Source of the DNA: a virus
Virus record (IMG/VR): IMGVR_UViG_3300044634_004833
Coordinates: 62,001 to 126,000 of that record
Reading direction: 5' to 3' (one strand)
DNA: 64,000 bases
A program made the position numbers and the translations under genes. The notes beneath the pieces were generated by a model. The model was not told the DNA's origin and did no database searches. It saw nothing but the letters and a program-made list of their open reading frames with translations. Of the stretch, positions 1 through 64,000 are shown piece by piece; position 1 is the first letter of the stretch; each line of letters opens with the position of its first letter.

Positions 1-1
1 T

Positions 2-121
2 AAAGACCCAAGGAAGCCCAAAATACGAGATTTTAAATTTCATATACATTATAAATCTTGGGAACAATGGCTTGATGCAGCGTACTGGAATATAGAATTG
101 GAGAATGAAAATGCCCGTTGA
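2..121 (+). CDS. C-terminal fragment of an unrecognised protein
   Basis: An open frame enters from the left edge and ends at TGA 119-121. The visible 39 residues contain SWEQWLDAAYWNIELENE and end ENAR. The start lies outside the window, so no function can be given. The next gene begins inside its last codons, an overlap typical of co-translated phage genes. The aromatic and acidic tail shows no recognisable motif. It is open from the edge, but the short length keeps confidence moderate. Confidence 0.5.
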   Translation, partial: KDPRKPKIRDFKFHIHYKSWEQWLDAAYWNIELENENAR

Positions 122-356
122 AAATCATAGAGTTTTTGATAATTTTTATTTTGTAAATGATAGGGTTGTTATAAATATAAATCAAGTTACTCATGGCGAA
201 GTAATTAACGACCCAATGAATCCTGCAAGGCATTACGCTTTATATTTTACAAAGCAATCAAGTGCTGATAGAATTTTTCTTAACAAAGAAGAATCTGTTA
301 AATTTTTAGCATACGTTAGTAAAACAGAAGTTTTGGAAACTTTTTATCGTGAATGA
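111..356 (+). CDS. Small hypothetical protein (81 aa)
   Basis: Unrecognised small protein. It has a patchy beta-like pattern (VVININQVTHGEVIND) and a C-terminal charged segment that could be helical. I chose ATG 111 over ATG 105 because a GGAG lies seven bases upstream of 111 and would be too close to 105. No signal peptide or membrane segment is seen. Its last 8 bases overlap the ATG of the downstream glycosyltransferase, suggesting translational coupling. Function unknown. Confidence 0.65.
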   Translation: MPVENHRVFDNFYFVNDRVVININQVTHGEVINDPMNPARHYALYFTKQSSADRIFLNKEESVKFLAYVSKTEVLETFYRE

Positions 357-1128
357 ACTGCAACCGAATAATATAGCTGTTAAAAAAGTAATATATAAAA
401 ATATAAGTCAGCCTCAGAAAATAAAGCTGAGTATAGTATTACCATTTTATAAAAAATTAGATATTTGTAGTAACTTAATTGATTCAATTTACAACAAATC
501 TTTATATATTGATTTTGAAATAATTGCCGTAAGCGATGATACTGCTAATTTGGGAACCGAACAATTTTTTAGTAATATACCCAGAGCTAAGTATTTTTGC
601 ACCCAAAAAAACAAGGGTTTTGGACATGCAGTTAATTTAGGTTTAGAAAAAGCTAACAATGAATTAGTTTGTATAATGCATAGTGATACAGTTGTGACAG
701 AACAAAAAATGTTTGCAAACTTGGTTAATGATTTGTTATCTTTAAAAAATCAAGGTGTTGTGACAGTTAGTGCGACAACAAATAATTTTATGTCTAAAGA
801 ATTTGTTTCTTACCAGCAAAATGAGTCGGCAGATTTAGATCCTGTGATTATACAGAGGCCATCTCCATTTATTTGTACTATGGGATATAAAACAATTTTA
901 TTAAAGGCAGGCGGATTTCCAGAATACCCATTTTGTTGGTTTGAAGGCGATATGATGGGGGCAAGATTGGCTAAGCTAGGTTATAAGCAAGCTATATCCA
1001 AACGTGCTTTTGTAAAGCACTTAGGCGGCGCAACTGTATTGGATTTAATAAAAAATAATTCATCTGCAAAAACCACAATTGCTGAGAATTTTAAATTATA
1101 TAAAAGGGATTTGGAAATTTTGGTTTGA
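349..1128 (+). CDS. Family 2 glycosyltransferase
   Basis: Predicted GT-A fold sugar transferase, moving a sugar from a nucleotide-sugar donor to a glycan or protein acceptor. Residues about 25-35 form the usual first strand (KLSIVLPFYKKLD), followed by EIIAVSDDT. KGFGHAVNLGLEKA is the typical N-G-x-N-x-G-like helix. MHSDTVV near residue 110 takes the place of the metal-binding DxD motif. EGDMMGARLAKLGY near residue 200 provides the acidic base region. The length of 259 residues suits a minimal GT2 domain; there is no membrane segment. It overlaps the small gene before it by 8 bases. The acceptor is unknown; other glycosylation genes lie at 17-28 kb. Confidence 0.85.
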   Translation: MNELQPNNIAVKKVIYKNISQPQKIKLSIVLPFYKKLDICSNLIDSIYNKSLYIDFEIIAVSDDTANLGTEQFFSNIPRAKYFCTQKNKGFGHAVNLGLEKANNELVCIMHSDTVVTEQKMFANLVNDLLSLKNQGVVTVSATTNNFMSKEFVSYQQNESADLDPVIIQRPSPFICTMGYKTILLKAGGFPEYPFCWFEGDMMGARLAKLGYKQAISKRAFVKHLGGATVLDLIKNNSSAKTTIAENFKLYKRDLEILV

Positions 1129-1130
1129 GA

Positions 1131-1160
1131 AGTTGTATTTGCTTTTGGTTTCCCTATAAT
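1131..1160 (+). promoter_or_regulatory. Sigma-70-like promoter before the ParB-like gene
   Basis: AGTTGTATTT at 1131 contains a TTG element, and TATAAT lies at 1155-1160 preceded by CCC. The spacing matches the other members of the promoter family in this window (24 bases from the first base of the upstream element to the first base of the -10 box). The gene start is about 48 bases downstream. Confidence 0.6.
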
Positions 1161-1208
1161 TTCATCCGGTGTCACATTTCGTTTATTTGGGATTGAGAGG
1201 GTTTGGAC

Positions 1209-2519
1209 ATGGATGCCAATATAAAGAATGGAATTAAAAAGAACTTGGTGGCCGACAATCTTTACTCTGTTTCGTTTGAGGATATCAAAAAAGATAGTTT
1301 TGAACTCAAAGAAAAAGGGTTCGATTTTTCTAATCCTAGGATTATTTGCGAAACTTTTAATTCATCGCCAGTAGGCATGAACCAAGATGAAATGGAATAT
1401 CTTAAAGAATCCATTCAAAGAAAGGGTTTGTTGACCCCTCTTATTGCTAGGGCTAATGGCGAACAGATAACTCTTATTAATGGCCATCGTCGATACTTGG
1501 CTATTGAAGAACTGATTAAAGAGAATGCTGAATGTTTTGACATGAATACTGGCAAACTTATTCCTGCTAAAGAACTATACGAAAACGTTCTTGTTCGCAT
1601 TTTCGAAAATGCGACAGATATTGACTCTTATCATTTGGCTTTTGAAGAAGACAAAACCAAAATTAAGTTTGGTCATGGTGTTGAATACAAGTTTGTTGAT
1701 TACTGTATTGAAAAGAAAGTAGAAGATTCTAAAATTTTATTAATGACTGGAAATACTCAAGCATGGCTTGATGGTGTAAAAAGTCTTTTGAAAAAACTCG
1801 ATGGCTCTCATCCAATAGACTACGAGGTTAGAGATTGTGTTTTTAACGAAAAGATGAGCATTGCAGCAGCTAGGGTTTTGTCGGATATAGAAAATGCCGA
1901 AGATAAATCTAAAGCATTTAAAGAAGCACAGCAGGCAGCTCAAGCCGAAGCAAATGCCAAGATTGAAAAATTAGGCAAGCAATTAAAAAACATTCGCAAG
2001 AAACAAGATATAGCCAAAGCACAAAGTCTTATTTGTGCAAAAAATAATGATCAAGATGGACTGAAATCGGCAGAAGATATTCTTGAGGAAGGCCTTCAAG
2101 CTGAAACGGATATATTGACCAAGCAACAAAATATAACACCAGTAATAACAACACATAATATCGCATCTAATAACAATAATATTGGCCCTAGAGCAGGAAA
2201 GGGCAGGCCCAGTAAAAAAACTTCTGAAAAACAAGAAAATGAAGATGTTCCTGTATCTGCTCCGCAGGTAGAAACGGAGAGTAAGTCTGAAGATCCAGAA
2301 TTAGGAGATTTGGTTATTCACAAGAGTATTTTGGTAGATAAATGGTTGAAAACTATTGAAAAAATTAAAGATGATGAATTAGAGGGAATTGTTTTAGATA
2401 CATCAGTTATTAATATTACAAGAGATCTTATTGTATCATTGTTAAATGACCAGTGCTGCGTTGATTTTCTTATTCATTGGTCCAAAGAAATAAGAAGAAG
2501 CACAAGATTTGCCGAATAA
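1209..2519 (+). CDS. ParB-like nuclease-domain protein
   Basis: Residues about 55-105 form a ParB N-terminal-type domain: an asparagine-rich entry, LKESIQRKGLLTPLIARANG, then the signature NGHRRYLAIEEL, which in ParB relatives binds nucleotide or phosphate. A helical middle part follows, then a Lys/Gln/Ala-rich likely coiled coil (about 225-280). A basic AT-hook-like GKGRPSKK lies near residue 325, with an acidic linker and a helical C-terminus. The track-like upstream TTG was rejected in favour of ATG 1209, which has GAGGG seven bases upstream. A strong terminator hairpin follows. Probably DNA-binding in partition, replication or transcription control; a second ParB-like protein is at 49.7 kb. 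Confidence 0.7.
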   Translation: MDANIKNGIKKNLVADNLYSVSFEDIKKDSFELKEKGFDFSNPRIICETFNSSPVGMNQDEMEYLKESIQRKGLLTPLIARANGEQITLINGHRRYLAIEELIKENAECFDMNTGKLIPAKELYENVLVRIFENATDIDSYHLAFEEDKTKIKFGHGVEYKFVDYCIEKKVEDSKILLMTGNTQAWLDGVKSLLKKLDGSHPIDYEVRDCVFNEKMSIAAARVLSDIENAEDKSKAFKEAQQAAQAEANAKIEKLGKQLKNIRKKQDIAKAQSLICAKNNDQDGLKSAEDILEEGLQAETDILTKQQNITPVITTHNIASNNNNIGPRAGKGRPSKKTSEKQENEDVPVSAPQVETESKSEDPELGDLVIHKSILVDKWLKTIEKIKDDELEGIVLDTSVINITRDLIVSLLNDQCCVDFLIHWSKEIRRSTRFAE

Positions 2520-2530
2520 GTATTAAAAAA

Positions 2531-2570
2531 TACGACTGAGAGAAACTTTCTCTCAGTCGTATATATTTTA
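2531..2570 (+). terminator. Rho-independent terminator after the ParB-like gene
   Basis: A 13-base-pair perfect stem, TACGACTGAGAGA (2531-2543) with TCTCTCAGTCGTA (2549-2561), and a five-base loop are followed by an AT-rich tail ending TTTT. It lies 11 bases after the stop codon. Confidence 0.8.
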
Positions 2571-2571
2571 G

Positions 2572-2850
2572 ATGATATGCTTTTGTCCTTATTGTGGCAA
2601 GCCATTGCCAAAGCCTCTAAATAATGGTGTTTCGTTCTGCACCAATTGCACAAGAACTATAGTTTCTACCAAACAAAACGAACTTCTTTCCAGCTATAGG
2701 ATATTAATAAGCAGAGTCTATACCAACGAAGATCAATTAAAGGCTGCTTTAAAAATAAATGCAGAAGATTATGCTTTTATAAAATCGTTTGCAGACGACG
2801 GTCTGAGTGTTGATGAATTTACAAAGCATCTTAAGACTAAAATTGCTTAA
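2572..2850 (+). CDS. Small zinc-ribbon protein
   Basis: The first 30 residues hold two CxxC knuckles, CPYCGKPLP and CTNCTR, spaced as a C4 zinc ribbon. The remaining 60 residues look helical (SSYRILISRVYTNEDQLKAALKI and KSFADDGLSVDEFTKHL). The ribbon suggests a nucleic-acid or protein contact; nothing more specific can be said. The start sits just behind a terminator and lacks an obvious ribosome site, so initiation is uncertain. Its tail overlaps the convergent csrA gene by 14 bases. Confidence 0.6.
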   Translation: MICFCPYCGKPLPKPLNNGVSFCTNCTRTIVSTKQNELLSSYRILISRVYTNEDQLKAALKINAEDYAFIKSFADDGLSVDEFTKHLKTKIA

Positions 2851-3040
2851 AAAATTCTTTTACATCTTTGTTAGATCTTTGAATTAATTCAGTTCTAGTA
2901 ATTTTATATTCGTTTTCTGCTTCGATTCCAACTCGAACTTTATAGTTGTCATCAATTCGACATACAGTTATTTTTATTAATTTGCCATCTGGGCAACTAA
3001 TTGTAATGCTTTCATCTTGTTTTCTGGTTAAAACTAACAT
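2837..3040 (-). CDS. csrA: CsrA/RsmA-family translational regulator
   Basis: A 67-residue protein beginning MLVLTRKQDESITI, the classic CsrA first strand, and continuing to RVGIEAENEYKITRTEL, which matches the RNA-binding edge with the conserved arginine (R in ITRTEL). CsrA dimers bind GGA motifs in mRNA leaders and block or stabilise translation. In a phage it could reprogramme host or phage mRNAs. Length is normal for the family. A ribosome site AAGGAG precedes the ATG. It converges with the zinc-ribbon gene and is divergent from the AT-hook gene. Family identity is clear; the target mRNAs are unknown. Confidence 0.9.
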   Translation of the reverse strand: MLVLTRKQDESITISCPDGKLIKITVCRIDDNYKVRVGIEAENEYKITRTELIQRSNKDVKEFFKQF

Positions 3041-3107
3041 GCAAACTCCTTTTTTAATTTTCCCTATTAAAATTGTAGACTATTAAAATTTCAAAATCAA
3101 ATTTTTT

Positions 3108-3137
3108 GGTTGTTTTCAAAATAAAATCCCCTAATAT
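3108..3137 (+). promoter_or_regulatory. Sigma-70-like promoter before the AT-hook gene
   Basis: GGTTGTTTT at 3108 and CCCC-TAATAT with the -10 box at 3132-3137 have the standard 24-base phasing of this promoter family. It rules out the far-upstream start of the following frame and supports ATG 3169. Confidence 0.6.
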
Positions 3138-3168
3138 TTCAAAAGACAAATTCATTCATGAGGGTGCC

Positions 3169-3576
3169 ATGAGCCAGAATCAACCTGTTGGTCAAGATGA
3201 CAAAAAAACACTTGTAACATTAATGGAGGAAAGAAAACTCCTGATGCAACAAATTAAAGAAATAGAAACCCAAATACAGAAAATAGGCGGCTCAATTTCA
3301 GGGGCAAGAGCTTACATCGGAGAATCTAAAATAGGCAGGCCAAAAGGCAGCACAAATAAAAAGTCTCTTGATTCTATTATTCTAGAAACCGTTTACAACT
3401 CTTCTGTTGAAGTTGGTGTAAACGATATAATTGAAAAAGTTATTTTCGAAGGCTATGTTTCTTCTTCTGGTGCAAAAGATTTTTTGAATATTGTGCGTTC
3501 TAGACTTAGTGTTCTAAAGAAACAAAAGAAAATTATTAGAAACGACGATACAGCAAAATTTTCTAAGGCCACTTGA
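3169..3576 (+). CDS. AT-hook DNA-binding protein with coiled coil
   Basis: 135 residues. The N-terminal part is a coiled coil (LVTLMEERKLLMQQIKEIE). It is followed by an AT-hook-like minor-groove motif, GRPKGSTNKK, and a C-terminal domain that reads as a winged helix (VNDIIEKVIFEGYVSSSGAK, then LSVLKKQKKIIRND). An oligomerising coil plus a basic hook plus a small DNA-binding domain resembles nucleoid-type or silencing regulators in layout, but homology is not claimed. Start ATG 3169 has GAGGG upstream and lies about 25 bases after a predicted transcription start. Likely a transcription or chromatin-like regulator of phage or host DNA. Confidence 0.65.
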   Translation: MSQNQPVGQDDKKTLVTLMEERKLLMQQIKEIETQIQKIGGSISGARAYIGESKIGRPKGSTNKKSLDSIILETVYNSSVEVGVNDIIEKVIFEGYVSSSGAKDFLNIVRSRLSVLKKQKKIIRNDDTAKFSKAT

Positions 3577-3600
3577 TTCAGATATGTTTTTTATTACAAT
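3571..3600 (+). promoter_or_regulatory. Possible promoter giving a leaderless clpX mRNA
   Basis: ACTTGATT at 3571 and TACAAT at 3595-3600 keep the family's 24-base phasing. The expected transcription start, seven bases after the -10 box, falls exactly on ATG 3607. No ribosome binding site is visible, consistent with leaderless translation. The -35 match is weaker than in other copies. Confidence 0.35.
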
Positions 3601-3606
3601 CATGTG

Positions 3607-4830
3607 ATGAAAAACAAAAATAACTCAAAAGATATTTTCCTTTGCAACTTCTGCGGAAAACCTTCCGCAGAAGTTGGTCATTTAATAGAGAGTAATATCT
3701 CTAAAGACAAAGTTCGCATATGTTTTGTATGTCATAATACTTGTTCACACATTTTTTCTCATCATAGCAAACAATATAGTGCTAAAAGTTTTTCTAAAAA
3801 AAAGAAATCTAAAAACTTCGATCCTAGAAGTTTAAAAGAATATTTGGATCAATATGTTATTGGTCAAGATTTTGCAAAAAAAGCACTAAGCATTGCTGTT
3901 GCAAACCATTATAAAAGAATTAATGAAATAGTAGAATGTAATAGCAAAGATGAAGTTATTTTAGAAAAGACAAATGTTTTATTAGTTGGGCCAACTGGTT
4001 GTGGAAAAACCATGTTGATCAAAAGGTTGGCAAAATTTCTTAATGTGCCTTTAGCAATAGGCGATGCTACATCCTTGACAGAAGCTGGATATGTTGGCGA
4101 TGATGTGGAAAGTTTGATTTCTACGTTATTGCGTAATTGTGACTTTGATATAGAGGCCGCACAAAGCGGAATTATTTATATTGATGAAATTGATAAGCTT
4201 TCCATAAGCAGAAATAATGTTAGTATTTCCAAAGATGTCGGAGGAGAAGGTGTACAACAATCCTTGTTGAAAATCATAGAAGGCACCACATGTAATGTAA
4301 GTCCGCAAGGTGGTAGAAAGCACCCTGAGCAAAAAATGTTGCATATAGACACAACAAATATTTTGTTTATTGTTGGCGGAACATTTGCAGGAATTGAAGA
4401 TATTTTAGCAAAAAGAAATGGCAGAAAGATGGGTTTTCATCATTCCGCTGAAACAGCACACGAACAAGATGAATCAGTATTGCCAGAAGACCTTATTAAA
4501 TTCGGTATGATACCAGAATTTATTGGAAGGTTCCCCCTCATACAAAAATTGGAAAAACTAAGTGTTGAAGACCTTGTCACGGTTTTGGAAAAACCAAAAA
4601 ACAGTTTGGTAAAACAGTACAAAAAGCAATTTCAATTCGATAATGTACAGTTAACTTTTGAAAAAGATGCTCTTTATTACATAGCAGAAAGAGCCTTTGT
4701 TTTAAGTACAGGGGCAAGAGGATTGAAGCAAATTATAGAAAGAATATTATTTGACTATAATTTTAATGTTGTAGATTATAAAAATAAAAAAATTGTAATT
4801 ACAAAAAAATACGTTGAGGAAAAACTTTGA
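3607..4830 (+). CDS. clpX: ClpX-like AAA+ protein unfoldase
   Basis: ATP-driven unfoldase subunit of the ClpXP protease. It has an N-terminal C4 zinc-binding domain (CNFC about 14-17, CFVC about 40-43), Walker A GPTGCGKT near residue 129, pore loop GYVGDDVE, Walker B IIYIDEIDK and the sensor/arginine-finger region PEFIGRFPL. The ClpP-docking IGF loop appears as MGF in RKMGFHHS, so docking to a ClpP looks possible. Length of 407 residues is close to bacterial ClpX. No clpP is in the window, so it presumably uses host ClpP. ATG 3607 is preferred over GTG 3604. The following gene overlaps its stop codon. Confidence 0.92.
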   Translation: MKNKNNSKDIFLCNFCGKPSAEVGHLIESNISKDKVRICFVCHNTCSHIFSHHSKQYSAKSFSKKKKSKNFDPRSLKEYLDQYVIGQDFAKKALSIAVANHYKRINEIVECNSKDEVILEKTNVLLVGPTGCGKTMLIKRLAKFLNVPLAIGDATSLTEAGYVGDDVESLISTLLRNCDFDIEAAQSGIIYIDEIDKLSISRNNVSISKDVGGEGVQQSLLKIIEGTTCNVSPQGGRKHPEQKMLHIDTTNILFIVGGTFAGIEDILAKRNGRKMGFHHSAETAHEQDESVLPEDLIKFGMIPEFIGRFPLIQKLEKLSVEDLVTVLEKPKNSLVKQYKKQFQFDNVQLTFEKDALYYIAERAFVLSTGARGLKQIIERILFDYNFNVVDYKNKKIVITKKYVEEKL

Positions 4831-5225
4831 TACCAATTTTTGTTTATGGAACTTTAAAAAAAGGCGGTCGAGGGCACCATCTTTTAAAAAATTGTAAATT
4901 CCTTTCTGAAGTTACAACTAAAAAAAATTATAAATTATATAGTAAAATTTCTTATCCGTGTATGGTTTTGGATTTAGAAGATCCAAAATCAGTTCCTGGC
5001 GAATTATATTTAGCTGATTTGTATACCATCAAAGTTTTAAATGAATACGAAGGAGTAGACGTTGGTTTGTATTCTTTGTCTGTAATTGAATTAGATGAAA
5101 ATACTTTTAAAAATAAAGAAATTGTTGTTGCACATGGGTATTGTATGTCTTATATTTACTTAGGCGATGTTTCATATTTAAAAGTTATCGATCAATGGCA
5201 GGAGCAATTAATTCATGAATATTGA
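4827..5225 (+). CDS. Gamma-glutamylcyclotransferase-like (AIG2/GGCT fold) protein
   Basis: The N-terminus MIPIFVYGTLKKGGRGHHLL carries the FVYGTLxxG signature of the GGCT/AIG2 fold. PGELYLADLYTIKVLNEYEG supplies the usual (V)xGELY and the acidic E of the active pocket in E-Y-E-G. Family members cleave gamma-glutamyl amine bonds to release 5-oxoproline; the actual substrate here is unknown. It starts with TTG inside the clpX stop region (TTGA overlap) with GAGGA upstream, so translation is probably coupled to clpX. Its end overlaps the sigma-factor gene by 11 bases. Confidence 0.75.
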   Translation: MIPIFVYGTLKKGGRGHHLLKNCKFLSEVTTKKNYKLYSKISYPCMVLDLEDPKSVPGELYLADLYTIKVLNEYEGVDVGLYSLSVIELDENTFKNKEIVVAHGYCMSYIYLGDVSYLKVIDQWQEQLIHEY

Positions 5226-6123
5226 TAAAGTTGATTTTGAGATCAACGAAAACAATTTTAAATATTGGATTACTGGAGACTTCAACGAAACTTCTTATGG
5301 CGAAGAAATAGAATCAGAAATACCAGACGCAGAAGAATTTGCAAAGAAAAAAGTTTTAATTCAAAAAGATATAAACAAGGTCGCTCCTGAAATACGGCAG
5401 TTTTATACTGAGCCACTTCTTACGAAAAAACAAGAGTTTCATATTTTTAGAAAAATGAATTTCTATAAATATAAAATGAAACTTAATTTTGATACTTACA
5501 AGCAAACTGGAATAAACAATTTTGAAAAAATATGTATTGATTATTTTTGTAAATATCAAGAAACTAGAAACTTTATTGCTACTTGCAATACTCGTTTAAC
5601 TGCTCAAGTTATTAAAAAAAGAAAAGATTATTATGGAGAAAATATAAACGATTTAATAAGCGATTGTTTATTTAATATTATGAAAGCAATAGATGGATTT
5701 GATTACACAAGAGGTTTTAAATTTTCAACTTATTGTACATGGGTTTTAATGAACAATTCTTTGAGAGACCATTCTCATGACAAAAAGTTTTATGATAAAA
5801 TTGCAACGAATATTGACAATTCTACTTTTTCAAACAAATTAGATGAAAAACAATATGAAAATGTATCTCAAGTTGAAAAAGATGAAAGCATAAATTATGA
5901 TGTTTTAAAAGTTTTAAATCTTATTAAACAAAGAGATTGCAGAGAACACTTTGTTATTATCCATTGTTTTGGTCTGCTTGGCAAAAGTAAAAAAACACTA
6001 AAGGAAATATCAGCGGAACTTAACTTAACAAAAGAAAGAGTTCGGCAGATTCGTGAAAATGGAGTTAAGTTTATCAAGGATCAAATAAAAGACGGTAAAC
6101 TTAATTTAATTTCTTTAAGCTAG
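5215..6123 (+). CDS. RNA polymerase sigma-70 family factor
   Basis: 302 residues. Region 2 is seen in DLISDCLFNIMKAIDGFD followed by GFKFSTYCTWVLMNNSLRDH, the core-binding and -10-melting segment. Region 4 is at the C-terminus: TLKEISAELNLTKERVRQIR, a clear helix-turn-helix with the VRQIR recognition end typical of primary-like sigma factors. Region 3 is short or absent and the N-terminus is acidic. It would direct RNA polymerase to a phage promoter class. It overlaps the GGCT-like gene by 11 bases, making clpX, GGCT-like and sigma one transcription unit. Two other sigma-like proteins are at 8.0 and 15.8 kb. Confidence 0.85.
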   Translation: MNIDKVDFEINENNFKYWITGDFNETSYGEEIESEIPDAEEFAKKKVLIQKDINKVAPEIRQFYTEPLLTKKQEFHIFRKMNFYKYKMKLNFDTYKQTGINNFEKICIDYFCKYQETRNFIATCNTRLTAQVIKKRKDYYGENINDLISDCLFNIMKAIDGFDYTRGFKFSTYCTWVLMNNSLRDHSHDKKFYDKIATNIDNSTFSNKLDEKQYENVSQVEKDESINYDVLKVLNLIKQRDCREHFVIIHCFGLLGKSKKTLKEISAELNLTKERVRQIRENGVKFIKDQIKDGKLNLISLS

Positions 6124-6152
6124 CCCACAACTGCGGGCTGGAATCAAGACAT

Positions 6153-6263
6153 TCAACCGCCATGTTTTTTATGGTGGGAGAGCTTCTTTTTTTTCATTTC
6201 TTTTGAATCTCTTATTTTTATCCACTCTACAAATTTAATTGGTTTGTTTGGTTTTTGTTCCAT
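6153..6263 (-). CDS. 36-residue basic peptide with capsid-targeting-like motif
   Basis: Short frame, too small for usual ORF lists. It has a strong GGAG six bases before its ATG, and its start lies one base after the stop of the upstream gene on the same strand. The peptide contains PIKFVEWIKIRDS near residues 8-20, the same F-x-E-W-I pattern found at the start of many proteins in this window, followed by a Lys/His-rich tail (KKKKLSHHKKHGG). A possible small internal head peptide or DNA-condensing peptide. A hairpin near 6157-6179 (CCGCCAT/ATGGTGGG) lies within its 3' end. Confidence 0.55.
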   Translation of the reverse strand: MEQKPNKPIKFVEWIKIRDSKEMKKKKLSHHKKHGG

Positions 6264-6264
6264 T

Positions 6265-6510
6265 TTAATCTCCAGTATCTATATCTAAAAATTGCAATCT
6301 GTCTTCTTGATTAAACTTTATAATTTTATTTATTACCCAATCTTGTAAATCGTTTAGATCTATCCTTGCCATTATCAAAGAATAATTTTTTTTATTTTTT
6401 AAATTATTTATGGCATCTAAAAGGAGAGGGTTTTCTTCTATTTTTTCTTTTAGCCAAGGTCTTTTAAAATAAACTTCTTCTATGGTTTCCGCTAATTTAT
6501 CATCAAACAT
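6265..6510 (-). CDS. Small acidic hypothetical protein (81 aa)
   Basis: Unrecognised. Mostly helical by composition: FDDKLAETIEEVYFKRPWLK, then ENPLLLDAINNLKNKKN and a C-terminal acidic end DIDTGD. No cysteines, signal or membrane segment. It sits in a minus-strand operon between the DUF3008-like gene (stop one base before its ATG) and the 36-residue peptide gene (ATG one base after its stop), so the three are probably co-translated. Confidence 0.65.
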   Translation of the reverse strand: MFDDKLAETIEEVYFKRPWLKEKIEENPLLLDAINNLKNKKNYSLIMARIDLNDLQDWVINKIIKFNQEDRLQFLDIDTGD

Positions 6511-6511
6511 A

Positions 6512-6787
6512 TTAACTCTTGCAATTACAATTTTTACATTTACAATTCTTGCAATTATTATTCTTACATTCTTTGCATGGACACTTGCATTTGTTTTCTA
6601 TGTTTCTTTTTTTCACATATTCTTTAAAAGACATAATTCTATGTTCTAGATGGGTGAATTTTTCCACATCCGCAGAACTCATTGAGTCAGCAACATTCTT
6701 TATTTTTTTACTTGGGCACTTGCCATTTTCTTGGCAGTTTTTCACGGCATAAAAAAAATTCTTTTGTTTTTGGCTTCTGGCTGGCAT
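6512..6787 (-). CDS. DUF3008-like protein with metallothionein-like Cys-rich tail
   Basis: Residues 1-50 read MPARSQKQKNFFYAV...KKIKNVADSMSSADVEKF, resembling the small DUF3008 family (MPAKSxxQ...F...KVKKVAKSM). An internal IMSFKEYVKKRNIE follows, similar to the capsid-targeting-like motif. The last 25 residues contain eleven cysteines as CxC and CxxC repeats (CKCPCKECKNNNC...CNCKS), like a metallothionein or other metal-binding tail. ATG 6787 is chosen because the family starts at MPA; the longer frame would use GTG 6835. Function unknown; metal binding is inferred from the cysteines only. Confidence 0.7.
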   Translation of the reverse strand: MPARSQKQKNFFYAVKNCQENGKCPSKKIKNVADSMSSADVEKFTHLEHRIMSFKEYVKKRNIENKCKCPCKECKNNNCKNCKCKNCNCKS

Positions 6788-6844
6788 ACTGTATTTAGTT
6801 GTTGTATTATGATTTTCATCAACCTGCTGCACCACGAGATTAAA

Positions 6845-7159
6845 ATGTCTAGCAAAACTTCAAAAAAATCTCCTGAAAATAAAGTCCCTCTGGTTTTTAT
6901 GACAATAAAAGAAGTAGTTGAATATATTAATAATGAATCTGAATGTCCTTATTTAATTAGTTTTGAGCATAGTATGGCTGGAATGGGAGAAAATGTTATT
7001 AAGATAACTTCTAAAAATACATATAATGTTGTTTGTTATATTAACAACGAAAATAATAAAATTTTTTTCCCAAGGCCTGTTTCGTCTGCTGTTATAAATG
7101 AAATTTTAGATTTGACGAACAAAAAAGATAAACTTTTTTCAAACAACTTCATAAGTTGA
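6845..7159 (+). CDS. Hypothetical protein (104 aa)
   Basis: Unrecognised. The basic start MSSKTSKKSPENK is followed by alternating strand and helix (FMTIKEVVEYINNESECPYL, then NVVCYINNENNKIFF). I start it at ATG 6845 because the upstream part of the open frame lies antisense to the DUF3008-like gene and reads like noise. Only a weak GAG precedes the ATG. It converges with, and overlaps by 21 bases, the hydrolase gene on the other strand. Confidence 0.55.
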   Translation: MSSKTSKKSPENKVPLVFMTIKEVVEYINNESECPYLISFEHSMAGMGENVIKITSKNTYNVVCYINNENNKIFFPRPVSSAVINEILDLTNKKDKLFSNNFIS

Positions 7160-7843
7160 ATTTTTTGCTGGCATATTATTTTCATAATCTTCTATTTTTT
7201 CCAAAGCATCAAATAGGTAGTGAGATGTCAAAGTAGACATTACTTTATCGCCTCTTAGGTCTTTTACTATCTCTAGTTGGCAAGATTCAACTCTATCATT
7301 GTAATTATGTGTTGTGAAATACTTATTCATATTGTTATATGAAGCGCCGTTATATTTATCTCCAGGAAAGCTACTGTAACATTTTACACCACAATTAATT
7401 AAATTACATATTACAAATCTTTTAAGATTCAAATTGCAACTTCTATCAGGAAAAGATTTGCTTTCACCATCTCCAAAAATCATTTCTAAATCTTTTTTGT
7501 TATATTTTGATCTAATATTATTGCTTGCGCCATGTATCCAAATTATAAAACATTTTTGATAAAATTTTAATATCGTGTTAACGCTTTGTATTATTGGATT
7601 GAGAAATTCTTTTTTTACATCATCTATTATATGAGAATAGTTATTGCAATCCGCTTGCTCAGATTTTATATCTAATGTTTTAGACTTTTTCCAACCATGA
7701 TTTATGACATAATTGCATCCTAGTAATTTGGCAGTTCTTTCTGTTATCAAATCTGTATTGTAATCATCTGATTTATTGCCGTGTGGGGCAACCAACAATA
7801 AAGGTTTTGCCCCATGTCCGATTGTTACTCTGGCGTTTCTCAT
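7139..7843 (-). CDS. N-formylglutamate amidohydrolase-like hydrolase
   Basis: 234 residues. LLLVAPHGNKSDDYNTDLIT near residue 15 resembles the metal-binding HG motif and threonine turn of N-formylglutamate amidohydrolases and related phage hydrolases. FIIWIHGASNN and a late SCQLEIVKDLR match the usual second histidine region and the QLE...R segment. Such enzymes are zinc-dependent amidases; here a peptide, formyl-amino-acid or poly-glutamate substrate would be possible. No signal peptide. It overlaps the convergent small gene by 21 bases. The assignment rests on motif spacing alone and is tentative. Confidence 0.5.
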   Translation of the reverse strand: MRNARVTIGHGAKPLLLVAPHGNKSDDYNTDLITERTAKLLGCNYVINHGWKKSKTLDIKSEQADCNNYSHIIDDVKKEFLNPIIQSVNTILKFYQKCFIIWIHGASNNIRSKYNKKDLEMIFGDGESKSFPDRSCNLNLKRFVICNLINCGVKCYSSFPGDKYNGASYNNMNKYFTTHNYNDRVESCQLEIVKDLRGDKVMSTLTSHYLFDALEKIEDYENNMPAKNSTYEVV

Positions 7844-7892
7844 ACTATATTTTATCCTTCGATTTAAATTTTTTTTAAAAGATCCAAAAATT

Positions 7893-7922
7893 GGTTGTTT
7901 TTTTTCTTGGATACCGTATCAT
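7893..7922 (+). promoter_or_regulatory. Sigma-70-like promoter before sigma-like gene 2
   Basis: GGTTGTTTT at 7893 and TATCAT at 7917-7922 are phased exactly as in the other copies, with ACCG before the -10 box. The transcript would start about 7929 and carry the shared leader element at 7945-7987. Confidence 0.6.
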
Positions 7923-7944
7923 TTAGGGATAAAAATCAAAGAAA

Positions 7945-7987
7945 GGGGGCTGCGATAAAAATTTTCTAATTGCTAGTGGCCATCGCA
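7945..7987 (+). ncRNA. Shared structured 5' leader element, copy A
   Basis: The leader contains CTGCGATAA (7950-7958) and TAGTGGCC (7974-7981), also found in the leaders at 36.1 and 48.6 kb. TGCGAT (7951-7956) can pair with ATCGCA (7982-7987), closing a hairpin around the variable middle. It lies between promoter and start codon, 59 bases before ATG 8040. I do not recognise it as a known riboswitch; a cis-acting RNA or protein-binding site is inferred. Confidence 0.5.
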
Positions 7988-8039
7988 AGGATTTGCGTGT
8001 TAACCATAATTCCGCCAGATTTAATAAGGAGGTGTCAAT

Positions 8040-8864
8040 ATGTACAAGACTTTTACCCTAGAAGAGCGTCAAGAAATAGCCCAAGCCAATATTCTTGCAA
8101 AGAGTTACTTTGATCAGATTGCTCAAAACTTTAAAAACTATTCTGAATTTGTTGCCCTTCTAAAAAAGGATTATTCTAAAATTTACGATATGTTGCCAAG
8201 TAATCTTAAAAGTAAGTTTTTTGATGATGTTATGATTTTAAAATTGCCTTTGAAGTATGAAGACAAAATGCAAGATGTTTGCAAAGGTATTATTTTGACT
8301 GCTGTTAAGCAAAGAAGCTTTAATGGCATGGATTACGACGAAGCTTATATTGAAGGAATGATTGGGGCAGACAAGGCCCTTTGGATGTACAGGGATAGCG
8401 CAATTAAGTTGCAAACATACGCCATGACTTGTGCTAGGAGTAGGTTGGCTGATTACAGAGAAAAGCAGTTTAATAGTAAGAAGAAAGCAAAGGAATATGG
8501 TTTCGAAGACTTTGACAAGGCTCCTATAACCAAAGAAGAAAAATATCTTGGAAGGGCTTTCCGCAAGAACACAACTGTAGTGGATGCGGTGTTAGACAAT
8601 GAAGAAGCAAAGATTAAGTTTGATGATTTGATAAACATGGCGTGTTCTGATGAGCTGGATTTAGAAATCGTCAAGAACTATTTGGAAAACAATAGGAAAG
8701 GTTCCGAATCAGTTTGGGTTGTAGATGTAATTCAATTCTTTGAGGGAAAGACAGGAAAGCCAATTAGCGCCAACGCTGTGCGTAAAAGGCTTGCGAAAAT
8801 TCAACAAAGGGCAAAAGACATTGCTGACAAAAAAGGCTTTAAAAAAGAAAATATTGTTCTTTAA
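8040..8864 (+). CDS. Sigma-factor-like protein 2
   Basis: 274 residues. YDEAYIEGMIGADKALWMY followed by KLQTYAMTCARSRLADYREK matches sigma region 2 (core binding and the F/L-x-S/T-Y-A segment). GKPISANAVRKRLAKIQQRA near the C-terminus could be a divergent region 4 helix-turn-helix. The N-terminal 90 residues are helical and unassigned. AAGGAGG seven bases upstream makes ATG 8040 secure. It has its own sigma-70-like promoter, a shared leader element and a strong terminator, so it is a single-gene unit. Possibly a late or middle promoter-specific factor; a T4 gp55-type role is a guess. Confidence 0.65.
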   Translation: MYKTFTLEERQEIAQANILAKSYFDQIAQNFKNYSEFVALLKKDYSKIYDMLPSNLKSKFFDDVMILKLPLKYEDKMQDVCKGIILTAVKQRSFNGMDYDEAYIEGMIGADKALWMYRDSAIKLQTYAMTCARSRLADYREKQFNSKKKAKEYGFEDFDKAPITKEEKYLGRAFRKNTTVVDAVLDNEEAKIKFDDLINMACSDELDLEIVKNYLENNRKGSESVWVVDVIQFFEGKTGKPISANAVRKRLAKIQQRAKDIADKKGFKKENIVL

Positions 8865-8894
8865 TTTGGCTTGGCCTTCTGATATTATTTGGTC

Positions 8895-8954
8895 ATTGGC
8901 ACCGGATGCAATAGGCAGGATCGCATAGTGCGATGCATCCGGTGCCAATTTTTT
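8895..8954 (+). terminator. Strong branched terminator after sigma-like gene 2
   Basis: ATTGGCACCGGATGC (8895-8909) pairs perfectly with GCATCCGGTGCCAAT (8935-8949) and is followed by TTTTTT. The loop holds a smaller hairpin, ATCGCA-TAG-TGCGAT. This is one of the most stable-looking structures in the window. Confidence 0.85.
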
Positions 8955-8964
8955 GGATAATAAA

Positions 8965-9153
8965 ATGACAGATGTTTCTTACGAATGGATGATGAGAATA
9001 ATGGAACTTAGGAAGTTCCCCGAGTTGGCTACTAAAGAAGATGTTCAAAAGCTAACCGATGACATCATTCTTTTGATATATGGTTTTAAAGAGAAGGCAA
9101 GCTATGTAGATATAGTATCACATATACAGGAAAGCCATGCACAACAGCCATGA
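8965..9153 (+). CDS. Small hypothetical protein (62 aa)
   Basis: Unrecognised helical protein (VSYEWMMRIMELRKFPELAT, then KLTDDIILLIYGFKEKASYV). ATG 8965 follows the terminator, with only a weak GGA upstream. The extended TTG start at 8953 lies inside the terminator T-run and was rejected. Its end overlaps the next gene by 17 bases, suggesting co-translation. Confidence 0.55.
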   Translation: MTDVSYEWMMRIMELRKFPELATKEDVQKLTDDIILLIYGFKEKASYVDIVSHIQESHAQQP

Positions 9154-9703
9154 GTTCTTAGATAAGATATGCAAAATTCTTCAAAGGCAAAAGCAAACTA
9201 AAATAAGTGGCAAATTAGAAAAGTTAACTGTTTTTAGAGTTTTGACAAATAAAAACAATTTCCCATATGAAATAGAATTAGATGATATAAAAATAGAGTC
9301 AGTTAATGAAACAAATGAAGATTTTGTCACTCTTGTAAAAAAAATAAACCCATTTTTTAATTTTAATGTAAGCAAAGAAAAGTTAAAGTATTATAAAAAA
9401 TATTATTTTATTACAAATAAAATTTATGAATCGGTTAAAAATTTATTTAACGAAAGACAATTGGTTTCATACTTTTCAATTTATGACATTACAAATCAAA
9501 CTGATATACTTTTGGATGAACATAGACAAAATGGCGCTAGTGATCAATCTTTGTTTAAAACTTTTGAAGAAGCAAAAAATTCGCTTTATGACTATTGCCA
9601 ACTGTATAATAATTTTGGGCTAGAAATGAAAGTTGCAATTCGCAAACATAATTTCATAGGCGATATTCTAGAAGAAACAACTATAGATGTCAGCGAACTG
9701 TGA
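9137..9703 (+). CDS. Hypothetical protein (188 aa)
   Basis: Unrecognised. Lys/Asn/Phe-rich, with an N-terminal helix (SHEFLDKICKILQRQK), a charged middle and a C-terminal part with FEEAKNSLYDYCQLYN and a strand-like GDILEETTIDVSEL. No signal peptide, membrane segment or known motif. AGGAAAG upstream of ATG 9137 is a reasonable ribosome site. It lies between the 62-residue gene and the GMP-reductase-like gene with short overlaps on either side. Confidence 0.65.
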   Translation: MHNSHEFLDKICKILQRQKQTKISGKLEKLTVFRVLTNKNNFPYEIELDDIKIESVNETNEDFVTLVKKINPFFNFNVSKEKLKYYKKYYFITNKIYESVKNLFNERQLVSYFSIYDITNQTDILLDEHRQNGASDQSLFKTFEEAKNSLYDYCQLYNNFGLEMKVAIRKHNFIGDILEETTIDVSEL

Positions 9704-9710
9704 GGCACAA

Positions 9711-10712
9711 ATGCAAATTGAAAAAGAAGTCAAACTAGATTTCAATGATGTTTTAATCAAACCAAGGCCCAGCGAATTAAAAAGTAGAGCAGAAGTAAAC
9801 CTAGAAGTTTCTTATTTGTGCAAGCATGCCAATAGAATAATAGCCGGGTTTCCTTTAATTGTAGCAAACATGAGTTGTGTTGGCACAATTCCTATGGCAA
9901 AAGCATTGCATAATTATGGATTTTTTGTTGCACTACATAAATTTATAGAAGAAAAAAGATTGGTAGAGTTTTATAACTCCATAGAAAGTCAAAATTCTTT
10001 TTATACTCTTGGTTTGAACGATGATTTGGAAAAATTGGACAGAGTAATAGATTCTTCTAAATATTTAAATAAAATAAACCTTGATGTTGCAAATGGATAC
10101 ATGTATAGTTTTTTAGATTATATAAAGAAAATAAGACAAAGATATCCTAATTTTATTATAATGGCTGGCAATGTAGCAACACCAGAAGGTGTAGAAAACA
10201 TTGTAAAAGCTGGAGCTGATATAGCTAAGTGCGGAATTGCAAATGGTGGCCATTGCGAAACAAAAAACAAAGCTGGAATTGGTTATAAACAATTTTCTGT
10301 ATCAGTTGAATGTGGTCAAGCAGCTAATGAATTGAATGCCCTTTGTTGTTCCGATGGGGGTTCTAAATCTCCTGCAGACATATGCAAGGCTTTGGGAGGC
10401 GGTAGCCATTTCGTTATGGCCGGGGGGCTTTTTGCAGCCACAGATGAATGTGAATCAGAATGGAAAGAAGAGAATGGCATTAAGAAAATGCTTATGTATG
10501 GCATGTCTAGCAAGGTGGCTAATGACAAATACTGTGGCGGATTAAAATCTTACAGAGCATCAGAAGGAAGAGAATCATGGATTGATTACAAAGGACCAGT
10601 TTCTCATATAGCTGTTGATATTAGAGGTGGCGTAGCAAGTTGTTGCACCTATACAAATACAAAAAATTTAGAGAATCTTAGAAAAAACTGCATATTTACG
10701 ATTGGAAAGTGA
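9711..10712 (+). CDS. guaC: GMP reductase / IMP dehydrogenase family enzyme
   Basis: TIM-barrel oxidoreductase of purine salvage. DFNDVLIKPRPSELKSR at the start is the family N-terminal signature. IIMAGNVATPEGVENIVKAG is the phosphate-binding strand-loop, and KCGIANGGHCETK contains the catalytic cysteine loop. CCSDGGSKSPADICKALGGG is the second phosphate-binding region. The 333-residue length and absent CBS domains favour GMP reductase (GMP + NADPH to IMP + ammonia) over IMP dehydrogenase. ATG 9711 has GAGG five bases upstream; ATG 9687 lies inside the previous gene. In a phage it would adjust purine pools for DNA synthesis. Confidence 0.85.
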   Translation: MQIEKEVKLDFNDVLIKPRPSELKSRAEVNLEVSYLCKHANRIIAGFPLIVANMSCVGTIPMAKALHNYGFFVALHKFIEEKRLVEFYNSIESQNSFYTLGLNDDLEKLDRVIDSSKYLNKINLDVANGYMYSFLDYIKKIRQRYPNFIIMAGNVATPEGVENIVKAGADIAKCGIANGGHCETKNKAGIGYKQFSVSVECGQAANELNALCCSDGGSKSPADICKALGGGSHFVMAGGLFAATDECESEWKEENGIKKMLMYGMSSKVANDKYCGGLKSYRASEGRESWIDYKGPVSHIAVDIRGGVASCCTYTNTKNLENLRKNCIFTIGK

Positions 10713-10716
10713 AATA

Positions 10717-10845
10717 ATGAATGAGCAAGATCAAAGTCATCTCGAATACTTGACAGCAATTATATTTTTTATTATTCCTGTTGGTCTTTTAATGAACTCA
10801 ATAGTTCTTAAATTTTGTTTGTGGATTCTAAATTTGCATTCGTAA
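10717..10845 (+). CDS. 42-residue single-pass membrane peptide
   Basis: A short frame just behind guaC begins MNEQDQSHLEYL and runs into one hydrophobic segment (TAIIFFIIPVGLLMNSIVL), ending LNLHS. It is a likely inner-membrane peptide with the N-terminus outside or inside undetermined. The ribosome site is weak (GGAAAG ten bases upstream, in the guaC end). Small phage membrane peptides often act in lysis control or superinfection exclusion, but nothing specific supports either here. Confidence 0.5.
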   Translation: MNEQDQSHLEYLTAIIFFIIPVGLLMNSIVLKFCLWILNLHS

Positions 10846-10864
10846 ATACATCAAGGTGATAAAA

Positions 10865-11254
10865 ATGATTAGTTTAAATGAATACAAAGAAGTGGGAAGT
10901 TTTTCAGGTCTTGTTTCTAAGTTTTTTGAAGCGAGAGATTTCGCTCATAGAGTTCATTTGTTGGCGAAAAATAAATCATACGCTGAACATAAAGCATTAG
11001 GATCTTTTTACGAAGATTTAATTGGTTTGGTAGACAACCTATATGAGACTCATGCAGGACAGTATGGCCCAGCCAAATTTGATTTTAATAAGATTCCCGA
11101 TGGAGATGCCACAGAATATCTTGAGTCTTTGGGAAAAATATGTGTAGCTGGCCATTCTTCTATTGATAAAAAAGATACCCATCTACACAATATTTTAGAT
11201 GAAATTACAGCTTTGGTTTATCACACATTGTATAAGTTAAAAAATTTGAAATAA
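10865..11254 (+). CDS. Dps/ferritin-like small helical protein
   Basis: 129 residues. FAHRVHLLAKNKSYAEHKAL continuing to GSFYEDLIGLVDNLYET has the H...H..L..FY....VD...E pattern of Dps-type four-helix proteins and of phage families thought to share that fold. Dps proteins bind iron and can protect DNA. Metal binding here is an inference from the spaced His, Asp and Glu. The start MISLNEYKEV is weakly similar to the capsid-targeting-like motif. ATG 10865 has AAGGTG upstream; GTG 10856 was rejected. Confidence 0.6.
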   Translation: MISLNEYKEVGSFSGLVSKFFEARDFAHRVHLLAKNKSYAEHKALGSFYEDLIGLVDNLYETHAGQYGPAKFDFNKIPDGDATEYLESLGKICVAGHSSIDKKDTHLHNILDEITALVYHTLYKLKNLK

Positions 11255-11255
11255 T

Positions 11256-11519
11256 TCACAACTTTGCTTTTTTTAACTTTTTATAGTAGTTAGAATCTTC
11301 TTTAAGATGTGCTAATGCAATCTTCAATATTCTTTCCTCATGTCCTTCGATAACATCAAGCTTTTTAATAGACATATGTTCTTTTTCAGTGTTAACGCCA
11401 GAAACTAATTCCTCTTTACTAAAATTAGAAATATTTAGCTTTGCTTTTTTAGCTATATTTTCAATGTCTTTATAATCAAATTTTTTAGATTCTATTAAAA
11501 TCCACTCTTTGAATTTCAT
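11256..11519 (-). CDS. DUF5661-like small protein with capsid-targeting-like start
   Basis: 87 residues. It begins MKFKEWILIES, one of the clearest F-x-E-W-I-x-x-E examples. The body has EELVSGVNTEKEHMSIKKLD and ALAHLKEDSNYYKKL, matching from memory the phage family DUF5661 (G-x-x-x-E-x-E-H, then HL-x-E-x-x-x-YY-x-x-L). It lies downstream of the 88-residue gene and probably shares its TATAAATA promoter. Function unknown; packaging into the head is inferred from the N-terminus. Confidence 0.75.
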   Translation of the reverse strand: MKFKEWILIESKKFDYKDIENIAKKAKLNISNFSKEELVSGVNTEKEHMSIKKLDVIEGHEERILKIALAHLKEDSNYYKKLKKAKL

Positions 11520-11527
11520 TTTTTTCC

Positions 11528-11794
11528 TTAACGCATTTCTGCTGTCAACCAGTTGTAAACTTCTTCAACATCATCTTTTGATGTCGCAATATGATCATTT
11601 GCCCAATCATGGCCATTTTGAAGCATTTTATCTACTTTTTCAGGATCAAGTGATAACATGTGGTCAACTCTGTCTTTAATAGTTTTTAAATTGTTGAAAA
11701 ACATGTAGTGTTGAACATCATGATCTTTTTCATAATCATGACTTTCTTTGAGTAGTCCTGCCAATATTAGTAGTTCTTTATTTTCTTTTTGCAT
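11528..11794 (-). CDS. Small hypothetical phage protein (88 aa)
   Basis: Helical acidic protein with LLILAGLLKESHDYEKDH at the start and GHDWANDHIATSKDDVEEVY near the end. The second motif looks familiar from small proteins of T4-like phages, but I cannot name a family with certainty. An exact TATAAATA box lies 16 bases upstream and GGGGGA precedes the ATG. It is the first gene of a two-gene late-type unit with the DUF5661-like gene. Confidence 0.7.
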   Translation of the reverse strand: MQKENKELLILAGLLKESHDYEKDHDVQHYMFFNNLKTIKDRVDHMLSLDPEKVDKMLQNGHDWANDHIATSKDDVEEVYNWLTAEMR

Positions 11795-11809
11795 AAATCC
11801 CCCTGAAAA

Positions 11810-11817
11810 TATTTATA
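11810..11817 (-). promoter_or_regulatory. T4-late-type promoter TATAAATA (minus)
   Basis: Exact TATAAATA read on the minus strand, 16 bases before ATG 11794. T4 late promoters consist of this box alone. It lies 8 bases from the start of the divergent sigma-70-like promoter at 11825. Confidence 0.6.
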
Positions 11818-11824
11818 ATCTGGC

Positions 11825-11854
11825 GGTTGTTTTTGAAATAGTAGCCCCTATAAT
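11825..11854 (+). promoter_or_regulatory. Sigma-70-like promoter before the GC-rich secreted gene
   Basis: GGTTGTTTTT at 11825, CCCC, then TATAAT at 11849-11854: one of the best copies of the family. It drives the gene starting at 11932. Confidence 0.7.
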
Positions 11855-11931
11855 ATAATCTGTGGCAAGCATACTGTATGTTTGCAAATTAAAATTTGAT
11901 TTTTATATAGAGAAGAAAGGTGGGTAACCAC

Positions 11932-12342
11932 ATGCGTAATTTTATTTTTGCTTTGACTGTTTCTGTTGTTTCTTTGGCTGGCGTTCAGGCTGGCGATGCT
12001 CCCAAGGCCCAAGCTGCTCCTGCTGCCAAGGCTGCTGTCGCTTCCTGTGATTGCCAACCAGCAACTGCTGCTCGTCGTCCTCTTCTGGGTCGCCGTAACG
12101 CTTGCGCTGAGACCGTTCTAGTCGAAGGCACCAAGAAGGTCACCGTCCTTGAGCCTAAGAAGGTTCTGGTCGAAAAGACCGTTATGGTTCCTGTCCAGAA
12201 GGAAGTCAAGACCGTGACTCCAGTTAAGGTTGTTGCTGCTCCTGTTTGTTGCAGCACGGCTGCTGTAGCACCAGCTCGTCGTCTTGGCCTCCGCACCCGT
12301 GGCGTTGTGGCTGGCGTTTCTGACTGCGCTAACTGCAAGTAA
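11932..12342 (+). CDS. GC-rich secreted Ala/Val/Cys-rich protein
   Basis: 136 residues. MRNFIFALTVSVVSLAGVQA is a clear signal peptide with an A-x-A-type cleavage site. The mature part is Ala-rich with C-D-C and CC cysteines, RRPLLGRRN, and a repetitive Lys/Val stretch (KKVTVLEPKKVLVEKT, then VPVQKEVKTVTPVKVV) that should form a beta or fibrous segment. Its codons are strikingly rich in G and C (GCC, GTC, AAG, CGT) compared with every neighbour. This suggests recent capture, probably from the host. AAGGTGGG precedes ATG 11932. It has its own promoter and terminator. Surface function unknown. Confidence 0.8.
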   Translation: MRNFIFALTVSVVSLAGVQAGDAPKAQAAPAAKAAVASCDCQPATAARRPLLGRRNACAETVLVEGTKKVTVLEPKKVLVEKTVMVPVQKEVKTVTPVKVVAAPVCCSTAAVAPARRLGLRTRGVVAGVSDCANCK

Positions 12343-12370
12343 ATCTTGCGTTGTTATTGCTCTTGAATTA

Positions 12371-12412
12371 AAGGTGTAGAGCTTTACAATAAAGCTCTAC
12401 ACCTTTTCTTTT
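12371..12412 (+). terminator. Rho-independent terminator after the secreted gene
   Basis: AAGGTGTAGAGCTTT (12371-12385) pairs with AAAGCTCTACACCTT (12391-12405) around a five-base loop, followed by TTCTTTT. Confidence 0.85.
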
Positions 12413-12424
12413 AGGAGCGTTATT

Positions 12425-12871
12425 ATGTTGGTAGCCATTCTTCTAATTTTAGGCCAGCAGCCACTACCTGCTATGGTAGTATCCATGCCTTTTATAAAGG
12501 CAGATACAATCTGTAAAAATAATCAAAATGAAACAGATAAGACTTTGTTTAGTGACAAGTGTTTAGACAATATGGCTAAAAACTACAAGCCTGTGAAAAT
12601 TTATTATGCTATGTATGGGGTTGATGGCAAAGAAGATATAATTCCTCTAGGAACTGTTTCGTGTATCTATATAACAAAAAACACCATTTATGCAAGGTGC
12701 GAGTTTGATGTTGCTCCTCCAAAAAATATAAAAGATTATATTTGCAACGCCAAACCATATGCTGGAAAAGGTGATTTTGATTTTTCAGACAATTGTATCT
12801 ATACAATCAATAAGGCCGAAATTAAATATTTTGTATTAAGGCCTAAAAATAAAGCTATTATTTTCGAATGA
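12425..12871 (+). CDS. Secreted or membrane-anchored hypothetical protein
   Basis: 148 residues. The N-terminus MLVAILLILGQQPLPAMVVS looks like a signal or anchor sequence. The mature part has six cysteines (TICKNN, DKCLDN, VSCIYI, ARCEFD, YICNAK, DNCIYT), which may form disulfides in the periplasm or outside the cell. No family is recognised. AGGAG lies seven bases before the ATG. It follows the GC-rich secreted gene after a terminator, but its own base composition is ordinary for the window. Confidence 0.65.
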   Translation: MLVAILLILGQQPLPAMVVSMPFIKADTICKNNQNETDKTLFSDKCLDNMAKNYKPVKIYYAMYGVDGKEDIIPLGTVSCIYITKNTIYARCEFDVAPPKNIKDYICNAKPYAGKGDFDFSDNCIYTINKAEIKYFVLRPKNKAIIFE

Positions 12872-13552
12872 TCAACTGGTATGAAACCAAATTGAGAAGG
12901 TCACATGTTCTTTAGCAAGATATGTGACCTTTAATAATTTGTATAGTTCGTCAGCCAAAAGCACTCCTGCTTTATAATCGGAAGGATAGTGTAGTCCAGC
13001 AAGAATTCTATTCTTTCCCATGCTCTTGCCAAGTTCACTCAATTCGGGTTTTTTCTCTGGAAACATATGGCCCAAAACTTTGGCTGCTAATGCGCCAAAT
13101 GTAGCATGACCGCTTGGGTAAGATGCTGTACTAGCTGTTTTTGATGGGAATATTTTAAATTGCTCCCCCATTTTAGATGCCAAAAAGGCTGGTCTGGGTC
13201 TGTCATATTTCTTTTTGTAGTGCTTTACCGCAATTTCTGTATCCATTTCTAGCAGATAGATGAACTTTTCTAAAGTGGGATCGTCAATTTTTAAGGCATC
13301 ATAAAAAATCGTATTTAGTCTAGGCCAGTATCCATCTTGTTCTTTTATTTCTTTTTTCTGTTTGGTTGTTAATGATTTGAAAGACTTCTCAATCAGCTTT
13401 AGTTCTTCAAAAGTTTCTTTTGAATCGTTAGCAGGAGGATCTGGCAATTTAATTTTATCCCAAGAATCTTCAAATATTTGAATTTTCTTTTTTGGAACAT
13501 CGTAATAATCACGATGTTTCATATCTGAATCTTTTAGATTTTTAATATCCAT
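12872..13552 (-). CDS. PAP2-family acid phosphatase
   Basis: 226 residues with all three PAP2 signature motifs: KKKYDRPRP near residue 112, SYPSGHATFG near 145 and NRILAGLHYPSD near 180. These form the vanadate-binding phosphatase site with the catalytic histidine. Spacing resembles class A nonspecific acid phosphatases. Unlike those, no signal peptide is seen, so it would act in the cytoplasm or be carried in the virion. It is the last gene of a minus-strand operon that starts near 16.8 kb. Substrate unknown; phosphate esters, polyprenyl phosphates or nucleotides are possible. Confidence 0.85.
   Translation of the reverse strand: MDIKNLKDSDMKHRDYYDVPKKKIQIFEDSWDKIKLPDPPANDSKETFEELKLIEKSFKSLTTKQKKEIKEQDGYWPRLNTIFYDALKIDDPTLEKFIYLLEMDTEIAVKHYKKKYDRPRPAFLASKMGEQFKIFPSKTASTASYPSGHATFGALAAKVLGHMFPEKKPELSELGKSMGKNRILAGLHYPSDYKAGVLLADELYKLLKVTYLAKEHVTFSIWFHTS
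12897..12932 (+). terminator. Hairpin able to end plus-strand transcription
   Basis: AAGGTCACAT (12897-12906) pairs with ATGTGACCTT (12922-12931), 26 bases after the stop at 12871. The loop is long (about 15 bases) and the T-run is short. It overlaps the C-terminal coding part of the PAP2 gene on the other strand. Confidence 0.4.
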
Positions 13553-13555
13553 GCA

Positions 13556-14569
13556 TTATTTATTAGTGTGATTAATAATTGCATCAACATCTTCTATTTT
13601 TGATTCAATAATGTGTGCATGTGATAGATTTAAATTTTTGTAAAAGTCACGATACCTCATCAAGTCATACTTGGCTTCAAGGGCCAATTTGATTACGGTG
13701 GGACTTGGTTTTCTTGGCCGTTTGCTAAGTACAAGTTTTATTAATTTGGGGGTGTAATTATCATGATTGCTGATATTACCCAAATAAGTCCTTATTACAT
13801 AGGCAAGCCCTGAATATCCTTTGTCTATGATGTATTCCAAGCAAAATACAGAATAATTACGGGTAAACACCTCGGCCATTGTTTGAAGGTTATGTGGATT
13901 GATTTTATTGAAAATCATAGTCTGCAAGAAGTCAATGACTTTTTGCTGGCAAATATTTGAGCCAAAAATTGTAGTATTAAATACTATTGGATCAATCTTT
14001 TTATCTGTATAAAGGAAATATTTTAATGCCTTAAGCTTTTCTTCATCAGTATAAGCAGAATTGTGGACAATCAAATGTAAAACACTAATATCAATTGGCA
14101 AGTGTGGTCTATTCTGAGGCCAGCAATAAAATGATAGAAGTATGTCTATTACATACATAGTATCATTTTTTTCTATTTTGCCTTCATCTAGAAAGCTCAT
14201 GAAGTGGTAAATTATTTCTGTGTCCAATTTATTAAGATTTTTATATTTAATTGCATAGTATGCACCATCTTCGGTATCGAGTAATTCGTTAAATCTTTCT
14301 GTGCTTTCCTTGCAAGTTTCTAGTAGCAATTTTATAGCTTGTTCCAAGTAATCATCAGGATAAGATTCATCATGCAAATCTTGATAATTGCAAAATTTAA
14401 TAAAGTCTTTTCTGCTTTTTATGTCAAAATATTTGAAAGAAGAATCGTTAAGCATAAGATGCAAGGCATTTACTACTTTTCCTTCATTTACATTTTCTGT
14501 AAAAGATAGATACATAAAAGATTTAGTAGCGTATATTTCTGGACTGATTGTAGTATTTGCTGGGCACAT
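13556..14569 (-). CDS. Large helical hypothetical protein (337 aa)
   Basis: Unrecognised. Predicted almost entirely helical with repeat-like spacing of Leu and Tyr (VIDFLQTMIFNKINPHNLQT, SVFCLEYIIDKGYSG, TPKLIKLVLSKRPRKPSPTV), reminiscent of ankyrin- or HEAT-type solenoids, though no canonical repeat is clear. No catalytic motif, signal or membrane segment. It lies four bases before the PAP2 gene and ten after the 135-residue gene in the same minus-strand operon. Confidence 0.7.
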   Translation of the reverse strand: MCPANTTISPEIYATKSFMYLSFTENVNEGKVVNALHLMLNDSSFKYFDIKSRKDFIKFCNYQDLHDESYPDDYLEQAIKLLLETCKESTERFNELLDTEDGAYYAIKYKNLNKLDTEIIYHFMSFLDEGKIEKNDTMYVIDILLSFYCWPQNRPHLPIDISVLHLIVHNSAYTDEEKLKALKYFLYTDKKIDPIVFNTTIFGSNICQQKVIDFLQTMIFNKINPHNLQTMAEVFTRNYSVFCLEYIIDKGYSGLAYVIRTYLGNISNHDNYTPKLIKLVLSKRPRKPSPTVIKLALEAKYDLMRYRDFYKNLNLSHAHIIESKIEDVDAIINHTNK

Positions 14570-14579
14570 ATAATATTTC

Positions 14580-14987
14580 TCACAATGTGGGTGAAATCAA
14601 CTTCAGTATATCTGCCGAAATTTTTGGTATAGTTGCAGATCTGTTTTTGTTGTGTTTTAACATTTTTTGATGAGGCACGGCTTGTATTCCTTGCCTAATA
14701 TCTCCAACATGCCATACGACATCTCCCAAGCAAATCTTTTCTTCAGAAACATAAATTTTTTGAGTTTCAAATATATTTTTTTTATTTCTTTCTACGATTG
14801 CTTTTTTTAGGTCATCAGAATAGTAATGCAATATTTTTATAGTTTCTTTTATGCCGATGGAGGATATTGCTCCGAATGGCTGATAAATGTTTAAAATTTC
14901 AAATGCTTTTTTTAACTTTTCAAGAAGGATTGGGTTACGAGTAAGGGGAATGTCCCCTTCGACTTTAAATGGCCTATGTTTAAGCAT
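14580..14987 (-). CDS. Hypothetical protein (135 aa)
   Basis: Unrecognised basic protein. LLEKLKKAFEILNIYQPFGA and KILHYYSDDLKKAIVERNKK are likely helices, followed by EKICLGDVVWHVGDIRQG, which looks like a short beta element. GGAAAA upstream is a modest ribosome site. It sits in the middle of the 16.8-12.9 kb minus-strand operon. Confidence 0.6.
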   Translation of the reverse strand: MLKHRPFKVEGDIPLTRNPILLEKLKKAFEILNIYQPFGAISSIGIKETIKILHYYSDDLKKAIVERNKKNIFETQKIYVSEEKICLGDVVWHVGDIRQGIQAVPHQKMLKHNKNRSATIPKISADILKLISPTL

Positions 14988-15011
14988 ATTTTCCTTCTTT
15001 CCGCTATTGGT

Positions 15012-15239
15012 TTAATTATTCGTTTCTTCTTTAAAATTATATGGGCTGTCGGAATTAATAGCCCAACTATTTAGACTGTCGATAGTCCAGAGAGAGTCTG
15101 TTGAGAAAAAATCCCAAGCCCGGGTGTGGCTTGCGAGGCCAGACCACATGCTCGACCACGAATCTAAAGATCTGCTATTGAATATAGATTCTTTTTTTTC
15201 CCAAATCATTCCTGTGGAAAATACTATGTTTCTTTTCAC
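15012..15239 (-). CDS. Trp/Ser-rich small protein (75 aa)
   Basis: Unusual composition: eight tryptophans, with SLDSWSSMWSGLASHTRAWD and DSLWTIDSLNSWAINSDSP giving a repeating D-S-x-x-W pattern. It starts with GTG and has AAGGAT six bases upstream. It shares SSMWS and a 15-base DNA match (AGACCACATGCTCGA on the plus strand) with the small frame at 16.6-16.8 kb. No known family. It could be an amphipathic membrane-active or binding peptide. It occupies its own slot in the operon, which supports it being real. Confidence 0.5.
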   Translation of the reverse strand: MKRNIVFSTGMIWEKKESIFNSRSLDSWSSMWSGLASHTRAWDFFSTDSLWTIDSLNSWAINSDSPYNFKEETNN

Positions 15240-15264
15240 TTTTGCATCCTTGCAAAAAAATGTG

Positions 15265-15513
15265 TTAGTTTTTAACCTTGTATCCTGCTTTTTTTAAAGT
15301 TCTAAAAACCTTTTCCCAGTCTCCTGCAACTGACAATTCTCGTCCATATTTGTCTTCATATTTAATTTTATATATTTCTGCTTCTGGAAGAACGATTGGC
15401 TCTTCTTGGTCTTTTGGATTAAAGCCAAGAGTATTGGTTAGCAAAGAATCTTCATGAATTTTCACAGCAAACTCCAATTGTTGAATACAGTTTAACTGCT
15501 TGTTTGCTTCCAA
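15265..15513 (-). CDS. Hypothetical protein (82 aa)
   Basis: Unrecognised. LNCIQQLEFAVKIHEDSLLT is helical. The second half (AEIYKIKYEDKYGRELSVAG, then WEKVFRTLKKAGYKVKN) reads as strands followed by a helix, a common small alpha/beta layout. It starts six bases after the stop of the 91-residue gene, so it is probably co-translated. Confidence 0.6.
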   Translation of the reverse strand: MEANKQLNCIQQLEFAVKIHEDSLLTNTLGFNPKDQEEPIVLPEAEIYKIKYEDKYGRELSVAGDWEKVFRTLKKAGYKVKN

Positions 15514-15519
15514 TCAATA

Positions 15520-15795
15520 TTAAATTGGTCTTATAGAAAAATCTGATCTCTTGTAGACAAATTTTTCAGCTTCTTCTTTGTTTTTGAACCTTGGGCTTAA
15601 AGTTTCAAACTTGACATGGCCAAGTCCATCTCTGCAAAGGAGGAAATAAACATATCCCCCCTTTTTGGATGTGCTGAAATTACATGGGAAAAATTTGAAA
15701 GCTCCAACCTCAAAAGGTTTGAATTCAGCTATCTTTTTTTTTCCACTGCTTTTAAACTGATTGTTTATAACCGTTCCAACTTTCTTCTTTGGCAT
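15520..15795 (-). CDS. Basic hypothetical protein (91 aa)
   Basis: Unrecognised. A Lys-rich N-terminus (MPKKKVGTVINNQFKSSGKK) precedes a compact beta-like body (GGYVYFLLCRDGLGHVKFE) and a helix (FKNKEEAEKFVYKRS). The fold may be a small nucleic-acid-binding domain, but this is not shown. It starts eight bases after the sigma-like gene and six bases before the next gene in the operon. Confidence 0.6.
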   Translation of the reverse strand: MPKKKVGTVINNQFKSSGKKKIAEFKPFEVGAFKFFPCNFSTSKKGGYVYFLLCRDGLGHVKFETLSPRFKNKEEAEKFVYKRSDFSIRPI

Positions 15796-15803
15796 AGCAG
15801 CTC

Positions 15804-16565
15804 CTAGTTTAGCAATCCTTCGATTACTTCTCGCACTTCGTGTTTTTCTTTATAGAATTTTTTCAATCGATTTCTGGTATTATAAAACATGAATTTATCT
15901 GTCTCTCCTGTTTCAAGATACCTTTCAATAGATTTTCTTTGTTTTTCAGTAAGATTTGCATCCTGACAAATCTTATCAATAAATTCTTTGATTTCAAACA
16001 ATTCTGATTCAATATTTTTTTCGTCTTCTATTGAAGCAGCAAAAGAACCTTCTTTAGAACCAGATAGTTCTTCATAAGATATAAATTTGTTAAGAGCGAA
16101 CTTTTCTCGAATTCTAGCAATCGCTCTCGGAATTCCAATTTTCAAACCATTGATAGCGTAAGTTGAGAACATTATATCAGGACGCAGATACATCCAAACA
16201 GAATTTCTCAAGCTAAGCAACATTTCAGCATATACTTCTTCTCTTTGATCTTCTGTAAGTTGGTACTTGTTCATCCATGAAAAAATTGCTGGAACAAACT
16301 TAATGATGAGATCATTTTCTACGATTTCACCATAAAACATTTTTGGATAATCTCTTTCAAATGCTTTACCTAGCAAGTTGGCAGCTTCTTTGCGATGTTT
16401 CTTGAAAAATTGCACATAATAAACAACCGTGCCATTTTTACGAATGCCGAAGGCAGATGTAAACATTTTGCGATTTGTTTCATTTATCAAAGCCATAGTG
16501 CGTTGTCGCCATTTCAATAGAATGGCGTTGGATTTGGCTAGTTTCTTGTAATCAATATTATCCAT
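15804..16565 (-). CDS. Sigma-factor-like protein 3
   Basis: 253 residues. TEDQREEVYAEMLLSLRNSV followed by MFSTYAINGLKIGIPRAIAR resembles sigma region 2, as in the other two sigma-like proteins (L/M-x-S/T-Y-A). The C-terminal half contains LTEKQRKSIERYLETGETDK and NRLKKFYKEKHEVREVIEG, compatible with a degenerate region 4. ATG 16565 has AGGAGTG eight bases upstream; the longer frame to 16706 lacks a site and overlaps another frame. It heads the minus-strand operon with PAP2. Sigma identity is likely but region 4 is weak. Confidence 0.6.
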   Translation of the reverse strand: MDNIDYKKLAKSNAILLKWRQRTMALINETNRKMFTSAFGIRKNGTVVYYVQFFKKHRKEAANLLGKAFERDYPKMFYGEIVENDLIIKFVPAIFSWMNKYQLTEDQREEVYAEMLLSLRNSVWMYLRPDIMFSTYAINGLKIGIPRAIARIREKFALNKFISYEELSGSKEGSFAASIEDEKNIESELFEIKEFIDKICQDANLTEKQRKSIERYLETGETDKFMFYNTRNRLKKFYKEKHEVREVIEGLLN

Positions 16566-16839
16566 TGTTTGCACTCCTTGTATTGTTCCTGTTATGTCGA
16601 GACCCTTTAGTACCTTCAAATCCATGAGAAAAGCAATGCCAGCTTTCATTCGAACATTCGAAAGACCACATGCTCGATACATTGCCGTTGTTCTTAAAGT
16701 TTCCATGTCCCGTCGTGGGAATATTAAAGAGAATAGATTGAACAGTTGTTGTGTCTACCCCTCCCAGAAAAGGAATATTTAACCACTTGACATCAAAATG
16801 CCATGATTCAATCCCGGTGCTGTTTATAAACATTATCAT
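16558..16839 (-). CDS. Possible leader ORF, Trp/Ser/Asn-rich (93 aa)
   Basis: The frame has GGAGG about nine bases before its ATG, and its TAA overlaps the start of sigma-like gene 3 (AATGGATAA), a typical coupling arrangement. The sequence is odd: STGIESWHFDVKWLNIPFLG, then NVSSMWSFECSNESWHCFSH and an Arg/Asn tail. It shares SSMWS and 15 identical bases with the Trp/Ser-rich gene at 15.0 kb. It could be a real small protein or a translated attenuating leader. Confidence 0.4.
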   Translation of the reverse strand: MIMFINSTGIESWHFDVKWLNIPFLGGVDTTTVQSILFNIPTTGHGNFKNNGNVSSMWSFECSNESWHCFSHGFEGTKGSRHNRNNTRSANNG

Positions 16840-16880
16840 TTATTTGGCCCTCCATGATTCCTTGAATTCCCCACGCAAAA

Positions 16881-16910
16881 ATAATACGGGGACCGGCTAA
16901 AAATTTTTCC
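16881..16910 (-). promoter_or_regulatory. Candidate promoter for the minus-strand operon
   Basis: Read on the minus strand, CCCCG is followed by TATTAT (16886-16881). GGAAAAATTTTT begins 24 bases upstream of the box, a weak version of the family's upstream element. It would transcribe the 93-residue frame and sigma-like gene 3. Confidence 0.35.
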
Positions 16911-16953
16911 TTTATTTTCGAGTTTTTTATTTTTGACACTAAAATATAATCAT

Positions 16954-17331
16954 ATGGAAGCCAATATAAATTTTGAATCTTTGCCAAAAACAATTGTATG
17001 CGATATTGATGGTTGTATATTTAAACATCAGGGTAGTTTATGTGCTATGATAAATAGTGAGCCAGAATTATTAGATGGTGTTAAAGAAAAGTTTGATGAA
17101 TGGGATAAGAAAGCATATAGAATAGTATTGTTGACAGGCAGAAAAGAAAGTATGAGAGAGATTACCGAAAGCCAATTGCGAAAATTTGGTTTATTCTGGG
17201 ATTTTTTGATCATGGGAGCGACCAGAGGAGAGCGAGTTCTAATTAACGATAAAAAACCTGGAATTGACAACAACACAGCAACTGCCTTTAATTTGACTCG
17301 CAACGAAGGCATGTCATCTTTGAAAATCTAA
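16954..17331 (+). CDS. HAD-superfamily phosphatase-like protein
   Basis: 125 residues. TIVCDIDGCIF near residue 13 is HAD motif I, with both aspartates. LLTGRKES near residue 63 is motif II (T/S). LINDKKPGID near residue 97 contributes the motif III/IV acidic region. It lacks a cap domain, as in small capsule- or sugar-phosphate phosphatases. Placed directly before C-methyltransferase and epimerase genes, it probably dephosphorylates a sugar or intermediate. ATG 16954 is chosen; it has no ribosome site and follows a TATAAT by four bases, so initiation is unclear. Confidence 0.75.
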   Translation: MEANINFESLPKTIVCDIDGCIFKHQGSLCAMINSEPELLDGVKEKFDEWDKKAYRIVLLTGRKESMREITESQLRKFGLFWDFLIMGATRGERVLINDKKPGIDNNTATAFNLTRNEGMSSLKI

Positions 17332-17353
17332 TATAATTTATAAGAAGGCAACT

Positions 17354-18568
17354 ATGAATTACGAAATAAAAAATTGCTTGTGTTGCAATAAAAGCAATTT
17401 GTCTTGTGCTTTGGATTTGAATAAGCAGCCTCTTGCTAATAGCTACAGTCCTGTAGGAACTGAACTAGAAGAATATCCATTGGCTATAAACCTTTGTGAA
17501 GATTGTTTTCATTTACAGCTATCTTTTAGAGTTGATCCAGATCTTATGTTTAGAAATTATTTATATGTAAGTGGAACTACCCAAACTTTAAGAGATTATT
17601 TTGATTGGTTTGCAAATAAAGTCAAGTCAGAATATCCAGAATCTACAAGTGTTTTAGATATTGCTTGCAATGATGGATCGCAACTTAATTCTTTCAAAAA
17701 AATTGGATATAACACTTTTGGAATAGACCCAGCAAGCAATCTTTTAAAGTTAAGTACAGATAGTGGCCATAAAGTTTTATGTGATTATTTTAATTCTAAC
17801 TCAGTTGAAAAAATAAAAACTTTTTATAAAACACCATATATCGATGTAATAACTGCTCAAAATGTATTTGCTCATAATGACAATCCTTATGATTTTCTTC
17901 TTTCGTGCAAAAAGCTAATGCATGAAAAAACAAAGTTGTATATCCAAACTTCACAAGCTACAATGATAGAAAATAATCAATTTGACACAATTTATCATGA
18001 GCATATTAGCTTTTTTAATACAAATTCTATGAAGGCTGTAGTAGAAAGAGCTGGCTTATCTTTAAATAATGTAGAAATAACAAATATACATGGAAATTCT
18101 TATGTCTTTGAAATTGGAAGAAAAAAAGCTGATGGTCAAAATGTACAGAATAGATTAAATCATGAAAATATTCTTGGGCTTTTTGATAAAAATACTTATT
18201 TAAATTACGCTAACTTTTGTAAAAATATTTGCTCAGACTTAAAAAATAAAATAAACGAATTCAGAAATGAAGGCTACAAAGTAGCCGGATACGGCGCAGC
18301 AGCAAAAGGTGTTGTGCTTATAAATTTTGCAAAAATAAATTTGGATTTTGTTGTAGATGATAATCCTTTAAAACACAACTTGTGTATGCCTGGAACTAAT
18401 ACTCTAATACATAGTCCATCATTTTTATCAAACTATTCTAATGATAAATTAGTTTTATTGCCATTAGCTTGGAACTTTTTTGACGAAATAAAACTTAAAG
18501 TTAATAACATATTGGGAGAAAACAAAGCTTCGTTTTTAAAATATTTCCCAAAGGTTGAAGTATGTTAA
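17354..18568 (+). CDS. Sugar C-methyltransferase-like SAM enzyme
   Basis: 404 residues in the three-part layout of TylC3/NovU-type sugar C-methyltransferases. An N-terminal zinc-binding part has CLCCNKSNL near residue 10 and the second cysteines in LCEDCFHLQL. The central SAM domain has VLDIACNDGSQLNSFKKIGY and FGIDPASN. The C-terminal domain has VAGYGAAAKGVVLINF. Such enzymes add methyl groups to carbon of NDP-keto sugars. AGAAGG upstream of the ATG is a good site. It overlaps the epimerase gene by 7 bases. Likely makes a branched or methylated sugar for phage or host glycans. Confidence 0.85.
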   Translation: MNYEIKNCLCCNKSNLSCALDLNKQPLANSYSPVGTELEEYPLAINLCEDCFHLQLSFRVDPDLMFRNYLYVSGTTQTLRDYFDWFANKVKSEYPESTSVLDIACNDGSQLNSFKKIGYNTFGIDPASNLLKLSTDSGHKVLCDYFNSNSVEKIKTFYKTPYIDVITAQNVFAHNDNPYDFLLSCKKLMHEKTKLYIQTSQATMIENNQFDTIYHEHISFFNTNSMKAVVERAGLSLNNVEITNIHGNSYVFEIGRKKADGQNVQNRLNHENILGLFDKNTYLNYANFCKNICSDLKNKINEFRNEGYKVAGYGAAAKGVVLINFAKINLDFVVDDNPLKHNLCMPGTNTLIHSPSFLSNYSNDKLVLLPLAWNFFDEIKLKVNNILGENKASFLKYFPKVEVC

Positions 18569-19452
18569 GAGTTTTATTAATTGGATCAAATGGATATATT
18601 GGTTCAAGATTTTATTCTGATTACAAAAATAAATATTATTTTAACTTAGTTGATAATTGTTTGCATAACAAAGCTTTATTTGAAGATACAATAAATCAAG
18701 ACTTTAAAAGTTTATCAAACTATTTTATTCAAAGTTTCGATGCAGTCGTTCTTCTTGCAGGGCATAGTAGTGTGCCAATGTGTAGAGGGAATTTTTTAAC
18801 ATCTTATAAAAATAATGTAGATAATTTTGTTGATTTAATATCTAAGCTAAATAAAACACAAAAATTTATATATGCTAGCAGTTCAAGTGTTTATGGAGTT
18901 GTAGATAGTCCAGTAGACGAAAATCATTTATGTTTTAAAACATATGAAAATTATGATACACAAAAAATTATAATTGATTTAATAGCAAATCAAATGGATT
19001 TAAATTATTATGGATTAAGATTCGGAACAGTTAATGGTTATTCTCCGCATACTAGAGAAGATATTATGTTAAATGCAATGACAAAGTCAGCATGGGAGAA
19101 AAATGAAGTTAATATTTTTAATCCAAAAACTAAAAGACCAATACTTGCAGTTGGAGATTTAGCAAGAGCAATAGATTGTATTATTCAATCAAAAGATGAT
19201 AATCATGGAATTTATAATCTTGCTTCTTTTAATTCAAATGTTTTATATCTTGGAACAGAAGTGGCTAATTATTTTAATGTTAATATTAAAAACAATGGAG
19301 ATAATGGAAATAAAACTTATGATTTTGCAATTGATTCATCTAAATTTAAAAATACATTTAATTTTGAATTTAGATATGATATAAAAAAGATATTGCAGGA
19401 ACTTGATTTTTATAAGAATGAATTAAAGTGGACAAAATTAAATATTAGTTAA
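18562..19452 (+). CDS. NAD-dependent sugar epimerase/dehydratase (SDR)
   Basis: 296 residues of the extended short-chain dehydrogenase type. MLRVLLIGSNGYIGSRFYSD gives the GxxGxxG nucleotide-binding loop. KFIYASSSSVYGVVDSPVDE supplies the catalytic serine, and YENYDTQK fits YxxxK. Typically acts on UDP-, GDP- or TDP-sugars. It overlaps the preceding methyltransferase by 7 bases and converges with the ribulose-phosphate-epimerase-like gene (15-base overlap). Together with the methyltransferase it would modify a nucleotide sugar. Confidence 0.85.
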   Translation: MLRVLLIGSNGYIGSRFYSDYKNKYYFNLVDNCLHNKALFEDTINQDFKSLSNYFIQSFDAVVLLAGHSSVPMCRGNFLTSYKNNVDNFVDLISKLNKTQKFIYASSSSVYGVVDSPVDENHLCFKTYENYDTQKIIIDLIANQMDLNYYGLRFGTVNGYSPHTREDIMLNAMTKSAWEKNEVNIFNPKTKRPILAVGDLARAIDCIIQSKDDNHGIYNLASFNSNVLYLGTEVANYFNVNIKNNGDNGNKTYDFAIDSSKFKNTFNFEFRYDIKKILQELDFYKNELKWTKLNIS

Positions 19453-20094
19453 TATTGTTTTTATATATTTAATTTTATTTTCTATTGTATCTTCATGTTT
19501 TCTGAAAATTGTACCTGTTCCACACACCAAATTATTTGCTCCAGCTTTTACCATCAAAGGTATTGTTTCTGGTTTTACTCCGCCATCAATTTGAATTTCA
19601 AGATTGGGATTGTGTTTTTTGGCCTCAGAAATTTTATTGTAAATGTTATTATAAAATTTACCTCCTAATATTCCTGGATCTATGGCCATTAAGCAAAGGA
19701 TGTCAATATCTTGAATGATATCTAAAATAAAGTGTATTGGAGTGCTAGGATTTAATGCTATGCCAGCTTTTAATCCCAATTCTTTTATTTTGTGAACAAC
19801 TCTACTAGAATGCTTTGTTGCTTCTTGGTGAAAAACAATATAATCCGCTCCGCTTTTGGCGTAAACATCAATATGTTTTTCAGGATCATCAATCATTAAA
19901 TGAACATCAACTGGCTTTTTAGAAATCTTTTTTAACTCTTGTAATATTTCAGGATACAAACCAAATCTAGGAACAAAAATGCCATCCATAACATCAAAGT
20001 GTATTTGATCTATATTGCCGTTTTCTAAACAATATATGTCATCTTTTAAATTTATAGGATCTGCACATATTAATGATGCTGATAGTTTTGTCAT
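19438..20094 (-). CDS. rpe: Ribulose-phosphate 3-epimerase-like enzyme
   Basis: 218 residues, TIM barrel of the ribulose-phosphate binding family. LSASLICAD at the start, IHFDVMDGIFVPRFG near residue 33, VDVHLMIDDP near 63, GIALNPSTP and IQIDGGVKPETI match Rpe signature segments including the metal-binding H and D residues. It probably epimerises a ketose 5- or 6-phosphate. It lies next to a hexuloisomerase-like SIS gene, so a dedicated sugar-phosphate route for glycan building is likely rather than general pentose metabolism. Confidence 0.85.
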   Translation of the reverse strand: MTKLSASLICADPINLKDDIYCLENGNIDQIHFDVMDGIFVPRFGLYPEILQELKKISKKPVDVHLMIDDPEKHIDVYAKSGADYIVFHQEATKHSSRVVHKIKELGLKAGIALNPSTPIHFILDIIQDIDILCLMAIDPGILGGKFYNNIYNKISEAKKHNPNLEIQIDGGVKPETIPLMVKAGANNLVCGTGTIFRKHEDTIENKIKYIKTILTNI

Positions 20095-20098
20095 AGTT

Positions 20099-20653
20099 TT
20101 ACTCTAGAATACTGTGTGTTTGTTTCATTGATTCTTCTGTAATATTTAGTTTATCCATCATTAATAAAATTAAACTATCAAAAAATAACCACAAGCTTTG
20201 TTCATTTAAAGTTGTCATTGGCTGAATTGATTTTGTTTGATGGTTTCTAATTTTATTTGGGGCTTTAATTTCAATAGCAACGTCTGATAATTTTCCAATT
20301 GTTGATTCTATATTGTTTGTAAATGCAATTATAGTAGCGTTACTACTTTTAGCTATTTTTGCAAGTTCTACAATTGTTTTTGTTTCTCCAGAACCAGAGG
20401 CAACTAAAAACAAGTCCCCTTCGCCAATTCTTGGAACTGTTGTATCCCCTAGATGTGTTGCGTCAAATTTGCAATGGCCTAAGCGCATGCAAAAAGACCT
20501 TATGGCATACCCTACTCTTCCAGCACCACATGTAACTATTTTCTTACTTGAAGAAATATGGTTAATTACTTTTTCTATATTTTCATATTCTGCCAGTAAT
20601 AAAACATTCTCTATTTCATTTAAAACTATTTTTATTTTTTCTTTTATAGACAT
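20099..20653 (-). CDS. SIS-domain sugar isomerase, 6-phospho-3-hexuloisomerase-like
   Basis: 184 residues. The sequence IVTCGAGRVGYAIRSFCMRL continues to GDTTVPRIGEGDLFLVASGS-GET and ends with SIQPMTTLNEQSLWLFFDSL, matching 6-phospho-3-hexuloisomerases (HxlB) segment by segment. Known members convert hexulose-6-phosphate to fructose-6-phosphate. Paired here with an Rpe-like barrel, it could run in the reverse direction to make an unusual ketose phosphate. It starts two bases after the upstream gene. Other SIS isomerases (GmhA, KdsD) fit less well. Confidence 0.75.
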   Translation of the reverse strand: MSIKEKIKIVLNEIENVLLLAEYENIEKVINHISSSKKIVTCGAGRVGYAIRSFCMRLGHCKFDATHLGDTTVPRIGEGDLFLVASGSGETKTIVELAKIAKSSNATIIAFTNNIESTIGKLSDVAIEIKAPNKIRNHQTKSIQPMTTLNEQSLWLFFDSLILLMMDKLNITEESMKQTHSILE

Positions 20654-20655
20654 GT

Positions 20656-21450
20656 TTACCTTCTTTTATTTTTTTCGCATAAATCTTTAAAGTATAAAAC
20701 ACATTTCATTGTATCTTCTAAAACATTCCATTTAAAATGTGTTTTATATTGATTGTAATATACTGTAAAATCATTATTGTTTAAACAAGTAACTAATAGT
20801 CCGCATTCATTTCTTATATAACTCGCAGAAGCTATTTGCCAACAACTTCGTGAGTCTCCATAAAAATCATAAAAATTTGCTATCTTATCCATGTTTTCAC
20901 TAGTTGCAAACCAAAGCACATCTTCAACTCTGGATGGCCCGTAGCATTCTGCATGGGCTCCATATACAAAAGTTTTTTCATCTACTTGACTTAAATCATC
21001 TTTTAAAGATTTAGAACTTGAAAATATTAAATCTGGTCGCATTCTTACAACATAATCGTATTTAAAGTTATTGTCTCTTTCATAATCTTTTTTAAAACTA
21101 TTTACATAGTAGCCAGATTCAAACATTGCAACTACATTTTTATTTAATTGTTTGTTAAACCTTAAGCCGCCTTGTATGTTTTGAATTTGCGTATTATTAA
21201 ATTCTTCTATGACTATTCTTTTGGGGTTATAAATTTCTCTAAAATCGTGAATTGTAGATTGAGAAATGGGGTATTGAGTAAAAGTTTGTCTTTCGCTTGG
21301 CAATCCTATATTATGACTTACTGTATCTATGTCCCATGTGTGGACAAAGAAATCACAGTTCTCTTTAAGATATCCTATATATTCTAAAATATTTTTAGAA
21401 CAGTCTACTCCATCTCGTATTTGTCCATTGAAGCAAATTGCAATTTTCAT
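20656..21450 (-). CDS. Putative glycosyltransferase, paralogue A1
   Basis: 264 residues. MKIAICFNGQIRDG, CDFFVHTWDIDT, GGLRFNKQ, YDYVVRMRPDLIFSSSKSLK and YGAHAECYG form a consistent set shared with the divergent neighbour at 21.5 kb. The R-x-R-P-D-L-x-F motif recurs in viral and capsule-associated transferase-like proteins; sugar transfer is inferred. An exact TATAAATA lies five bases before the ATG, so its transcript may be leaderless. The two copies probably arose by an inverted duplication. Confidence 0.6.
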   Translation of the reverse strand: MKIAICFNGQIRDGVDCSKNILEYIGYLKENCDFFVHTWDIDTVSHNIGLPSERQTFTQYPISQSTIHDFREIYNPKRIVIEEFNNTQIQNIQGGLRFNKQLNKNVVAMFESGYYVNSFKKDYERDNNFKYDYVVRMRPDLIFSSSKSLKDDLSQVDEKTFVYGAHAECYGPSRVEDVLWFATSENMDKIANFYDFYGDSRSCWQIASASYIRNECGLLVTCLNNNDFTVYYNQYKTHFKWNVLEDTMKCVLYFKDLCEKNKRR

Positions 21451-21454
21451 GAAT

Positions 21455-21462
21455 TATTTATA
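21455..21462 (-). promoter_or_regulatory. T4-late-type promoter TATAAATA (minus)
   Basis: Exact box on the minus strand, only five bases from ATG 21450, so the expected start of transcription falls at the start codon. No ribosome site is seen. In this very AT-rich spacer a chance match is possible. Confidence 0.4.
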
Positions 21463-21511
21463 AAATATACTGACTATTTTAATAATATTAACTACTAAAA
21501 AGAAAAAAATT

Positions 21512-22303
21512 ATGAAAATAGCAATATGTTTCAGTGGACAAATAAGGACAGGTTCGGAATGTTCTAGCAATTTTTTAAATTACATTGGAGACTTAATCAC
21601 AGATTGTGATTTTTTCGTGCATACTTGGGATGTTGAAACAATAAGCATGAACCTCCATGTAGACATAGGAAAAGAAACAAACAAACCATTTGTTGTTGAT
21701 AACAGTGTTTTTGAAACTTTTAAAAATATTTATAATCCAAGAAAAATGACAATTGATAAATATGACTCTGTTTTAACCAGAAACGCACCAGGCGGATTAA
21801 GATTTAATCAAAAAACTAATAATTATGTTGTCTCTTTGTTTGAATCTGTTTTTTATGCAAATGAATTAAAAAAACAATATGAAGAAGAAAATAATTTTAA
21901 ATATGATTATGTTGTTCGTTGTAGACCAGATTTAATTTTTTGTAGTTCTAAATCTTTAAAAGATGATATAGAACAAGCAAGAGATAAGCTTTTTTTATAT
22001 GGAGCACATAAACGTTGTTTTGGCGTAGAAAGAGTTGAAGATATATATTGGATAGCTAAAAGCGATGAAATGAATTGTGTATCAAATTTTTATGAATACT
22101 ACGCTAATCCTAACAATTATATCGGAGTAAATAGAGACTGGCAATTTGTTTTGTCTCATTACATTCAAAAAGAATGCAAATGTAATATAAGTTGTTTAAA
22201 AAATAATGAATTTACAGTTTATTATAATCATTATAAAGATTTATTTGGATGGGATACAACAAATGTAGAGGAATGTATCAAAAGGTGTCGTGAGTTACCT
22301 TGA
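21512..22303 (+). CDS. Putative glycosyltransferase, paralogue A2
   Basis: 263 residues, clearly paralogous to the 20.7-21.4 kb gene. Shared segments are MKIAICFSGQIRTG, CDFFVHTWDVET, GGLRFNQK, YDYVVRCRPDLIFCSSKSLK and YGAHKRCFG. The differences (for example an insertion YANPNNYIGVNRDW) suggest different acceptors. Transcribed away from its copy, and converging with the nucleotidyltransferase-kinase gene (26-base overlap). Role as a glycosyltransferase is inferred from the motif and neighbours. Confidence 0.6.
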   Translation: MKIAICFSGQIRTGSECSSNFLNYIGDLITDCDFFVHTWDVETISMNLHVDIGKETNKPFVVDNSVFETFKNIYNPRKMTIDKYDSVLTRNAPGGLRFNQKTNNYVVSLFESVFYANELKKQYEEENNFKYDYVVRCRPDLIFCSSKSLKDDIEQARDKLFLYGAHKRCFGVERVEDIYWIAKSDEMNCVSNFYEYYANPNNYIGVNRDWQFVLSHYIQKECKCNISCLKNNEFTVYYNHYKDLFGWDTTNVEECIKRCRELP

Positions 22304-23837
22304 ACAATTCTAAAAATCCTTTTAAAAATAAATATTGTCCAAATTTTTCTGGATGTAATGGCGACATATTTAAATAAGATAAAGCTGCTATTGTTTTTAC
22401 ATGAGAAAGATCATAGTTTTTAATAATCCATGATTCATATAATTCTAAAAACTTTGAATTATTTTTTGTTTGAAAAACTTTTAAAATGTATTTGTTTTCT
22501 TCGTTTGAGAAAGGATCTGATTCTTCGTTTGCAAGACTAAAGTTTACGTTTGTTCCAGCATAAAGTTTTGCTAAATCATAATAGCTATCGCCTAACAAGG
22601 CTCCTTCAAAATCGCTTCTCCAATCTATTAATTTGAATGAATTATTTTTTGTATAAATTACATTTCCAAAATTTAAATCTCCATGAAATATAGAACAGAT
22701 ACCCATATCAGAAATTTTTTCCCAATTTATGTTTTCTAATATAGTATAAATATTGCTTACGTTAATGTTATCAATAATAATATTGTTTTTATAATTTAAA
22801 TTTTTATTAATATAATCTTTTACTCTTTTAAAAGTTTTTTCCTTGTAAAAGGAAAGGCAATTTTTTTTAAAATTATCATATTTTGGTTCTGTTTTATTAA
22901 AAAGATTTTTTTCTAGCCATAATAAAAACTTTTCAAATACTTCAATATTGTCAACCTCATAGAGTGTTTTTCCTTCTATAAAGTTATGGCAAATTAAATT
23001 TTCACAATCTGAATTTATAGAAGATTCTATTAGATTTGATAGCATTTCTGCTCTTTGTTTTTTTAGTTTTATTTTTTCTGGCAGATTTATTTTAGCTACT
23101 TTGTTATTAACTTTGTATGTAAACTCATCTATATCTATTTTTTTAAGTTCATAATGAGCCATTCCTTTTGTTTTTTTATTTAATTCTTCATATAAGCTTT
23201 TTCTTCCAACATCAATCCATGATATTTCTTTTGCAAAAATATCAGCAAAAAAAGGTTTGTAAAAAACCACAACATTTTCTACTTCTTTTTCTCCTTTGCT
23301 TCTTTTATGACTTTCAAATTTTTCCCAGAATTTATCATAATCTTTTATAGCTGCTATTCCAGTATAAGCATATTCATAACTATCTTTTGATTTGTTTTTA
23401 AAATCAACAAGTTTGCCATTTTCAACTTTGCAAGTAGAATAATTTTCCAAGTCATCAACTTTTGAAATACCAATCCAGTTTTGGTCAATGGCTGGCAAAG
23501 TTTTGCCAATAAAAGAATCTGCTGTTGCAATATAGAAAGGACATTGAAGTTCGTTTTTGCAACAATACATGCTATAGCCAGGCCCAGAACCTGGCTTGTC
23601 ATAATTATCAACTATAACAAATTTTATTTTTTTATCCGGATGCAAAGTCTTGCAGTAATCAACTATTTGTTCTGACTTGTATCCTAGAGCTAATACAATT
23701 TCATCAACATCACAGTTTTCTATTACATGGCTTATTACTGCTTTTCCGCCAATAGGAAGCAAGCCTTTGTTTATTTGATTTGTGTAAGATTCCATTCTGG
23801 ATCCTACTCCAGCAGCTAGAATAAGTAGTTTTTTCAT
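22278..23837 (-). CDS. Nucleotidyltransferase-kinase fusion (LicC/LicA-like)
   Basis: 519 residues, two enzymes in one. Residues 1-225 are a sugar or choline nucleotidyltransferase: KLLILAAGVGSRMESYTNQI, NKGLLPIGGKAVI, and FYIATADSFIG for the catalytic aspartate. Residues about 270-500 are an aminoglycoside/choline-kinase-type domain: SIFHGDLNFGNVIYTKN is the Brenner HGD-x-N loop and FKLIDWRSDFEG the DFG-like metal site, then GDSYYDLAKLY. The pair would phosphorylate a small molecule and then activate it as an NDP or CDP conjugate. AAAAAACTT starts directly; the ribosome site is weak. Substrate unknown. Confidence 0.85.
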   Translation of the reverse strand: MKKLLILAAGVGSRMESYTNQINKGLLPIGGKAVISHVIENCDVDEIVLALGYKSEQIVDYCKTLHPDKKIKFVIVDNYDKPGSGPGYSMYCCKNELQCPFYIATADSFIGKTLPAIDQNWIGISKVDDLENYSTCKVENGKLVDFKNKSKDSYEYAYTGIAAIKDYDKFWEKFESHKRSKGEKEVENVVVFYKPFFADIFAKEISWIDVGRKSLYEELNKKTKGMAHYELKKIDIDEFTYKVNNKVAKINLPEKIKLKKQRAEMLSNLIESSINSDCENLICHNFIEGKTLYEVDNIEVFEKFLLWLEKNLFNKTEPKYDNFKKNCLSFYKEKTFKRVKDYINKNLNYKNNIIIDNINVSNIYTILENINWEKISDMGICSIFHGDLNFGNVIYTKNNSFKLIDWRSDFEGALLGDSYYDLAKLYAGTNVNFSLANEESDPFSNEENKYILKVFQTKNNSKFLELYESWIIKNYDLSHVKTIAALSYLNMSPLHPEKFGQYLFLKGFLELFKVTHDTF

Positions 23838-23853
23838 AACGTATTTATTATGA

Positions 23854-24960
23854 TTAACCTAAATATAAATTTTTAAACCATTCTTTTGGCGGAGTATTTT
23901 CATTATCAAATCCATGACCATAAGTTTGCATAGGGACTGTAACAGATTCTAAAATGTAATGATTGTATCCTTCTTTTATTTGATTCATATCTATTTCAGG
24001 AAAAATGTCTGTTTCTTGTAATTTTTTATGCCAAAATAATGGTATTCTGTCTAATGTAAATCTATAGTCAGTCCCATTTATTCCATATGCAGATTTTAGT
24101 TTTCGAATTGCTGGATTTACATTTGTAACAGTAGGATCATATTCGTTATATCCATATTTAATTTTCATTGTTTTATTAAAAAAGCCTAATGGAATTTCAA
24201 GTGCTGGCCCACAATTTGATAAATTGCCAACATGTGAATATCCATCGTAGTGTCTGCAAAGTTCTCTAGTTGGAACCCAAGTGTCTACAAACAATTTGTG
24301 GCCTGTAGCTACTGTTATTCCATCTGTTCGATAAAGCGCCCAAGGGTGATATGAATTTTGTTCTCTTTCGAATGCCTCAAGTTCTAGATTGAACCAATAG
24401 TGATGCCACAATTCTTTTCTAACTATACGAATAGCATCGTGAAAACACCAAGGAAATTTTGCTGCCATTTTACTTTCATCTAAAACAGCTTTCAAATTTT
24501 TTGCAATTCTTATTGTTTCAAACCAATGAGAATATTGTAAGGCTGCATGGGGATTTTCAGACTTTGAAACTAGATCATTGCCAATTCTTAAAGCATCTAA
24601 ATTATAATCCATAAATATATGGTCATCATTTCCCGCAAAAAATATTGTGTTGTCGTCGATGCTTTCTAAAATTGGATAAGTATTTCTCCAATTTGCTAAA
24701 TTTTCATTTCTTGTCCAAAATATTTGAACTTTTTCTTCCCCCATCTCATCAATTATATATTTTTCAAGATTGTCTCTCTCGTCAATCAAATCATGGTCTA
24801 GCTTTATATAAAATATAAATTTACTTACAATAGGGTCCATGACGGCGTAACTACTTATGCAATATTTAAAAACATCAAGTCTTTTATCGGTTCTTAAATT
24901 ATGCCTCTGAAATGGCATAAGTCTTTGATTTGAAATTTTTACGTTGAATAAAACAATCAT
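23854..24960 (-). CDS. Putative glycosyltransferase-like protein, paralogue B1
   Basis: 368 residues, paralogous to the 26.2-27.3 kb gene. Shared features are HNLRTDKRLDVFKYCIS, DPIVSKFIFYI, IFFAGNDDHIFMDYNLDAL, VPTRELCRHYDGYSHVGNL and a C-terminal PPKEWF. The N-D-D-H-I-F-x-D-Y motif in the middle could be a DxD-like metal site. No family is recognised with certainty. Located upstream of an O-methyltransferase and a GT2 gene on the same strand, so a glycan role is likely but inferred. Confidence 0.6.
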   Translation of the reverse strand: MIVLFNVKISNQRLMPFQRHNLRTDKRLDVFKYCISSYAVMDPIVSKFIFYIKLDHDLIDERDNLEKYIIDEMGEEKVQIFWTRNENLANWRNTYPILESIDDNTIFFAGNDDHIFMDYNLDALRIGNDLVSKSENPHAALQYSHWFETIRIAKNLKAVLDESKMAAKFPWCFHDAIRIVRKELWHHYWFNLELEAFEREQNSYHPWALYRTDGITVATGHKLFVDTWVPTRELCRHYDGYSHVGNLSNCGPALEIPLGFFNKTMKIKYGYNEYDPTVTNVNPAIRKLKSAYGINGTDYRFTLDRIPLFWHKKLQETDIFPEIDMNQIKEGYNHYILESVTVPMQTYGHGFDNENTPPKEWFKNLYLG

Positions 24961-24969
24961 TTTTCACCA

Positions 24970-25560
24970 TCACTTAGTTACTTCGCAAAACATTTGTTGC
25001 CAGTCGCTTCTAAAAAGAAGCTTCACTTCTCTATTGTAATTCTCTAACCAACGATTAAATGCTCTCAATTCTTGATTATATTCCTCATCATGGCCGTTAT
25101 AAATTTCATCAAACAAAATAAAAGTTCCTGGAGCAATATAATTGTTTAATGAATCAAATATTTCATTTGTAGAATATTCTAAATCGCAATCTACATGAAG
25201 AAACTTAATTTTTGTATTATTGTTATCTAAATGCTGTATAAATCCGGGAAGAGTCTCTGCAAAGTAGCCAACCCACAATTTGACATTACTGTTTACAGGA
25301 GGCAAGCCTTCTTGTGCAAAAGCTCCTGCTGGCAAGTCTCGCCATGCTTCTGATAGACCTTTGAACGAATCAAACCCATGTATAGTCTTTTGAGGATAAA
25401 GAGTGGCGAATTTATTTATAGAAGCCCCAGAGCCAACTCCAAATTCTGCAAATTCACCAGAAGGCAGCTCCTCATTTATATAGCTTTTTATTTCCCAGTG
25501 ATGGTCATATAGCCTAAAAACTTTGGGAATTGCAAAAATATCTGACTCAGTTATTTTCAT
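24970..25560 (-). CDS. TylF/MycF-like O-methyltransferase
   Basis: 196 residues. FAEFGVGSGASINKFATLYP is the SAM-binding glycine loop. TIHGFDSFKGLSEAWRD is the characteristic second motif of macrocin-O-methyltransferase (TylF) relatives. KIKFLHVDCDLEYSTNEIFD and GTFILFDEIYNGHDE supply the metal-binding aspartates. These enzymes methylate sugar hydroxyls. The start is set at ATG 25560, which has AAGGA upstream; the longer frame to 25602 lies in the preceding gene. It would methylate a sugar in the glycan built by neighbouring genes. Confidence 0.85.
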   Translation of the reverse strand: MKITESDIFAIPKVFRLYDHHWEIKSYINEELPSGEFAEFGVGSGASINKFATLYPQKTIHGFDSFKGLSEAWRDLPAGAFAQEGLPPVNSNVKLWVGYFAETLPGFIQHLDNNNTKIKFLHVDCDLEYSTNEIFDSLNNYIAPGTFILFDEIYNGHDEEYNQELRAFNRWLENYNREVKLLFRSDWQQMFCEVTK

Positions 25561-25573
25561 TTTTTTCCTTGAC

Positions 25574-26191
25574 TTAATTATGAACAAATAGAATGTTTTC
25601 AACCTTTATTGGATTTGTAATAGCAGCAATTTTGCCAGCATAAATGCCATCGGCACACGCTATAAAATCAGTCCAAGGAGTTGTTTTTACCAAATCCATT
25701 CTGCTAATGAATGCTCCCATGTCTATTCCGTTTGGACCTGGTCTAGTATGGAATAGCCTCCAAGTATGATGTGAATGTATCATGTTACAAAAAGACATTC
25801 CAGAATTATTGTTGACTGCAGCAGCAAGCATTATTTTAAAAAAGTCTGGAACATAATAATTATCTTCGTTTGTAAAAAGAACCCAATCTGCATGAGGTTC
25901 GATCATAGCTGTTGGATGGCGGTGGTGAAAACCCCAGCATCCTTTTTTGGGAAGATTGTCTAAAAATGTTATCTTGGGACTTAAATTTCTAAATTTATCT
26001 GCTAATGTAATATCATTAAGAGGTCCATCATGATGTATGAAAATTTCAAAATTAGTATAAGTTTGAGCTAGTAATGAATGGACACAACAAAAAGCAGCAT
26101 CTATTTTTCTTTGATCTACATTTAAGTATGCAGATACTACTGCTCTTATTTTTGGATTTCCAGATATATTTTGGTGTGCGTATCTTCCCAT
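25574..26191 (-). CDS. Family 2-like glycosyltransferase
   Basis: 205 residues. IRAVVSAYLNVDQRKIDAAF and AQTYTNFEIFIHHDGPLND match the GT2 first strand and D-G loop. WVLFTNEDNYYVPDFFKIML gives an E-D-N/D-x-D-like metal site. It lacks a long C-terminal extension, so it is a minimal GT-A domain. It is the upstream gene of a minus-strand group with the O-methyltransferase and paralogue B1. Donor and acceptor unknown. Confidence 0.75.
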   Translation of the reverse strand: MGRYAHQNISGNPKIRAVVSAYLNVDQRKIDAAFCCVHSLLAQTYTNFEIFIHHDGPLNDITLADKFRNLSPKITFLDNLPKKGCWGFHHRHPTAMIEPHADWVLFTNEDNYYVPDFFKIMLAAAVNNNSGMSFCNMIHSHHTWRLFHTRPGPNGIDMGAFISRMDLVKTTPWTDFIACADGIYAGKIAAITNPIKVENILFVHN

Positions 26192-26238
26192 TTTATTAAA
26201 TTCTTTTCTTTTTTAAACTAGTAATTATTATTATATTT

Positions 26239-27348
26239 TTGATGATTATTTTATACAACATACACTTGAAGCCAAATAGAACTGTATTTTACGAAAGACC
26301 AAACTTAAGGTCTGATGATAGAATAGATATTTTTAAATATTCTATTGCAACTCATGCAGTTACAGATCCTTTGGTTTCTAAATTTTTGTTCTTTATATCT
26401 ATAGATCCAGAATGGGAAAACAGAAAAGAAGAAATTGAAAAATTTATTTACAACAACCATGATGAAGAAAAAGTAAAAATTGAATGGAAAGCCAAGGAAA
26501 CATTAGAAGAATGGCAAAATTTAAGTTACGAACTCGATAAAATTGATGATAAAACAATTTATTTTTTGTCAAATGAAGACCATATTTTTATTGATTATGA
26601 TTTGGAAGCTTTGTTTTATACCATTAAAGAAGTGGAAAATGATCCGAATCCTTTTTCAGCCATGTTTTATTCCCATTGGCCCGAATTAATAAGAGTTGCA
26701 AAAAGACTCGGTGGCAACTTAAGTTCTTCTGGATATTCTGTTAATTTCGACTGGTCTGTACACGATTCTATAAGATTGATTAGAAAAGAACTCTGGAGAA
26801 AATATTGGTTCGATTGGGATTTTAGAGATTTGCCTCCTTCTACAAATATATCGAGCATTAAAAAGTTTTTACCAGATGGATTTAATGTAAGCTGTCATGT
26901 TCCAACGAGAGAAATTTGCAGACATTATGACGGATATTCGCATGTTGGCAATCTTTTTAATTATTATCCACCTCTTGAAATACCAAAAGGATTTTTAAGT
27001 AAAAATATGACAGTTCGTTATGGATGGAATGATATTTGGACTCATGATAATTTTTCAAATATTAATCCATTGATGCCAAATATGAAAACTGTAGATCCTA
27101 GATGTGGAGTAGATTATAAACTTACCCTTGACAAACTACCAATGTCATGGTGGGGAAGAATATCTGATATTAATGAAAATCCTCATATGAATGAAGAAGA
27201 AATGGCTGTTGGATACAAAAATTGGCTTTATGATTCTCTAAAAGTTCCTATAGGAGCTTATTGTATGCATTTTAATGAAAATGATTTTCCACCAATAGAA
27301 TGGATTGAAAAACATATAAAACAAGTAAAAATGCTAAGAACCTTTTAA
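26239..27348 (+). CDS. Putative glycosyltransferase-like protein, paralogue B2
   Basis: 369 residues, a divergent copy of the 23.9-25.0 kb gene. Shared landmarks are RPNLRSDDRIDIFKYSI, DPLVSKFLFFI, IYFLSNEDHIFIDYDLEAL, VPTREICRHYDGYSHVGNL and FPPIEWIEKH. The N-E-D-H-I-F-I-D-Y motif replaces N-D-D-H-I-F-M-D-Y. Conservation of this motif, and the HYDGYSHVGNL block, marks the likely active or binding site. Function inferred only from the surrounding island. Confidence 0.6.
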   Translation: MMIILYNIHLKPNRTVFYERPNLRSDDRIDIFKYSIATHAVTDPLVSKFLFFISIDPEWENRKEEIEKFIYNNHDEEKVKIEWKAKETLEEWQNLSYELDKIDDKTIYFLSNEDHIFIDYDLEALFYTIKEVENDPNPFSAMFYSHWPELIRVAKRLGGNLSSSGYSVNFDWSVHDSIRLIRKELWRKYWFDWDFRDLPPSTNISSIKKFLPDGFNVSCHVPTREICRHYDGYSHVGNLFNYYPPLEIPKGFLSKNMTVRYGWNDIWTHDNFSNINPLMPNMKTVDPRCGVDYKLTLDKLPMSWWGRISDINENPHMNEEEMAVGYKNWLYDSLKVPIGAYCMHFNENDFPPIEWIEKHIKQVKMLRTF

Positions 27349-27355
27349 ATATAAT

Positions 27356-27949
27356 ATGTTTGACTTAGTAATTGCAAAATATAAAGAAGATATATCATGG
27401 GCAGAACAACTGAATTTTAGAAAATTTATTTATAATAAAAATGATGAGCCTTTTCCCAATTCTATAAAACTTAAAAATATTGGAAGAGAAGCACATACAT
27501 GGGCTTATCATATAGTAAAAAATTATAACAATATTGATGAATATACAATATTCGTACAAGGAGACCCTTTTTACCATTTTGAAAATTTTATGGAAATTGC
27601 AAAAAGATTACCAGAGTCTTTAGATCAACTTAATAAAGTTGATGATGGATTGTATAGTCTTGCTGATATTAATCAACCAGAAGATTTAGATTTTTTAAAA
27701 AATAGAAACGTTCATCCAGATAAAGTTTTAAAATTAATTTCTTCAAAAGAACAAAATAAAACTTTGTTTCCATTTGCTTGGGGAGCCCAACATATTGTAC
27801 ATCGTAATAATATTCTTTGCAAGTCTATTAATTTTTGGCAGAAACTAGTTGAAATACATGATACTGCAATTCATTGGCCTTGGAGTATCGAAAGATGTTG
27901 GTTTGATATTTTTGGTTCTAAAACTTTTAATAATAAATTATTTTTTTAA
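27356..27949 (+). CDS. DUF3431-like protein
   Basis: 197 residues. FDLVIAKYKEDISWAEQLN, FIYNKNDE, LKNIGREAHTWAYHIVKNYN and EYTIFVQGDPFYHFENF closely follow the DUF3431 pattern (arYnEdlsWl, iYNKg, N-x-GREahTYLyHI, FlQG). The biochemical role of the family is not established; its context here and in other genomes is glycan modification. It follows paralogue B2 after seven bases, with an AT-rich spacer and no clear ribosome site. Confidence 0.75.
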   Translation: MFDLVIAKYKEDISWAEQLNFRKFIYNKNDEPFPNSIKLKNIGREAHTWAYHIVKNYNNIDEYTIFVQGDPFYHFENFMEIAKRLPESLDQLNKVDDGLYSLADINQPEDLDFLKNRNVHPDKVLKLISSKEQNKTLFPFAWGAQHIVHRNNILCKSINFWQKLVEIHDTAIHWPWSIERCWFDIFGSKTFNNKLFF

Positions 27950-27992
27950 CTTCAAAAATTTTTATATTTATTTGTTTTTTAATAAATAAAGC

Positions 27993-28517
27993 ATGAAAAC
28001 TTTTAGTGAATATTACAAAGATTCTGGCCTAGGGAAATGGTTGGACGAAAAGTGGGTTGACATTAGCAGAAAAGACAAAAGTGGCAAACATCCACCTTGT
28101 GGGGCTTCTGCTAAAAAAGGAACAAGAAAAAAAGGCCAAAAGAAAGCATATCCTAAATGCAGGCCCGCTGCAAAAGCAGCCGCTATGAGCGATGATCTTA
28201 AAAAGAAAGCAACTCAACAAAAAAGAAGAGCCGAAGGAAAAAATAAGCACAAAAAAGGCAGGAAACCAGTCGTTGTATCTCATAAGAATTTGAAAGAGGA
28301 TGTTATGTTAAATGAGGGGAAAAAAAATAAACCTAACAATCCTAAATTATGGAGTAGAGCGCAGGCTTGGGCGAGAAAAAAGTTTGATGTACATCCTAGT
28401 GCCTATAGTAATTTAGCTGCAAGCAAGTGGTACAAGGAACGTGGCGGCACATGGAGAAGCACAAACGAATCTTATTTGCCAACATTCAAGGAATGGTTAG
28501 ATATTAATGCACTTTAA
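27993..28517 (+). CDS. Basic virion-like protein with motif at both ends
   Basis: 174 residues. It begins MKTFSEYYKDSG (compare T4 internal-protein starts MKTYQEFI) and ends PTFKEWLDINAL. The centre has WLDEKWVDISRKDKSGKHPP and a Cys/Lys-rich basic stretch (YPKCRPAAKAAAMSDDLKKK), resembling a small basic family of large DNA viruses and phages (from memory DUF5872). A second module reads NPKLWSRAQAWARKKFDVHP then SAYSNLAASKWYKERGG, also common in T4-like phages. It overlaps the next gene by 11 bases. Likely a DNA-binding internal head protein. Confidence 0.7.
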   Translation: MKTFSEYYKDSGLGKWLDEKWVDISRKDKSGKHPPCGASAKKGTRKKGQKKAYPKCRPAAKAAAMSDDLKKKATQQKRRAEGKNKHKKGRKPVVVSHKNLKEDVMLNEGKKNKPNNPKLWSRAQAWARKKFDVHPSAYSNLAASKWYKERGGTWRSTNESYLPTFKEWLDINAL

Positions 28518-31308
28518 ACAATTTATTTTATTATCAGAATCTTTAAACAAAGAAATTGAAGATTTTTTACTAAATGTCAAGAATATTGACAAAGTTGAGA
28601 TGCGCAAATTTATTGATGAATTAAAGGCATCTCCTGAAGAAATTGATAAAAAAGCAGCCTTTGCCAAGATGCAGGAAAAGTTTGGTTTTGCCAAAAAGAA
28701 AAATTTGCCAGACCCACCGAAAAATCCTGCCTTGCAATCTTATTACGATAATTTAGTTGATGGCAAAATAACAATCCCAGAGTATAAGATTGCTGCTCAT
28801 TATCAAAATGCTGCTGGATTAAGTGAAATAATGAGTTCTTTAAGAAGACTTGTGAATCAAGGAATTGTAAATTTACAATACAAAGATGGGCCTGAAATTA
28901 TATACGGAGATGAATCACTTAGAGATTTTGCAGATTCTACAAAGTTTGCTGCTTCTATTCATAAAATAGAATCACAAGCTGGGCTGGCAAAAAAAGAAAT
29001 AAAAGGTGGAACTGCAGATCCATATCTGTTGCAAATAAGCAACGAAGCAGACCAAGTGTGGCCTCCTGCTGGCACAAAAGATAATCCTAGCAACATTTAT
29101 GTGTTCAAAGCTGGATTTGATCCGCAAAAATGCAGATTGATGGGCAAAGGACAAGTTTGGTGCATCTCTAGCTCTCATTTCAAAAAATGGACTATGGCAT
29201 ATAGAATAAACAGAGGTCAAGTTCAATACTTTATTTTTGATTTAAACAAAGACAAAGATGATCCAACACGTTATGTAAATGCAGGTGTTGCAGAATCAGA
29301 AGAGGCAGAAGATGAAGATTATGATACATCTACACTCATGGGAGGCGAATGGGTTGATGCCAGAAATCATCCAGATGAAATAGAAGGTTATTCAAGCGTT
29401 GAAGAGTATGAAAGGTATTTGGCCAGCAAAGGAGTTCCTGTTGAAAAAGTTTTTGTGCCAGAACCACTAAGTGATGATGAAAAAAAATTAAAAACATATT
29501 TAAAACAACAAAACTGGAAGGAAGCCAAAGCTTTAAGCACGGAGCTTTGGGAAGCCTACATATTGTTATCAGATAGACTGCCAGATGAAGCTTACAATAC
29601 GCTTTCTGAAGAACAAAAAACAACTTTTAGACATGGTAAATTACAAACTTTAACTACAAAGCAAATAAGCGATGCTGTTGGTGAAAGGAAAAATAATAAG
29701 AGGAATTTCAAAGAATGGGTAAAAAGCTTATTATTGTACGATATGACAGTCGAGGATATGCTGGGACTAGTTCCCGAAAATGAACAATATGAATTTATGG
29801 ACGAATTTTTAGGATCTGTTCAAGATGGAACTCTTACCAAATTACTTTCACATGGATTAAGAACTATTAATAATAAACAATTTTCAGATTTGCTTATAAA
29901 GCATAGTGAAAAATTTGACAACTCAGCTTATATTGACATGCTTATTTCTAAAGGAATAACAGAGTTTTCTCCAGAAAATATAAAAGTAATTGAAAATATG
30001 CCAGAATATAATTTTGGCAATAGCATGCTTAGTCTTATGCCTGATAAAGGCGGGGATGAAAATTCTGAGACGATGTTTTGGAGTTTGGTTGAAAACCATG
30101 CTGATGTTGTGGCCAAAAAGCTTTCTAAAAACAAAATTTTGTATTCAAATATTTTGAACCTTTTTGGTGATTATAAAATGTTCACAAAGTTTTTTAATGC
30201 AATAAATCCAGAGATTATGAAATATTTGGGTGGCAAGATAGAATCTTCTCTAGATTGGATGTCTCATTCTGACTTGAAAAATTTGCTTAATAAAAGTAAT
30301 AGCGATATCGTAAAATTTATTTACGATAATACAAATGAATATACTCATAGGAAATTATCTCCATTTTTTGACGAAGGAAATAACGATACAGCTAAATTGT
30401 CTCATCTAAAACATGCTAAATATAACTTTGAAAATGGCGAATTATTAAATGGGATTTTAAATTCCAAAAACCCTTTGAGTTTTATATCTGACATAGGTGT
30501 TGAAAAGTTTAGAAAACTTCTATGGTATCCCGAATTCATTGTGAAGGCTATTGAAGTTTTGAATAGAACAAGATCAATTTCACAAAATGATATTTATGAT
30601 TTGATATCCACTGAAACTTTAGACAATTTAGGCTATGAAGACATAAAAAATCTTTTGAAAAAACTACATTTTGATCAAATGTCAGAGTCCAAACTTGTAG
30701 ATTACCTGTTGCAAAGATTAATTGGAATGGAAGTATCTGGAGGAAAGAAAATAGAGTCTAGCAAAGAGGATAGAATCGCTGAATTATTAAATTCTATTCA
30801 TAGTCTGGATAATTCTCTATCTGTTTCAAAATTGCAAAAGCTAAAGAATATGGCTGGCGACAGTGTGTGGAATAATATAAAGCCACAAGCTGTGGCAGAA
30901 TTTTTGCTTAGATTGCCGGAACTACGTTTAAACGAATCAACTATAAATGAAATAGCAAATTTGTTTAATTTGCAATCTTTGGAATCTTTGCCAGTTTCCA
31001 TTTTGGTGAAACTGCTTGATAAGCTTCCAAATTTAAATTACACCAATGGATTTTACCAAGCTATAAAAAATGATCTTGGTTCGTACATGAGATACATGCC
31101 ACCCTTTGTTGTGCTTCTTCTTGATAAAGCAAAAGGCAAAATAGTTTTATCGCCAGCAGAAATTGCCGATTTGATAAACAAAAAGGAATTTACTGCTGTT
31201 GAGACAATAAAAAGGCTGGGCAAGGAACGAATGACCCCGCAGGTTGTTGCGCTTTTGAAGCCAAAAATCAGGGATTATTATCAAAGCGATATGCTTCCGA
31301 GGATGTAG
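28507..31308 (+). CDS. Giant WCIS-motif protein, paralogue 1 (933 aa)
   Basis: Begins MHFKQFILLSES, a strong capsid-targeting-like start with an L-S-E site. Residues about 190-260 hold FKAGFDPQKCRLMGKGQVWC-ISSS, then a Tyr/Arg segment and VQYFIFDLNKDKDDPTRYVN, shared almost block for block with the 54.7-57.2 kb gene on the other strand. Similar KG-x-x-WC motifs occur in phage and giant-virus proteins; their activity is not known to me. The remaining 650 residues are helical, Leu/Lys/Asn-rich and solenoid-like. Large packaged protein, possibly ejected with the DNA: inference. Confidence 0.65.
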   Translation: MHFKQFILLSESLNKEIEDFLLNVKNIDKVEMRKFIDELKASPEEIDKKAAFAKMQEKFGFAKKKNLPDPPKNPALQSYYDNLVDGKITIPEYKIAAHYQNAAGLSEIMSSLRRLVNQGIVNLQYKDGPEIIYGDESLRDFADSTKFAASIHKIESQAGLAKKEIKGGTADPYLLQISNEADQVWPPAGTKDNPSNIYVFKAGFDPQKCRLMGKGQVWCISSSHFKKWTMAYRINRGQVQYFIFDLNKDKDDPTRYVNAGVAESEEAEDEDYDTSTLMGGEWVDARNHPDEIEGYSSVEEYERYLASKGVPVEKVFVPEPLSDDEKKLKTYLKQQNWKEAKALSTELWEAYILLSDRLPDEAYNTLSEEQKTTFRHGKLQTLTTKQISDAVGERKNNKRNFKEWVKSLLLYDMTVEDMLGLVPENEQYEFMDEFLGSVQDGTLTKLLSHGLRTINNKQFSDLLIKHSEKFDNSAYIDMLISKGITEFSPENIKVIENMPEYNFGNSMLSLMPDKGGDENSETMFWSLVENHADVVAKKLSKNKILYSNILNLFGDYKMFTKFFNAINPEIMKYLGGKIESSLDWMSHSDLKNLLNKSNSDIVKFIYDNTNEYTHRKLSPFFDEGNNDTAKLSHLKHAKYNFENGELLNGILNSKNPLSFISDIGVEKFRKLLWYPEFIVKAIEVLNRTRSISQNDIYDLISTETLDNLGYEDIKNLLKKLHFDQMSESKLVDYLLQRLIGMEVSGGKKIESSKEDRIAELLNSIHSLDNSLSVSKLQKLKNMAGDSVWNNIKPQAVAEFLLRLPELRLNESTINEIANLFNLQSLESLPVSILVKLLDKLPNLNYTNGFYQAIKNDLGSYMRYMPPFVVLLLDKAKGKIVLSPAEIADLINKKEFTAVETIKRLGKERMTPQVVALLKPKIRDYYQSDMLPRM

Positions 31309-31331
31309 TTTCGTCAACCACCCCCTATAAT
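31301..31331 (+). promoter_or_regulatory. Sigma-70-like promoter before the coiled-coil membrane gene
   Basis: CCCCC then TATAAT at 31326-31331. GGATGTAGTT starts 25 bases upstream of the box, one base off the usual phasing. AAGGAGG and ATG 31360 follow. Confidence 0.55.
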
Positions 31332-31359
31332 TTAAATAAAATCAAGGAGGACAACAATC

Positions 31360-31881
31360 ATGAAATTTAAAATTACGATCTTTTTGACGGCTATGCCTTT
31401 TATACTTTTTATTCTGCAAAGTCAGACACAGTTTTCAAAAATTAATGATAAAAACATAAAGTTGGAAAATGAAGTAGCAGTATTAAAAAGCGAATTAAAT
31501 AATCTTCAAGAAACAACGATTGTCAAAATGTTTCAATCCGCAGAAGAAGCAAAAAAGAAAGCTTTGGATATGCTTGACCAGAATATTCAAATTTATAAAA
31601 AAAATGAAGAGTTTAGAATAAAACTATTAAAAGAGTTGGCTGAAGCTTCTGATACTGCCAACAAATATGTTGAAGCCTATGCCAAAAATATTGATTTGGG
31701 AGAATATGGCAAAATGGAACTGATTGCTACTGCTTCTCCAAAAAAGAGGAAACAATTAGAATCGGCTATTGAAAATACTATTAGGCATACAACAGAAGAA
31801 CAAAGAGAGAAGGATATTGAATTGAAGAAACATTTGTATGAAGCTAAAAAAGCATTGCATAATATTAAGAATAATTTTTAG
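31360..31881 (+). CDS. Membrane-anchored coiled-coil protein
   Basis: 173 residues. MKFKITIFLTAMPFILFILQ is a basic start followed by one hydrophobic segment (signal anchor or signal peptide). The rest is charged and heptad-like (IKLENEVAVLKSELNNLQET, then a long helical tail ending KKALHNIKNNF). The layout is like a small envelope-spanning or lysis-related (spanin-like) protein, but no partner is visible. AAGGAGG lies ten bases before the ATG. Its stop touches the convergent gene on the minus strand. Confidence 0.65.
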   Translation: MKFKITIFLTAMPFILFILQSQTQFSKINDKNIKLENEVAVLKSELNNLQETTIVKMFQSAEEAKKKALDMLDQNIQIYKKNEEFRIKLLKELAEASDTANKYVEAYAKNIDLGEYGKMELIATASPKKRKQLESAIENTIRHTTEEQREKDIELKKHLYEAKKALHNIKNNF

Positions 31882-32294
31882 TCTTCTTCTTCTCCTTCAA
31901 GATCTTCTAATTCCAAATGTGAGTCCTCTATTTCACCACAGAAAACACCAAATTTACTAGATAGATGCCCAACTACTTCGATAGGAACTCTGCTGAAAAA
32001 CAATCCTTGGTTTTGATTATTGCATTTATGCTTTTTCAATTCTTTTTTGCCAATCTTAACAAGATGGTAGTCTTTGTCTAACAATCTATCTAAAATGTTT
32101 AAAAATATTATTGGATTGCCATCTACAAATATGGGCTCAAGACTTTTATTTTCTTCATCAAAACAACAATATGCATACTTGTCATCAAGGTATTCAAAAG
32201 TAATAAATTTTATTTTTTCATCAAGACATTCTAAAATTTGTTTAAACCAAGATTTTTCATGCTGCACAAGTGGAATAAGTTTTAGTTTTTCCAT
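31878..32294 (-). CDS. Acidic-tailed hypothetical protein (138 aa)
   Basis: Unrecognised. A mixed alpha/beta body (IKFITFEYLDDKYAYCCFDE, NPIIFLNILDRLLDKDYHLV, FFSRVPIEVVGHLSSKFGVF) ends in a strongly acidic tail ELEDLEGEEED. A CATAAATA box lies about ten bases upstream on the minus strand, near the late-promoter consensus. It converges with the coiled-coil gene and is divergent from the helicase gene. Confidence 0.6.
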   Translation of the reverse strand: MEKLKLIPLVQHEKSWFKQILECLDEKIKFITFEYLDDKYAYCCFDEENKSLEPIFVDGNPIIFLNILDRLLDKDYHLVKIGKKELKKHKCNNQNQGLFFSRVPIEVVGHLSSKFGVFCGEIEDSHLELEDLEGEEED

Positions 32295-32337
32295 ACCTCT
32301 ATTTATGGGTTTTGTTAATTTTTATTTATTCAGAAAC

Positions 32338-32345
32338 TATAAATA
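32338..32345 (+). promoter_or_regulatory. T4-late-type promoter TATAAATA before the helicase gene
   Basis: Exact TATAAATA on the plus strand, 23 bases before ATG 32369, leaving a short leader that contains the GGAG ribosome site. Confidence 0.6.
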
Positions 32346-32368
32346 GAATATACTTTGTGGAGATAGAA

Positions 32369-35239
32369 ATGAAGAATTTAGAGGGTTGCACATTCATCGA
32401 ATGGCTCAAAATTGATGAAAACATGGTTTTTATGACAGAAGCAGAAGATACTAATCCAAAAGATACTGATCCAAAAGATACTGATCCAAAAGATACTGAT
32501 CCAAACGCTAAAGGTGAAATTGCTACCGATCCAAAAGCAGGACATACTTTATTTGTTGTTCAAAATAAAAATACGGGCAAAATTTATGCTGCAAGACCAT
32601 TTTTTCCAATTGGAACAAGTAATATTTCTTTTGGAGAAAAAACTATAAACTTCCAAAAAGGTAAGATTTCTTTTGTTCTTAAAATTGAAGAATTTAAAAA
32701 AGAATATCAATTTATGGCAGAAAAAAGCGCTCCAAACAAACCAATAAAATTCAGTTCAAGGAAAGGTTTTATATATGATGCTGTTAATCCAATTTTTGAC
32801 GGATTCATATATCCTGCGAGATTTTGCAGGATGGAATTAGTTCCCGTTATTGACGGTAAGCAGACAGCAGCAAATACTACAAACATTCCTGTTGTAGACA
32901 CAACTGGATACAATCCTTGCAAAGATAAAGAAGAAGCTCCCAAACCTGGTACTGCTGGAGCTAGTGCTGCCGTTGCTAAACAACCAGAAAGCAATGATAA
33001 AAAATCTGGCGATCAAGCTGATGTAAAAGTACATGTAAATGAATTAGATGAAGATTGCAAAATGAAGCTTGGAGACCCTGAAAAGAAATTTGTTGATGAA
33101 GCTTTTTATAATGTTTTAAAATCTGGCAAGCGTGGAAATATTGTTGTTAATGCTTTGGCAGGTTCTGGCAAAACTAGTACACTTGTTTGTCTCTGGGAAA
33201 AGTATGGAATGTATAGTGGTCAAAGATGGTTGTATTTAGTTTTTAATAAAAAAAATCAACTAGAAGCAGCAGAAAGATTTAGATCAGTTGACCAGAAAGA
33301 ATTAACAAGTGCAAAAGGTGAAAAATATATTGTTAACAATGATATTATCATTAAAACTACAAATAAGTTTTTAGGCGATGTATTGAAGCAAACCCCTGGA
33401 TATCATGTTCCAAGAACTGAAAGAAGTGGCGATGCCTTTTTAGCTGGGCAAAAGTTTGATGATAAAGGAACCCCTTTGCCACTCAGAAAAAAATATGAAC
33501 AAATAACAAAGATTGCAGTTGCACAAGATACAGTAGAATTTGACAATCTTGTAGAAGATTCCAGTTTGCCAAAATATGATGTTGTGAAAAACAAATTGTC
33601 ATCTAATAGGGTAGACACTAGATATTCTGCTTTGGGCGGCAAAGGTTTGTCTTTTGTAAAAAGACAAAGGAAAGCTATTATCGAAGCATCGGAAAAACTT
33701 GCAAATTTATCAAAACAATTTGGGGCAGATCCATTTGATAATAAAAAACTAGAAGAAAAATTAGATAACATTCTTGACAGATATGATATTTCTATAAACC
33801 TTAGTAAGGTTATGGAAGGTTGGTATGAAATTCCTAATAATCGCTTTTTTTCTACGGAGTATAGGAATTTGTGGTACCACGTTAATTCTTTTATTGAAGA
33901 TATTTCATTAAAAGAAAAATTAGATATTATTAAGCAGTTGGCAAAATGGCTATTAATAAAAACTGCTCCAGGCAATAAAGATTTAAATGATGCGCCACTT
34001 AAAAATGGTAAAAATATGTCGCAAATGGCAAAAACAAAACTTGGAGCAAAAATAGATTTCGATAAAGTAAGAGACTTTGACGACGACTACTGGTACTCTG
34101 GGATTAATATGGAAAAAATTAATTGGCCTAAGTATAATGTTGTTCTTGCCGATGAAATTCAAGATTTTAATTCTGTGCAAAAAGAGATGTTGAAAAAATT
34201 AGCGGAAAAAGGAGCTACTATTATAGGTGTTGGGGATCCCAATCAAGCAATTTATAGATTCCGTGGTGCAGAAGCTAGTAGCTTTGATGATATTGTAGAA
34301 ACATTGAAAAAAGATAATTTAAGTATCCAAGGAACAGATGATATCATTAAAGGAATGCCTACAAATTACAGAAGCAGACAAGCAGTTATTGATTATGTAA
34401 ATAAGGCAACAAAAGTAAATAACTTGGTTCGTGGCAAGAAGTACGAGGATGACTATCATGGGGAAGTTACAACTAACAAAAGCGTAAAGGATATGTTGTC
34501 TGAAATTCAGGGATATATCAAAAATGGGGAATTAGACAAAAGTACGGCAGTTATAGCTCGAACAAATGCTCCTTTGGGGGCTCTTATGGTTCCTATGTTA
34601 AAAAGAGGTATACCATTTGCAGCTATTGGTACTGATTTCATTTCAGAAATTAAAAAAGAAATGCAAACAATATTAGATGATCTTGGTATTGATGAATATT
34701 ATGATTTAAATTCAATACTTGGCGATTCAGAGGATAATCAACCCAATTATGATGATGAAAATTCAGGCGAATACGGCACAAAAGGAGAGAATAGTCAATT
34801 AGAAAAATTTTACTTAAATAAAGTTAGACAATATCAAGGCATTCCAAGTAAACAAAAAGTACTGAAAGAACTTAGAAAAAATATAGATACAATGGCGCAA
34901 GTTATCTATGCTGCTATGGAAGAGGATGACTCAATAAAAAATATGAGTGGTGTATATGGCTGGCTTGAAGATAAATTCAAGAAGAATATTGTTGATGTCA
35001 AAAAATTGAAAAAATCAGATTTGAAAGATAAAGTAATTTTGACAAGCGTTCACAAAAGTAAGGGGTTTGAATTTGGCAGAGTATATCTTTTAGATATTGA
35101 AAATTTCCCCCATGCAATGGCAACTAGAGATGAAGACAAAGAACAAGAAGAAAACGCCAAATATGTTGCCATGACCAGAGCAGAAGAAGAACTTCACATT
35201 CTAAAACAAAATCCAGACGAAAAATGGAAAGACATTTAA
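32369..35239 (+). CDS. UvrD/Rep-like superfamily 1 helicase with capsid-targeting-like start
   Basis: 956 residues. All key SF1 motifs are present: IVVNALAGSGKTSTLV (Walker A), VVLADEIQDFNSVQKEML (Walker B), IGVGDPNQAIYRFRGA (III), NYRSRQAV (IV), VILTSVHKSKGFEFGRVYLL (V) and YVAMTRAEEELHIL (VI). It unwinds DNA 3' to 5' with ATP. The first 230 residues are extra: CTFIEWLKIDEN matches the capsid-targeting-like motif, followed by DPKDT repeats and a unique domain. ATG 32369 has GGAG six bases upstream. A helicase made late and carrying a head-targeting start may be packaged and ejected with the genome. Confidence 0.88.
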   Translation: MKNLEGCTFIEWLKIDENMVFMTEAEDTNPKDTDPKDTDPKDTDPNAKGEIATDPKAGHTLFVVQNKNTGKIYAARPFFPIGTSNISFGEKTINFQKGKISFVLKIEEFKKEYQFMAEKSAPNKPIKFSSRKGFIYDAVNPIFDGFIYPARFCRMELVPVIDGKQTAANTTNIPVVDTTGYNPCKDKEEAPKPGTAGASAAVAKQPESNDKKSGDQADVKVHVNELDEDCKMKLGDPEKKFVDEAFYNVLKSGKRGNIVVNALAGSGKTSTLVCLWEKYGMYSGQRWLYLVFNKKNQLEAAERFRSVDQKELTSAKGEKYIVNNDIIIKTTNKFLGDVLKQTPGYHVPRTERSGDAFLAGQKFDDKGTPLPLRKKYEQITKIAVAQDTVEFDNLVEDSSLPKYDVVKNKLSSNRVDTRYSALGGKGLSFVKRQRKAIIEASEKLANLSKQFGADPFDNKKLEEKLDNILDRYDISINLSKVMEGWYEIPNNRFFSTEYRNLWYHVNSFIEDISLKEKLDIIKQLAKWLLIKTAPGNKDLNDAPLKNGKNMSQMAKTKLGAKIDFDKVRDFDDDYWYSGINMEKINWPKYNVVLADEIQDFNSVQKEMLKKLAEKGATIIGVGDPNQAIYRFRGAEASSFDDIVETLKKDNLSIQGTDDIIKGMPTNYRSRQAVIDYVNKATKVNNLVRGKKYEDDYHGEVTTNKSVKDMLSEIQGYIKNGELDKSTAVIARTNAPLGALMVPMLKRGIPFAAIGTDFISEIKKEMQTILDDLGIDEYYDLNSILGDSEDNQPNYDDENSGEYGTKGENSQLEKFYLNKVRQYQGIPSKQKVLKELRKNIDTMAQVIYAAMEEDDSIKNMSGVYGWLEDKFKKNIVDVKKLKKSDLKDKVILTSVHKSKGFEFGRVYLLDIENFPHAMATRDEDKEQEENAKYVAMTRAEEELHILKQNPDEKWKDI
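32446..32514 (+). repeat. 15-base tandem repeat inside the helicase gene
   Basis: GATCCAAAAGATACT is repeated about three to four times, encoding D-P-K-D-T units in an acidic linker between the N-terminal targeting-like motif and the body of the helicase. Copy number may vary by slippage. Confidence 0.75.
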
Positions 35240-35988
35240 AGTTTGTGTTGGGCGAGGATTTGCTTAACTTGATTTAGTTTTGCAATCCATCCATTATAAA
35301 CAGAAATCCAATGGTTTTGCCAACCATGTGATCCAGTATTCTTAGATGCTGGCTTATTTAAATAATATTTGTGTGTAAGTTTATCGTATTCCAAGCCTGA
35401 TATAATGCTGTCAATATAATTGCTTGATATTTGTTTTTTGGCTAAGGTTTGTAGATTGCCTTTCATTATTTCTTGAAATTTTGTTTTAAGTATTTTATCT
35501 TTATCGAGCTCTTCTAATTGTTCTTTGCTGAATCTATTTGTTCCCTGTACATTATCATGTAACTTCTTGTCTTCTGCTGCTTGTTCAACTACTTCTTTTG
35601 TTTGAATTCTCATTACATCTTGAACTTCATTTGGAAACAAAGTTTTAAATGCATTGAATGTTTTGTTTTTCTTATCAATTTTTAAAATTTCTTGTTGAAT
35701 TTTTGTTGCAGTGGCTTGGTCAACTGGTTCTGCATTAGCCTTTTTCTTTTTTCCTGCTGCTGCTAAAGGCGTTCTTTGTTGAATTGATAAATTTTGATTA
35801 GCAGATTGGTTTGTAGGTGTTCCACCACCTAATCCAGAAATTGCTGCGCCAGCTAATCCTTTTGCTGCGCCACCTATTGCTGATAATACGTTTCCTATGA
35901 ATTCATTTACTAAAGACTCTTCTTTAATTTGGCTAATTAGCTCAGAGTCTTTGGAATTTACATATTTTTCAAAAGATATCTTTTTCAT
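35236..35988 (-). CDS. Gly/Ala-rich late protein with targeting-like start
   Basis: 250 residues. Begins MKKISFEKYVNSKDSELISQ, a looser version of the capsid-targeting-like motif with later I-K-E and L-V-x-E sites. A hydrophobic Gly/Ala segment follows (VLSAIGGAAKGLAGAAISGL), which could insert into a membrane. Then a Lys-rich stretch and a helical C-terminus (KSISSNY region, HGWQNHWISVYNGWIAKL). An exact TATAAATA lies 19 bases upstream. The small-residue hydrophobic patch is of the type seen in ejected membrane-active virion proteins. Function unknown. Confidence 0.65.
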   Translation of the reverse strand: MKKISFEKYVNSKDSELISQIKEESLVNEFIGNVLSAIGGAAKGLAGAAISGLGGGTPTNQSANQNLSIQQRTPLAAAGKKKKANAEPVDQATATKIQQEILKIDKKNKTFNAFKTLFPNEVQDVMRIQTKEVVEQAAEDKKLHDNVQGTNRFSKEQLEELDKDKILKTKFQEIMKGNLQTLAKKQISSNYIDSIISGLEYDKLTHKYYLNKPASKNTGSHGWQNHWISVYNGWIAKLNQVKQILAQHKL

Positions 35989-36006
35989 AATTGGTAGTCC
36001 TTATTT

Positions 36007-36014
36007 TATTTATA
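36007..36014 (-). promoter_or_regulatory. T4-late-type promoter TATAAATA (minus)
   Basis: Exact box on the minus strand with AAGGA downstream and ATG 35988 after a 19-base leader. It lies 7 bases from the divergent sigma-70-like promoter at 36021. Confidence 0.6.
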
Positions 36015-36020
36015 ATTTTT

Positions 36021-36050
36021 GGTAGTTTTTTTTAAATGCTACCCTATAAT
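36021..36050 (+). promoter_or_regulatory. Sigma-70-like promoter before the zinc-knuckle gene
   Basis: GGTAGTTTTT at 36021 and ACCC-TATAAT with the box at 36045-36050, at the family's 24-base phasing. Transcript leads into the shared leader element at 36.1 kb. Confidence 0.65.
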
Positions 36051-36103
36051 CTATGCGGTAAGAATGCAGCAAACATGGCTAAGACTACTGGGTAGTTAGG
36101 CAA

Positions 36104-36138
36104 ACTAGGGCTGCGATAAATTTATCGTGGCCCCTAGT
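36104..36138 (+). ncRNA. Shared structured 5' leader element, copy B
   Basis: CTAGGG (36105-36110) pairs with CCCTAG (36132-36137), and the inner CGATAAA/TTTATCG can form a second stem. The conserved words CTGCGATAA (36111-36119) and GTGGCC are the same as in copies A and C. It lies 46 bases before ATG 36178 and 61 bases after the -10 box. Role unknown; a translation or transcription control element is inferred. Confidence 0.55.
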
Positions 36139-36177
36139 ATTTTGTTTCCTAACCCTTTAATTCTGGAGTAAACCAAT

Positions 36178-37152
36178 ATGTCAAACTACATTTTAAAATA
36201 CGATGATGTTATTAAAAATAAAAATATTAAAAACTGTATGAGTGCAGATATGAAGTATAGACATGTTATGCCTGTAATAGTTTGCGACAGGGAAGGATGG
36301 AAAGCTTTTAACACCGATGAATACTATTTAAAAATTCATAAGCCTGTTGAAGTAATGAGTATCGAAGAATTGGAGCAGGAAATTAGAGCATGTTATTTAC
36401 CATCTCTTGAACATAATTCTGATTTCAAGAAAAACTATGGTGAACTATCTATTGATCTGATTGATTTGATCAAAATGTTTCATTTACGGCGTTCAAAGTG
36501 TCAACAAGAATTGTTGGCTAGGAAAAATTATTATAGAAACCTAGAAGATATTGAATTTGTACTGGAAGATAACGGATTTAAGATGGGTATTAGTAAAGTA
36601 TTTGAAGATGGCAGAGTTTTTGGAAGGAAATTAATTGATGATAGTCATGTAGCTATGTTTTGGCCCGGATATCGCAAATTATTAATTCATGAATTTGATT
36701 GGCTGTCCTATAACAAAGCATTAGAAAATCATAAAAAATTGAATATTAGCCCTGAAGAATTTAAGAATAATTATGAAGATCTTTATTTTCTTGATCATAC
36801 TTTGGTAGGCAATAGTGATAATCCTAATGGAAGCCTGATTATTTTTGAGAAATTATCAGGTGAATGGCATCGTTGTGGACAAGAGTATTCTTTTGAATAT
36901 AAATATGGCTGGGAAAATGAACTGCCATCATTTCTTGAGGATAGTATCAAAAATTTTCATTATCCCAACTGTCAAAAGTGTGGCGACCCCATGTACACAG
37001 AAACAGTCCATATAACTAAAATAAATGCCAATGTAACATATTGGAAATGTTGTAACAGCAAAAAAAAGAACTGTCGAAAAAAATACGAGTGCGGAAAAGA
37101 TAACCTTGTAATGAAGTATCCTTTCTTTGACAAGGCTTTAACCCCAGCGTAA
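36178..37152 (+). CDS. Zinc-knuckle-containing hypothetical protein (324 aa)
   Basis: Unrecognised as a whole. The C-terminus has NCQKCGDPMYTETVHITK followed by WKCCNSKKKNCRKKYECG, six to seven cysteines forming a zinc ribbon or knuckle of the topoisomerase/TFIIS type. The body is mixed helix and strand (IDLIDLIKMFHLRRSKCQQE, then FWPGYRKLLIHEFDWL). It has a promoter and the shared leader element. CTGGAG upstream is a good ribosome site. The following gene starts 11 bases after its stop, so they form a two-gene unit ended by the terminator at 37.6 kb. Confidence 0.65.
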   Translation: MSNYILKYDDVIKNKNIKNCMSADMKYRHVMPVIVCDREGWKAFNTDEYYLKIHKPVEVMSIEELEQEIRACYLPSLEHNSDFKKNYGELSIDLIDLIKMFHLRRSKCQQELLARKNYYRNLEDIEFVLEDNGFKMGISKVFEDGRVFGRKLIDDSHVAMFWPGYRKLLIHEFDWLSYNKALENHKKLNISPEEFKNNYEDLYFLDHTLVGNSDNPNGSLIIFEKLSGEWHRCGQEYSFEYKYGWENELPSFLEDSIKNFHYPNCQKCGDPMYTETVHITKINANVTYWKCCNSKKKNCRKKYECGKDNLVMKYPFFDKALTPA

Positions 37153-37163
37153 GGAGACAAAAA

Positions 37164-37583
37164 ATGTCACAATTAAAAGTTTTCACTCTTTCGACGGATA
37201 TGAATGATGCAGAATTAGATTTGACAATAAAAAAGATGCATCATATTAATAAAACAGAAGAAGGCCCATCTGTTTTAACAATTGATGGTTTTTGCAAAGA
37301 CCCAAGACCACTTTGGCAAATTAAAGAAGTTGTTCAATTTGCTAAAAAGTTGGTATCCAAAGGAGTTTGTAATGAACTTGTTACCTCTACGAACATCAAA
37401 GAGGTAATGCCAGAAGATGTAGATCCTAATATATTGTTGAATAGTTTGGGAAGTATGGAAGTTTGGCTTTTGTCTAAGGGATACAAATTAGAGAGTGTTT
37501 TGATTACGATTGGACTCATGCAAGAATTTGTAGAAGATTTTCAGGTACATGCTCCTGAATACAAAAGGATTCTACAAAGTTAA
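37164..37583 (+). CDS. Hypothetical protein (139 aa)
   Basis: Unrecognised alpha/beta protein. MSQLKVFTLSTDMNDAELDL and LTIDGFCKDPRPLWQIKEVV at the start look like strand-helix units; the C-terminus is helical (ESVLITIGLMQEFVEDFQVH). AAGGAGA upstream of the ATG. It is the second gene of the unit starting at 36178 and is followed by a strong terminator. Confidence 0.65.
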   Translation: MSQLKVFTLSTDMNDAELDLTIKKMHHINKTEEGPSVLTIDGFCKDPRPLWQIKEVVQFAKKLVSKGVCNELVTSTNIKEVMPEDVDPNILLNSLGSMEVWLLSKGYKLESVLITIGLMQEFVEDFQVHAPEYKRILQS

Positions 37584-37606
37584 AGTTTAAAAAATATAAT
37601 TTTTTT

Positions 37607-37638
37607 AAGAGCCAAGGCGTTCTTGGTTCTTTTTTTTT
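37607..37638 (+). terminator. Terminator whose T-run merges into a promoter
   Basis: AAGAGCCAAG (37607-37616) pairs with CTTGGTTCTT (37622-37631), loop GCGTT, followed by eight Ts. The GGTTCTTTTTTTTT of its 3' arm also serves as the upstream part of the next promoter. Confidence 0.8.
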
Positions 37639-37652
37639 AATGCCCCTATAAT
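37625..37652 (+). promoter_or_regulatory. Sigma-70-like promoter overlapping the terminator
   Basis: GGTTCTTTTT at 37625, CCCC, then TATAAT at 37647-37652. The phasing is 22 rather than 24 bases. GGAGGG and ATG 37688 follow. Confidence 0.55.
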
Positions 37653-37687
37653 TTTAGCGGTCACCATATCCATCGGAGGGAAACATA

Positions 37688-37897
37688 ATGATGCCTATCG
37701 ACCATATTCCTGCTTATGTTCAGTTTTTTGCCCAAAGCCAATATGAAGTTGCTTTTTATATTAATAAACCTCGTAGGGTTAGAAGCACACAAATAGTTAG
37801 TGCAAACTCTAGTTCTGATGCAAAAGCACTTATTATTGCTCAGTATGGCAAGGACAATGTAAGCATCATCTCTACCAAAAAGGTAGAAAGGAAGTGA
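37688..37897 (+). CDS. Small hypothetical protein (69 aa)
   Basis: Unrecognised. YVQFFAQSQYEVAFYINKPR and STQIVSANSSSDAKALIIAQ give a beta-alpha pattern ending YGKDNVSIISTKKVERK. GGAGGG seven bases before the ATG is excellent. The next gene starts three bases after its stop with GTG, so translation is probably coupled. Confidence 0.7.
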   Translation: MMPIDHIPAYVQFFAQSQYEVAFYINKPRRVRSTQIVSANSSSDAKALIIAQYGKDNVSIISTKKVERK

Positions 37898-37900
37898 TGT

Positions 37901-39025
37901 GTGAGCATCAAAGACAATGTGGCCAAGAAGAAGGCCAGAGAAGATAGAATCCGTAAAGCGAAACACGAAGAAAGTCGCAGAAAATGCTATCCCCCTATTG
38001 TAATAATAAATGGGGATCAAGTATCTTCGTATTTTCTTAATGCAATTACTAAAGCTGTTGATACTATTAATTTTGATAGTATTTCATCATTCCACAAAGA
38101 TAAAGATCCAAGAGAATACTTGAGAAAAATAACAAGAGCTGAATCATCAGATGTATATTTTCAAGAAGGAGGTAGCCAATACTTAACTTCTTTGCATTTG
38201 TATATTTGGGCTGCATTGATTCAGTCTATTGGTATTGATAAAGTAAAAGCTTTGATGCCTGAAGAAGGATTTCGTGTAGCTTTTTGCAAAAATACTATAT
38301 TTGTTATTTGCAAAAAAATATATGCCAATAATTCGATTCACAATAGATTTTATACTAACAATAATTATGTGCAGGTAGGCAAAAAAAACTACAAGCTTCA
38401 TTATTCGAAGCATATGGTTGAAAGGTTGTTTGAACGAGGTAATTATATAACCGAAAACCAAGCGGGCGAATGGGCCGAAGCTTTTAGAACAGCGTGGGTT
38501 TTTTCTCTATTCTATGATATTGTAGATATAAATCTTTATAAGATTAGTGCTTCTTTCAACCAAATATTTGTAGATTTCTATGTTTTAGCGTCGGGTATTG
38601 AATTCAATTTGGTTGAGCATACAAACACAATAGTTGAATCATGGTCTGAGAACATTCTTGTTAATTCAGATGGATTGCTTGTTGCGAAGCGAATAGTTGC
38701 CCCTATGGCTATATTTGATGCTGAAGGCGATGGTAAATTTGATGATATTGTTTTAAAAACAAGTTTGCTTCCTGGATTTGAAGGAACTTTGGAACATAGC
38801 ATCATGAACAGAATAACTTTCCCTAGATATGTGAAAAAGGCATGTTTAGATGTTTTAGATGATCCACAAAGGAGATATACAAAAGAGTATACTGGAGTTC
38901 AGCATATGTTCAACAAACGATGTGCGCCACAATACTATTGGCTTCAAAACAACAAGACCAAATCGATAGCTTTGAGAAATCTAACCGACAAAGCCGATTC
39001 GATTCCAGAAATTAAACACAACTAA
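37901..39025 (+). CDS. Hypothetical protein (374 aa)
   Basis: Unrecognised. A basic helical N-terminus (VAKKKAREDRIRKAKHEESR) precedes a mixed domain with IYANNSIHNRFYTNNNYVQV, YSKHMVERLFERGNYITENQ (which resembles small toxin-like or RelE-type S-x-H-x-x-x-R-x-x-x-R motifs) and a beta-rich C-terminus (LVAKRIVAPMAIFDAEGDGK). The GTG start is supported by GGAAG upstream and the tight spacing to the previous gene. No signal or membrane segment. Confidence 0.65.
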   Translation: MSIKDNVAKKKAREDRIRKAKHEESRRKCYPPIVIINGDQVSSYFLNAITKAVDTINFDSISSFHKDKDPREYLRKITRAESSDVYFQEGGSQYLTSLHLYIWAALIQSIGIDKVKALMPEEGFRVAFCKNTIFVICKKIYANNSIHNRFYTNNNYVQVGKKNYKLHYSKHMVERLFERGNYITENQAGEWAEAFRTAWVFSLFYDIVDINLYKISASFNQIFVDFYVLASGIEFNLVEHTNTIVESWSENILVNSDGLLVAKRIVAPMAIFDAEGDGKFDDIVLKTSLLPGFEGTLEHSIMNRITFPRYVKKACLDVLDDPQRRYTKEYTGVQHMFNKRCAPQYYWLQNNKTKSIALRNLTDKADSIPEIKHN

Positions 39026-39065
39026 TTTTAAAGCTCCGCCCCATAAATATGGCATGGGGGATTTT

Positions 39066-40412
39066 ATGACTATGATACTTGAATTTGCACAATGGTTAGA
39101 TATAGACGAAGCTCGTCGTTTCAACATGGGTAGTGTTGGCAGTGCTGCCGAAGGCAGACAAGCCGGTAGAGATGCAAATGAAATAGTTACATGTATATTA
39201 AGTAAAAAACTTGGCACAAGAATTAGAGATTATCCTCCCAGATCTACTCAAGATTTAGCTGGAATCGATGCAAAATTTTTGGATGGTGAATTTGCAAATC
39301 AAAACTTGCAAATTCAAGCAAGAGCATCTCATGCTGCCCAAGATGACTTTGCAATATCATTAGCCGTTAAAGAAAAAAATGTAGGCAAATTTCTAGGCAG
39401 CAAAATTACAGACATAATAAAGCCAAACCCTAATGCAGAATATTTGACAAAATGGCATCAAAAAACAGCCATTCATGCTTTAATGAGCGCTGATGACAAT
39501 ATGATTTATTTGGCCAAATGGGAAGATCTAGAATCGTTAGCCATGAAGGCATTTGAAAATTGGGAAAACAATCACAACAATATTATAGCCTTAACGATTT
39601 CGTTGCCAAAGCCTGCAAATCAAATGGCTGGAGCTTTAGTTCCACAAGGACATCAAGAAAAGGACCCAGATAAACTACAAGGCTCTATGAGCATTTCTTT
39701 AATAGCTAATGTCGATGGTAAAGACATAGAAGCAAATGCTGATTTTAACATATCCTCAGATGTAGATTCCACAATTCAAAGTATAAAAAATGGTTTCGAA
39801 AATGTTTTAGGTGAAGGCAGTGTAATTTTCGTCAAGAAAGTACCCATGCCTTTTAGACTTAGATATATTGTAAAATTTAAAGAAGGTATTGAAATTGATG
39901 GAGACCCAGTTTGGAACAGTATTAAATACGAAAATAATGAGCCAATTAGAGGACTAAGAATTTATTTCGAAGCTCCTCATGGCAAGTCAGGAACATTTAA
40001 TACGGAAAGAGATACATTCGTTGATCCAGAAACACATATTACTGTAAGATTGACTAGATCAACTCAAGGACCAGATTATAACCAGCAAACAGTTTATAAT
40101 CCTATGGTGTTCATACCAGCCAAAAGCGTACCAACAAAACAAATTCCAATAACTCAAGAAGATATTGACCAATGTAAAGAAAAACCAGAAGTTGTAATTG
40201 ATACTAGAAATGATATGGAAAAGGCTGAAGATGAAGCCAATGAAAAAGGCCAAGGAACTGTTAAGATAATGTCTTCGAATCCTAAAAATATAAAAAGTAA
40301 ACAAGAAGAGATTGAAAAATTTGCTAGAAGAAACAATCTAAATGTTTCGTGGCCAGATAAAAAAGATGATAAAAATTTAGGGAATACTGCAATTTACACA
40401 AAAAAGGCATAA
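39066..40412 (+). CDS. Hypothetical virion-like protein with targeting-like start (448 aa)
   Basis: Begins MTMILEFAQWLDIDEA, fitting the capsid-targeting-like pattern with an I-D-E site. The next part (RDYPPRSTQDLAGIDAKFLD, then NLQIQARASHAAQDDFAIS) has the D...Q-x-Q/K spacing of some PD-(D/E)XK-like folds, but key residues are uncertain. The middle is beta-rich and the C-terminus charged. ATG 39066 is chosen because GGGGGA lies four bases upstream; ATG 39054 is possible. CATAAATA upstream resembles a late promoter. Packaging is inferred. Confidence 0.6.
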   Translation: MTMILEFAQWLDIDEARRFNMGSVGSAAEGRQAGRDANEIVTCILSKKLGTRIRDYPPRSTQDLAGIDAKFLDGEFANQNLQIQARASHAAQDDFAISLAVKEKNVGKFLGSKITDIIKPNPNAEYLTKWHQKTAIHALMSADDNMIYLAKWEDLESLAMKAFENWENNHNNIIALTISLPKPANQMAGALVPQGHQEKDPDKLQGSMSISLIANVDGKDIEANADFNISSDVDSTIQSIKNGFENVLGEGSVIFVKKVPMPFRLRYIVKFKEGIEIDGDPVWNSIKYENNEPIRGLRIYFEAPHGKSGTFNTERDTFVDPETHITVRLTRSTQGPDYNQQTVYNPMVFIPAKSVPTKQIPITQEDIDQCKEKPEVVIDTRNDMEKAEDEANEKGQGTVKIMSSNPKNIKSKQEEIEKFARRNNLNVSWPDKKDDKNLGNTAIYTKKA

Positions 40413-40413
40413 A

Positions 40414-40965
40414 ATGAAAAGTTTTTTAAAGTGGCTTAATGAAGAAAATGAAGGTTTGTCTTTTTCTTTTGATCCTATGAAAGCACAAAAGAGCAACGAG
40501 CCAAAGTTGAATCCAAGAGTAGAAGAAAAACTAAACAACGCAGTTTTGGCTCTTACTCCAACTATTCCCGGCGTTCCTTTTGGAAATCTAAAAAGAAGCC
40601 AATCATCTCAATACTCTGGCATGACTTATGAAACTAATCTTGATGATATTCTTAAAACATATGTTGATATGATTCATGATCTCAATAAAGATGTTAAGAT
40701 GAAAACAGGAAAGCAAAGCCTATTATTAAATTATTTGAGTGCCAATACGCCAGAAGACTATATGAACAAAATTGAAAACAAAGTGGCTGAATTAGGAAAA
40801 GGATATCTACAAGCATTTCAAAGAATTCAAAAATATCATCAACTATTTGTTGATATCAAAAATAAGTATGGAGATAAAGCCCCTCAAATTAAGGTGACGA
40901 TCAGAAAGCATCGTCCAGAAGATGAGCCTTTTGTAGAACAAAAGAAAAATCCCAGTAGCTTTTAA
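40414..40965 (+). CDS. Hypothetical virion-like protein with targeting-like start (183 aa)
   Basis: Begins MKSFLKWLNEENEG, a very clear capsid-targeting-like motif with L-N-E. The rest is helical (NPRVEEKLNNAVLALTPTIP, DILKTYVDMIHDLNKDVKMK, ENKVAELGKGYLQAFQRIQK) and ends in a basic/acidic tail. It starts one base after the stop of the preceding gene. No family recognised. A small internal head or scaffold-core protein is plausible. Confidence 0.65.
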   Translation: MKSFLKWLNEENEGLSFSFDPMKAQKSNEPKLNPRVEEKLNNAVLALTPTIPGVPFGNLKRSQSSQYSGMTYETNLDDILKTYVDMIHDLNKDVKMKTGKQSLLLNYLSANTPEDYMNKIENKVAELGKGYLQAFQRIQKYHQLFVDIKNKYGDKAPQIKVTIRKHRPEDEPFVEQKKNPSSF

Positions 40966-40983
40966 AACAAAACCCCGTATAAT
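40954..40983 (+). promoter_or_regulatory. Sigma-70-like promoter before the exonuclease gene
   Basis: AGTAGCTTTT at 40954 and CCCCG-TATAAT with the box at 40978-40983, at 24-base phasing. The upstream element overlaps the end of the preceding gene. Confidence 0.6.
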
Positions 40984-41009
40984 TAATTCAACCTAATGGG
41001 GATTGTACT

Positions 41010-41828
41010 ATGCTTAGGCGTTTGTTCACTGATGGCAACGGTGTTGATATTTCTGGCAAAACCCTTATTGTTTTTGATGTAGAAACTACAGGTCTAAATC
41101 CTGAAAATAAACTCACACAGATAACCACCATTTCTGCTGTTAAATACAATTCAAATGGAGATAGATTTGGGGACTCTTTTGACGAACATGTTGTTTTAAA
41201 CAACGATGTAAAAGAAAGACTCGCATTTGAAACAATTTTCCCTGTGCCAGATAATGAAAATATTAGCCAGTGGATTAAGAAGTCTGGCTGGGATTCAAGT
41301 CGGGCTACATTAAATGAATTGCAATCAGTGCAAGCATTTAAAAATTGGGTAGAGAAGCATGAAAATTATTTATTGGTAGGATACAATGTTAATTTTGATA
41401 TTAATATGATTAATTATCAATTGGCAAAAGAAAATAGACAAATTACAAGCAATTGTTATGATGTAATGGAATTGGCAAAAACCACATTCAGAGCTTTAAT
41501 TAATACTATGGCTCAAACTGGCAATACAGTTGCACAAAAATTCATTACAGATATTTCTGTTAATGAAAAACCATCTTATAAGCTTGAATTGATTGGGCCA
41601 GCTTTGGGATTTGCCACAGATAAGTCTCATGAATCTTTGGATGATTGCAAACAAACTGGAAGAATTTATTTTGAAATGAGAAAGATTATTAAAAAGAATA
41701 TTAGAATCATGAAGACACCTGCCTTTATGGAAAATTTTAGGTCTGCTCTCTTATCTTGGAATTATCAGATGTCCAAAAGCAATCGAAAGCAAGTTAATAT
41801 TGCTGTCCATGTTCCATCCGCAGTTTAG
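41010..41828 (+). CDS. DEDDh 3'-5' exonuclease (DNA polymerase III epsilon-like)
   Basis: 272 residues. Exo I is IVFDVETTGLNPENKLTQIT near residue 20 (D-x-E). Exo II is VGYNVNFDINMINYQL near 130 (N-x-x-x-F/D-I). Exo III is DKSHESLDDCKQTGRIYFEM near 210, giving the H and last D of the DEDDh type. It would remove 3' nucleotides in proofreading, repair or degradation of DNA. Standalone, without a polymerase domain. GGGGA upstream of the ATG. It has its own promoter and is followed by the tRNA promoter. Confidence 0.85.
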   Translation: MLRRLFTDGNGVDISGKTLIVFDVETTGLNPENKLTQITTISAVKYNSNGDRFGDSFDEHVVLNNDVKERLAFETIFPVPDNENISQWIKKSGWDSSRATLNELQSVQAFKNWVEKHENYLLVGYNVNFDINMINYQLAKENRQITSNCYDVMELAKTTFRALINTMAQTGNTVAQKFITDISVNEKPSYKLELIGPALGFATDKSHESLDDCKQTGRIYFEMRKIIKKNIRIMKTPAFMENFRSALLSWNYQMSKSNRKQVNIAVHVPSAV

Positions 41829-41829
41829 G

Positions 41830-41859
41830 AGTTGTATTTAACTGGCCAGCCCCTATAAT
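41830..41859 (+). promoter_or_regulatory. Sigma-70-like promoter for the tRNA gene
   Basis: AGTTGTATTT at 41830, CCCC, TATAAT at 41854-41859, exact 24-base phasing. The tRNA begins 22 bases after the -10 box. Confidence 0.7.
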
Positions 41860-41881
41860 TTAATAGTCAACGAAAGTTAAC

Positions 41882-41955
41882 GCTCCCGTAGCTCAACTGG
41901 ATAGAGCAACAGATTTCTACTCTGTAGGTTGCTGATTCGACTTCAGCCGGGAGCA
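41882..41955 (+). tRNA. tRNA-Arg (anticodon TCT)
   Basis: A full cloverleaf: acceptor GCTCCCG (41882-41888) with CGGGAGC (41948-41954); D arm with GCTC/GAGC; anticodon stem ACAGA/TCTGT around loop TTTCTAC, anticodon TCT at 41916-41918; T arm GCTGA/TCAGC with loop TTCGACT. CCA is not encoded. It reads AGA, a frequent arginine codon in these AT-rich genes, so it likely supplements the host tRNA pool. Confidence 0.95.
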
Positions 41956-41983
41956 TTTTGTATTCTTAAAAAAGGAGATTTAA

Positions 41984-42523
41984 ATGGGCAGATTATATGA
42001 TTTCACAAATTTTGATGGCGTAAATTTGTTGAATGATGTGTTTGTTGAAACAGGCACATTTCAAGGTGAAACTCTTGCACAAGCTGTTATTGCTGGATTC
42101 AAAGAAGTCCATACTATTGATGTAGTCCAAAAATATTGTGATAACGCAAAACTTAGATTTAAAGATTATGAAAATCTTCATTGCCATTGCGGAACCAGTC
42201 CTGATATTTTGAGTAAAATATTAGATGGAAAAAAATCAACTACTTTTTGGCTAGATGCTCATTATCAAAATAATGCCGATTTTGAGACTTGTGAAAAATA
42301 TGGTCAATGTCCTGTGCTTGAAGAATTAAAAGTAATTTTTTCAATTGAGTGGCAAGCAAGAATTGTAATTCTAATAGATGACTCACATATGTTTAGGAAT
42401 CCTGATCAAAATCGTTTCAAAGTAGAAGAGTGGCCAAAGGAAGACAAAATATTTTCTATTGTGCCAGAAGGATATACAATTAAAGATATTAATGATATTT
42501 TGATTATAACAAGAAAAGATTAA
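41984..42523 (+). CDS. Class I methyltransferase-like protein
   Basis: 179 residues. VFVETGTFQGETLAQAVIAG resembles the SAM-binding E-x-G-x-x-x-G loop. VHTIDVVQKYCDNAKLRF fits the acidic end of strand 2, TFWLDAHYQN the metal-binding D-x-H seen in small-molecule methyltransferases, and IVILIDDSHMF the following aspartates. Related proteins act on sugars or small hydroxylated compounds. AAGGAG upstream of the ATG. It follows the tRNA. Substrate unknown. Confidence 0.6.
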   Translation: MGRLYDFTNFDGVNLLNDVFVETGTFQGETLAQAVIAGFKEVHTIDVVQKYCDNAKLRFKDYENLHCHCGTSPDILSKILDGKKSTTFWLDAHYQNNADFETCEKYGQCPVLEELKVIFSIEWQARIVILIDDSHMFRNPDQNRFKVEEWPKEDKIFSIVPEGYTIKDINDILIITRKD

Positions 42524-42560
42524 TATTGCTGCTTCTATATTATAATTGGAGGTAATTACT

Positions 42561-42806
42561 ATGGCTAAAGGTTTAAAGGGTAATAAGATCAAGGCAAAGC
42601 GTATTGCCGATGTGCAAAAGGTGCTAAACCAAGTTGCTCATCCTGCTGCTGCAGCCAAGTATAATCATATTCGTGTTCAGTTTGAAGATGGCAAAGAAGC
42701 TCATCTTCTTTTCACTGATGGCGAAATGGAGAAGGCTTTAGCTAGAGCAAAGAAGAATCCAGAAGATTGTCCAAATGTTTCTGTTTTCCGTGATATTTTT
42801 GATTGA
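42561..42806 (+). CDS. Small basic hypothetical protein (81 aa)
   Basis: Unrecognised. A Lys-rich start (MAKGLKGNKIKAKRIADVQK), a likely beta hairpin (NHIRVQFEDGKEAHLLFTDG) and a helix (EMEKALARAKKNPEDCP). The fold could be a small nucleic-acid-binding domain. GGAGG eight bases before ATG 42561 decides the start over ATG 42546. Confidence 0.65.
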   Translation: MAKGLKGNKIKAKRIADVQKVLNQVAHPAAAAKYNHIRVQFEDGKEAHLLFTDGEMEKALARAKKNPEDCPNVSVFRDIFD

Positions 42807-42828
42807 TTGATACTTATTTAAATTTACT

Positions 42829-43032
42829 ATGACACCAGAACTACTTTTATCAGATAAGTTTGTTGAATTTTCACAAAAAATCTCTGCTCTTCATGAATCG
42901 AAGAAAAAGATCAGTACAGAATTAAAGAAGGTTGTTGAAGAGGGCAAGGCTAATCTCAAGAAGATTGACGATGAAGCCACTGTTTTAACAGCTGAATTTG
43001 AAACTTGGCAAAAAGAACAGGTCAAGAAGTAA
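42829..43032 (+). CDS. Small coiled-coil protein (67 aa)
   Basis: Almost wholly helical and charged: FVEFSQKISALHESKKKIST followed by ELKKVVEEGKANLKKIDDEA. A short dimeric or trimeric coiled coil is likely. No ribosome site is obvious. Its stop codon overlaps the next gene's start as TAATG. Confidence 0.55.
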   Translation: MTPELLLSDKFVEFSQKISALHESKKKISTELKKVVEEGKANLKKIDDEATVLTAEFETWQKEQVKK

Positions 43033-43673
43033 TGGTATTGAATCCTTTAAAGAGTCATCCATCTATAAAGATGGATGACTTATCTGTTAATTTAAACAAA
43101 GGTTGGGCATACCAAGCTTTGCCTGGATATATTGAGTATGATAAAGAATACTGGGAAAAATATATTGTATATGAAACAAATGATATTTGCAAGAAGCTAA
43201 ATGATTTCAGGTGTTCTATAACAGAAAAATATTGTACAAATGTATTAGACGTTGGGATAGGAAGTGGAATATTTTTAAAGAATTTAAATATTAATAAAAA
43301 AGGTTTTGATGTTAATAAACATGCAGTAGAATGGTTGAAAAATAATAATTTATATCATAACCCTTATGAAGAAAAAAATGATTTTGATGGTTTTTGTTTT
43401 TGGGATGTTTTAGAGCATTTTGAAAATCCAAATGATATTTTATGTAAAATTCCAAAAAATAGTTATGTTATAACTTCTTTGCCAATATTTAACGATATAA
43501 CAAAAGTTCATTTATCAAAACATTATAGACCAAATGAACACTTATGTTATTTTACTTCTGATGGATTAATAAATTTCTTTTCAGAATTGTTATTTGATTG
43601 TGTTGAAATAAGAAGCGATGAAATAAAAATCGGCAGGCAAGATGTTTTAGCTTTTGTTTTTAAAAAATCTTAA
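43032..43673 (+). CDS. SAM-dependent methyltransferase
   Basis: 213 residues. TNVLDVGIGSGIFLKNLNIN is motif I with the G-x-G-x-G loop. KKGFDVNKHAVEWLKNN is motif II. FDGFCFWDVLEHFENPNDIL is the typical W-D-x-L-E-H-x-x-x-P motif of sugar and small-molecule methyltransferases. ATG 43032 overlaps the previous stop (TAATG); the longer frame to 43005 is antisense-like noise. It converges with the GT9-like gene (4-base overlap). Probably part of a second glycan locus. Confidence 0.8.
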   Translation: MVLNPLKSHPSIKMDDLSVNLNKGWAYQALPGYIEYDKEYWEKYIVYETNDICKKLNDFRCSITEKYCTNVLDVGIGSGIFLKNLNINKKGFDVNKHAVEWLKNNNLYHNPYEEKNDFDGFCFWDVLEHFENPNDILCKIPKNSYVITSLPIFNDITKVHLSKHYRPNEHLCYFTSDGLINFFSELLFDCVEIRSDEIKIGRQDVLAFVFKKS

Positions 43674-44671
43674 ATTTCAAAAGCAAATGAATCACACAAG
43701 TTTGAATAAAATAGATCTGGTTTGTTGCAAAATGGATAGTAACATCTTTTATTATCGAATAAATGACCATTTGTCGATTTTATTTTAATATTTTCTTTTG
43801 AAAATTTTTGTCCAGCTATAACAGATAAGCATGAATCAACTCCAATATAACCAGAAGATTTTTTTACTATTTCTATGCTTTCCTCTATATTTGAATCTTT
43901 TATGTGCAATATATTTGGATGAGGGTTTTTACAGTTACAAAAAACACAAACTAAATAAGTGCTTTTAGATTTGCATAAGTTATAAACACAATTTATTTCT
44001 TCTTCAGACATTTGTCTATTTTGCAGGTCTCTGTTTGGGTCTCTATTGCTAACTGTGACCATGCTTACATAAAACTGTGGCAAATTAAATTTTTTAATAT
44101 CTACATTATTGTTAGACATTAGAGAAGAATATTTTGGTGTTATTTCATTCTTATGTATTCTTGGAAAAACTTCGGCAATGCTAAAGTCTACCGTCTTGAA
44201 AGTTTTGTTTTTTATATAAGGATTATTTGTTGCAACTAAATAGTCTTTTAATTGTGGCCAGTTGTCGAAGTGGTATCTATCTTCTGGAAATTTATTAAAC
44301 AAATTAATTACATTTAAATTTGGATAGCATAACTTAATAAGTTTTGTAATTTCATTTGCACCTCTTGTAGCTAAAACAACTTGATTCAAACTTTCTATTT
44401 TGTCTGCAAATAAGTGAGATTCTACAGAGATAAAGTCTCCTATTCCGCCAGTTATTATAGCATCATATTTTATTGCCCTATCAAACCAATTATTATTTGG
44501 TATTTTTGGAGCTTCAAAAATTTTGTTGCTTGTTTTATGAACTCTTTGGTTGTCTATTGTTTTTATTTTATCATTACGCCAATTAATATTAGATGTTGGT
44601 ACGCTGCCTCCTCGTCTTTCGATAGACTTGCGTACTAAATCTTGTATTTTTATTGTTTTATTGTTTTCCAT
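43670..44671 (-). CDS. GT9-like glycosyltransferase (heptosyltransferase-type fold)
   Basis: 333 residues. YDAIITGGIGDFISVESHLF resembles the N-terminal G-G-I/L-G-D-x-x motif of GT9 enzymes and their relatives. A late SSGYIGVDSCLSVIAGQKFS resembles the donor-binding G-x-D-S/T-x-x-x-H/Q-x-A region. Catalytic residues between these are not clear. It starts at ATG 44671, overlapping the stop of the upstream membrane-protein gene. Donor and acceptor unknown. Confidence 0.6.
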   Translation of the reverse strand: MENNKTIKIQDLVRKSIERRGGSVPTSNINWRNDKIKTIDNQRVHKTSNKIFEAPKIPNNNWFDRAIKYDAIITGGIGDFISVESHLFADKIESLNQVVLATRGANEITKLIKLCYPNLNVINLFNKFPEDRYHFDNWPQLKDYLVATNNPYIKNKTFKTVDFSIAEVFPRIHKNEITPKYSSLMSNNNVDIKKFNLPQFYVSMVTVSNRDPNRDLQNRQMSEEEINCVYNLCKSKSTYLVCVFCNCKNPHPNILHIKDSNIEESIEIVKKSSGYIGVDSCLSVIAGQKFSKENIKIKSTNGHLFDNKRCYYPFCNKPDLFYSNLCDSFAFEI

Positions 44672-44961
44672 CAAGAGTTAATATATTTTTGTCTTAGTTC
44701 TTCTGCAAGTTCTTCAGCAATTGCTGCATTCACGTTTCTTCTTGTCAATTCTTTTATTAGATTTTTTTCTATGAACAGCTTATATGCTAAACCTTTTCTT
44801 TTGGCACTTTTCTTAATAAAATCTTGTCCTTTTTTGCATTCCTGTAATATTCTGAAAGCACCTATGCATATTGAAATTATCATAAGAATTGTAAATGGGT
44901 CAAAACCAATAGCATCATCAAATTTGTCGTGTACTATTTTTGATATATCTTTTTCATTCAT
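44671..44961 (-). CDS. Single-pass membrane protein (96 aa)
   Basis: Starts MNEKDISKIVHDKFDDAIG and has one hydrophobic segment, DPFTILMIISICIGAFRIL, followed by a basic helical tail (KGQDFIKKSAKRKGLAYKLF, TRRNVNAAIAEELAEELRQK). ATG 44961 is chosen because GGAG lies six bases upstream; two in-frame upstream ATGs lack a site. The positive tail suggests the C-terminus stays inside. Function unknown. Confidence 0.6.
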   Translation of the reverse strand: MNEKDISKIVHDKFDDAIGFDPFTILMIISICIGAFRILQECKKGQDFIKKSAKRKGLAYKLFIEKNLIKELTRRNVNAAIAEELAEELRQKYINS

Positions 44962-45002
44962 AGTTGTCTCCATTTTTGTTTCCATACTATATAGGTTTGT
45001 AT

Positions 45003-45038
45003 AAAAAAAAAGAGTCTGGTTGCCCAGACTCTTTTTTG
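45003..45038. terminator. Bidirectional terminator hairpin
   Basis: AAAAGAGTCTGG (45008-45019) pairs with CCAGACTCTTTT (45024-45035), flanked by an A-run on the left and a T-run on the right. It lies just after the stop of the minus-strand gene at 45055. Confidence 0.8.
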
Positions 45039-45054
45039 TTTCGTTAAGTATAAA

Positions 45055-45327
45055 TCATGTGCTTGATACAACGCCAATAACGTCTGTTATGGTTTGAAGT
45101 GTGTCGGTGAATTCAGCACCGTCAGCCATTTCTGTAACCTTAACATCTTGACCAACGCCACCAGCGGCGGTTGTCATATAACCTGTTCTCTGAGCAGAGA
45201 CAGGGATTGTGGCGGGTTGGCCAGCAGCAGTGTTTGGATTGGTGATGTAAGTAACGCTTGTGTCCAAGGATCCCTCGTCAGCCAAGTTTCTGGCTTCTGG
45301 AGTTAGCCTTAATTGATAAGTTGCCAT
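45055..45327 (-). CDS. Small Thr-rich structural-like protein (90 aa)
   Basis: MATYQLRLTPEARNLADEGS, then NPNTAAGQPATIPVSAQRTG and a late GAEFTDTLQTITDVIGVVSS. The final block resembles GQRFNDTPQNLADVMGAINP in the first 75 residues of the RCC1 fibre at 57.3 kb, suggesting a shared baseplate or virion-docking element. An exact TATAAATA lies upstream, with AGGAG six bases before the ATG. Probably a late virion protein; this is inference. Confidence 0.7.
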   Translation of the reverse strand: MATYQLRLTPEARNLADEGSLDTSVTYITNPNTAAGQPATIPVSAQRTGYMTTAAGGVGQDVKVTEMADGAEFTDTLQTITDVIGVVSST

Positions 45328-45382
45328 AATTTTCTCCTATAAAAAAAGGTCATGCATGCCTCTATTAGGCACAGTTATATAT

Positions 45383-45390
45383 TATTTATA
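45383..45390 (-). promoter_or_regulatory. T4-late-type promoter TATAAATA (minus)
   Basis: Exact TATAAATA on the minus strand, about 55 bases before ATG 45327. Divergent from the sigma-70-like promoter at 45432. Confidence 0.6.
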
Positions 45391-45431
45391 TACTTTCTTT
45401 TCATTTTATATACAATTTTTTTATACCAATT

Positions 45432-45461
45432 GGTTGTTTGCCGTGGGTAGCCCCCTACAAT
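45432..45461 (+). promoter_or_regulatory. Sigma-70-like promoter
   Basis: GGTTGTTTG at 45432, CCCCC, TACAAT at 45456-45461, exact 24-base phasing. Drives the gene at 45507. Confidence 0.65.
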
Positions 45462-45506
45462 TTGAAGTGTCAGGCCGAAAGTAAAGTTATGAAAGGAAGG
45501 CAAATC

Positions 45507-45845
45507 ATGAAAAATGAAAAAGAAGTTTTGTGGGATGAAATTGATATTGGCACCCATCCATACAGTGAAATAGGTGTTGCAACTACAGATGCTGATTATC
45601 TTACAAAAGCCAAACAGGAAGCAGTCGCTTTTCGTCGCCAACTTATTCGTAAGTTTGGCAAGAGGGAAGATGCTGAATTCTTGGTACGCAAAATTAAGCA
45701 GCCTGACAACATTTATTACAATGTTGTTTTGACTTATCAGATCAACGACTTTGATTCATCTAACTTTGCATTTATTCAAGTGGAAGAATCTATTCCAGAC
45801 CATTGGGATGATATGGCTAAAAAGGAATTAGCTCAAGTTAAATAG
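45507..45845 (+). CDS. Hypothetical protein (112 aa)
   Basis: Unrecognised. MKNEKEVLWDEIDIGTHPYS, YLTKAKQEAVAFRRQLIRKF (helix), and YYNVVLTYQINDFDSSNFAF (strands) suggest a compact alpha/beta domain. ATG 45507 has GGAAGG upstream and lies about 40 bases after the predicted transcript start. The longer frame from 45438 would begin before the promoter. Confidence 0.6.
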   Translation: MKNEKEVLWDEIDIGTHPYSEIGVATTDADYLTKAKQEAVAFRRQLIRKFGKREDAEFLVRKIKQPDNIYYNVVLTYQINDFDSSNFAFIQVEESIPDHWDDMAKKELAQVK

Positions 45846-45876
45846 ACAAACCCGCTAAACTACGCATATATACAGT

Positions 45877-46611
45877 ATGCGTAGTTTATTTGATTTTTAT
45901 GAAAGCAAAAAGTCTACTCTTGAGTACCATGAGACTCTTAATCCAAAACTATGGATCGGAGAGAAGCTTAAACCTCAAATTAGACAAAAACTTCTTGAAA
46001 TAGCTAATTTTTGGGCAGAGCATGCTTTAATTCCTGAAGATGCAATACAGGATATAACATTGGTAGGCGGAAATGCCAATTTTAATTATACAGATTTGTC
46101 AGATGTTGATTTGCACCTCTTAATAGACAAATCAAAAATAGCAGAATGCGAAGATAAAATACTAGATGAATATCTAAAAGATAAAAAAGCTATATGGGGT
46201 CTTACTCATGACCTTCAGATTTATGGCATACCTGTAGAGATATATGCACAGGACATTTCTGAAAAGACAAGCAAAGACCAAGGGGTTTTTTCAGTAAAAA
46301 ACAACAAATGGGTTAGCAAACCAACATATAAAAGAATTAATATAAACGATCCTATTATTCAAAAAAAAGCAAGATCTATAGAAAATGTTATTAATTATTT
46401 TATGCAAAATAAAGTAGATAATCTTCAATTGTTAAATAATTTTAAAGATAAAGTAAGAAACATGAGAGGCACTGCCATTAAAAGAGGTGGTGAATTTAGT
46501 GTTGAAAATTTAGCATTCAAAGAATTAAGAAATAAAGGTCTGCTTGATAAATTTACTAATTATATTGTAAGCATCGAAGATAAGAAACTTAGTTTGGGGG
46601 AAAATGATTAA
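45877..46611 (+). CDS. Pol-beta-type nucleotidyltransferase
   Basis: 244 residues. ITLVGGNANFNYTDLSDVDL followed by HLLIDKS is the minimal nucleotidyltransferase signature: G-G/S motif and the D-x-D catalytic pair. PVEIYAQD near residue 125 supplies the third acidic residue. NPKLWIGEKLKPQIRQKLLE before it is typical of a phage group of these proteins. It would transfer a nucleoside monophosphate to protein, RNA or a small molecule. The start MRSLFDFYESKK resembles a shortened targeting-like motif. It overlaps the next gene by 8 bases. Confidence 0.75.
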   Translation: MRSLFDFYESKKSTLEYHETLNPKLWIGEKLKPQIRQKLLEIANFWAEHALIPEDAIQDITLVGGNANFNYTDLSDVDLHLLIDKSKIAECEDKILDEYLKDKKAIWGLTHDLQIYGIPVEIYAQDISEKTSKDQGVFSVKNNKWVSKPTYKRININDPIIQKKARSIENVINYFMQNKVDNLQLLNNFKDKVRNMRGTAIKRGGEFSVENLAFKELRNKGLLDKFTNYIVSIEDKKLSLGEND

Positions 46612-46843
46612 ATTCAATGATTGGATACACACAAGAGAATCAAGTGCCTCGACCAGAAACAAATGGATGGCTGCTTTAGGTCTTCAGCCAATGTATTCAG
46701 CAGATGTGTTTGGACATGCAACTCCAAGACCTTGGGTTGCAGAAAAACTACTTAAAAATTTAAAGAAGAAAAAGAAGAAGAAGAAGAAGAAATCTAAACA
46801 CAAAAAGCACAAAACCTTTAAGGAGTTTTTGGAAAACAAATAG
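46604..46843 (+). CDS. Lys-rich basic protein with targeting-like motif at both ends (79 aa)
   Basis: Begins MIKFNDWIHTRES and ends KTFKEFLENK, both matching the capsid-targeting-like pattern. Between them is a run of ten lysines inside LLKNLKKKKKKKKKKSKHKK. Such a composition suggests a DNA-condensing internal head protein or peptide. ATG 46604 lies within the end of the preceding gene, with GGGG upstream. The polylysine codons (AAG/AAA tract at 46763-46795) are slippage-prone. Confidence 0.7.
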   Translation: MIKFNDWIHTRESSASTRNKWMAALGLQPMYSADVFGHATPRPWVAEKLLKNLKKKKKKKKKKSKHKKHKTFKEFLENK

Positions 46844-46864
46844 GCATCGTTATAATTATTCATA

Positions 46865-47215
46865 ATGATTTTTAAAGAATGCCGCAACTGCAAAGAACAA
46901 AGAATACTAGAAGATTTTCCTCTTTTTTCAACTAAAGAAGCTGGAAGAAAAAATACCTGCAAAATTTGTACTTATAAACTAAGTGAGATCAGACGGCATC
47001 TAAAAATTACAAATCCTCCACCGCCTCCCGGCAACTGTCCGATTTGTAATTTCTTTACTGATTCATGGATACTTGATCATTGTCATTTTTCAAATGCTTT
47101 TCGTGGATACATATGTAATTCTTGCAACCTTGGTCTTGGTAGATTTAATGATGATATTGATATTTTGAGAAAAGCAATTGATTACCTTGGCAGGCAGACC
47201 ACTCCTGTTCCTTAA
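46865..47215 (+). CDS. Endonuclease VII-like HNH nuclease
   Basis: 116 residues. Zinc-binding cysteines occur in FKECRNCKEQ, CKICTYK, and NCPICNFF. WILDHCHFSNAFRGYICNSC followed by NLGLGRFNDD is the T4 gp49 signature (D-H-C/D-H-x(n)-R-G-x-x-C-x-x-C-N-x-x-L-G). T4 endonuclease VII resolves Holliday junctions and branched DNA before packaging. The protein is shorter than T4 gp49 (157 residues), lacking most of the C-terminal part. Start ATG 46865 lacks a clear ribosome site. Identity of the family is good. Confidence 0.85.
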   Translation: MIFKECRNCKEQRILEDFPLFSTKEAGRKNTCKICTYKLSEIRRHLKITNPPPPPGNCPICNFFTDSWILDHCHFSNAFRGYICNSCNLGLGRFNDDIDILRKAIDYLGRQTTPVP

Positions 47216-47218
47216 TCC

Positions 47219-47461
47219 TTAGTCTTTTCTAATGCCTTGTACTTTTGGATTGGAATCCATTTTTTTTATTATGTTCAAAGCTTTCCAAGGAGCCTTTTTG
47301 GAAAGATTCTTTAACCTAACATGGTCTTTAGCATCAATTGTATAAGTATAAAGTCTATCCCCTATGTAAACCATTACACGGCCATCGCTGAACCAGCCAG
47401 CATATTTAATTTGTTTTTCATCGGCTTCAAAAAGCCATTGTTTAAATTGTAATTGACTCAT
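47219..47461 (-). CDS. Small protein with capsid-targeting-like start (80 aa)
   Basis: Begins MSQLQFKQWLFEADEKQ, one of the best matches to the motif, with L-F-E followed by A as in T4-type prohead cleavage sites. The remainder is a small beta domain (IKYAGWFSDGRVMVYIGDRL, then YTYTIDAKDH) and a basic helix (KAPWKALNIIKKMDSNPK). It converges with the endonuclease VII-like gene. Probably a small internal head protein. Confidence 0.7.
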   Translation of the reverse strand: MSQLQFKQWLFEADEKQIKYAGWFSDGRVMVYIGDRLYTYTIDAKDHVRLKNLSKKAPWKALNIIKKMDSNPKVQGIRKD

Positions 47462-47542
47462 TGTTGTATATATTTGAATTTGCCTATTATTTTTGTTGAC
47501 TCATTGTCGATTTGTTGGCATGATAATAACAAGGGGAAATAT

Positions 47543-48571
47543 ATGCTTATTGACAAGCCTTCATTACAATTTAAACAAAACAAACACACAACCTATGTTG
47601 GCGATTCTTTGCAATTTTTAAAAGCACTTCCAGAAGACCCTATTTTCAATCTTATCTTCACCTCCCCTCCGTACAATCTTGGCAAGACCTATGAAGATAA
47701 AGTTGAAATTGGAGAATATTTAAAGCTAATAATTCCTATTTTAGAAGAATCATTTAAAAGACTTGCTCCAGATGGCTCGTTGATTCTTCAGGTAGGCAAT
47801 TATATTACATCTGGAAAGACTAGAGTTCCACTTGACTACATATTCTTTCCATGCTTAAGCCAATTAGGATTTATATTTCAACAAAGAATCATATGGCATT
47901 ATCGACATGGCCTTCATGGTAAAAATAGATTTGATGGAAGACATGAAGCTGCTATGTGGTTCACCAAGAACGAAGACTATAAGTTCAATATTGATCCTGT
48001 AAGAGTTCCACAACTTTATCCCAATTACAAGAACAAAGGTGTTAAAACAGCAAACCCTATGGGTAAGAACCCTAGTGATACTTGGGAAATGGAAGCCCCA
48101 GAACTTATGACGGCAGATTTCATTGATAACATTCCTAATGTTAAGAAGAACCATTGTGAAAAAGTTGATCTTGTAAACCCTGTTTCAGCAGATGAAACCC
48201 ATCCTTGCCAGTTCCCTGTAGGTCTGGCAGAACGATTCATTTTGTCAATGACAGACAAAGGCGACGTTGTTTTCGACCCATTTGCAGGAGTTGGATCCTG
48301 TGGGGTTGCAGCAGTTATGAACGAAAGAATTTATCTTGGTTGCGACTTAATTGAACGATATGGACTAACTGCCGACCAAAGAATAGAAGATCATCTTCAA
48401 GGAAAGAGGAAGTACAGGCCTCATAACGCTAAGATTCCCGATCCTGCCAATAGTAGTTGTGGCCCTAATCCCAAACCCAAGAAATCAGACCATAAACAAG
48501 CGCAAAAGCCAACCTCTGCCTCGTTTGATTGGTCAAGCATCCAAATAAATTTGAACGATTTAGTCAAGTAG
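47543..48571 (+). CDS. Beta-class DNA methyltransferase 1
   Basis: 342 residues. FTSPPYNLGKTYEDK is motif IV (S-P-P-Y), which comes before motif I, FDPFAGVGSCGVAA; this order marks the beta class. It is an N4-cytosine or N6-adenine methyltransferase; S-P-P-Y is common in N4-cytosine enzymes. IIWHYRHGLHGKNRFDGRHE and NPMGKNPSDTW are shared with the following paralogue. ATG 47543 has AGGGG six bases upstream; the frame's earlier start at 47453 lies over a divergent gene. First gene of the module at 47.5-54.7 kb. Confidence 0.88.
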   Translation: MLIDKPSLQFKQNKHTTYVGDSLQFLKALPEDPIFNLIFTSPPYNLGKTYEDKVEIGEYLKLIIPILEESFKRLAPDGSLILQVGNYITSGKTRVPLDYIFFPCLSQLGFIFQQRIIWHYRHGLHGKNRFDGRHEAAMWFTKNEDYKFNIDPVRVPQLYPNYKNKGVKTANPMGKNPSDTWEMEAPELMTADFIDNIPNVKKNHCEKVDLVNPVSADETHPCQFPVGLAERFILSMTDKGDVVFDPFAGVGSCGVAAVMNERIYLGCDLIERYGLTADQRIEDHLQGKRKYRPHNAKIPDPANSSCGPNPKPKKSDHKQAQKPTSASFDWSSIQINLNDLVK

Positions 48572-48600
48572 GTTGTTTTTTTTGTAGTCCTCCCTAAAAC
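48571..48600 (+). promoter_or_regulatory. Sigma-70-like promoter before methyltransferase 2
   Basis: GGTTGTTTTTTTT at 48571 and TCCC-TAAAAC with the box at 48595-48600. The upstream part is excellent; the -10 is weak. Phasing is exactly 24 bases. Confidence 0.5.
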
Positions 48601-48610
48601 TATATTGTGG

Positions 48611-48657
48611 GCAGGGAAAGACCCCCTGCGATAAGTTTTTCAAATACTCTAGTGGCC
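48611..48657 (+). ncRNA. Shared structured 5' leader element, copy C
   Basis: CTGCGATAA (48626-48634) and TAGTGGCC (48650-48657) match copies A and B. GCAGGG (48611-48616) can pair with CCCTGC (48624-48629). It lies 38 bases before ATG 48696. Function unknown. Confidence 0.5.
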
Positions 48658-48695
48658 GGGAAGCCATTAACTAAAGTATGGAAGGAGGTGCAGCG

Positions 48696-49616
48696 ATGCA
48701 TTGTTTGCGTTTTCAACAAGGACATGGTGGTCGTTTCAGTGATCAGAGCTTGAGCAAGAAAAGCCCATCCTATATTGTTGATAAAGACTATGCGATTTGG
48801 CAGGATGACTGCCGTAAACTTTTGAAAGAATTGCCTCGTACTAAATCAATCAACATGGTGTGGAGTTCTCCTCCATATAATGTTGGCAAGTGCTATGAGA
48901 ACAATAAATCAATTAATGAATATCTAGACTTTCATAAAGAAGTGATTGATGAAATCATTCCTCGTATGGATGATGATGGAATTGTTTGCTGGCAAGTTGG
49001 TTTCTATGTGAATAATAAAACTGGCGAAATTGTGCCGCTTGAATATTTCTTCTATGACATGTTCAAGAAACATGGTTTGATTATGAAGAATCGAATCATT
49101 TGGCATTATCGACATGGTTTGACTTACGATAGTCGATTCGCTGGCAGACATGAAACAATTATGGTCATGACTAAAGGTAATCATAATTTTAATGTTGATC
49201 CTGTGCGTATGCCACAGATTTATAAGAATAAGAAGAAGAATGGAAAGTTGACCTGCAATCCTCTTGGTAAAAACCCTGGAGATGTTTGGGATAACATTCC
49301 TAATGTTAAGGCTAGTCACCCAGAGAAGATTGATCTGTATAATGGTCATACCAAGACCAAAGAGAAACATCCTTGCCAAACTCCAGTTGGTCTGGTTGAA
49401 AGGTGCTTGTTGAGCATGACTAAACCAAAAGACCTTATCTTGGACCCATTTGCAGGTACTGGAAGTATTGGTGTTGCTGCTGCAATTCATGGACGGCGAT
49501 TCTGGGGCTGTGAAATTTCAGCCAAATACGCTATCGCTGCCCAAGGTCGAATCAACCAAGCGTTGAGAGGGGAAGCTATGTGGCGACCCCATAACAAACC
49601 TATAAAATCTGTTTAA
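48696..49616 (+). CDS. Beta-class DNA methyltransferase 2
   Basis: 306 residues, paralogue of the preceding methyltransferase. Motif IV is WSSPPYNVGKCYENNK, motif I is LDPFAGTGSIGVAA. Shared blocks are IIWHYRHGLTYDSRFAGRHE, NPLGKNPGDVWDNIPNVKAS and HPCQTPVGLVERCLLSMT. The divergence suggests a different target sequence or complementary strand. GGAGGT six bases before ATG 48696 decides the start. It has its own promoter and leader element, so the two methyltransferases can be expressed separately. Likely protects phage DNA or marks it for the adjacent helicase/nuclease genes. Confidence 0.88.
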   Translation: MHCLRFQQGHGGRFSDQSLSKKSPSYIVDKDYAIWQDDCRKLLKELPRTKSINMVWSSPPYNVGKCYENNKSINEYLDFHKEVIDEIIPRMDDDGIVCWQVGFYVNNKTGEIVPLEYFFYDMFKKHGLIMKNRIIWHYRHGLTYDSRFAGRHETIMVMTKGNHNFNVDPVRMPQIYKNKKKNGKLTCNPLGKNPGDVWDNIPNVKASHPEKIDLYNGHTKTKEKHPCQTPVGLVERCLLSMTKPKDLILDPFAGTGSIGVAAAIHGRRFWGCEISAKYAIAAQGRINQALRGEAMWRPHNKPIKSV

Positions 49617-49662
49617 AAGTTAGTTTTGGTTTTTTCATTCATTTAAGAAAGGATGGTGCGTT

Positions 49663-51423
49663 ATGTCTACTACTCACGAGTTGGATGATCCTATTATTTT
49701 GAGAGACACTTTTAATATTGTTGATGCTGCTACAAGGATGCGGGCTATTAAGGATGCTTTGAATGATTCTTCTAAACGAGCACAAGCTATGCCCGTTGGA
49801 AACGAAGATATTATCATAGATGGCAATCAGTATAGTTGGGAGCCAACTATGCTTGATTTTGATAATTTATTATTTGATGTTGCAAACTTCCGTACTCCGA
49901 TTGCTTGCCAAGAATTTGGTATAGATGATCCTTATAGTAAATGGGATAGCGATCAAATTGAAGACCAATTGATTGCGATGAAAGCATTATACGAATGTGA
50001 ATACAAGGAAGAAGGTCAACGAGTTCTTTTTGACAATTTGAAATCTCACAAAAAACTTATTCGCCCATTAGTCGTGGACGGAATGGGCGTTGTTCGTGAA
50101 GGCAACAAAAGACTTTTTGCAATTTTGGAGCTTCATAAAAGAGGTGTTTGGCATCGCAAACAAATCGAAGTTGTAGTCCTGCATGAAAAAATACATGTAG
50201 TAGGCGGTGGCACAGAGTTGCAACCTGTTACTGACAAAACTCTAATTCAGAAAGTAAAAGAGCATTATAGCAAGCATGATGATGGCAAGAGAGATCATCA
50301 TGACTTCGAAAAAGCAGAACAAACCTATCTCCGCTACAACAAGGTTAATCCTTTTGATTCCACTCCTCTTCCTGCGGAGTTGGCAAACAAATCTAAAGAA
50401 AATAGGAAAATTATTAAAGAAGAATTTTTGCTAGGCGAAGCCATCTCTAAATTTAGGGATAAAACTGCCAGTTTGAGAGATGCTGGTGGCAAATTGATTT
50501 TGCCTGTGCGAACTAGTGGTCACATGCAAATAGTTCAATTAATGAAAGATATTGTTGACGTTATTAAAGCAATTAAACGACAATATGCAAACAATCCTCT
50601 TCTAAACCAGTTTATTGATTATGCATATCAAGAAACAATCAGCTATATTATCATGTTTCATGACGTAAATCATCCAGATCATGATCGAACTAGGCAAGAT
50701 TGTTACAGAGCTACTCATGGAGAAGTATGCCACAAATACTTCCTGCACTGTTTTGATAATGTTTGGGTTGAATCGATACCAAATTTTTTAATGCTGAAGT
50801 CGCAAGCAGTTGCCCCATCGCAACCTGCAACGCCCACACAGAATATTCAAGCACCCCCACAGAATATTCAAGCACCCCCACAGAATATTCAGCCAGTTTC
50901 TTCGCCTCCTTCTGGGCCTTCAGGGGCACAAGGCAGATTGCAAAGGGGTGGCGGTACTACGCCTCCTCCAGTTGCAACCATGTCTGATTATGATTCTATG
51001 AAGTTTGATAGAGATTATGTAAAGCAGGTTAAGGCAGATAAGGATAGGAATGGCGATGACATTTGTGAAAAAATCCATGATAGTGTTGGCAAAGTAACAG
51101 AAAACATAGAGTCTTTGTTGATAACTAAGATTTCAGGAAAGACTCAACTTGTATTATCTCCTGAAAACACTGGCAAGATAGTCAAATTGTTGATGAACAA
51201 TATTTGTGATAGCGCAGGTGTCATATTTGAGATTGAAAAGCTAGCACCTCCGATGGTGCAAAACAAATTTGTGGTAGATATTTTTTCTAAAGTTGTCGAA
51301 CATGGATTGCGTTTGATTTATAGAGTAATGCAATCTAATGGACAAGCAACTAATGATGTTGAAAAAATAATTGAGCGACAGACATTGGATGCAGTTCGAA
51401 ATCATTTGTTTGGCAAGAAGTAA
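49663..51423 (+). CDS. ParB-like domain protein of the methyltransferase-helicase module
   Basis: 586 residues. LIRPLVVDGMGVVREGNKRL followed by FAILELHKRG resembles the ParB-like G-N-R/K-R phosphate-binding loop. Upstream and downstream parts are helical. A Pro/Gln linker with three QNIQAPP units (residues about 390-415) precedes a C-terminal helical domain (KISGKTQLVLSPENTGKIVK). Similar ParB-like domains are used by DNA-modification and defence systems to sense or cut DNA. AAGGATGG upstream of the ATG. Fourteen bases before the helicase gene. Confidence 0.6.
   Translation: MSTTHELDDPIILRDTFNIVDAATRMRAIKDALNDSSKRAQAMPVGNEDIIIDGNQYSWEPTMLDFDNLLFDVANFRTPIACQEFGIDDPYSKWDSDQIEDQLIAMKALYECEYKEEGQRVLFDNLKSHKKLIRPLVVDGMGVVREGNKRLFAILELHKRGVWHRKQIEVVVLHEKIHVVGGGTELQPVTDKTLIQKVKEHYSKHDDGKRDHHDFEKAEQTYLRYNKVNPFDSTPLPAELANKSKENRKIIKEEFLLGEAISKFRDKTASLRDAGGKLILPVRTSGHMQIVQLMKDIVDVIKAIKRQYANNPLLNQFIDYAYQETISYIIMFHDVNHPDHDRTRQDCYRATHGEVCHKYFLHCFDNVWVESIPNFLMLKSQAVAPSQPATPTQNIQAPPQNIQAPPQNIQPVSSPPSGPSGAQGRLQRGGGTTPPPVATMSDYDSMKFDRDYVKQVKADKDRNGDDICEKIHDSVGKVTENIESLLITKISGKTQLVLSPENTGKIVKLLMNNICDSAGVIFEIEKLAPPMVQNKFVVDIFSKVVEHGLRLIYRVMQSNGQATNDVEKIIERQTLDAVRNHLFGKK
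50839..50892 (+). repeat. 21-base tandem repeat (QNIQAPP units)
   Basis: Two exact 21-base units starting CAGAATATTCAAGCACC (50839-50859, 50860-50880) and a partial third encode a Q-N-I-Q-A-P-P linker between domains of the ParB-like protein. Confidence 0.85.
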
Positions 51424-51436
51424 TAGGAGTAAAATC

Positions 51437-53377
51437 ATGGATAAGGTTAAGATACAACTTTCTGTAAATAAGTCTTTTGTAGAAGTTTATTGTATTGGGA
51501 ATGGAGAGTCCTACAAAGAGATAATGAAATTTGTAGGAATTCAAACTCAGGCAATGCCATATATTGGCAAGTCTGTAATCTCCACCAAATTATCAGAAGA
51601 TCAATATAGAATAGTCTTTGAAAGAGAAGCATTCGTAAAGTTATGGATAAGTTTTAAAAATTGGTATGCCATTCATTCAGGATTGCATTTTCGTAATTAT
51701 GGCGCTCATTTTGCAGACATGGAGATGACTGAAGAAGACGAAGATATAATTGATAGCATAGTTGCAGGAAATAATTATTCTGATGTTAAATTAGAAAACT
51801 ATACTTCAAGGAAAGATGCCGAAAACGAGATAATAAAACAGGATTTGATTAAGTTTGGAGTTTCACTATCTGATGAAACAAATCTTGAGGAAGATCAGTA
51901 TGCTAGTGTTAAACAACACTTAAATGGCAGTATTTTTAATTGCAGTTTGGCTGGCTGTGGAAAAACTATAGTTTCATTATCATCGTATGTCCTTGAGACA
52001 AACTGGCAAGTTCCTTTGGTCGTATTCGGCTCAAAAAGCGCAATAGATTCATGGCAAGTTCAAGAATTGCCTAAGTGGGTTCCAGAAATAGCGAAAAATC
52101 ATACAGTTAGAATTACATCTAAGAACATGCACATGTTTGATATGCTTGTGCGTAATAAAAAAGTAGTTTTAATAAACTATGATATTATTCATAGGATTTT
52201 TAATAAGCTATCACATTATTTTAAAGATGTTCATCCATATTGTATTTTGGATGAAGCACACCGTTTGAAAAATATAGCATCTAGGAAGACTGGCGCTATG
52301 TTGCGCTTGGTCGGATCGGCTTACAAAGTTAGAATTGTTACTGCAACTCCGAATCCCAATGATATTGCTGGCGGGCCTCAAAAAGATTTAATTACTTTGT
52401 TGATGCTTGCACATCCTAATGCTCATATTTCGCAATTTCAAGATGAAGAGTATTCTAAGAATGAATTCAGTAGGTTGACAACATACTCAAACAACTTACC
52501 AGATGAAGTTGTTATGCCTACTTATTTTGCAGAAATGAGTGCTTTGCATAAAGATTTCTATCTTAGGCATATTGCCAGCAAGAATAACATTAGACGTATT
52601 CAGGGCTATCTTAGAAGCCAAGACCTCATTCGTGCAAGCCGAGCGCTTGCACATATAATGATGTACATAGCCTTTCCTTCTAGTCCAACGATATTGGCTA
52701 GACTAGAAAGAGATGATGATATTGATTCTGCAGAGATAGAAAGTCTTAGAAATTCCGGTCATGGAAGCAAGATTAATGCAACAGTAAACATTGCCAAAGA
52801 TATTCTTGATGAAGGCAAAAAAGTAATTATATGGACTTCATGGAATGATACTGCAAATTATTTGCAAAGTTTCTTTAGAGCAGAGAATGCAGTAATTTAT
52901 AATGGTTCTGTAAGGGACAAAACTGTCCCATTGAAGGAGTTTCATGAGAATCCCAACTGTAGATTGTTTGTTGGGAATATAGGTTGTGGAGAAGCTATTA
53001 GTTTGCACAGGGTTGCACAACACGCCATATTTAATGACTATAATTATAATTACTGCCATTACGTTCAAAGTCGTAATAGGCATCGTCGTAGGAATATGCC
53101 AGTAGGAACAGTTCCTACTACATATTTTATTCAAGCCACCTACAATGGCAATCCAGAGTGGACAGTTGACCACAACATATCTGAAAGGATTGGCTTGAAG
53201 CATCGGAATAGCACAGATTTATTTAGCAGAATGGCACCTGTTGACTATTCAAAACCAAAGGACGATGCTCAAAAACTTGCAGGAACAGACAACAAAAATG
53301 ATATTAGGACTAATATTGAAGGAGCTTTGCGTACCATGATGGATTTACATGAAGGCATGGACAACAATGACTCTTGA
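51437..53377 (+). CDS. SNF2-type superfamily 2 helicase/translocase
   Basis: 646 residues. FNCSLAGCGKTIVSLSSYVL is a modified Walker A, PLVVFGSKSAIDSWQVQELP motif Ia, YCILDEAHRLKNIASRKTGA the DEAH-box motif II, and RIVTATPNPNDIAG motif III. KKVIIWTSWNDTANYLQSFF and VQSRNRHRRRN (motif VI, Q-x-x-x-R-x-x-R) complete the second domain. SNF2 proteins translocate on duplex DNA, as in type I restriction and DISARM-like defence. ATG 51437 has GGAG upstream. The gene overlaps the DUF3883-like gene. Confidence 0.82.
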   Translation: MDKVKIQLSVNKSFVEVYCIGNGESYKEIMKFVGIQTQAMPYIGKSVISTKLSEDQYRIVFEREAFVKLWISFKNWYAIHSGLHFRNYGAHFADMEMTEEDEDIIDSIVAGNNYSDVKLENYTSRKDAENEIIKQDLIKFGVSLSDETNLEEDQYASVKQHLNGSIFNCSLAGCGKTIVSLSSYVLETNWQVPLVVFGSKSAIDSWQVQELPKWVPEIAKNHTVRITSKNMHMFDMLVRNKKVVLINYDIIHRIFNKLSHYFKDVHPYCILDEAHRLKNIASRKTGAMLRLVGSAYKVRIVTATPNPNDIAGGPQKDLITLLMLAHPNAHISQFQDEEYSKNEFSRLTTYSNNLPDEVVMPTYFAEMSALHKDFYLRHIASKNNIRRIQGYLRSQDLIRASRALAHIMMYIAFPSSPTILARLERDDDIDSAEIESLRNSGHGSKINATVNIAKDILDEGKKVIIWTSWNDTANYLQSFFRAENAVIYNGSVRDKTVPLKEFHENPNCRLFVGNIGCGEAISLHRVAQHAIFNDYNYNYCHYVQSRNRHRRRNMPVGTVPTTYFIQATYNGNPEWTVDHNISERIGLKHRNSTDLFSRMAPVDYSKPKDDAQKLAGTDNKNDIRTNIEGALRTMMDLHEGMDNNDS

Positions 53378-54311
53378 TCTAAATACAAGCACATTTAACA
53401 AGCTGTGCGATATTTGGAACATATTGTCTAAAAACAAAGGAATAGATGTAGACTATCTTTCACATCTCTGCAAATCTATTAGATATAACGCAGGTTATGT
53501 TTTAGATTTTGGAATCAAAAATGAATTATTTTTTATAGATGAAAATAATTTAGTTTCTTTGACAAAGGAACAAACTATTTTTCAATTTAGATTGCAATTT
53601 ATTATAAATTATATTAAAAATAATATTGACATTTTGCCATACAAGAAGTCATTGCTTCGAGGAAGAATCGCTTTCATAAATGAAATAGGAATTTACAACA
53701 ATGTTTATCAGATTATGAACGATGCAGGATTAATCAAAGAAAGCTCTCATGATGCTGCTGTGTTTTGGAAATTTATAGATGCTATTGCTAGAAATAAATT
53801 GAATTTACTTAAAGGGGACTATGGATTAATTGGCGAAGAGCTGTCTATTGAATTAGAGAACTCTTATTTAGATGCTGTAAGCTTGACAGTCAATGGACCC
53901 AAAAGAAAATGCAAATGGATATCTATAGACCGTCCTCATGCAGGATACGATATAAGAAGTTATTACATAGATTCTAAAAACCGTTATGTCAAAAAACGTA
54001 TTGAAGTAAAAACTTCAAGGGATATAATAAAAGGAAGGATGTTTATAACTTGGAATGAATGGCGCAAAATGCGTTATGAAACAAGTTGTGGCAAGCTTCC
54101 AATCAAATATGTTATTCACCTTTGGGATATACATGATTTGAAGCATCCAAGACGAGCTATTTTGTGTTATGATGACATAGCTCCTTGTGTGCCAAGATTA
54201 AGAAATGGGGGCAGGATTGAGTCATTTAACATCGATGTTCGTAGGTTCTACGATAACCACAGATTCCACTATATTTCCAATCAAATTACCACAACTTTAT
54301 CACAGCCATAG
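53367..54311 (+). CDS. DUF3883-type nuclease-like protein
   Basis: 314 residues. The C-terminal 120 residues match the DUF3883 pattern: HAGYDIRSYYIDSKNRYVKK followed by RIEVKTSRDI and GRMFITWNEWRKMRYETS, where G-Y-D-I and I-E-V-K form a PD-(D/E)XK-like core. The N-terminal part is helical and unassigned. Such domains accompany SNF2 helicases in restriction and defence loci. Starts ATG 53367 or ATG 53349, both inside the helicase gene end; neither has a strong site. Probably a DNA nuclease or DNA-end-binding subunit. Confidence 0.65.
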   Translation: MTLDLNTSTFNKLCDIWNILSKNKGIDVDYLSHLCKSIRYNAGYVLDFGIKNELFFIDENNLVSLTKEQTIFQFRLQFIINYIKNNIDILPYKKSLLRGRIAFINEIGIYNNVYQIMNDAGLIKESSHDAAVFWKFIDAIARNKLNLLKGDYGLIGEELSIELENSYLDAVSLTVNGPKRKCKWISIDRPHAGYDIRSYYIDSKNRYVKKRIEVKTSRDIIKGRMFITWNEWRKMRYETSCGKLPIKYVIHLWDIHDLKHPRRAILCYDDIAPCVPRLRNGGRIESFNIDVRRFYDNHRFHYISNQITTTLSQP

Positions 54312-54717
54312 GTTTGCAGAGAACACAAACCAAGCATTTGTAAATAATGATTTTGCAAATTTATTTTTATTTTTGCCTAAGCCAGATATAGCAATTAAAA
54401 CAAAAGACTTCAGAAAAACAGTTTCCGAATTATTTGTTAAAAATCAATATAAACAAGTTGATAGATCTTGTTTTTTCATAAAAAATAATATTGGCATAAT
54501 ATTTCAAACTGGCAACAAAATGAATGCTGCAACTGATTTGCTATACCTTCAAAACGAATATGTTCTACAAAATATTTATGGAGCAATTTATTGCACCCCT
54601 TCGAAAAAATGGAGAGATATTTGGTCGGAAGGAGTTATAGAAGCTGATAATGTAATTGGCTTGTTAAATGATTGCAAAGCAGTAATAACTTTGCCCGTCA
54701 CACTATTCGAATTTTAA
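54235..54717 (+). CDS. Hypothetical last gene of the module, possible nuclease-like
   Basis: About 160 residues, but the start is uncertain: ATG 54235 or 54205, both well inside the preceding gene, an unusually long overlap. The body reads FFIKNNIGIIFQTGNKMNAA followed by LLYLQNEYVLQNIYGAIYCT and GVIEADNVIGLLNDCKAVIT. The arrangement loosely resembles the core of BglII-type restriction nucleases (strand, F-x-Q, helix, strand), though the usual acidic residue is not evident. It follows the DUF3883 gene and converges with the giant protein gene (15-base overlap). Confidence 0.5.
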   Translation: MFVGSTITTDSTIFPIKLPQLYHSHRFAENTNQAFVNNDFANLFLFLPKPDIAIKTKDFRKTVSELFVKNQYKQVDRSCFFIKNNIGIIFQTGNKMNAATDLLYLQNEYVLQNIYGAIYCTPSKKWRDIWSEGVIEADNVIGLLNDCKAVITLPVTLFEF

Positions 54718-57234
54718 ATCGTTTTTAACTCTTTTCACAGTTGCTCCAGCCCAATTTATGTCTGGCGCTAACTCTTGGACTTTTGCTGGATCAATTTTTG
54801 CGACAGTATTTGAGCCTAGAGCATTGAATACTTTTTTCAAATTAGTTGATATAGCAGTTTGATCTCCTGATTTTTCTGCTTCTGTTTCCATTTGTTTAAG
54901 AAATTTAGCAACAAGCTCGTTGATTACATTTTCATCCTTTGTTGCCCACCACTCAGGACTTATAGCAAAAATTTCATTCCAATGCCTACCTGTAAGCTGC
55001 ATTACCAAATCTTCATCAGTAATATTGTTCATGTTTTCCCAGCCAATGTATTTATCAAGATATTTTTCACTAATTGAATTATTAAGATAAAAACGATAGG
55101 TTTGCAACAAAGACCTGACTTCTGAAGAATTAAGAACTTTATTTTTCACTAAAGCATCAGTCAATTCTTTTCTTTTTTCTGCTTCTGAATAAATAAAGAA
55201 CCTCGTAAAATTAATATCAGGATAATATTTGGCGAAATTGGTCATAAACCAAATTTGGAATTCGTATCTGTTTTTTATGCTCAATAAGTTGCTGACTTCC
55301 CACTCATCAAATTTCTTAAATTTTTCAGCACCTATAATTTTTGTTAATTCATTTAAGTTTTTATTTGGAGCATGAATTAGCATGAATGCAATATCACTAT
55401 TTGATAATTTTTCTATATTATCAGTAATTTGATTTGTATCAGAATTTAAGTTGTCTGAATTTATGATTGCTTGAATAAATTTCAAATAAACGTCAGGATC
55501 ATTTCCATTTTCCTGTAATAAATTTAAAGCTTCAAGTATTTTTATTAATACAGGACCTCTTTGTTCTGTTAATACTTTTAGTTTTTTAGGATCTTTTATC
55601 CATGTATCTAATTCTTCCTGAAAAGCATGTATATTTTGTATAATTCCAAGTTTTTTAAATGTTTCTGGGTCTAATTTTTCGTATAACTTATTAATAAGAA
55701 CCCCTCCATGTATTACCATATTAATTATTTTATCATTTAAATAAGTGCTTCCTAAATTTTTAAAAACATCAGGATCATTTTTTAGTTTATCAAACAATTC
55801 ATCGCCTATGATTTCAAATCGTTCATTCATATCTTCTGGTGTTCTAGATCGCTTAATAAATTGAATTGCATCAGATAGATTTACTTTTCTTTTTATATTT
55901 TTAATCATATTCCATATTTCTTCTTTTTTATTATATTCTCCCATTGATATTATGAAGCTTTCTATAAAATTATCATAATTCCATCCTATATCAGAATATG
56001 ATAAATGGGTCAAATAATCTTTCAAATGTTTTTCATTTTTTGAAAGGAATAAAGCTTTCGACTTTGAATTAATTTTTTTGCCAATAATAAAAATGGCTTT
56101 CTCAGCATCAGATAGTTCGTCAAATTTATTGTCAGCAAGATTGTCTGTTAATTTTAGGAAATAGTACATTCTTTTGCAAATTCCATCAATTAAATCTTTT
56201 TCTTGTTCACAATCTTTTTTTACAGCATTTAAATTTTGTTGTTCAATTTGATCTTTTACAGATGTTTCAAATTTACTCAACGGCTCTGCTTTGAATTCAG
56301 AAACATTAACACCCATAGATTTAAGATAATCCAAATATTCTGGTAAATTTTGGTAGCCGTTTACTGAAAAAGAAATATTATCTTTTGTTGCGCCTCTAGC
56401 ATTTCTTCTGTCTACCCATTCAGAATATTCACCGGCAGTAGCAACTCCCGGGTTCACATATCTTGCTGGGTCGTTTGAGCTTTTGTTAAAATCAAATATA
56501 AAGTATTGAGTTTGTCCGTATTCATGTCTATAGTTAAAGTAATATTTTACACTTTCTGAACTACTAATGCACCATCTTTGGCCTTTGCCCATAATCCTAC
56601 ATTTAAATGGATCATCTCCTTTAAAAACCCATATGTTTTTGCCTTTTGAAACTAAATCAGCATTATTTTGTAGTTCTAAAAAAGCTGGATTTTGCAGTCC
56701 TTTTTCTGTTTTAAAATCTCCGTCATTATTTGGTTGGTGTTGTATACCATGTAATATTGAAATAAATTGATTCATATCATTGTAATTTGATATAATCTGA
56801 TCCTCAAATCGTATTTCAGGCTTGTTTTTGAAAAGTAACTCAATTTGATTGTTAGATATAAAACTTCTTAACAGAACCATCATTTCATCAATTGCTTGTT
56901 GAAATAATACGCTATTGTTTTCTTTTTCTGCGAAGTAAACAGCCGTTTTATATTCTGGTATGGTTATTTGTTTGTTTTTCAAATTATCATAAAGAACTTT
57001 TAAAACAGGTAACTTTGGCTCTTCTATTTCAATTTCTTTTTTCTTAATGAACTTGCTTTGAAGAATTGAAAAGGCTGATTTTTTATCGTGTGGAGTTGGG
57101 GCGGCTTCAAGCTCTGCAATAGCTTTCTCGACTTCTTCTTTGTTTGCTGGCCACTTAGCTTGCAAAAGTATATTTTTTACATTTGGATCAAGAGTTTCCC
57201 ATAGCTTGATCCATTTTTTGAAGGTTATATTCAT
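54703..57234 (-). CDS. Giant WCIS-motif protein, paralogue 2 (843 aa)
   Basis: Begins MNITFKKWIKLWETLDPNVK, with the capsid-targeting-like motif and an L-W-E site. It shares with the 28.5-31.3 kb protein an N-terminal helical segment (AAPTPHDKKSAFSILQSKF versus ASPEEIDKKAAFAKMQEKF), then KCRIMGKGQRWCISSS, QTQYFIFDFNKSSNDPARYV and EWVDRRN. The remaining 500 residues are helical and diverged. Two such copies on opposite strands argue for duplication and different roles. An AATAAATA box lies upstream. Likely a large virion-internal protein. Confidence 0.65.
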   Translation of the reverse strand: MNITFKKWIKLWETLDPNVKNILLQAKWPANKEEVEKAIAELEAAPTPHDKKSAFSILQSKFIKKKEIEIEEPKLPVLKVLYDNLKNKQITIPEYKTAVYFAEKENNSVLFQQAIDEMMVLLRSFISNNQIELLFKNKPEIRFEDQIISNYNDMNQFISILHGIQHQPNNDGDFKTEKGLQNPAFLELQNNADLVSKGKNIWVFKGDDPFKCRIMGKGQRWCISSSESVKYYFNYRHEYGQTQYFIFDFNKSSNDPARYVNPGVATAGEYSEWVDRRNARGATKDNISFSVNGYQNLPEYLDYLKSMGVNVSEFKAEPLSKFETSVKDQIEQQNLNAVKKDCEQEKDLIDGICKRMYYFLKLTDNLADNKFDELSDAEKAIFIIGKKINSKSKALFLSKNEKHLKDYLTHLSYSDIGWNYDNFIESFIISMGEYNKKEEIWNMIKNIKRKVNLSDAIQFIKRSRTPEDMNERFEIIGDELFDKLKNDPDVFKNLGSTYLNDKIINMVIHGGVLINKLYEKLDPETFKKLGIIQNIHAFQEELDTWIKDPKKLKVLTEQRGPVLIKILEALNLLQENGNDPDVYLKFIQAIINSDNLNSDTNQITDNIEKLSNSDIAFMLIHAPNKNLNELTKIIGAEKFKKFDEWEVSNLLSIKNRYEFQIWFMTNFAKYYPDINFTRFFIYSEAEKRKELTDALVKNKVLNSSEVRSLLQTYRFYLNNSISEKYLDKYIGWENMNNITDEDLVMQLTGRHWNEIFAISPEWWATKDENVINELVAKFLKQMETEAEKSGDQTAISTNLKKVFNALGSNTVAKIDPAKVQELAPDINWAGATVKRVKNDLKFE

Positions 57235-57305
57235 GAGATAATCTATTTATTTAGCAACTATCTTAAAATTAATCTATTCTAAATAAATAATACAGGAGAA
57301 ATACT

Positions 57306-60300
57306 ATGGACTACAAATTTGAATTGCCAAAACAAGCACCTAATGTTGATTTGGATCCTATTAAAATTAATGGTAAATCATTACAAATTACTGGATACAT
57401 AGAAACTGTAGATCCATTTGGAAATGTAAAAATATCAGTGCCCAAAGACGGCCAAAGATTTAACGATACACCACAGAATTTGGCGGATGTAATGGGAGCA
57501 ATAAATCCCACTCCAACACATTATATTCTTTATAATGGTACTCAAGGTTTGACAGATTATCAGCTTCAATTAGGAACAGAACAATCTTATGCATATGATC
57601 CTGTAATTACATATACAACAGATGGGGATTATAAAGTAAAAGTTATAACATGTGCAGATGCAGAAGGAATTAATAAAATAATATATAATAGTTCATTAGT
57701 ACCAGAAAAGTGTTTGTTTGATGCTCTGTCAGATGTAGTAGATTTAGGATACAAATTAAGACTTATGAGTCCAGATTATGCTTCTGCAGGAGCAACAACC
57801 GAACTTATATGTGAATATTTTCTTTTTAGAGGATATTCTTTTTCTGTTAAAAGTACAGTTGACGTATGGATTACCACTAGTCAGTTTGCCAGTTCTTGGA
57901 TTTATCCTGGCCCCAACCCAAATAAACCTACAAGATTTTTAAACAAACCAAGTGTTTTGCCACAAGGCGCAACAACTACTACTACCACAACAACTACTTC
58001 TACCACTACTACTACAACATCGGCTCCAATTTCAACCTCAACTACAACGACAGCGGCTCCGGGTGCTGGTGGCAGACTGCCTCTTCCCGGCAATTCTTTG
58101 TCTTATAACGGTGTCACTCTTACAGGCTCTGGTTCAGGTAGTAATTATGCAGCACCATTTACCTATTGTTCAGTATCCATGCCTGCTAATTCTATGATTC
58201 TTGGAAATGCTGGAAGTGGTACTTATACGCTTACATTCTCTTTGCCTGTAAACAATATTCAAATTTTAGGATCAGGTCAAAATTTTGGAGAAACCTTTAC
58301 ATTTTCAGTCAATAATGGCACATTAACCACAAGTCTAATGCCAGGAATTGGTTGCAATGCCACTTTAACTGGAAATACTGTAGGTAATTCCAGCGTTGGT
58401 TCTTTTGGAGCAACGCTAGCATCAACATCAGATTACACATCTTTGTCTATAACATTCCCCGGCGGTGGCGGCGGCACATTGTTCTCAGTTATAGAAAGCT
58501 CTGTTGTTTCTGGAGCAACCACAACTACACCTGTTCCAACAACCACAACAACTACTACACCTGCGCCTACTACAACTACACCTGTTCCAACAACCACTAC
58601 CACTCCAGCACCTGCAGTTTCTACTGGATTGCCATTAATTGGAACCTCTTCTGTTATAAATGGTGTTACATTAACGGCATCTGGCGTTGGAACTTCTTAT
58701 TCAAGCCCTTGGTCAAGCTGCTCTCCTCCTATCTCAATTACTGCACCTTGCTTGTTCTTGGGAAGAGCCATTGGAACATATACTGTTTCATTTGATTCAT
58801 TACAGAATGATATAGTAATTTTTGCAAACGCTAGTGACACAGGAGAAAGCTTTGACTTTGGAGTAGACTCAGGAACACTAAGCATTAGTGTTGTTCAAAG
58901 CTGCGGAGTAACAGTATCTGGAACAACAGTTTCTAGCGTTGGAGCAAATGTTGGATGGGTCATAAGGCTCACAAGCACAACTCCATACTCTCAAATAACA
59001 ATATATTCTGGTGCTGTAACATCTGGAAGCCTTTTTGGAATTTATGCAAGCTCAATAGTTCCAGGTGCAGTAGTAACAACTACAACGCCAATTCCAACAA
59101 CTACTACAACCACAACTACTACAACCACTCCCGAACCAACAACAACCACCACTACTACTACACCTGCTCCAACGACCACTACAACCACAACTACTACAAC
59201 TACAACCACTACAACTACAACCACTACAACAACTACAACTACGCCCGCACCAGACCAAGCATATTCATTGTTTGGATGGGGAGAAGGTAACCTAGGAAAT
59301 AATCGTTCTGCTGGAGCCCAATCGCCAACTCAAACAGTTTCTGGCGGAACAAATTGGGGAACACCTCCAAAATGCTCTTATGCACAACACTATGCCATAT
59401 TGAAGAAGGATGCAACACTCTGGGCATGGGGCACTAATAGTGCAGGAGAACTTGGTAATAACACAACAACAAATAGAAGTTCTCCTATTCAAATTGCTGC
59501 CCCCGCAGGAGTTACATGGAATGCTGTAAATATGGGATATCAAACCACATTTGTTATAGACACAACCGGCGCATTGTGGGGATGGGGCAAAAATAACTTT
59601 GGGCAGTTGGGCATTAGCACTACAATAAATGTAAGCTCTCCTGTTCAGATCAGCGCCGATACAACATGGAGTTCTATTGTAGCAGGCAATTTTGCTACTT
59701 ATGCAATTAAGAAAAATGGAACTTTATGGGCATTTGGATACAATGTACAAGGACAAATCGGAGATGGAACAATAGTAAACAAAAGCAGCCCAGTTCAAAT
59801 TGGCTCTGACACCACATGGTCACAAATAACTGCTGGTCAAGGACACGCATTATCAATTAAATCAGATGGAACTTTGTGGGCATGGGGAGCAGGGTCTAAC
59901 GGTTCCCTTGGAAATGGTACAATAACACATAGAAGTAGCCCCATTCAAATAGGAACTGATAATACATGGTCTTTAATACAATCAACTGGATTTGGCGGAG
60001 CAGCTTTGAAAACAGATGGAAGCCTATGGTGCTGGGGCGGAAATACAAATGGCGCTCTAGGAGATGGAACAACAGTTCACAGAAGTAGCCCAATTCAAAT
60101 AGGATCTGATACAAATTGGACAGATATCGCTGGAGGACAGTATTCTGTAGTTGCACTAAAATCAGACAAATCCTTATGGCATTGGGGCTATGGTGGAGCA
60201 ATGGGCATAGGTGTAAACTCTGCCAGAAGCTCTCCAGTTCAGACATTAAAAGCAGATACCTTATGGATTTCAATAGGCAGCAGCTTAAGAAACTTCTTCT

Positions 60301-61562
60301 GCATTAGAGGTGTTACAACAACAACGACAACTACAACACCAGCACCTACAACTACAACACCAGCACCTACAACTACAACACCAGCACCTACAACGACAAC
60401 GACAACACCAGCACCTACAACGACAACACCAGCACCTACAACGACAACACCAGCACCTACAACTACAACACCAGCACCTACAACTACAACACCAGCACCT
60501 ACAACCACTCCTGCTCCAGCAGGAGGAAGTGGATTGTGGGCATGGGGATTCAACTCTTATGGAATGCTTGGAGATGGGACAGTTGAAAGCAGAAGTAGCC
60601 CAGTGCAAATGTTGACATCATCATTTAATGATATTGCAGATGGCGGATACGCTCAACATGGTGCTGCTGTAAAAGCAGATGGAACTCTTTGGATATGGGG
60701 CAACAATAGCTACGGACAGCTAGGGGATGGAACAACTGTGGCTAAAAGTTCGCCTACTCAAGTTGGAACTGAAAATACTTGGGATGAAGTAGTCAAGGGA
60801 CTCAACACCGCTGCTTCTAAAACAGATGGAAGTTTATGGGGCTGGGGAGGAAACGCATATGGACAACTTGGCATAGGAACAAAAATAAATGTTAGCTCTC
60901 CTGTTCAAATTATGGGCGCATCATCTGGATATTATGATATTACAATATCTGCTGCAAATGCAGCCGTAATAAAGAAAGATGGGACTTTATGGGCATGGGG
61001 ACCTAACAATGATGGAATTTTGGGCACTAATGATAAAATACACAGATCGTCTCCAGTACAAATAGGTTCTGATACAACATGGAGAAATGTTACTTTTACA
61101 GCCTACTCTATGTGTGCAATTAAGTCTGATGGCACTTTATGGAGCTGTGGAAACGGATACAGCGGAGTAACAGGTTTAAATAATACTTTAAACTATAGCT
61201 CCCCAACTCAAATAGGAACAGATAATACATGGAGCTATGTTTTTGCAACCTACTTATTAGTACACGCAATAAAGAACGATGGTTCTCTATGGGTTTGGGG
61301 ACAAGGAGGAGCATCAGAATCTGGAATTACTCGTAGCAGTCCAACTCAGGTAATAACAGGAAAATCATTCAGCAAAGTTGTTTCTGGTATGGCTACCTCT
61401 GCTGGATTGACTACTGATGGAAAACTATGGGCATGGGGACAAAATGCATATGGCTCAATGGGAGAGGCCGCATCTAGTGCCAGTCCAGTAATGTTATTCT
61501 CCGATACCACATGGTCTGATATTTCAGCAATCGCTGCTGGATTCCACGCCACAAAAGCATAG
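57306..61562 (+). CDS. Giant fibre with two RCC1 propellers and poly-Thr linkers
   Basis: 1418 residues. Residues 1-220 form an N-terminal part with GQRFNDTPQNLADVMGAINP, probably the virion-docking end. Two related beta-sandwich domains (about 255-400 and 438-585) are each preceded by Thr-rich linkers. Then follow two seven-bladed RCC1-type propellers (about 655-1001 and 1076-1418) with blades such as LWAWGTNSAGELGNN and RSSPVQIGSDTTW. Linkers of Thr/Pro/Ala (TTTTPAP units) lie near 590-650 and 1002-1074. Likely a tail fibre or surface adhesin for host recognition. AGGAG precedes the ATG. The Thr repeats vary easily. Confidence 0.8.
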   Translation: MDYKFELPKQAPNVDLDPIKINGKSLQITGYIETVDPFGNVKISVPKDGQRFNDTPQNLADVMGAINPTPTHYILYNGTQGLTDYQLQLGTEQSYAYDPVITYTTDGDYKVKVITCADAEGINKIIYNSSLVPEKCLFDALSDVVDLGYKLRLMSPDYASAGATTELICEYFLFRGYSFSVKSTVDVWITTSQFASSWIYPGPNPNKPTRFLNKPSVLPQGATTTTTTTTTSTTTTTTSAPISTSTTTTAAPGAGGRLPLPGNSLSYNGVTLTGSGSGSNYAAPFTYCSVSMPANSMILGNAGSGTYTLTFSLPVNNIQILGSGQNFGETFTFSVNNGTLTTSLMPGIGCNATLTGNTVGNSSVGSFGATLASTSDYTSLSITFPGGGGGTLFSVIESSVVSGATTTTPVPTTTTTTTPAPTTTTPVPTTTTTPAPAVSTGLPLIGTSSVINGVTLTASGVGTSYSSPWSSCSPPISITAPCLFLGRAIGTYTVSFDSLQNDIVIFANASDTGESFDFGVDSGTLSISVVQSCGVTVSGTTVSSVGANVGWVIRLTSTTPYSQITIYSGAVTSGSLFGIYASSIVPGAVVTTTTPIPTTTTTTTTTTTPEPTTTTTTTTPAPTTTTTTTTTTTTTTTTTTTTTTTTPAPDQAYSLFGWGEGNLGNNRSAGAQSPTQTVSGGTNWGTPPKCSYAQHYAILKKDATLWAWGTNSAGELGNNTTTNRSSPIQIAAPAGVTWNAVNMGYQTTFVIDTTGALWGWGKNNFGQLGISTTINVSSPVQISADTTWSSIVAGNFATYAIKKNGTLWAFGYNVQGQIGDGTIVNKSSPVQIGSDTTWSQITAGQGHALSIKSDGTLWAWGAGSNGSLGNGTITHRSSPIQIGTDNTWSLIQSTGFGGAALKTDGSLWCWGGNTNGALGDGTTVHRSSPIQIGSDTNWTDIAGGQYSVVALKSDKSLWHWGYGGAMGIGVNSARSSPVQTLKADTLWISIGSSLRNFFCIRGVTTTTTTTTPAPTTTTPAPTTTTPAPTTTTTTPAPTTTTPAPTTTTPAPTTTTPAPTTTTPAPTTTPAPAGGSGLWAWGFNSYGMLGDGTVESRSSPVQMLTSSFNDIADGGYAQHGAAVKADGTLWIWGNNSYGQLGDGTTVAKSSPTQVGTENTWDEVVKGLNTAASKTDGSLWGWGGNAYGQLGIGTKINVSSPVQIMGASSGYYDITISAANAAVIKKDGTLWAWGPNNDGILGTNDKIHRSSPVQIGSDTTWRNVTFTAYSMCAIKSDGTLWSCGNGYSGVTGLNNTLNYSSPTQIGTDNTWSYVFATYLLVHAIKNDGSLWVWGQGGASESGITRSSPTQVITGKSFSKVVSGMATSAGLTTDGKLWAWGQNAYGSMGEAASSASPVMLFSDTTWSDISAIAAGFHATKA
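59076..59250 (+). repeat. ACA/ACC-rich poly-Thr microsatellite in the fibre gene
   Basis: Long run of ACA, ACT and ACC codons broken by rare CCT-GCT, encoding an unstructured Thr-rich linker. Similar shorter linkers are at about 57975-58065 and 58515-58610. Likely length-variable and a source of shadow frames on all strands. Confidence 0.8.
60309..60520 (+). repeat. 21-base tandem repeat linker in the fibre gene
   Basis: ACTACAACACCAGCACCTAC-type units of 21 bases, repeated about seven to eight times with some 18- and 27-base variants, encode TTTTPAP. It joins the two RCC1 propellers. Confidence 0.85.
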
Positions 61563-61569
61563 CCTTTAG

Positions 61570-61598
61570 CTCCCGCATGAAATTCATGCGGGAGTTTT
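61570..61598 (+). terminator. Terminator after the fibre gene
   Basis: CTCCCGCATGAA (61570-61581) pairs with TTCATGCGGGAG (61583-61594), followed by TTTT. It lies 8 bases after the stop. Confidence 0.8.
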
Positions 61599-61629
61599 AG
61601 TTACAATTTTTTTGATTTGCCCCTATCAT
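61599..61629 (+). promoter_or_regulatory. Sigma-70-like promoter after the fibre terminator
   Basis: AGTTACAATTTTT at 61599, CCC, TATCAT at 61624-61629; phasing is 25 bases. The AGGAG and ATG 61649 follow, which argues that the short signal-peptide frame is the intended start. Confidence 0.5.
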
Positions 61630-61648
61630 TTGGGCAGGAGATCAAAAC

Positions 61649-61726
61649 ATGCTTAGAACTACGATTCTTTCTTTTTTAGTGTTTTTAATTATGGTTAGCG
61701 ATCCAACCATTGCGAAAGCTGGTTGA
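61649..61726 (+). CDS. 25-residue signal-peptide frame stopped by in-frame TGA
   Basis: MLRTTILSFLVFLIMVSDPT followed by IAKAG and TGA (61724-61726). It has AGGAG eight bases upstream and a promoter, and reads as a complete signal peptide with an A-K-A cleavage site. The same frame continues without other stops into the 61757-62245 gene. So this may be the broken N-terminus of a secreted protein (TGG to TGA change) or a genuine short secreted peptide. Confidence 0.5.
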   Translation: MLRTTILSFLVFLIMVSDPTIAKAG

Positions 61727-61756
61727 GGCGCACCAAGCTTGCCCCGGTCGGGGTAT

Positions 61757-62245
61757 ATGCCAATTCAAATCACACAAACTCAATTAGAAATACTTGAAAT
61801 AGATAGAAAAGCAAGAGCTATTGCTCATACTATGTACGCTGAAAACAATGAAGAACAAATAGAACTATCTGTCAAAAGCTCCGATAAAATACATCGTATT
61901 GCTGCCGTTTTTTATTATCAACAAAAAATGGACCCTAATCCATGTTTGCTTAATCTTCTTGCAGATCAAGATCCATTAGTTGTTGAAGCAGCACATATCG
62001 CATGTATTATTATTGCAAACAATAAAAAACACAAAGATTTTAACAAGTATCCCAAAGGACATTTAATCGACTTTGGACCTTGGTTAAATAGACTCAACAA
62101 CCAAAGCGAAGGCACAGGAGCCAGACAAGAAGCTATTGATATGTGGCAATCCCACTTTGATAAAATACTTAAAAACAAAAAAGAAATTGAAGATAAGCCA
62201 AAAGAAGAAAAGAAAAGTGTAGAAGAAATTCTTAGAATTAAATGA
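61757..62245 (+). CDS. HEAT-like helical protein, possibly separated from its signal peptide
   Basis: 162 residues. Helical with repeat-like LLNLLADQDPLVVEAAHIAC and AVFYYQQKMDPNPC, suggesting one or two HEAT-type units, then a Lys/Glu-rich tail (EIEDKPKEEKKSVEEILR). ATG 61757 has only GGGG three bases upstream, too close for a good site; TTG 61739 is another option. The frame is continuous with the signal-peptide frame except for the TGA at 61724. Function unknown. Confidence 0.55.
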   Translation: MPIQITQTQLEILEIDRKARAIAHTMYAENNEEQIELSVKSSDKIHRIAAVFYYQQKMDPNPCLLNLLADQDPLVVEAAHIACIIIANNKKHKDFNKYPKGHLIDFGPWLNRLNNQSEGTGARQEAIDMWQSHFDKILKNKKEIEDKPKEEKKSVEEILRIK

Positions 62246-62249
62246 AGAC

Positions 62250-62286
62250 AAAAAAGTACCCCGGTGTTAACCGGGGTACTTTTTTG
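62250..62286. terminator. Bidirectional terminator between convergent genes
   Basis: AAAAAAGTACCCCGGT pairs with ACCGGGGTACTTTTTT around a short loop (62251-62286). It serves both the HEAT-like gene and the minus-strand gene at 62293. Confidence 0.85.
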
Positions 62287-62292
62287 TTGCGA

Positions 62293-63012
62293 TCAAGGAC
62301 CTGTTTTAATTACTCCCTTTGTTGATTCTAAGCCATCTATGTTTAAATCCATAAATAAATTATCTTTAGAAAATTTAGCAACTTTAATTTGCTTTTGGCC
62401 ATTTACATATGAAACATAACTTGTAAGTTGTATGGAATTTCCATTTTGATCCAAACTTGTATCTAATCCCATAGGCATTCCCTCATAGCCTCTTCCATTA
62501 GCTATTTGGCTTGAACTAAGACCAGCTTGTGTTTTTAAACCACCAGCCTTGGGAACACACATTCCTGGCATTTTCTGACCTACAAATGTGCCAACAAATG
62601 GTTCTATTGAAGTCCCGCCAGGAATCTGATCGTTAGCACCAGCATCTTGTGTAACATCAACTGTGGTAGGAGGAAGACATAAACAATCACCACAATTTGC
62701 ATCACAATTCCAATCAGATCCACTCCATGTGCATGTGCATGTGCCTTTGCAAGGAGGAGAATTAGTTAAATAAGGATAAGGAGGAGGTGGTGTAGTAATA
62801 ACTCCCGGTGTTGTAGGTGGCGTAGTTGTTACCATAGGTGGCGTAGTTGTCACCATAGGAGGTGTTGTTGTCACCATAGGTGTTGTTGTTGGAGCCATAG
62901 GTGTTGTTGTTGGAGCCGCCGTTGTTCCAAGAGGAGGCGAAGTTGTTGGAGCATCTGTTGTGCCTCCACCTGGACCTACTGTTGTTACTGCTTGCCCGTG
63001 AACATAACTCAT
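62293..63012 (-). CDS. Thr/Pro-rich surface protein with Cys-rich knot
   Basis: 239 residues. MSYVHGQAVTTVGPGG, then a Thr/Pro linker of about 60 residues built from T-T-T-P-P-M-V units. Next comes a cysteine-rich module, PPCKGTCTCTWSGSDWNCDA then NCGDCLCLPP, and a C-terminal domain (YVSYVNGQKQIKVAKFSKDN). Linkers of the same type occur in the RCC1 fibre at 57.3 kb, so the two are probably virion surface components. GGGG five bases before the ATG. The Cys-rich part may bind a glycan or metal. Confidence 0.75.
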   Translation of the reverse strand: MSYVHGQAVTTVGPGGGTTDAPTTSPPLGTTAAPTTTPMAPTTTPMVTTTPPMVTTTPPMVTTTPPTTPGVITTPPPPYPYLTNSPPCKGTCTCTWSGSDWNCDANCGDCLCLPPTTVDVTQDAGANDQIPGGTSIEPFVGTFVGQKMPGMCVPKAGGLKTQAGLSSSQIANGRGYEGMPMGLDTSLDQNGNSIQLTSYVSYVNGQKQIKVAKFSKDNLFMDLNIDGLESTKGVIKTGP

Positions 63013-63088
63013 ATTTTCCCCTTTATATTTTTAAAAACTATAAAATATATATGCATTATTTTTTTAATTGACAAACTCTAATAATCCT

Positions 63089-63715
63089 ATGGTTAACCAT
63101 GAATATAAATTTGTGTATATTCACCCGCCCAAAAATGCGGGAACAAGCATAGAACAGCTTTTCAATTTCCCTAGACCTATGCAACCTCATGATCTAGCAG
63201 ACACATATAAAAAGAAATATCCAGATTATTATTATTGGATTACTATAAGAAATAGTTGGGATAGACTTGTATCAATGTATTATTATAATGAAGGAATATC
63301 TAACAGACTTACATTTAAAGAATTTTGTATGGAAATTGTACATCCTGATGGTAAAAGCGGCATTCCAAACTCTCCCGGCTGGTCACACTACCTTGGCGCT
63401 CATGGACAAATGTACTATTGCTATTATCAAGATACAGGTATTTATTGTATAGATTTTTATGTTAATACATGGTGCATGAAAGAACAATTACCAATTCTAT
63501 TTGATAGATTAAATATAAACAAAAACATTCTTAATAACGTTCCCTATATTAATACAACAAAGCACAAAGACTACAGAGAAGAATACGATGAAGAATCTAA
63601 AGAAGCTTGTTATTTAAGATACCAAAGAGAAATAGATCATTTCGGTTTTGATTTTGACGATCCTAAAAAAACCAAACCATTCGTTGGAATAGACTTGTCT
63701 GGCATGAAAGTTTAG
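63089..63715 (+). CDS. Sulfotransferase-like protein
   Basis: 208 residues. KFVYIHPPKNAGTSIEQLF is the 5'-phosphosulfate-binding loop of PAPS sulfotransferases (P-K-x-A/G-G-T/S-S). ITIRNSWDRLVSMYYYNEG is the 3'-phosphate-binding motif (R-x-x-x-D-R-x-x-S). It would transfer sulfate to a sugar or other hydroxyl. No signal or membrane segment. Start ATG 63089 is preferred over TTG 63068; no good ribosome site. Fits with the glycan-modifying genes elsewhere, though separated from them. Confidence 0.8.
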   Translation: MVNHEYKFVYIHPPKNAGTSIEQLFNFPRPMQPHDLADTYKKKYPDYYYWITIRNSWDRLVSMYYYNEGISNRLTFKEFCMEIVHPDGKSGIPNSPGWSHYLGAHGQMYYCYYQDTGIYCIDFYVNTWCMKEQLPILFDRLNINKNILNNVPYINTTKHKDYREEYDEESKEACYLRYQREIDHFGFDFDDPKKTKPFVGIDLSGMKV

Positions 63716-63744
63716 TTATACTGAGCTCAATTAGGAGACCAGCC

Positions 63745-64000
63745 ATGAACAAAGCTATATTTAATTTACAAGAATGCACGATACGAATTGAAAAAGGATT
63801 AATTATTATACAATCAACAAAGCCTCTCTCACACGTCCCAGAAGAATTTTATCCCTTTGATATTATTGAAGATAAAAACATTGATGATTTAATCAGACAA
63901 ATTGTCGGAAAAGAACCACAAGGCACTCTTAAAGATCTACCTAAGTTAACAACCGATGATAAATTTTGGTTTATGTCAGATGAAGAACTATTAAAAGTGT
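63745..64000 (+). CDS. N-terminal part of an unrecognised protein (runs off the window)
   Basis: ATG 63745 with TTAGGAGA upstream opens MNKAIFNLQECTIRIEKGLI, with an early beta pattern, then YPFDIIEDKNIDDLIRQIVG and PKLTTDDKFWFMSDEELLK. The frame is open to the end of the window (85 residues visible). No motif is recognised and the C-terminus is missing. Confidence 0.6.
   Translation, partial: MNKAIFNLQECTIRIEKGLIIIQSTKPLSHVPEEFYPFDIIEDKNIDDLIRQIVGKEPQGTLKDLPKLTTDDKFWFMSDEELLKV

Follow-up and report, generated by a model that had tools for sequence, protein, structure and literature searches.

Organization of the P0001 locus

The window analysed here is a stretch of 64,000 nucleotides that spans bases 62001-126000 of a 154,941-base IMG/VR virus record. 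The ORF list and the translation place a gene, P0001, at 11932..12342 on the plus strand, encoding a cysteine-containing, Lys/Val-rich protein of 136 aa that is predicted to be secreted. The product begins with MRNFIFALTVSVVSLAGVQA and continues with GDAP after the predicted cleavage point. The putative signal peptide (residues 1-20; 11932..11991, plus strand), with a VQA/G cleavage site, was assigned by an A-x-A-type rule from the sequence pattern alone. The seven cysteines are located at residues 39/41, 58, 106/107 and 132/135, the Lys/Val-rich segment covers residues 61-100 (12112..12231, plus strand), and the mature protein has a net charge of +11. The signal peptide (by rule), the paired cysteines and the Lys/Val-rich segment of the original prediction can all be read in the translation. 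The predicted structure is uninformative (pLDDT 40). The idea that the two Cys/Arg parts arose by duplication within the gene was rejected, since 2279 of 5000 shuffles were equally good and the likeness is not significant.

A promoter-like site, TTGTTT-N16-TATAAT with CCCC before the TATAAT, lies upstream at 11827..11854 on the plus strand and was assigned to the phage class CCCCTATAAT on the basis of its sequence and the enrichment of the class. A second TATAAT at 11854-11859 overlaps this site. The CCCCTATAAT class is phage-wide, and seven of its seven sites are intergenic. The motif CCCTATAA occurs at seven sites in the whole record, all of them intergenic and upstream of same-strand genes at a genic fraction of 0.87; one copy is found at 11846, ahead of P0001, and several have TTGTNT 16 nt ahead of TATAAT. 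The ribosome-binding site read in the sequence, AAAGGTGG (11916..11923, plus strand), is positioned 8 nt before the ATG. Downstream, folding showed an intrinsic terminator (12370..12406, plus strand) with a 17-bp stem, a 3-nt loop and a following TCTTTT, whose hairpin has an energy of -27.9 kcal/mol (z -7.9). Similar long hairpins are also present elsewhere in the phage. Both the phage-type promoter and the separate terminator that had been proposed for the gene are borne out by these comparisons. The resemblance of the promoter to a sigma-70 site suggests that P0001 is transcribed by the host polymerase, early or in the middle of infection.

A second promoter-like class, CTGCGATAA, has 14 of 17 sites in intergenic DNA of the record. 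Sites of the second class, CTGCGATAAAAAAT, are located at window positions 7950, 36111 and 48626 and in the record segments L250 and L251, and cluster towards the right end of the record.

Composition and codon use

The GC content of P0001 is 54.9%, compared with a mean of 32.9% (s.d. 5.1) for the 76 ORFs of the window, and is the highest in the window and across the 154,941-base record. GC3 is 43.4% vs. 25.4% for the window ORFs. The step in GC along the sequence tracks the boundaries of the ORF. The codon-adaptation score against the rest of the window is 0.484, the lowest among the ORFs (0.704 for the others, z -3.3). Thus, the per-gene computations agree with the earlier description of a GC-rich gene in an AT-rich genome with codon use unlike the rest of the window. 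Recoding with phage codons still gave an expected GC content of 45.4%, indicating that the amino-acid composition accounts for about half of the GC excess and the codon choice for the remainder. Lysine is encoded by AAG in 11 of 11 cases, CGT is used in 7 of 9 and GCT in 21 of 25, and neither AAA nor AGA occurs. Other ORFs by the right end of the record (L250 and L251, ~44% GC) have an equally odd GC3 and also have unusual codons.

Comparisons with codon tables showed a mean log-likelihood per codon for P0001 of -1.06 with pooled planctomycete YTV wall-protein genes and -0.99 with the best single YTV locus. The corresponding values were -1.14 with E. coli ribosomal-protein genes, -1.27 with a uniform table, -1.32 with other planctomycete ORFs and -1.34 with the phage genes. 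The preference for the YTV table over the phage table is +0.30 nats per codon, followed by +0.05 for the next ORF (mean -0.55, s.d. 0.20, 178 phage ORFs), so that P0001 is the sole ORF of the 178 that clearly prefers the Pirellulaceae YTV-gene table. Such codon use is characteristic of a bacterial gene with high expression; it is compatible with planctomycetes but not specific to them.

The right end of the record, segment L251 (146001-154941), is GC-richer (~44%) and carries a MoxR-like ATPase adjoining a protein that matches phage cobalamin-biosynthesis-type families. Very large RCC1-repeat proteins are encoded at 57306-61562 of the window, with poly-Thr linkers, and at 2340-14946 of segment L248; their relatives are found in the Synechococcus phages BUCT-ZZ01 and S-SRM01.

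Flanking genes and related phages

P0001 is flanked by a gene for GMP reductase (IMPDH family, found by family search) at 9687..10712 on the plus strand and by a PAP2-superfamily phosphatase gene (family match 1.3e-12) at 12872..13552 on the minus strand. Directly after the terminator, an ORF at 12425..12871 on the plus strand encodes an apparently secreted, Cys-containing protein of 148 aa with ordinary phage composition, for which no family was found; a link in function with P0001 is possible.

A search of viral contigs gave 467 relatives of the GMP reductase. Eighty of them were retained, and the 67 whose contigs continue for 6 kb or more downstream of the gene were examined. The GMP reductase/PAP2 pairing is conserved in 23 of these 67 contigs, where PAP2 follows GMP reductase on its own strand, at a distance of 1.7-3.2 kb in 15 of the 23. 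In this phage the PAP2 gene is 2.2 kb away and on the opposite strand. P0001 is encoded in none of the related loci, including the 23 with PAP2 as a neighbour, and a search of these loci with a YTV-block HMM (described below) gave nothing convincing. The compared relatives are distant (GMP reductase ~40-45% identical), and two contigs whose GMP reductase is 77% identical are fragmentary and lack P0001.

The absence of P0001 between otherwise adjoining genes, as seen in distant relatives and with the PAP2 strand differing here, the promoter and terminator of its own (by consensus and enrichment) and a composition unlike that of its neighbours together support the view that P0001 is a moron-like unit, as originally predicted from sequence. 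Two other GMP-reductase phages (L369 and L407) have small secreted ORFs with GC contents 10-11 points above the locus, Cys-rich in L407, which are perhaps analogous host-like genes.

A YTV-like block in P0001

No relatives of P0001 were found in IMG/VR, GTDB contigs, INPHARED, PLSDB, Pfam, PHROGs, NCBIfam or the PDB, and no full-length relative in phage, viral, plasmid or ~650 mostly planctomycete genomes. Whole-genome searches of 49 and 392 genomes (mostly Planctomycetota) and of 241 genomes of the YTV-rich family gave no full-length relative and only chance-like matches, many of which are interrupted by stops. When ~0.78 Mb of planctomycete DNA was screened for analogues that are small, secreted and rich in Cys, two matches came up, neither similar.

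The segment LVEKTVMVPVQKEVKTVT of P0001 resembles the repeat block that comes first in YTV (PF07639) proteins. The YTV-like block, VLVEKTVMVPVQKEVKTVTP (residues 78-97; 12163..12222, plus strand), is supported by an HMM of first YTV blocks and by hhalign. It contains VEKTVMVP, a stretch also carried by planctomycete wall proteins. Among 294 Planctomycetota genomes, the coding pattern for EKTVMVP matched once; the 549-aa frame at this site encodes a secreted, Cys-rich protein that belongs to PF07639 (2.7e-33). In the taxonomic family of the genome with this match, where Rubripirellula and Pirellulaceae are among the genome titles, the KTVMVP pattern occurred 62 times, spread over 30 of 149 genomes, compared with 8 occurrences of the reversed pattern. 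Thirty loci were read, and 19 of them were judged by eye to encode long repeat proteins with a YTV-type architecture. Their first block, VTYVEKTVMVPxQVxETRTVT, aligns to residues 79-96 of P0001. An HMM of 11 first blocks scored P0001 at 16.5 bits, above the maximum of 14.7 bits in 40,000 shuffles; the training proteins had been selected with a P0001 motif, so that part of the score is built in and the match is suggestive rather than conclusive. An hhalign comparison with the YTV alignment covered 12 columns with 75% identity (probability 41%).

P0001 had no match to any Pfam model up to E 10, the YTV model with its cut-off of 21 bits included, whereas a planctomycete YTV protein in the same run scored 114 bits. 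A full YTV profile search did not retrieve P0001. P0001 has the signal peptide (by rule) and the Cys-containing N-terminal region of YTV proteins, with one KTVMVP block instead of repeats and no YTV tripeptide. Given the failure of the Pfam model, P0001 is described as YTV-like and not classed as a YTV protein. Among viral contigs, the EKTVMVP coding pattern had 18 matches in apparently unrelated proteins, and no match to the YTV profile was confirmed.

Two other candidate marks of planctomycetes were rejected. The motif KTVxVPVxK was not enriched (1 of 199 Planctomycetota genomes vs. 1 of 195 genomes of the phylum of an Opitutia genome). Another protein of this phage, encoded at 10007-10729 of L246 and a candidate for planctomycete likeness, had no match in either phylum searched at E 1e-5 and provides no independent evidence for the host.

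Origin of P0001

P0001 is probably a captured host gene product that acts on the host envelope. A moron-like capture from a planctomycete (Pirellulaceae-like) host, of a highly expressed gene for a secreted, wall-acting envelope protein, is our tentative reading, to which we give not quite an even chance. The claim of a captured bacterial gene gains from the codon fit and the YTV-like block, and a full-length bacterial parent was not found. The suggestion that the gene may identify the host lineage yields a planctomycete (Pirellulaceae-like) lead that is suggestive and not proof. Relatives confined to phages of like composition, the outcome named as contrary to the original prediction, were not obtained, as no phage relatives were found.

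The gene may instead have been captured from a bacterium of another phylum, with VEKTVMVP arising by convergence in a Lys/Val-rich segment, a serious possibility that we nevertheless lean against. Just ~12-18 residues match the YTV block, the genomes searched hold no full-length planctomycete relative, E. coli ribosomal-protein codons fit nearly as well, and the EKTVMVP coding pattern recurs in the 18 viral contigs with unrelated-looking proteins. However, none of the 40,000 shuffles reached the block score, the motif occurs in proteins of a like kind, secreted and Cys-containing with K/T/V repeats, and the best codon fit is to Pirellulaceae YTV genes. If the block is convergent, P0001 is an ordinary captured gene.

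It is improbable that P0001 was born in the phage, for example as an abundant secreted or virion-associated protein with codons shaped by selection for high expression and not by a donor. The codon choice does look like translational optimisation, both the class of promoter and the type of terminator belong to the phage, and no cellular relative emerged from the searches; yet its codon pattern occurs in no other gene of the phage, and phage relatives are equally missing. A chimeric assembly joining host to phage DNA would explain the sharp GC rise over a single ORF but is very improbable, because the gene has a phage-class promoter ahead of it, a phage-type terminator behind it and AT-rich sequence on either side, and the rise follows the ORF rather than a larger host block.

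Proposed role

YTV proteins are cysteine-rich wall components found in wall preparations and reported to be confined to Planctomycetales (PMC8567305; PMC5287468). In the reading preferred here, capture from a planctomycete host, P0001 would derive from a bacterial, probably Pirellulaceae-like, gene for a secreted envelope protein that has come under a phage-class promoter and is ended by its own terminator. The product would be exported via Sec during infection, its paired cysteines would oxidise outside the cytoplasm, and the VEKTVMVP repeat-like segment may associate it with the cysteine-rich proteinaceous wall of the host. The promoter type and the predicted export suggest modification of the envelope during infection, with superinfection exclusion as the first choice: P0001 at the wall would most likely change the surface so that later phages cannot attach or inject. 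Alternatively, it may loosen the cross-linking of the wall.

A more specific and rather unlikely proposal is that P0001 is a miniature mimic of planctomycete YTV wall proteins, exported during infection to insert into the proteinaceous wall or to cap it. We know of no earlier virus-encoded element of the YTV wall system, and of no account of how phages pass the unusual, protein-rich wall of planctomycetes or block others there. If the mimic proposal is true, P0001 would be a molecular marker of planctomycete-infecting phages. A secreted, wall-protein-like phage product would offer a way to test ideas about the planctomycete wall and about the range of phages that infect these bacteria.

Comparison with known systems

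P0001 and the YTV wall proteins have in common a Sec signal (predicted in P0001), a Cys-containing N-terminal part, the block VEKTVMVPxQxxExxTVT and similar codon preferences. In contrast, P0001 is much smaller (136 aa vs. ~330-700 aa), has approximately one block, lacks the YTV tripeptide and a Pfam match, and has Arg-rich flanks. Morons, which are autonomous transcription units derived from hosts, were defined in temperate lambdoid phages. P0001 shares with phage morons a promoter and terminator of its own, an odd composition and absence from relatives that keep the flanking genes; unlike for classic morons, this phage shows no evidence of lysogeny and the donor was not found. T5 Llp and T4 Sp are envelope proteins of superinfection exclusion. 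With no sequence relation claimed, P0001 resembles them as a small, exported, phage-expressed protein that is probably located at the envelope.
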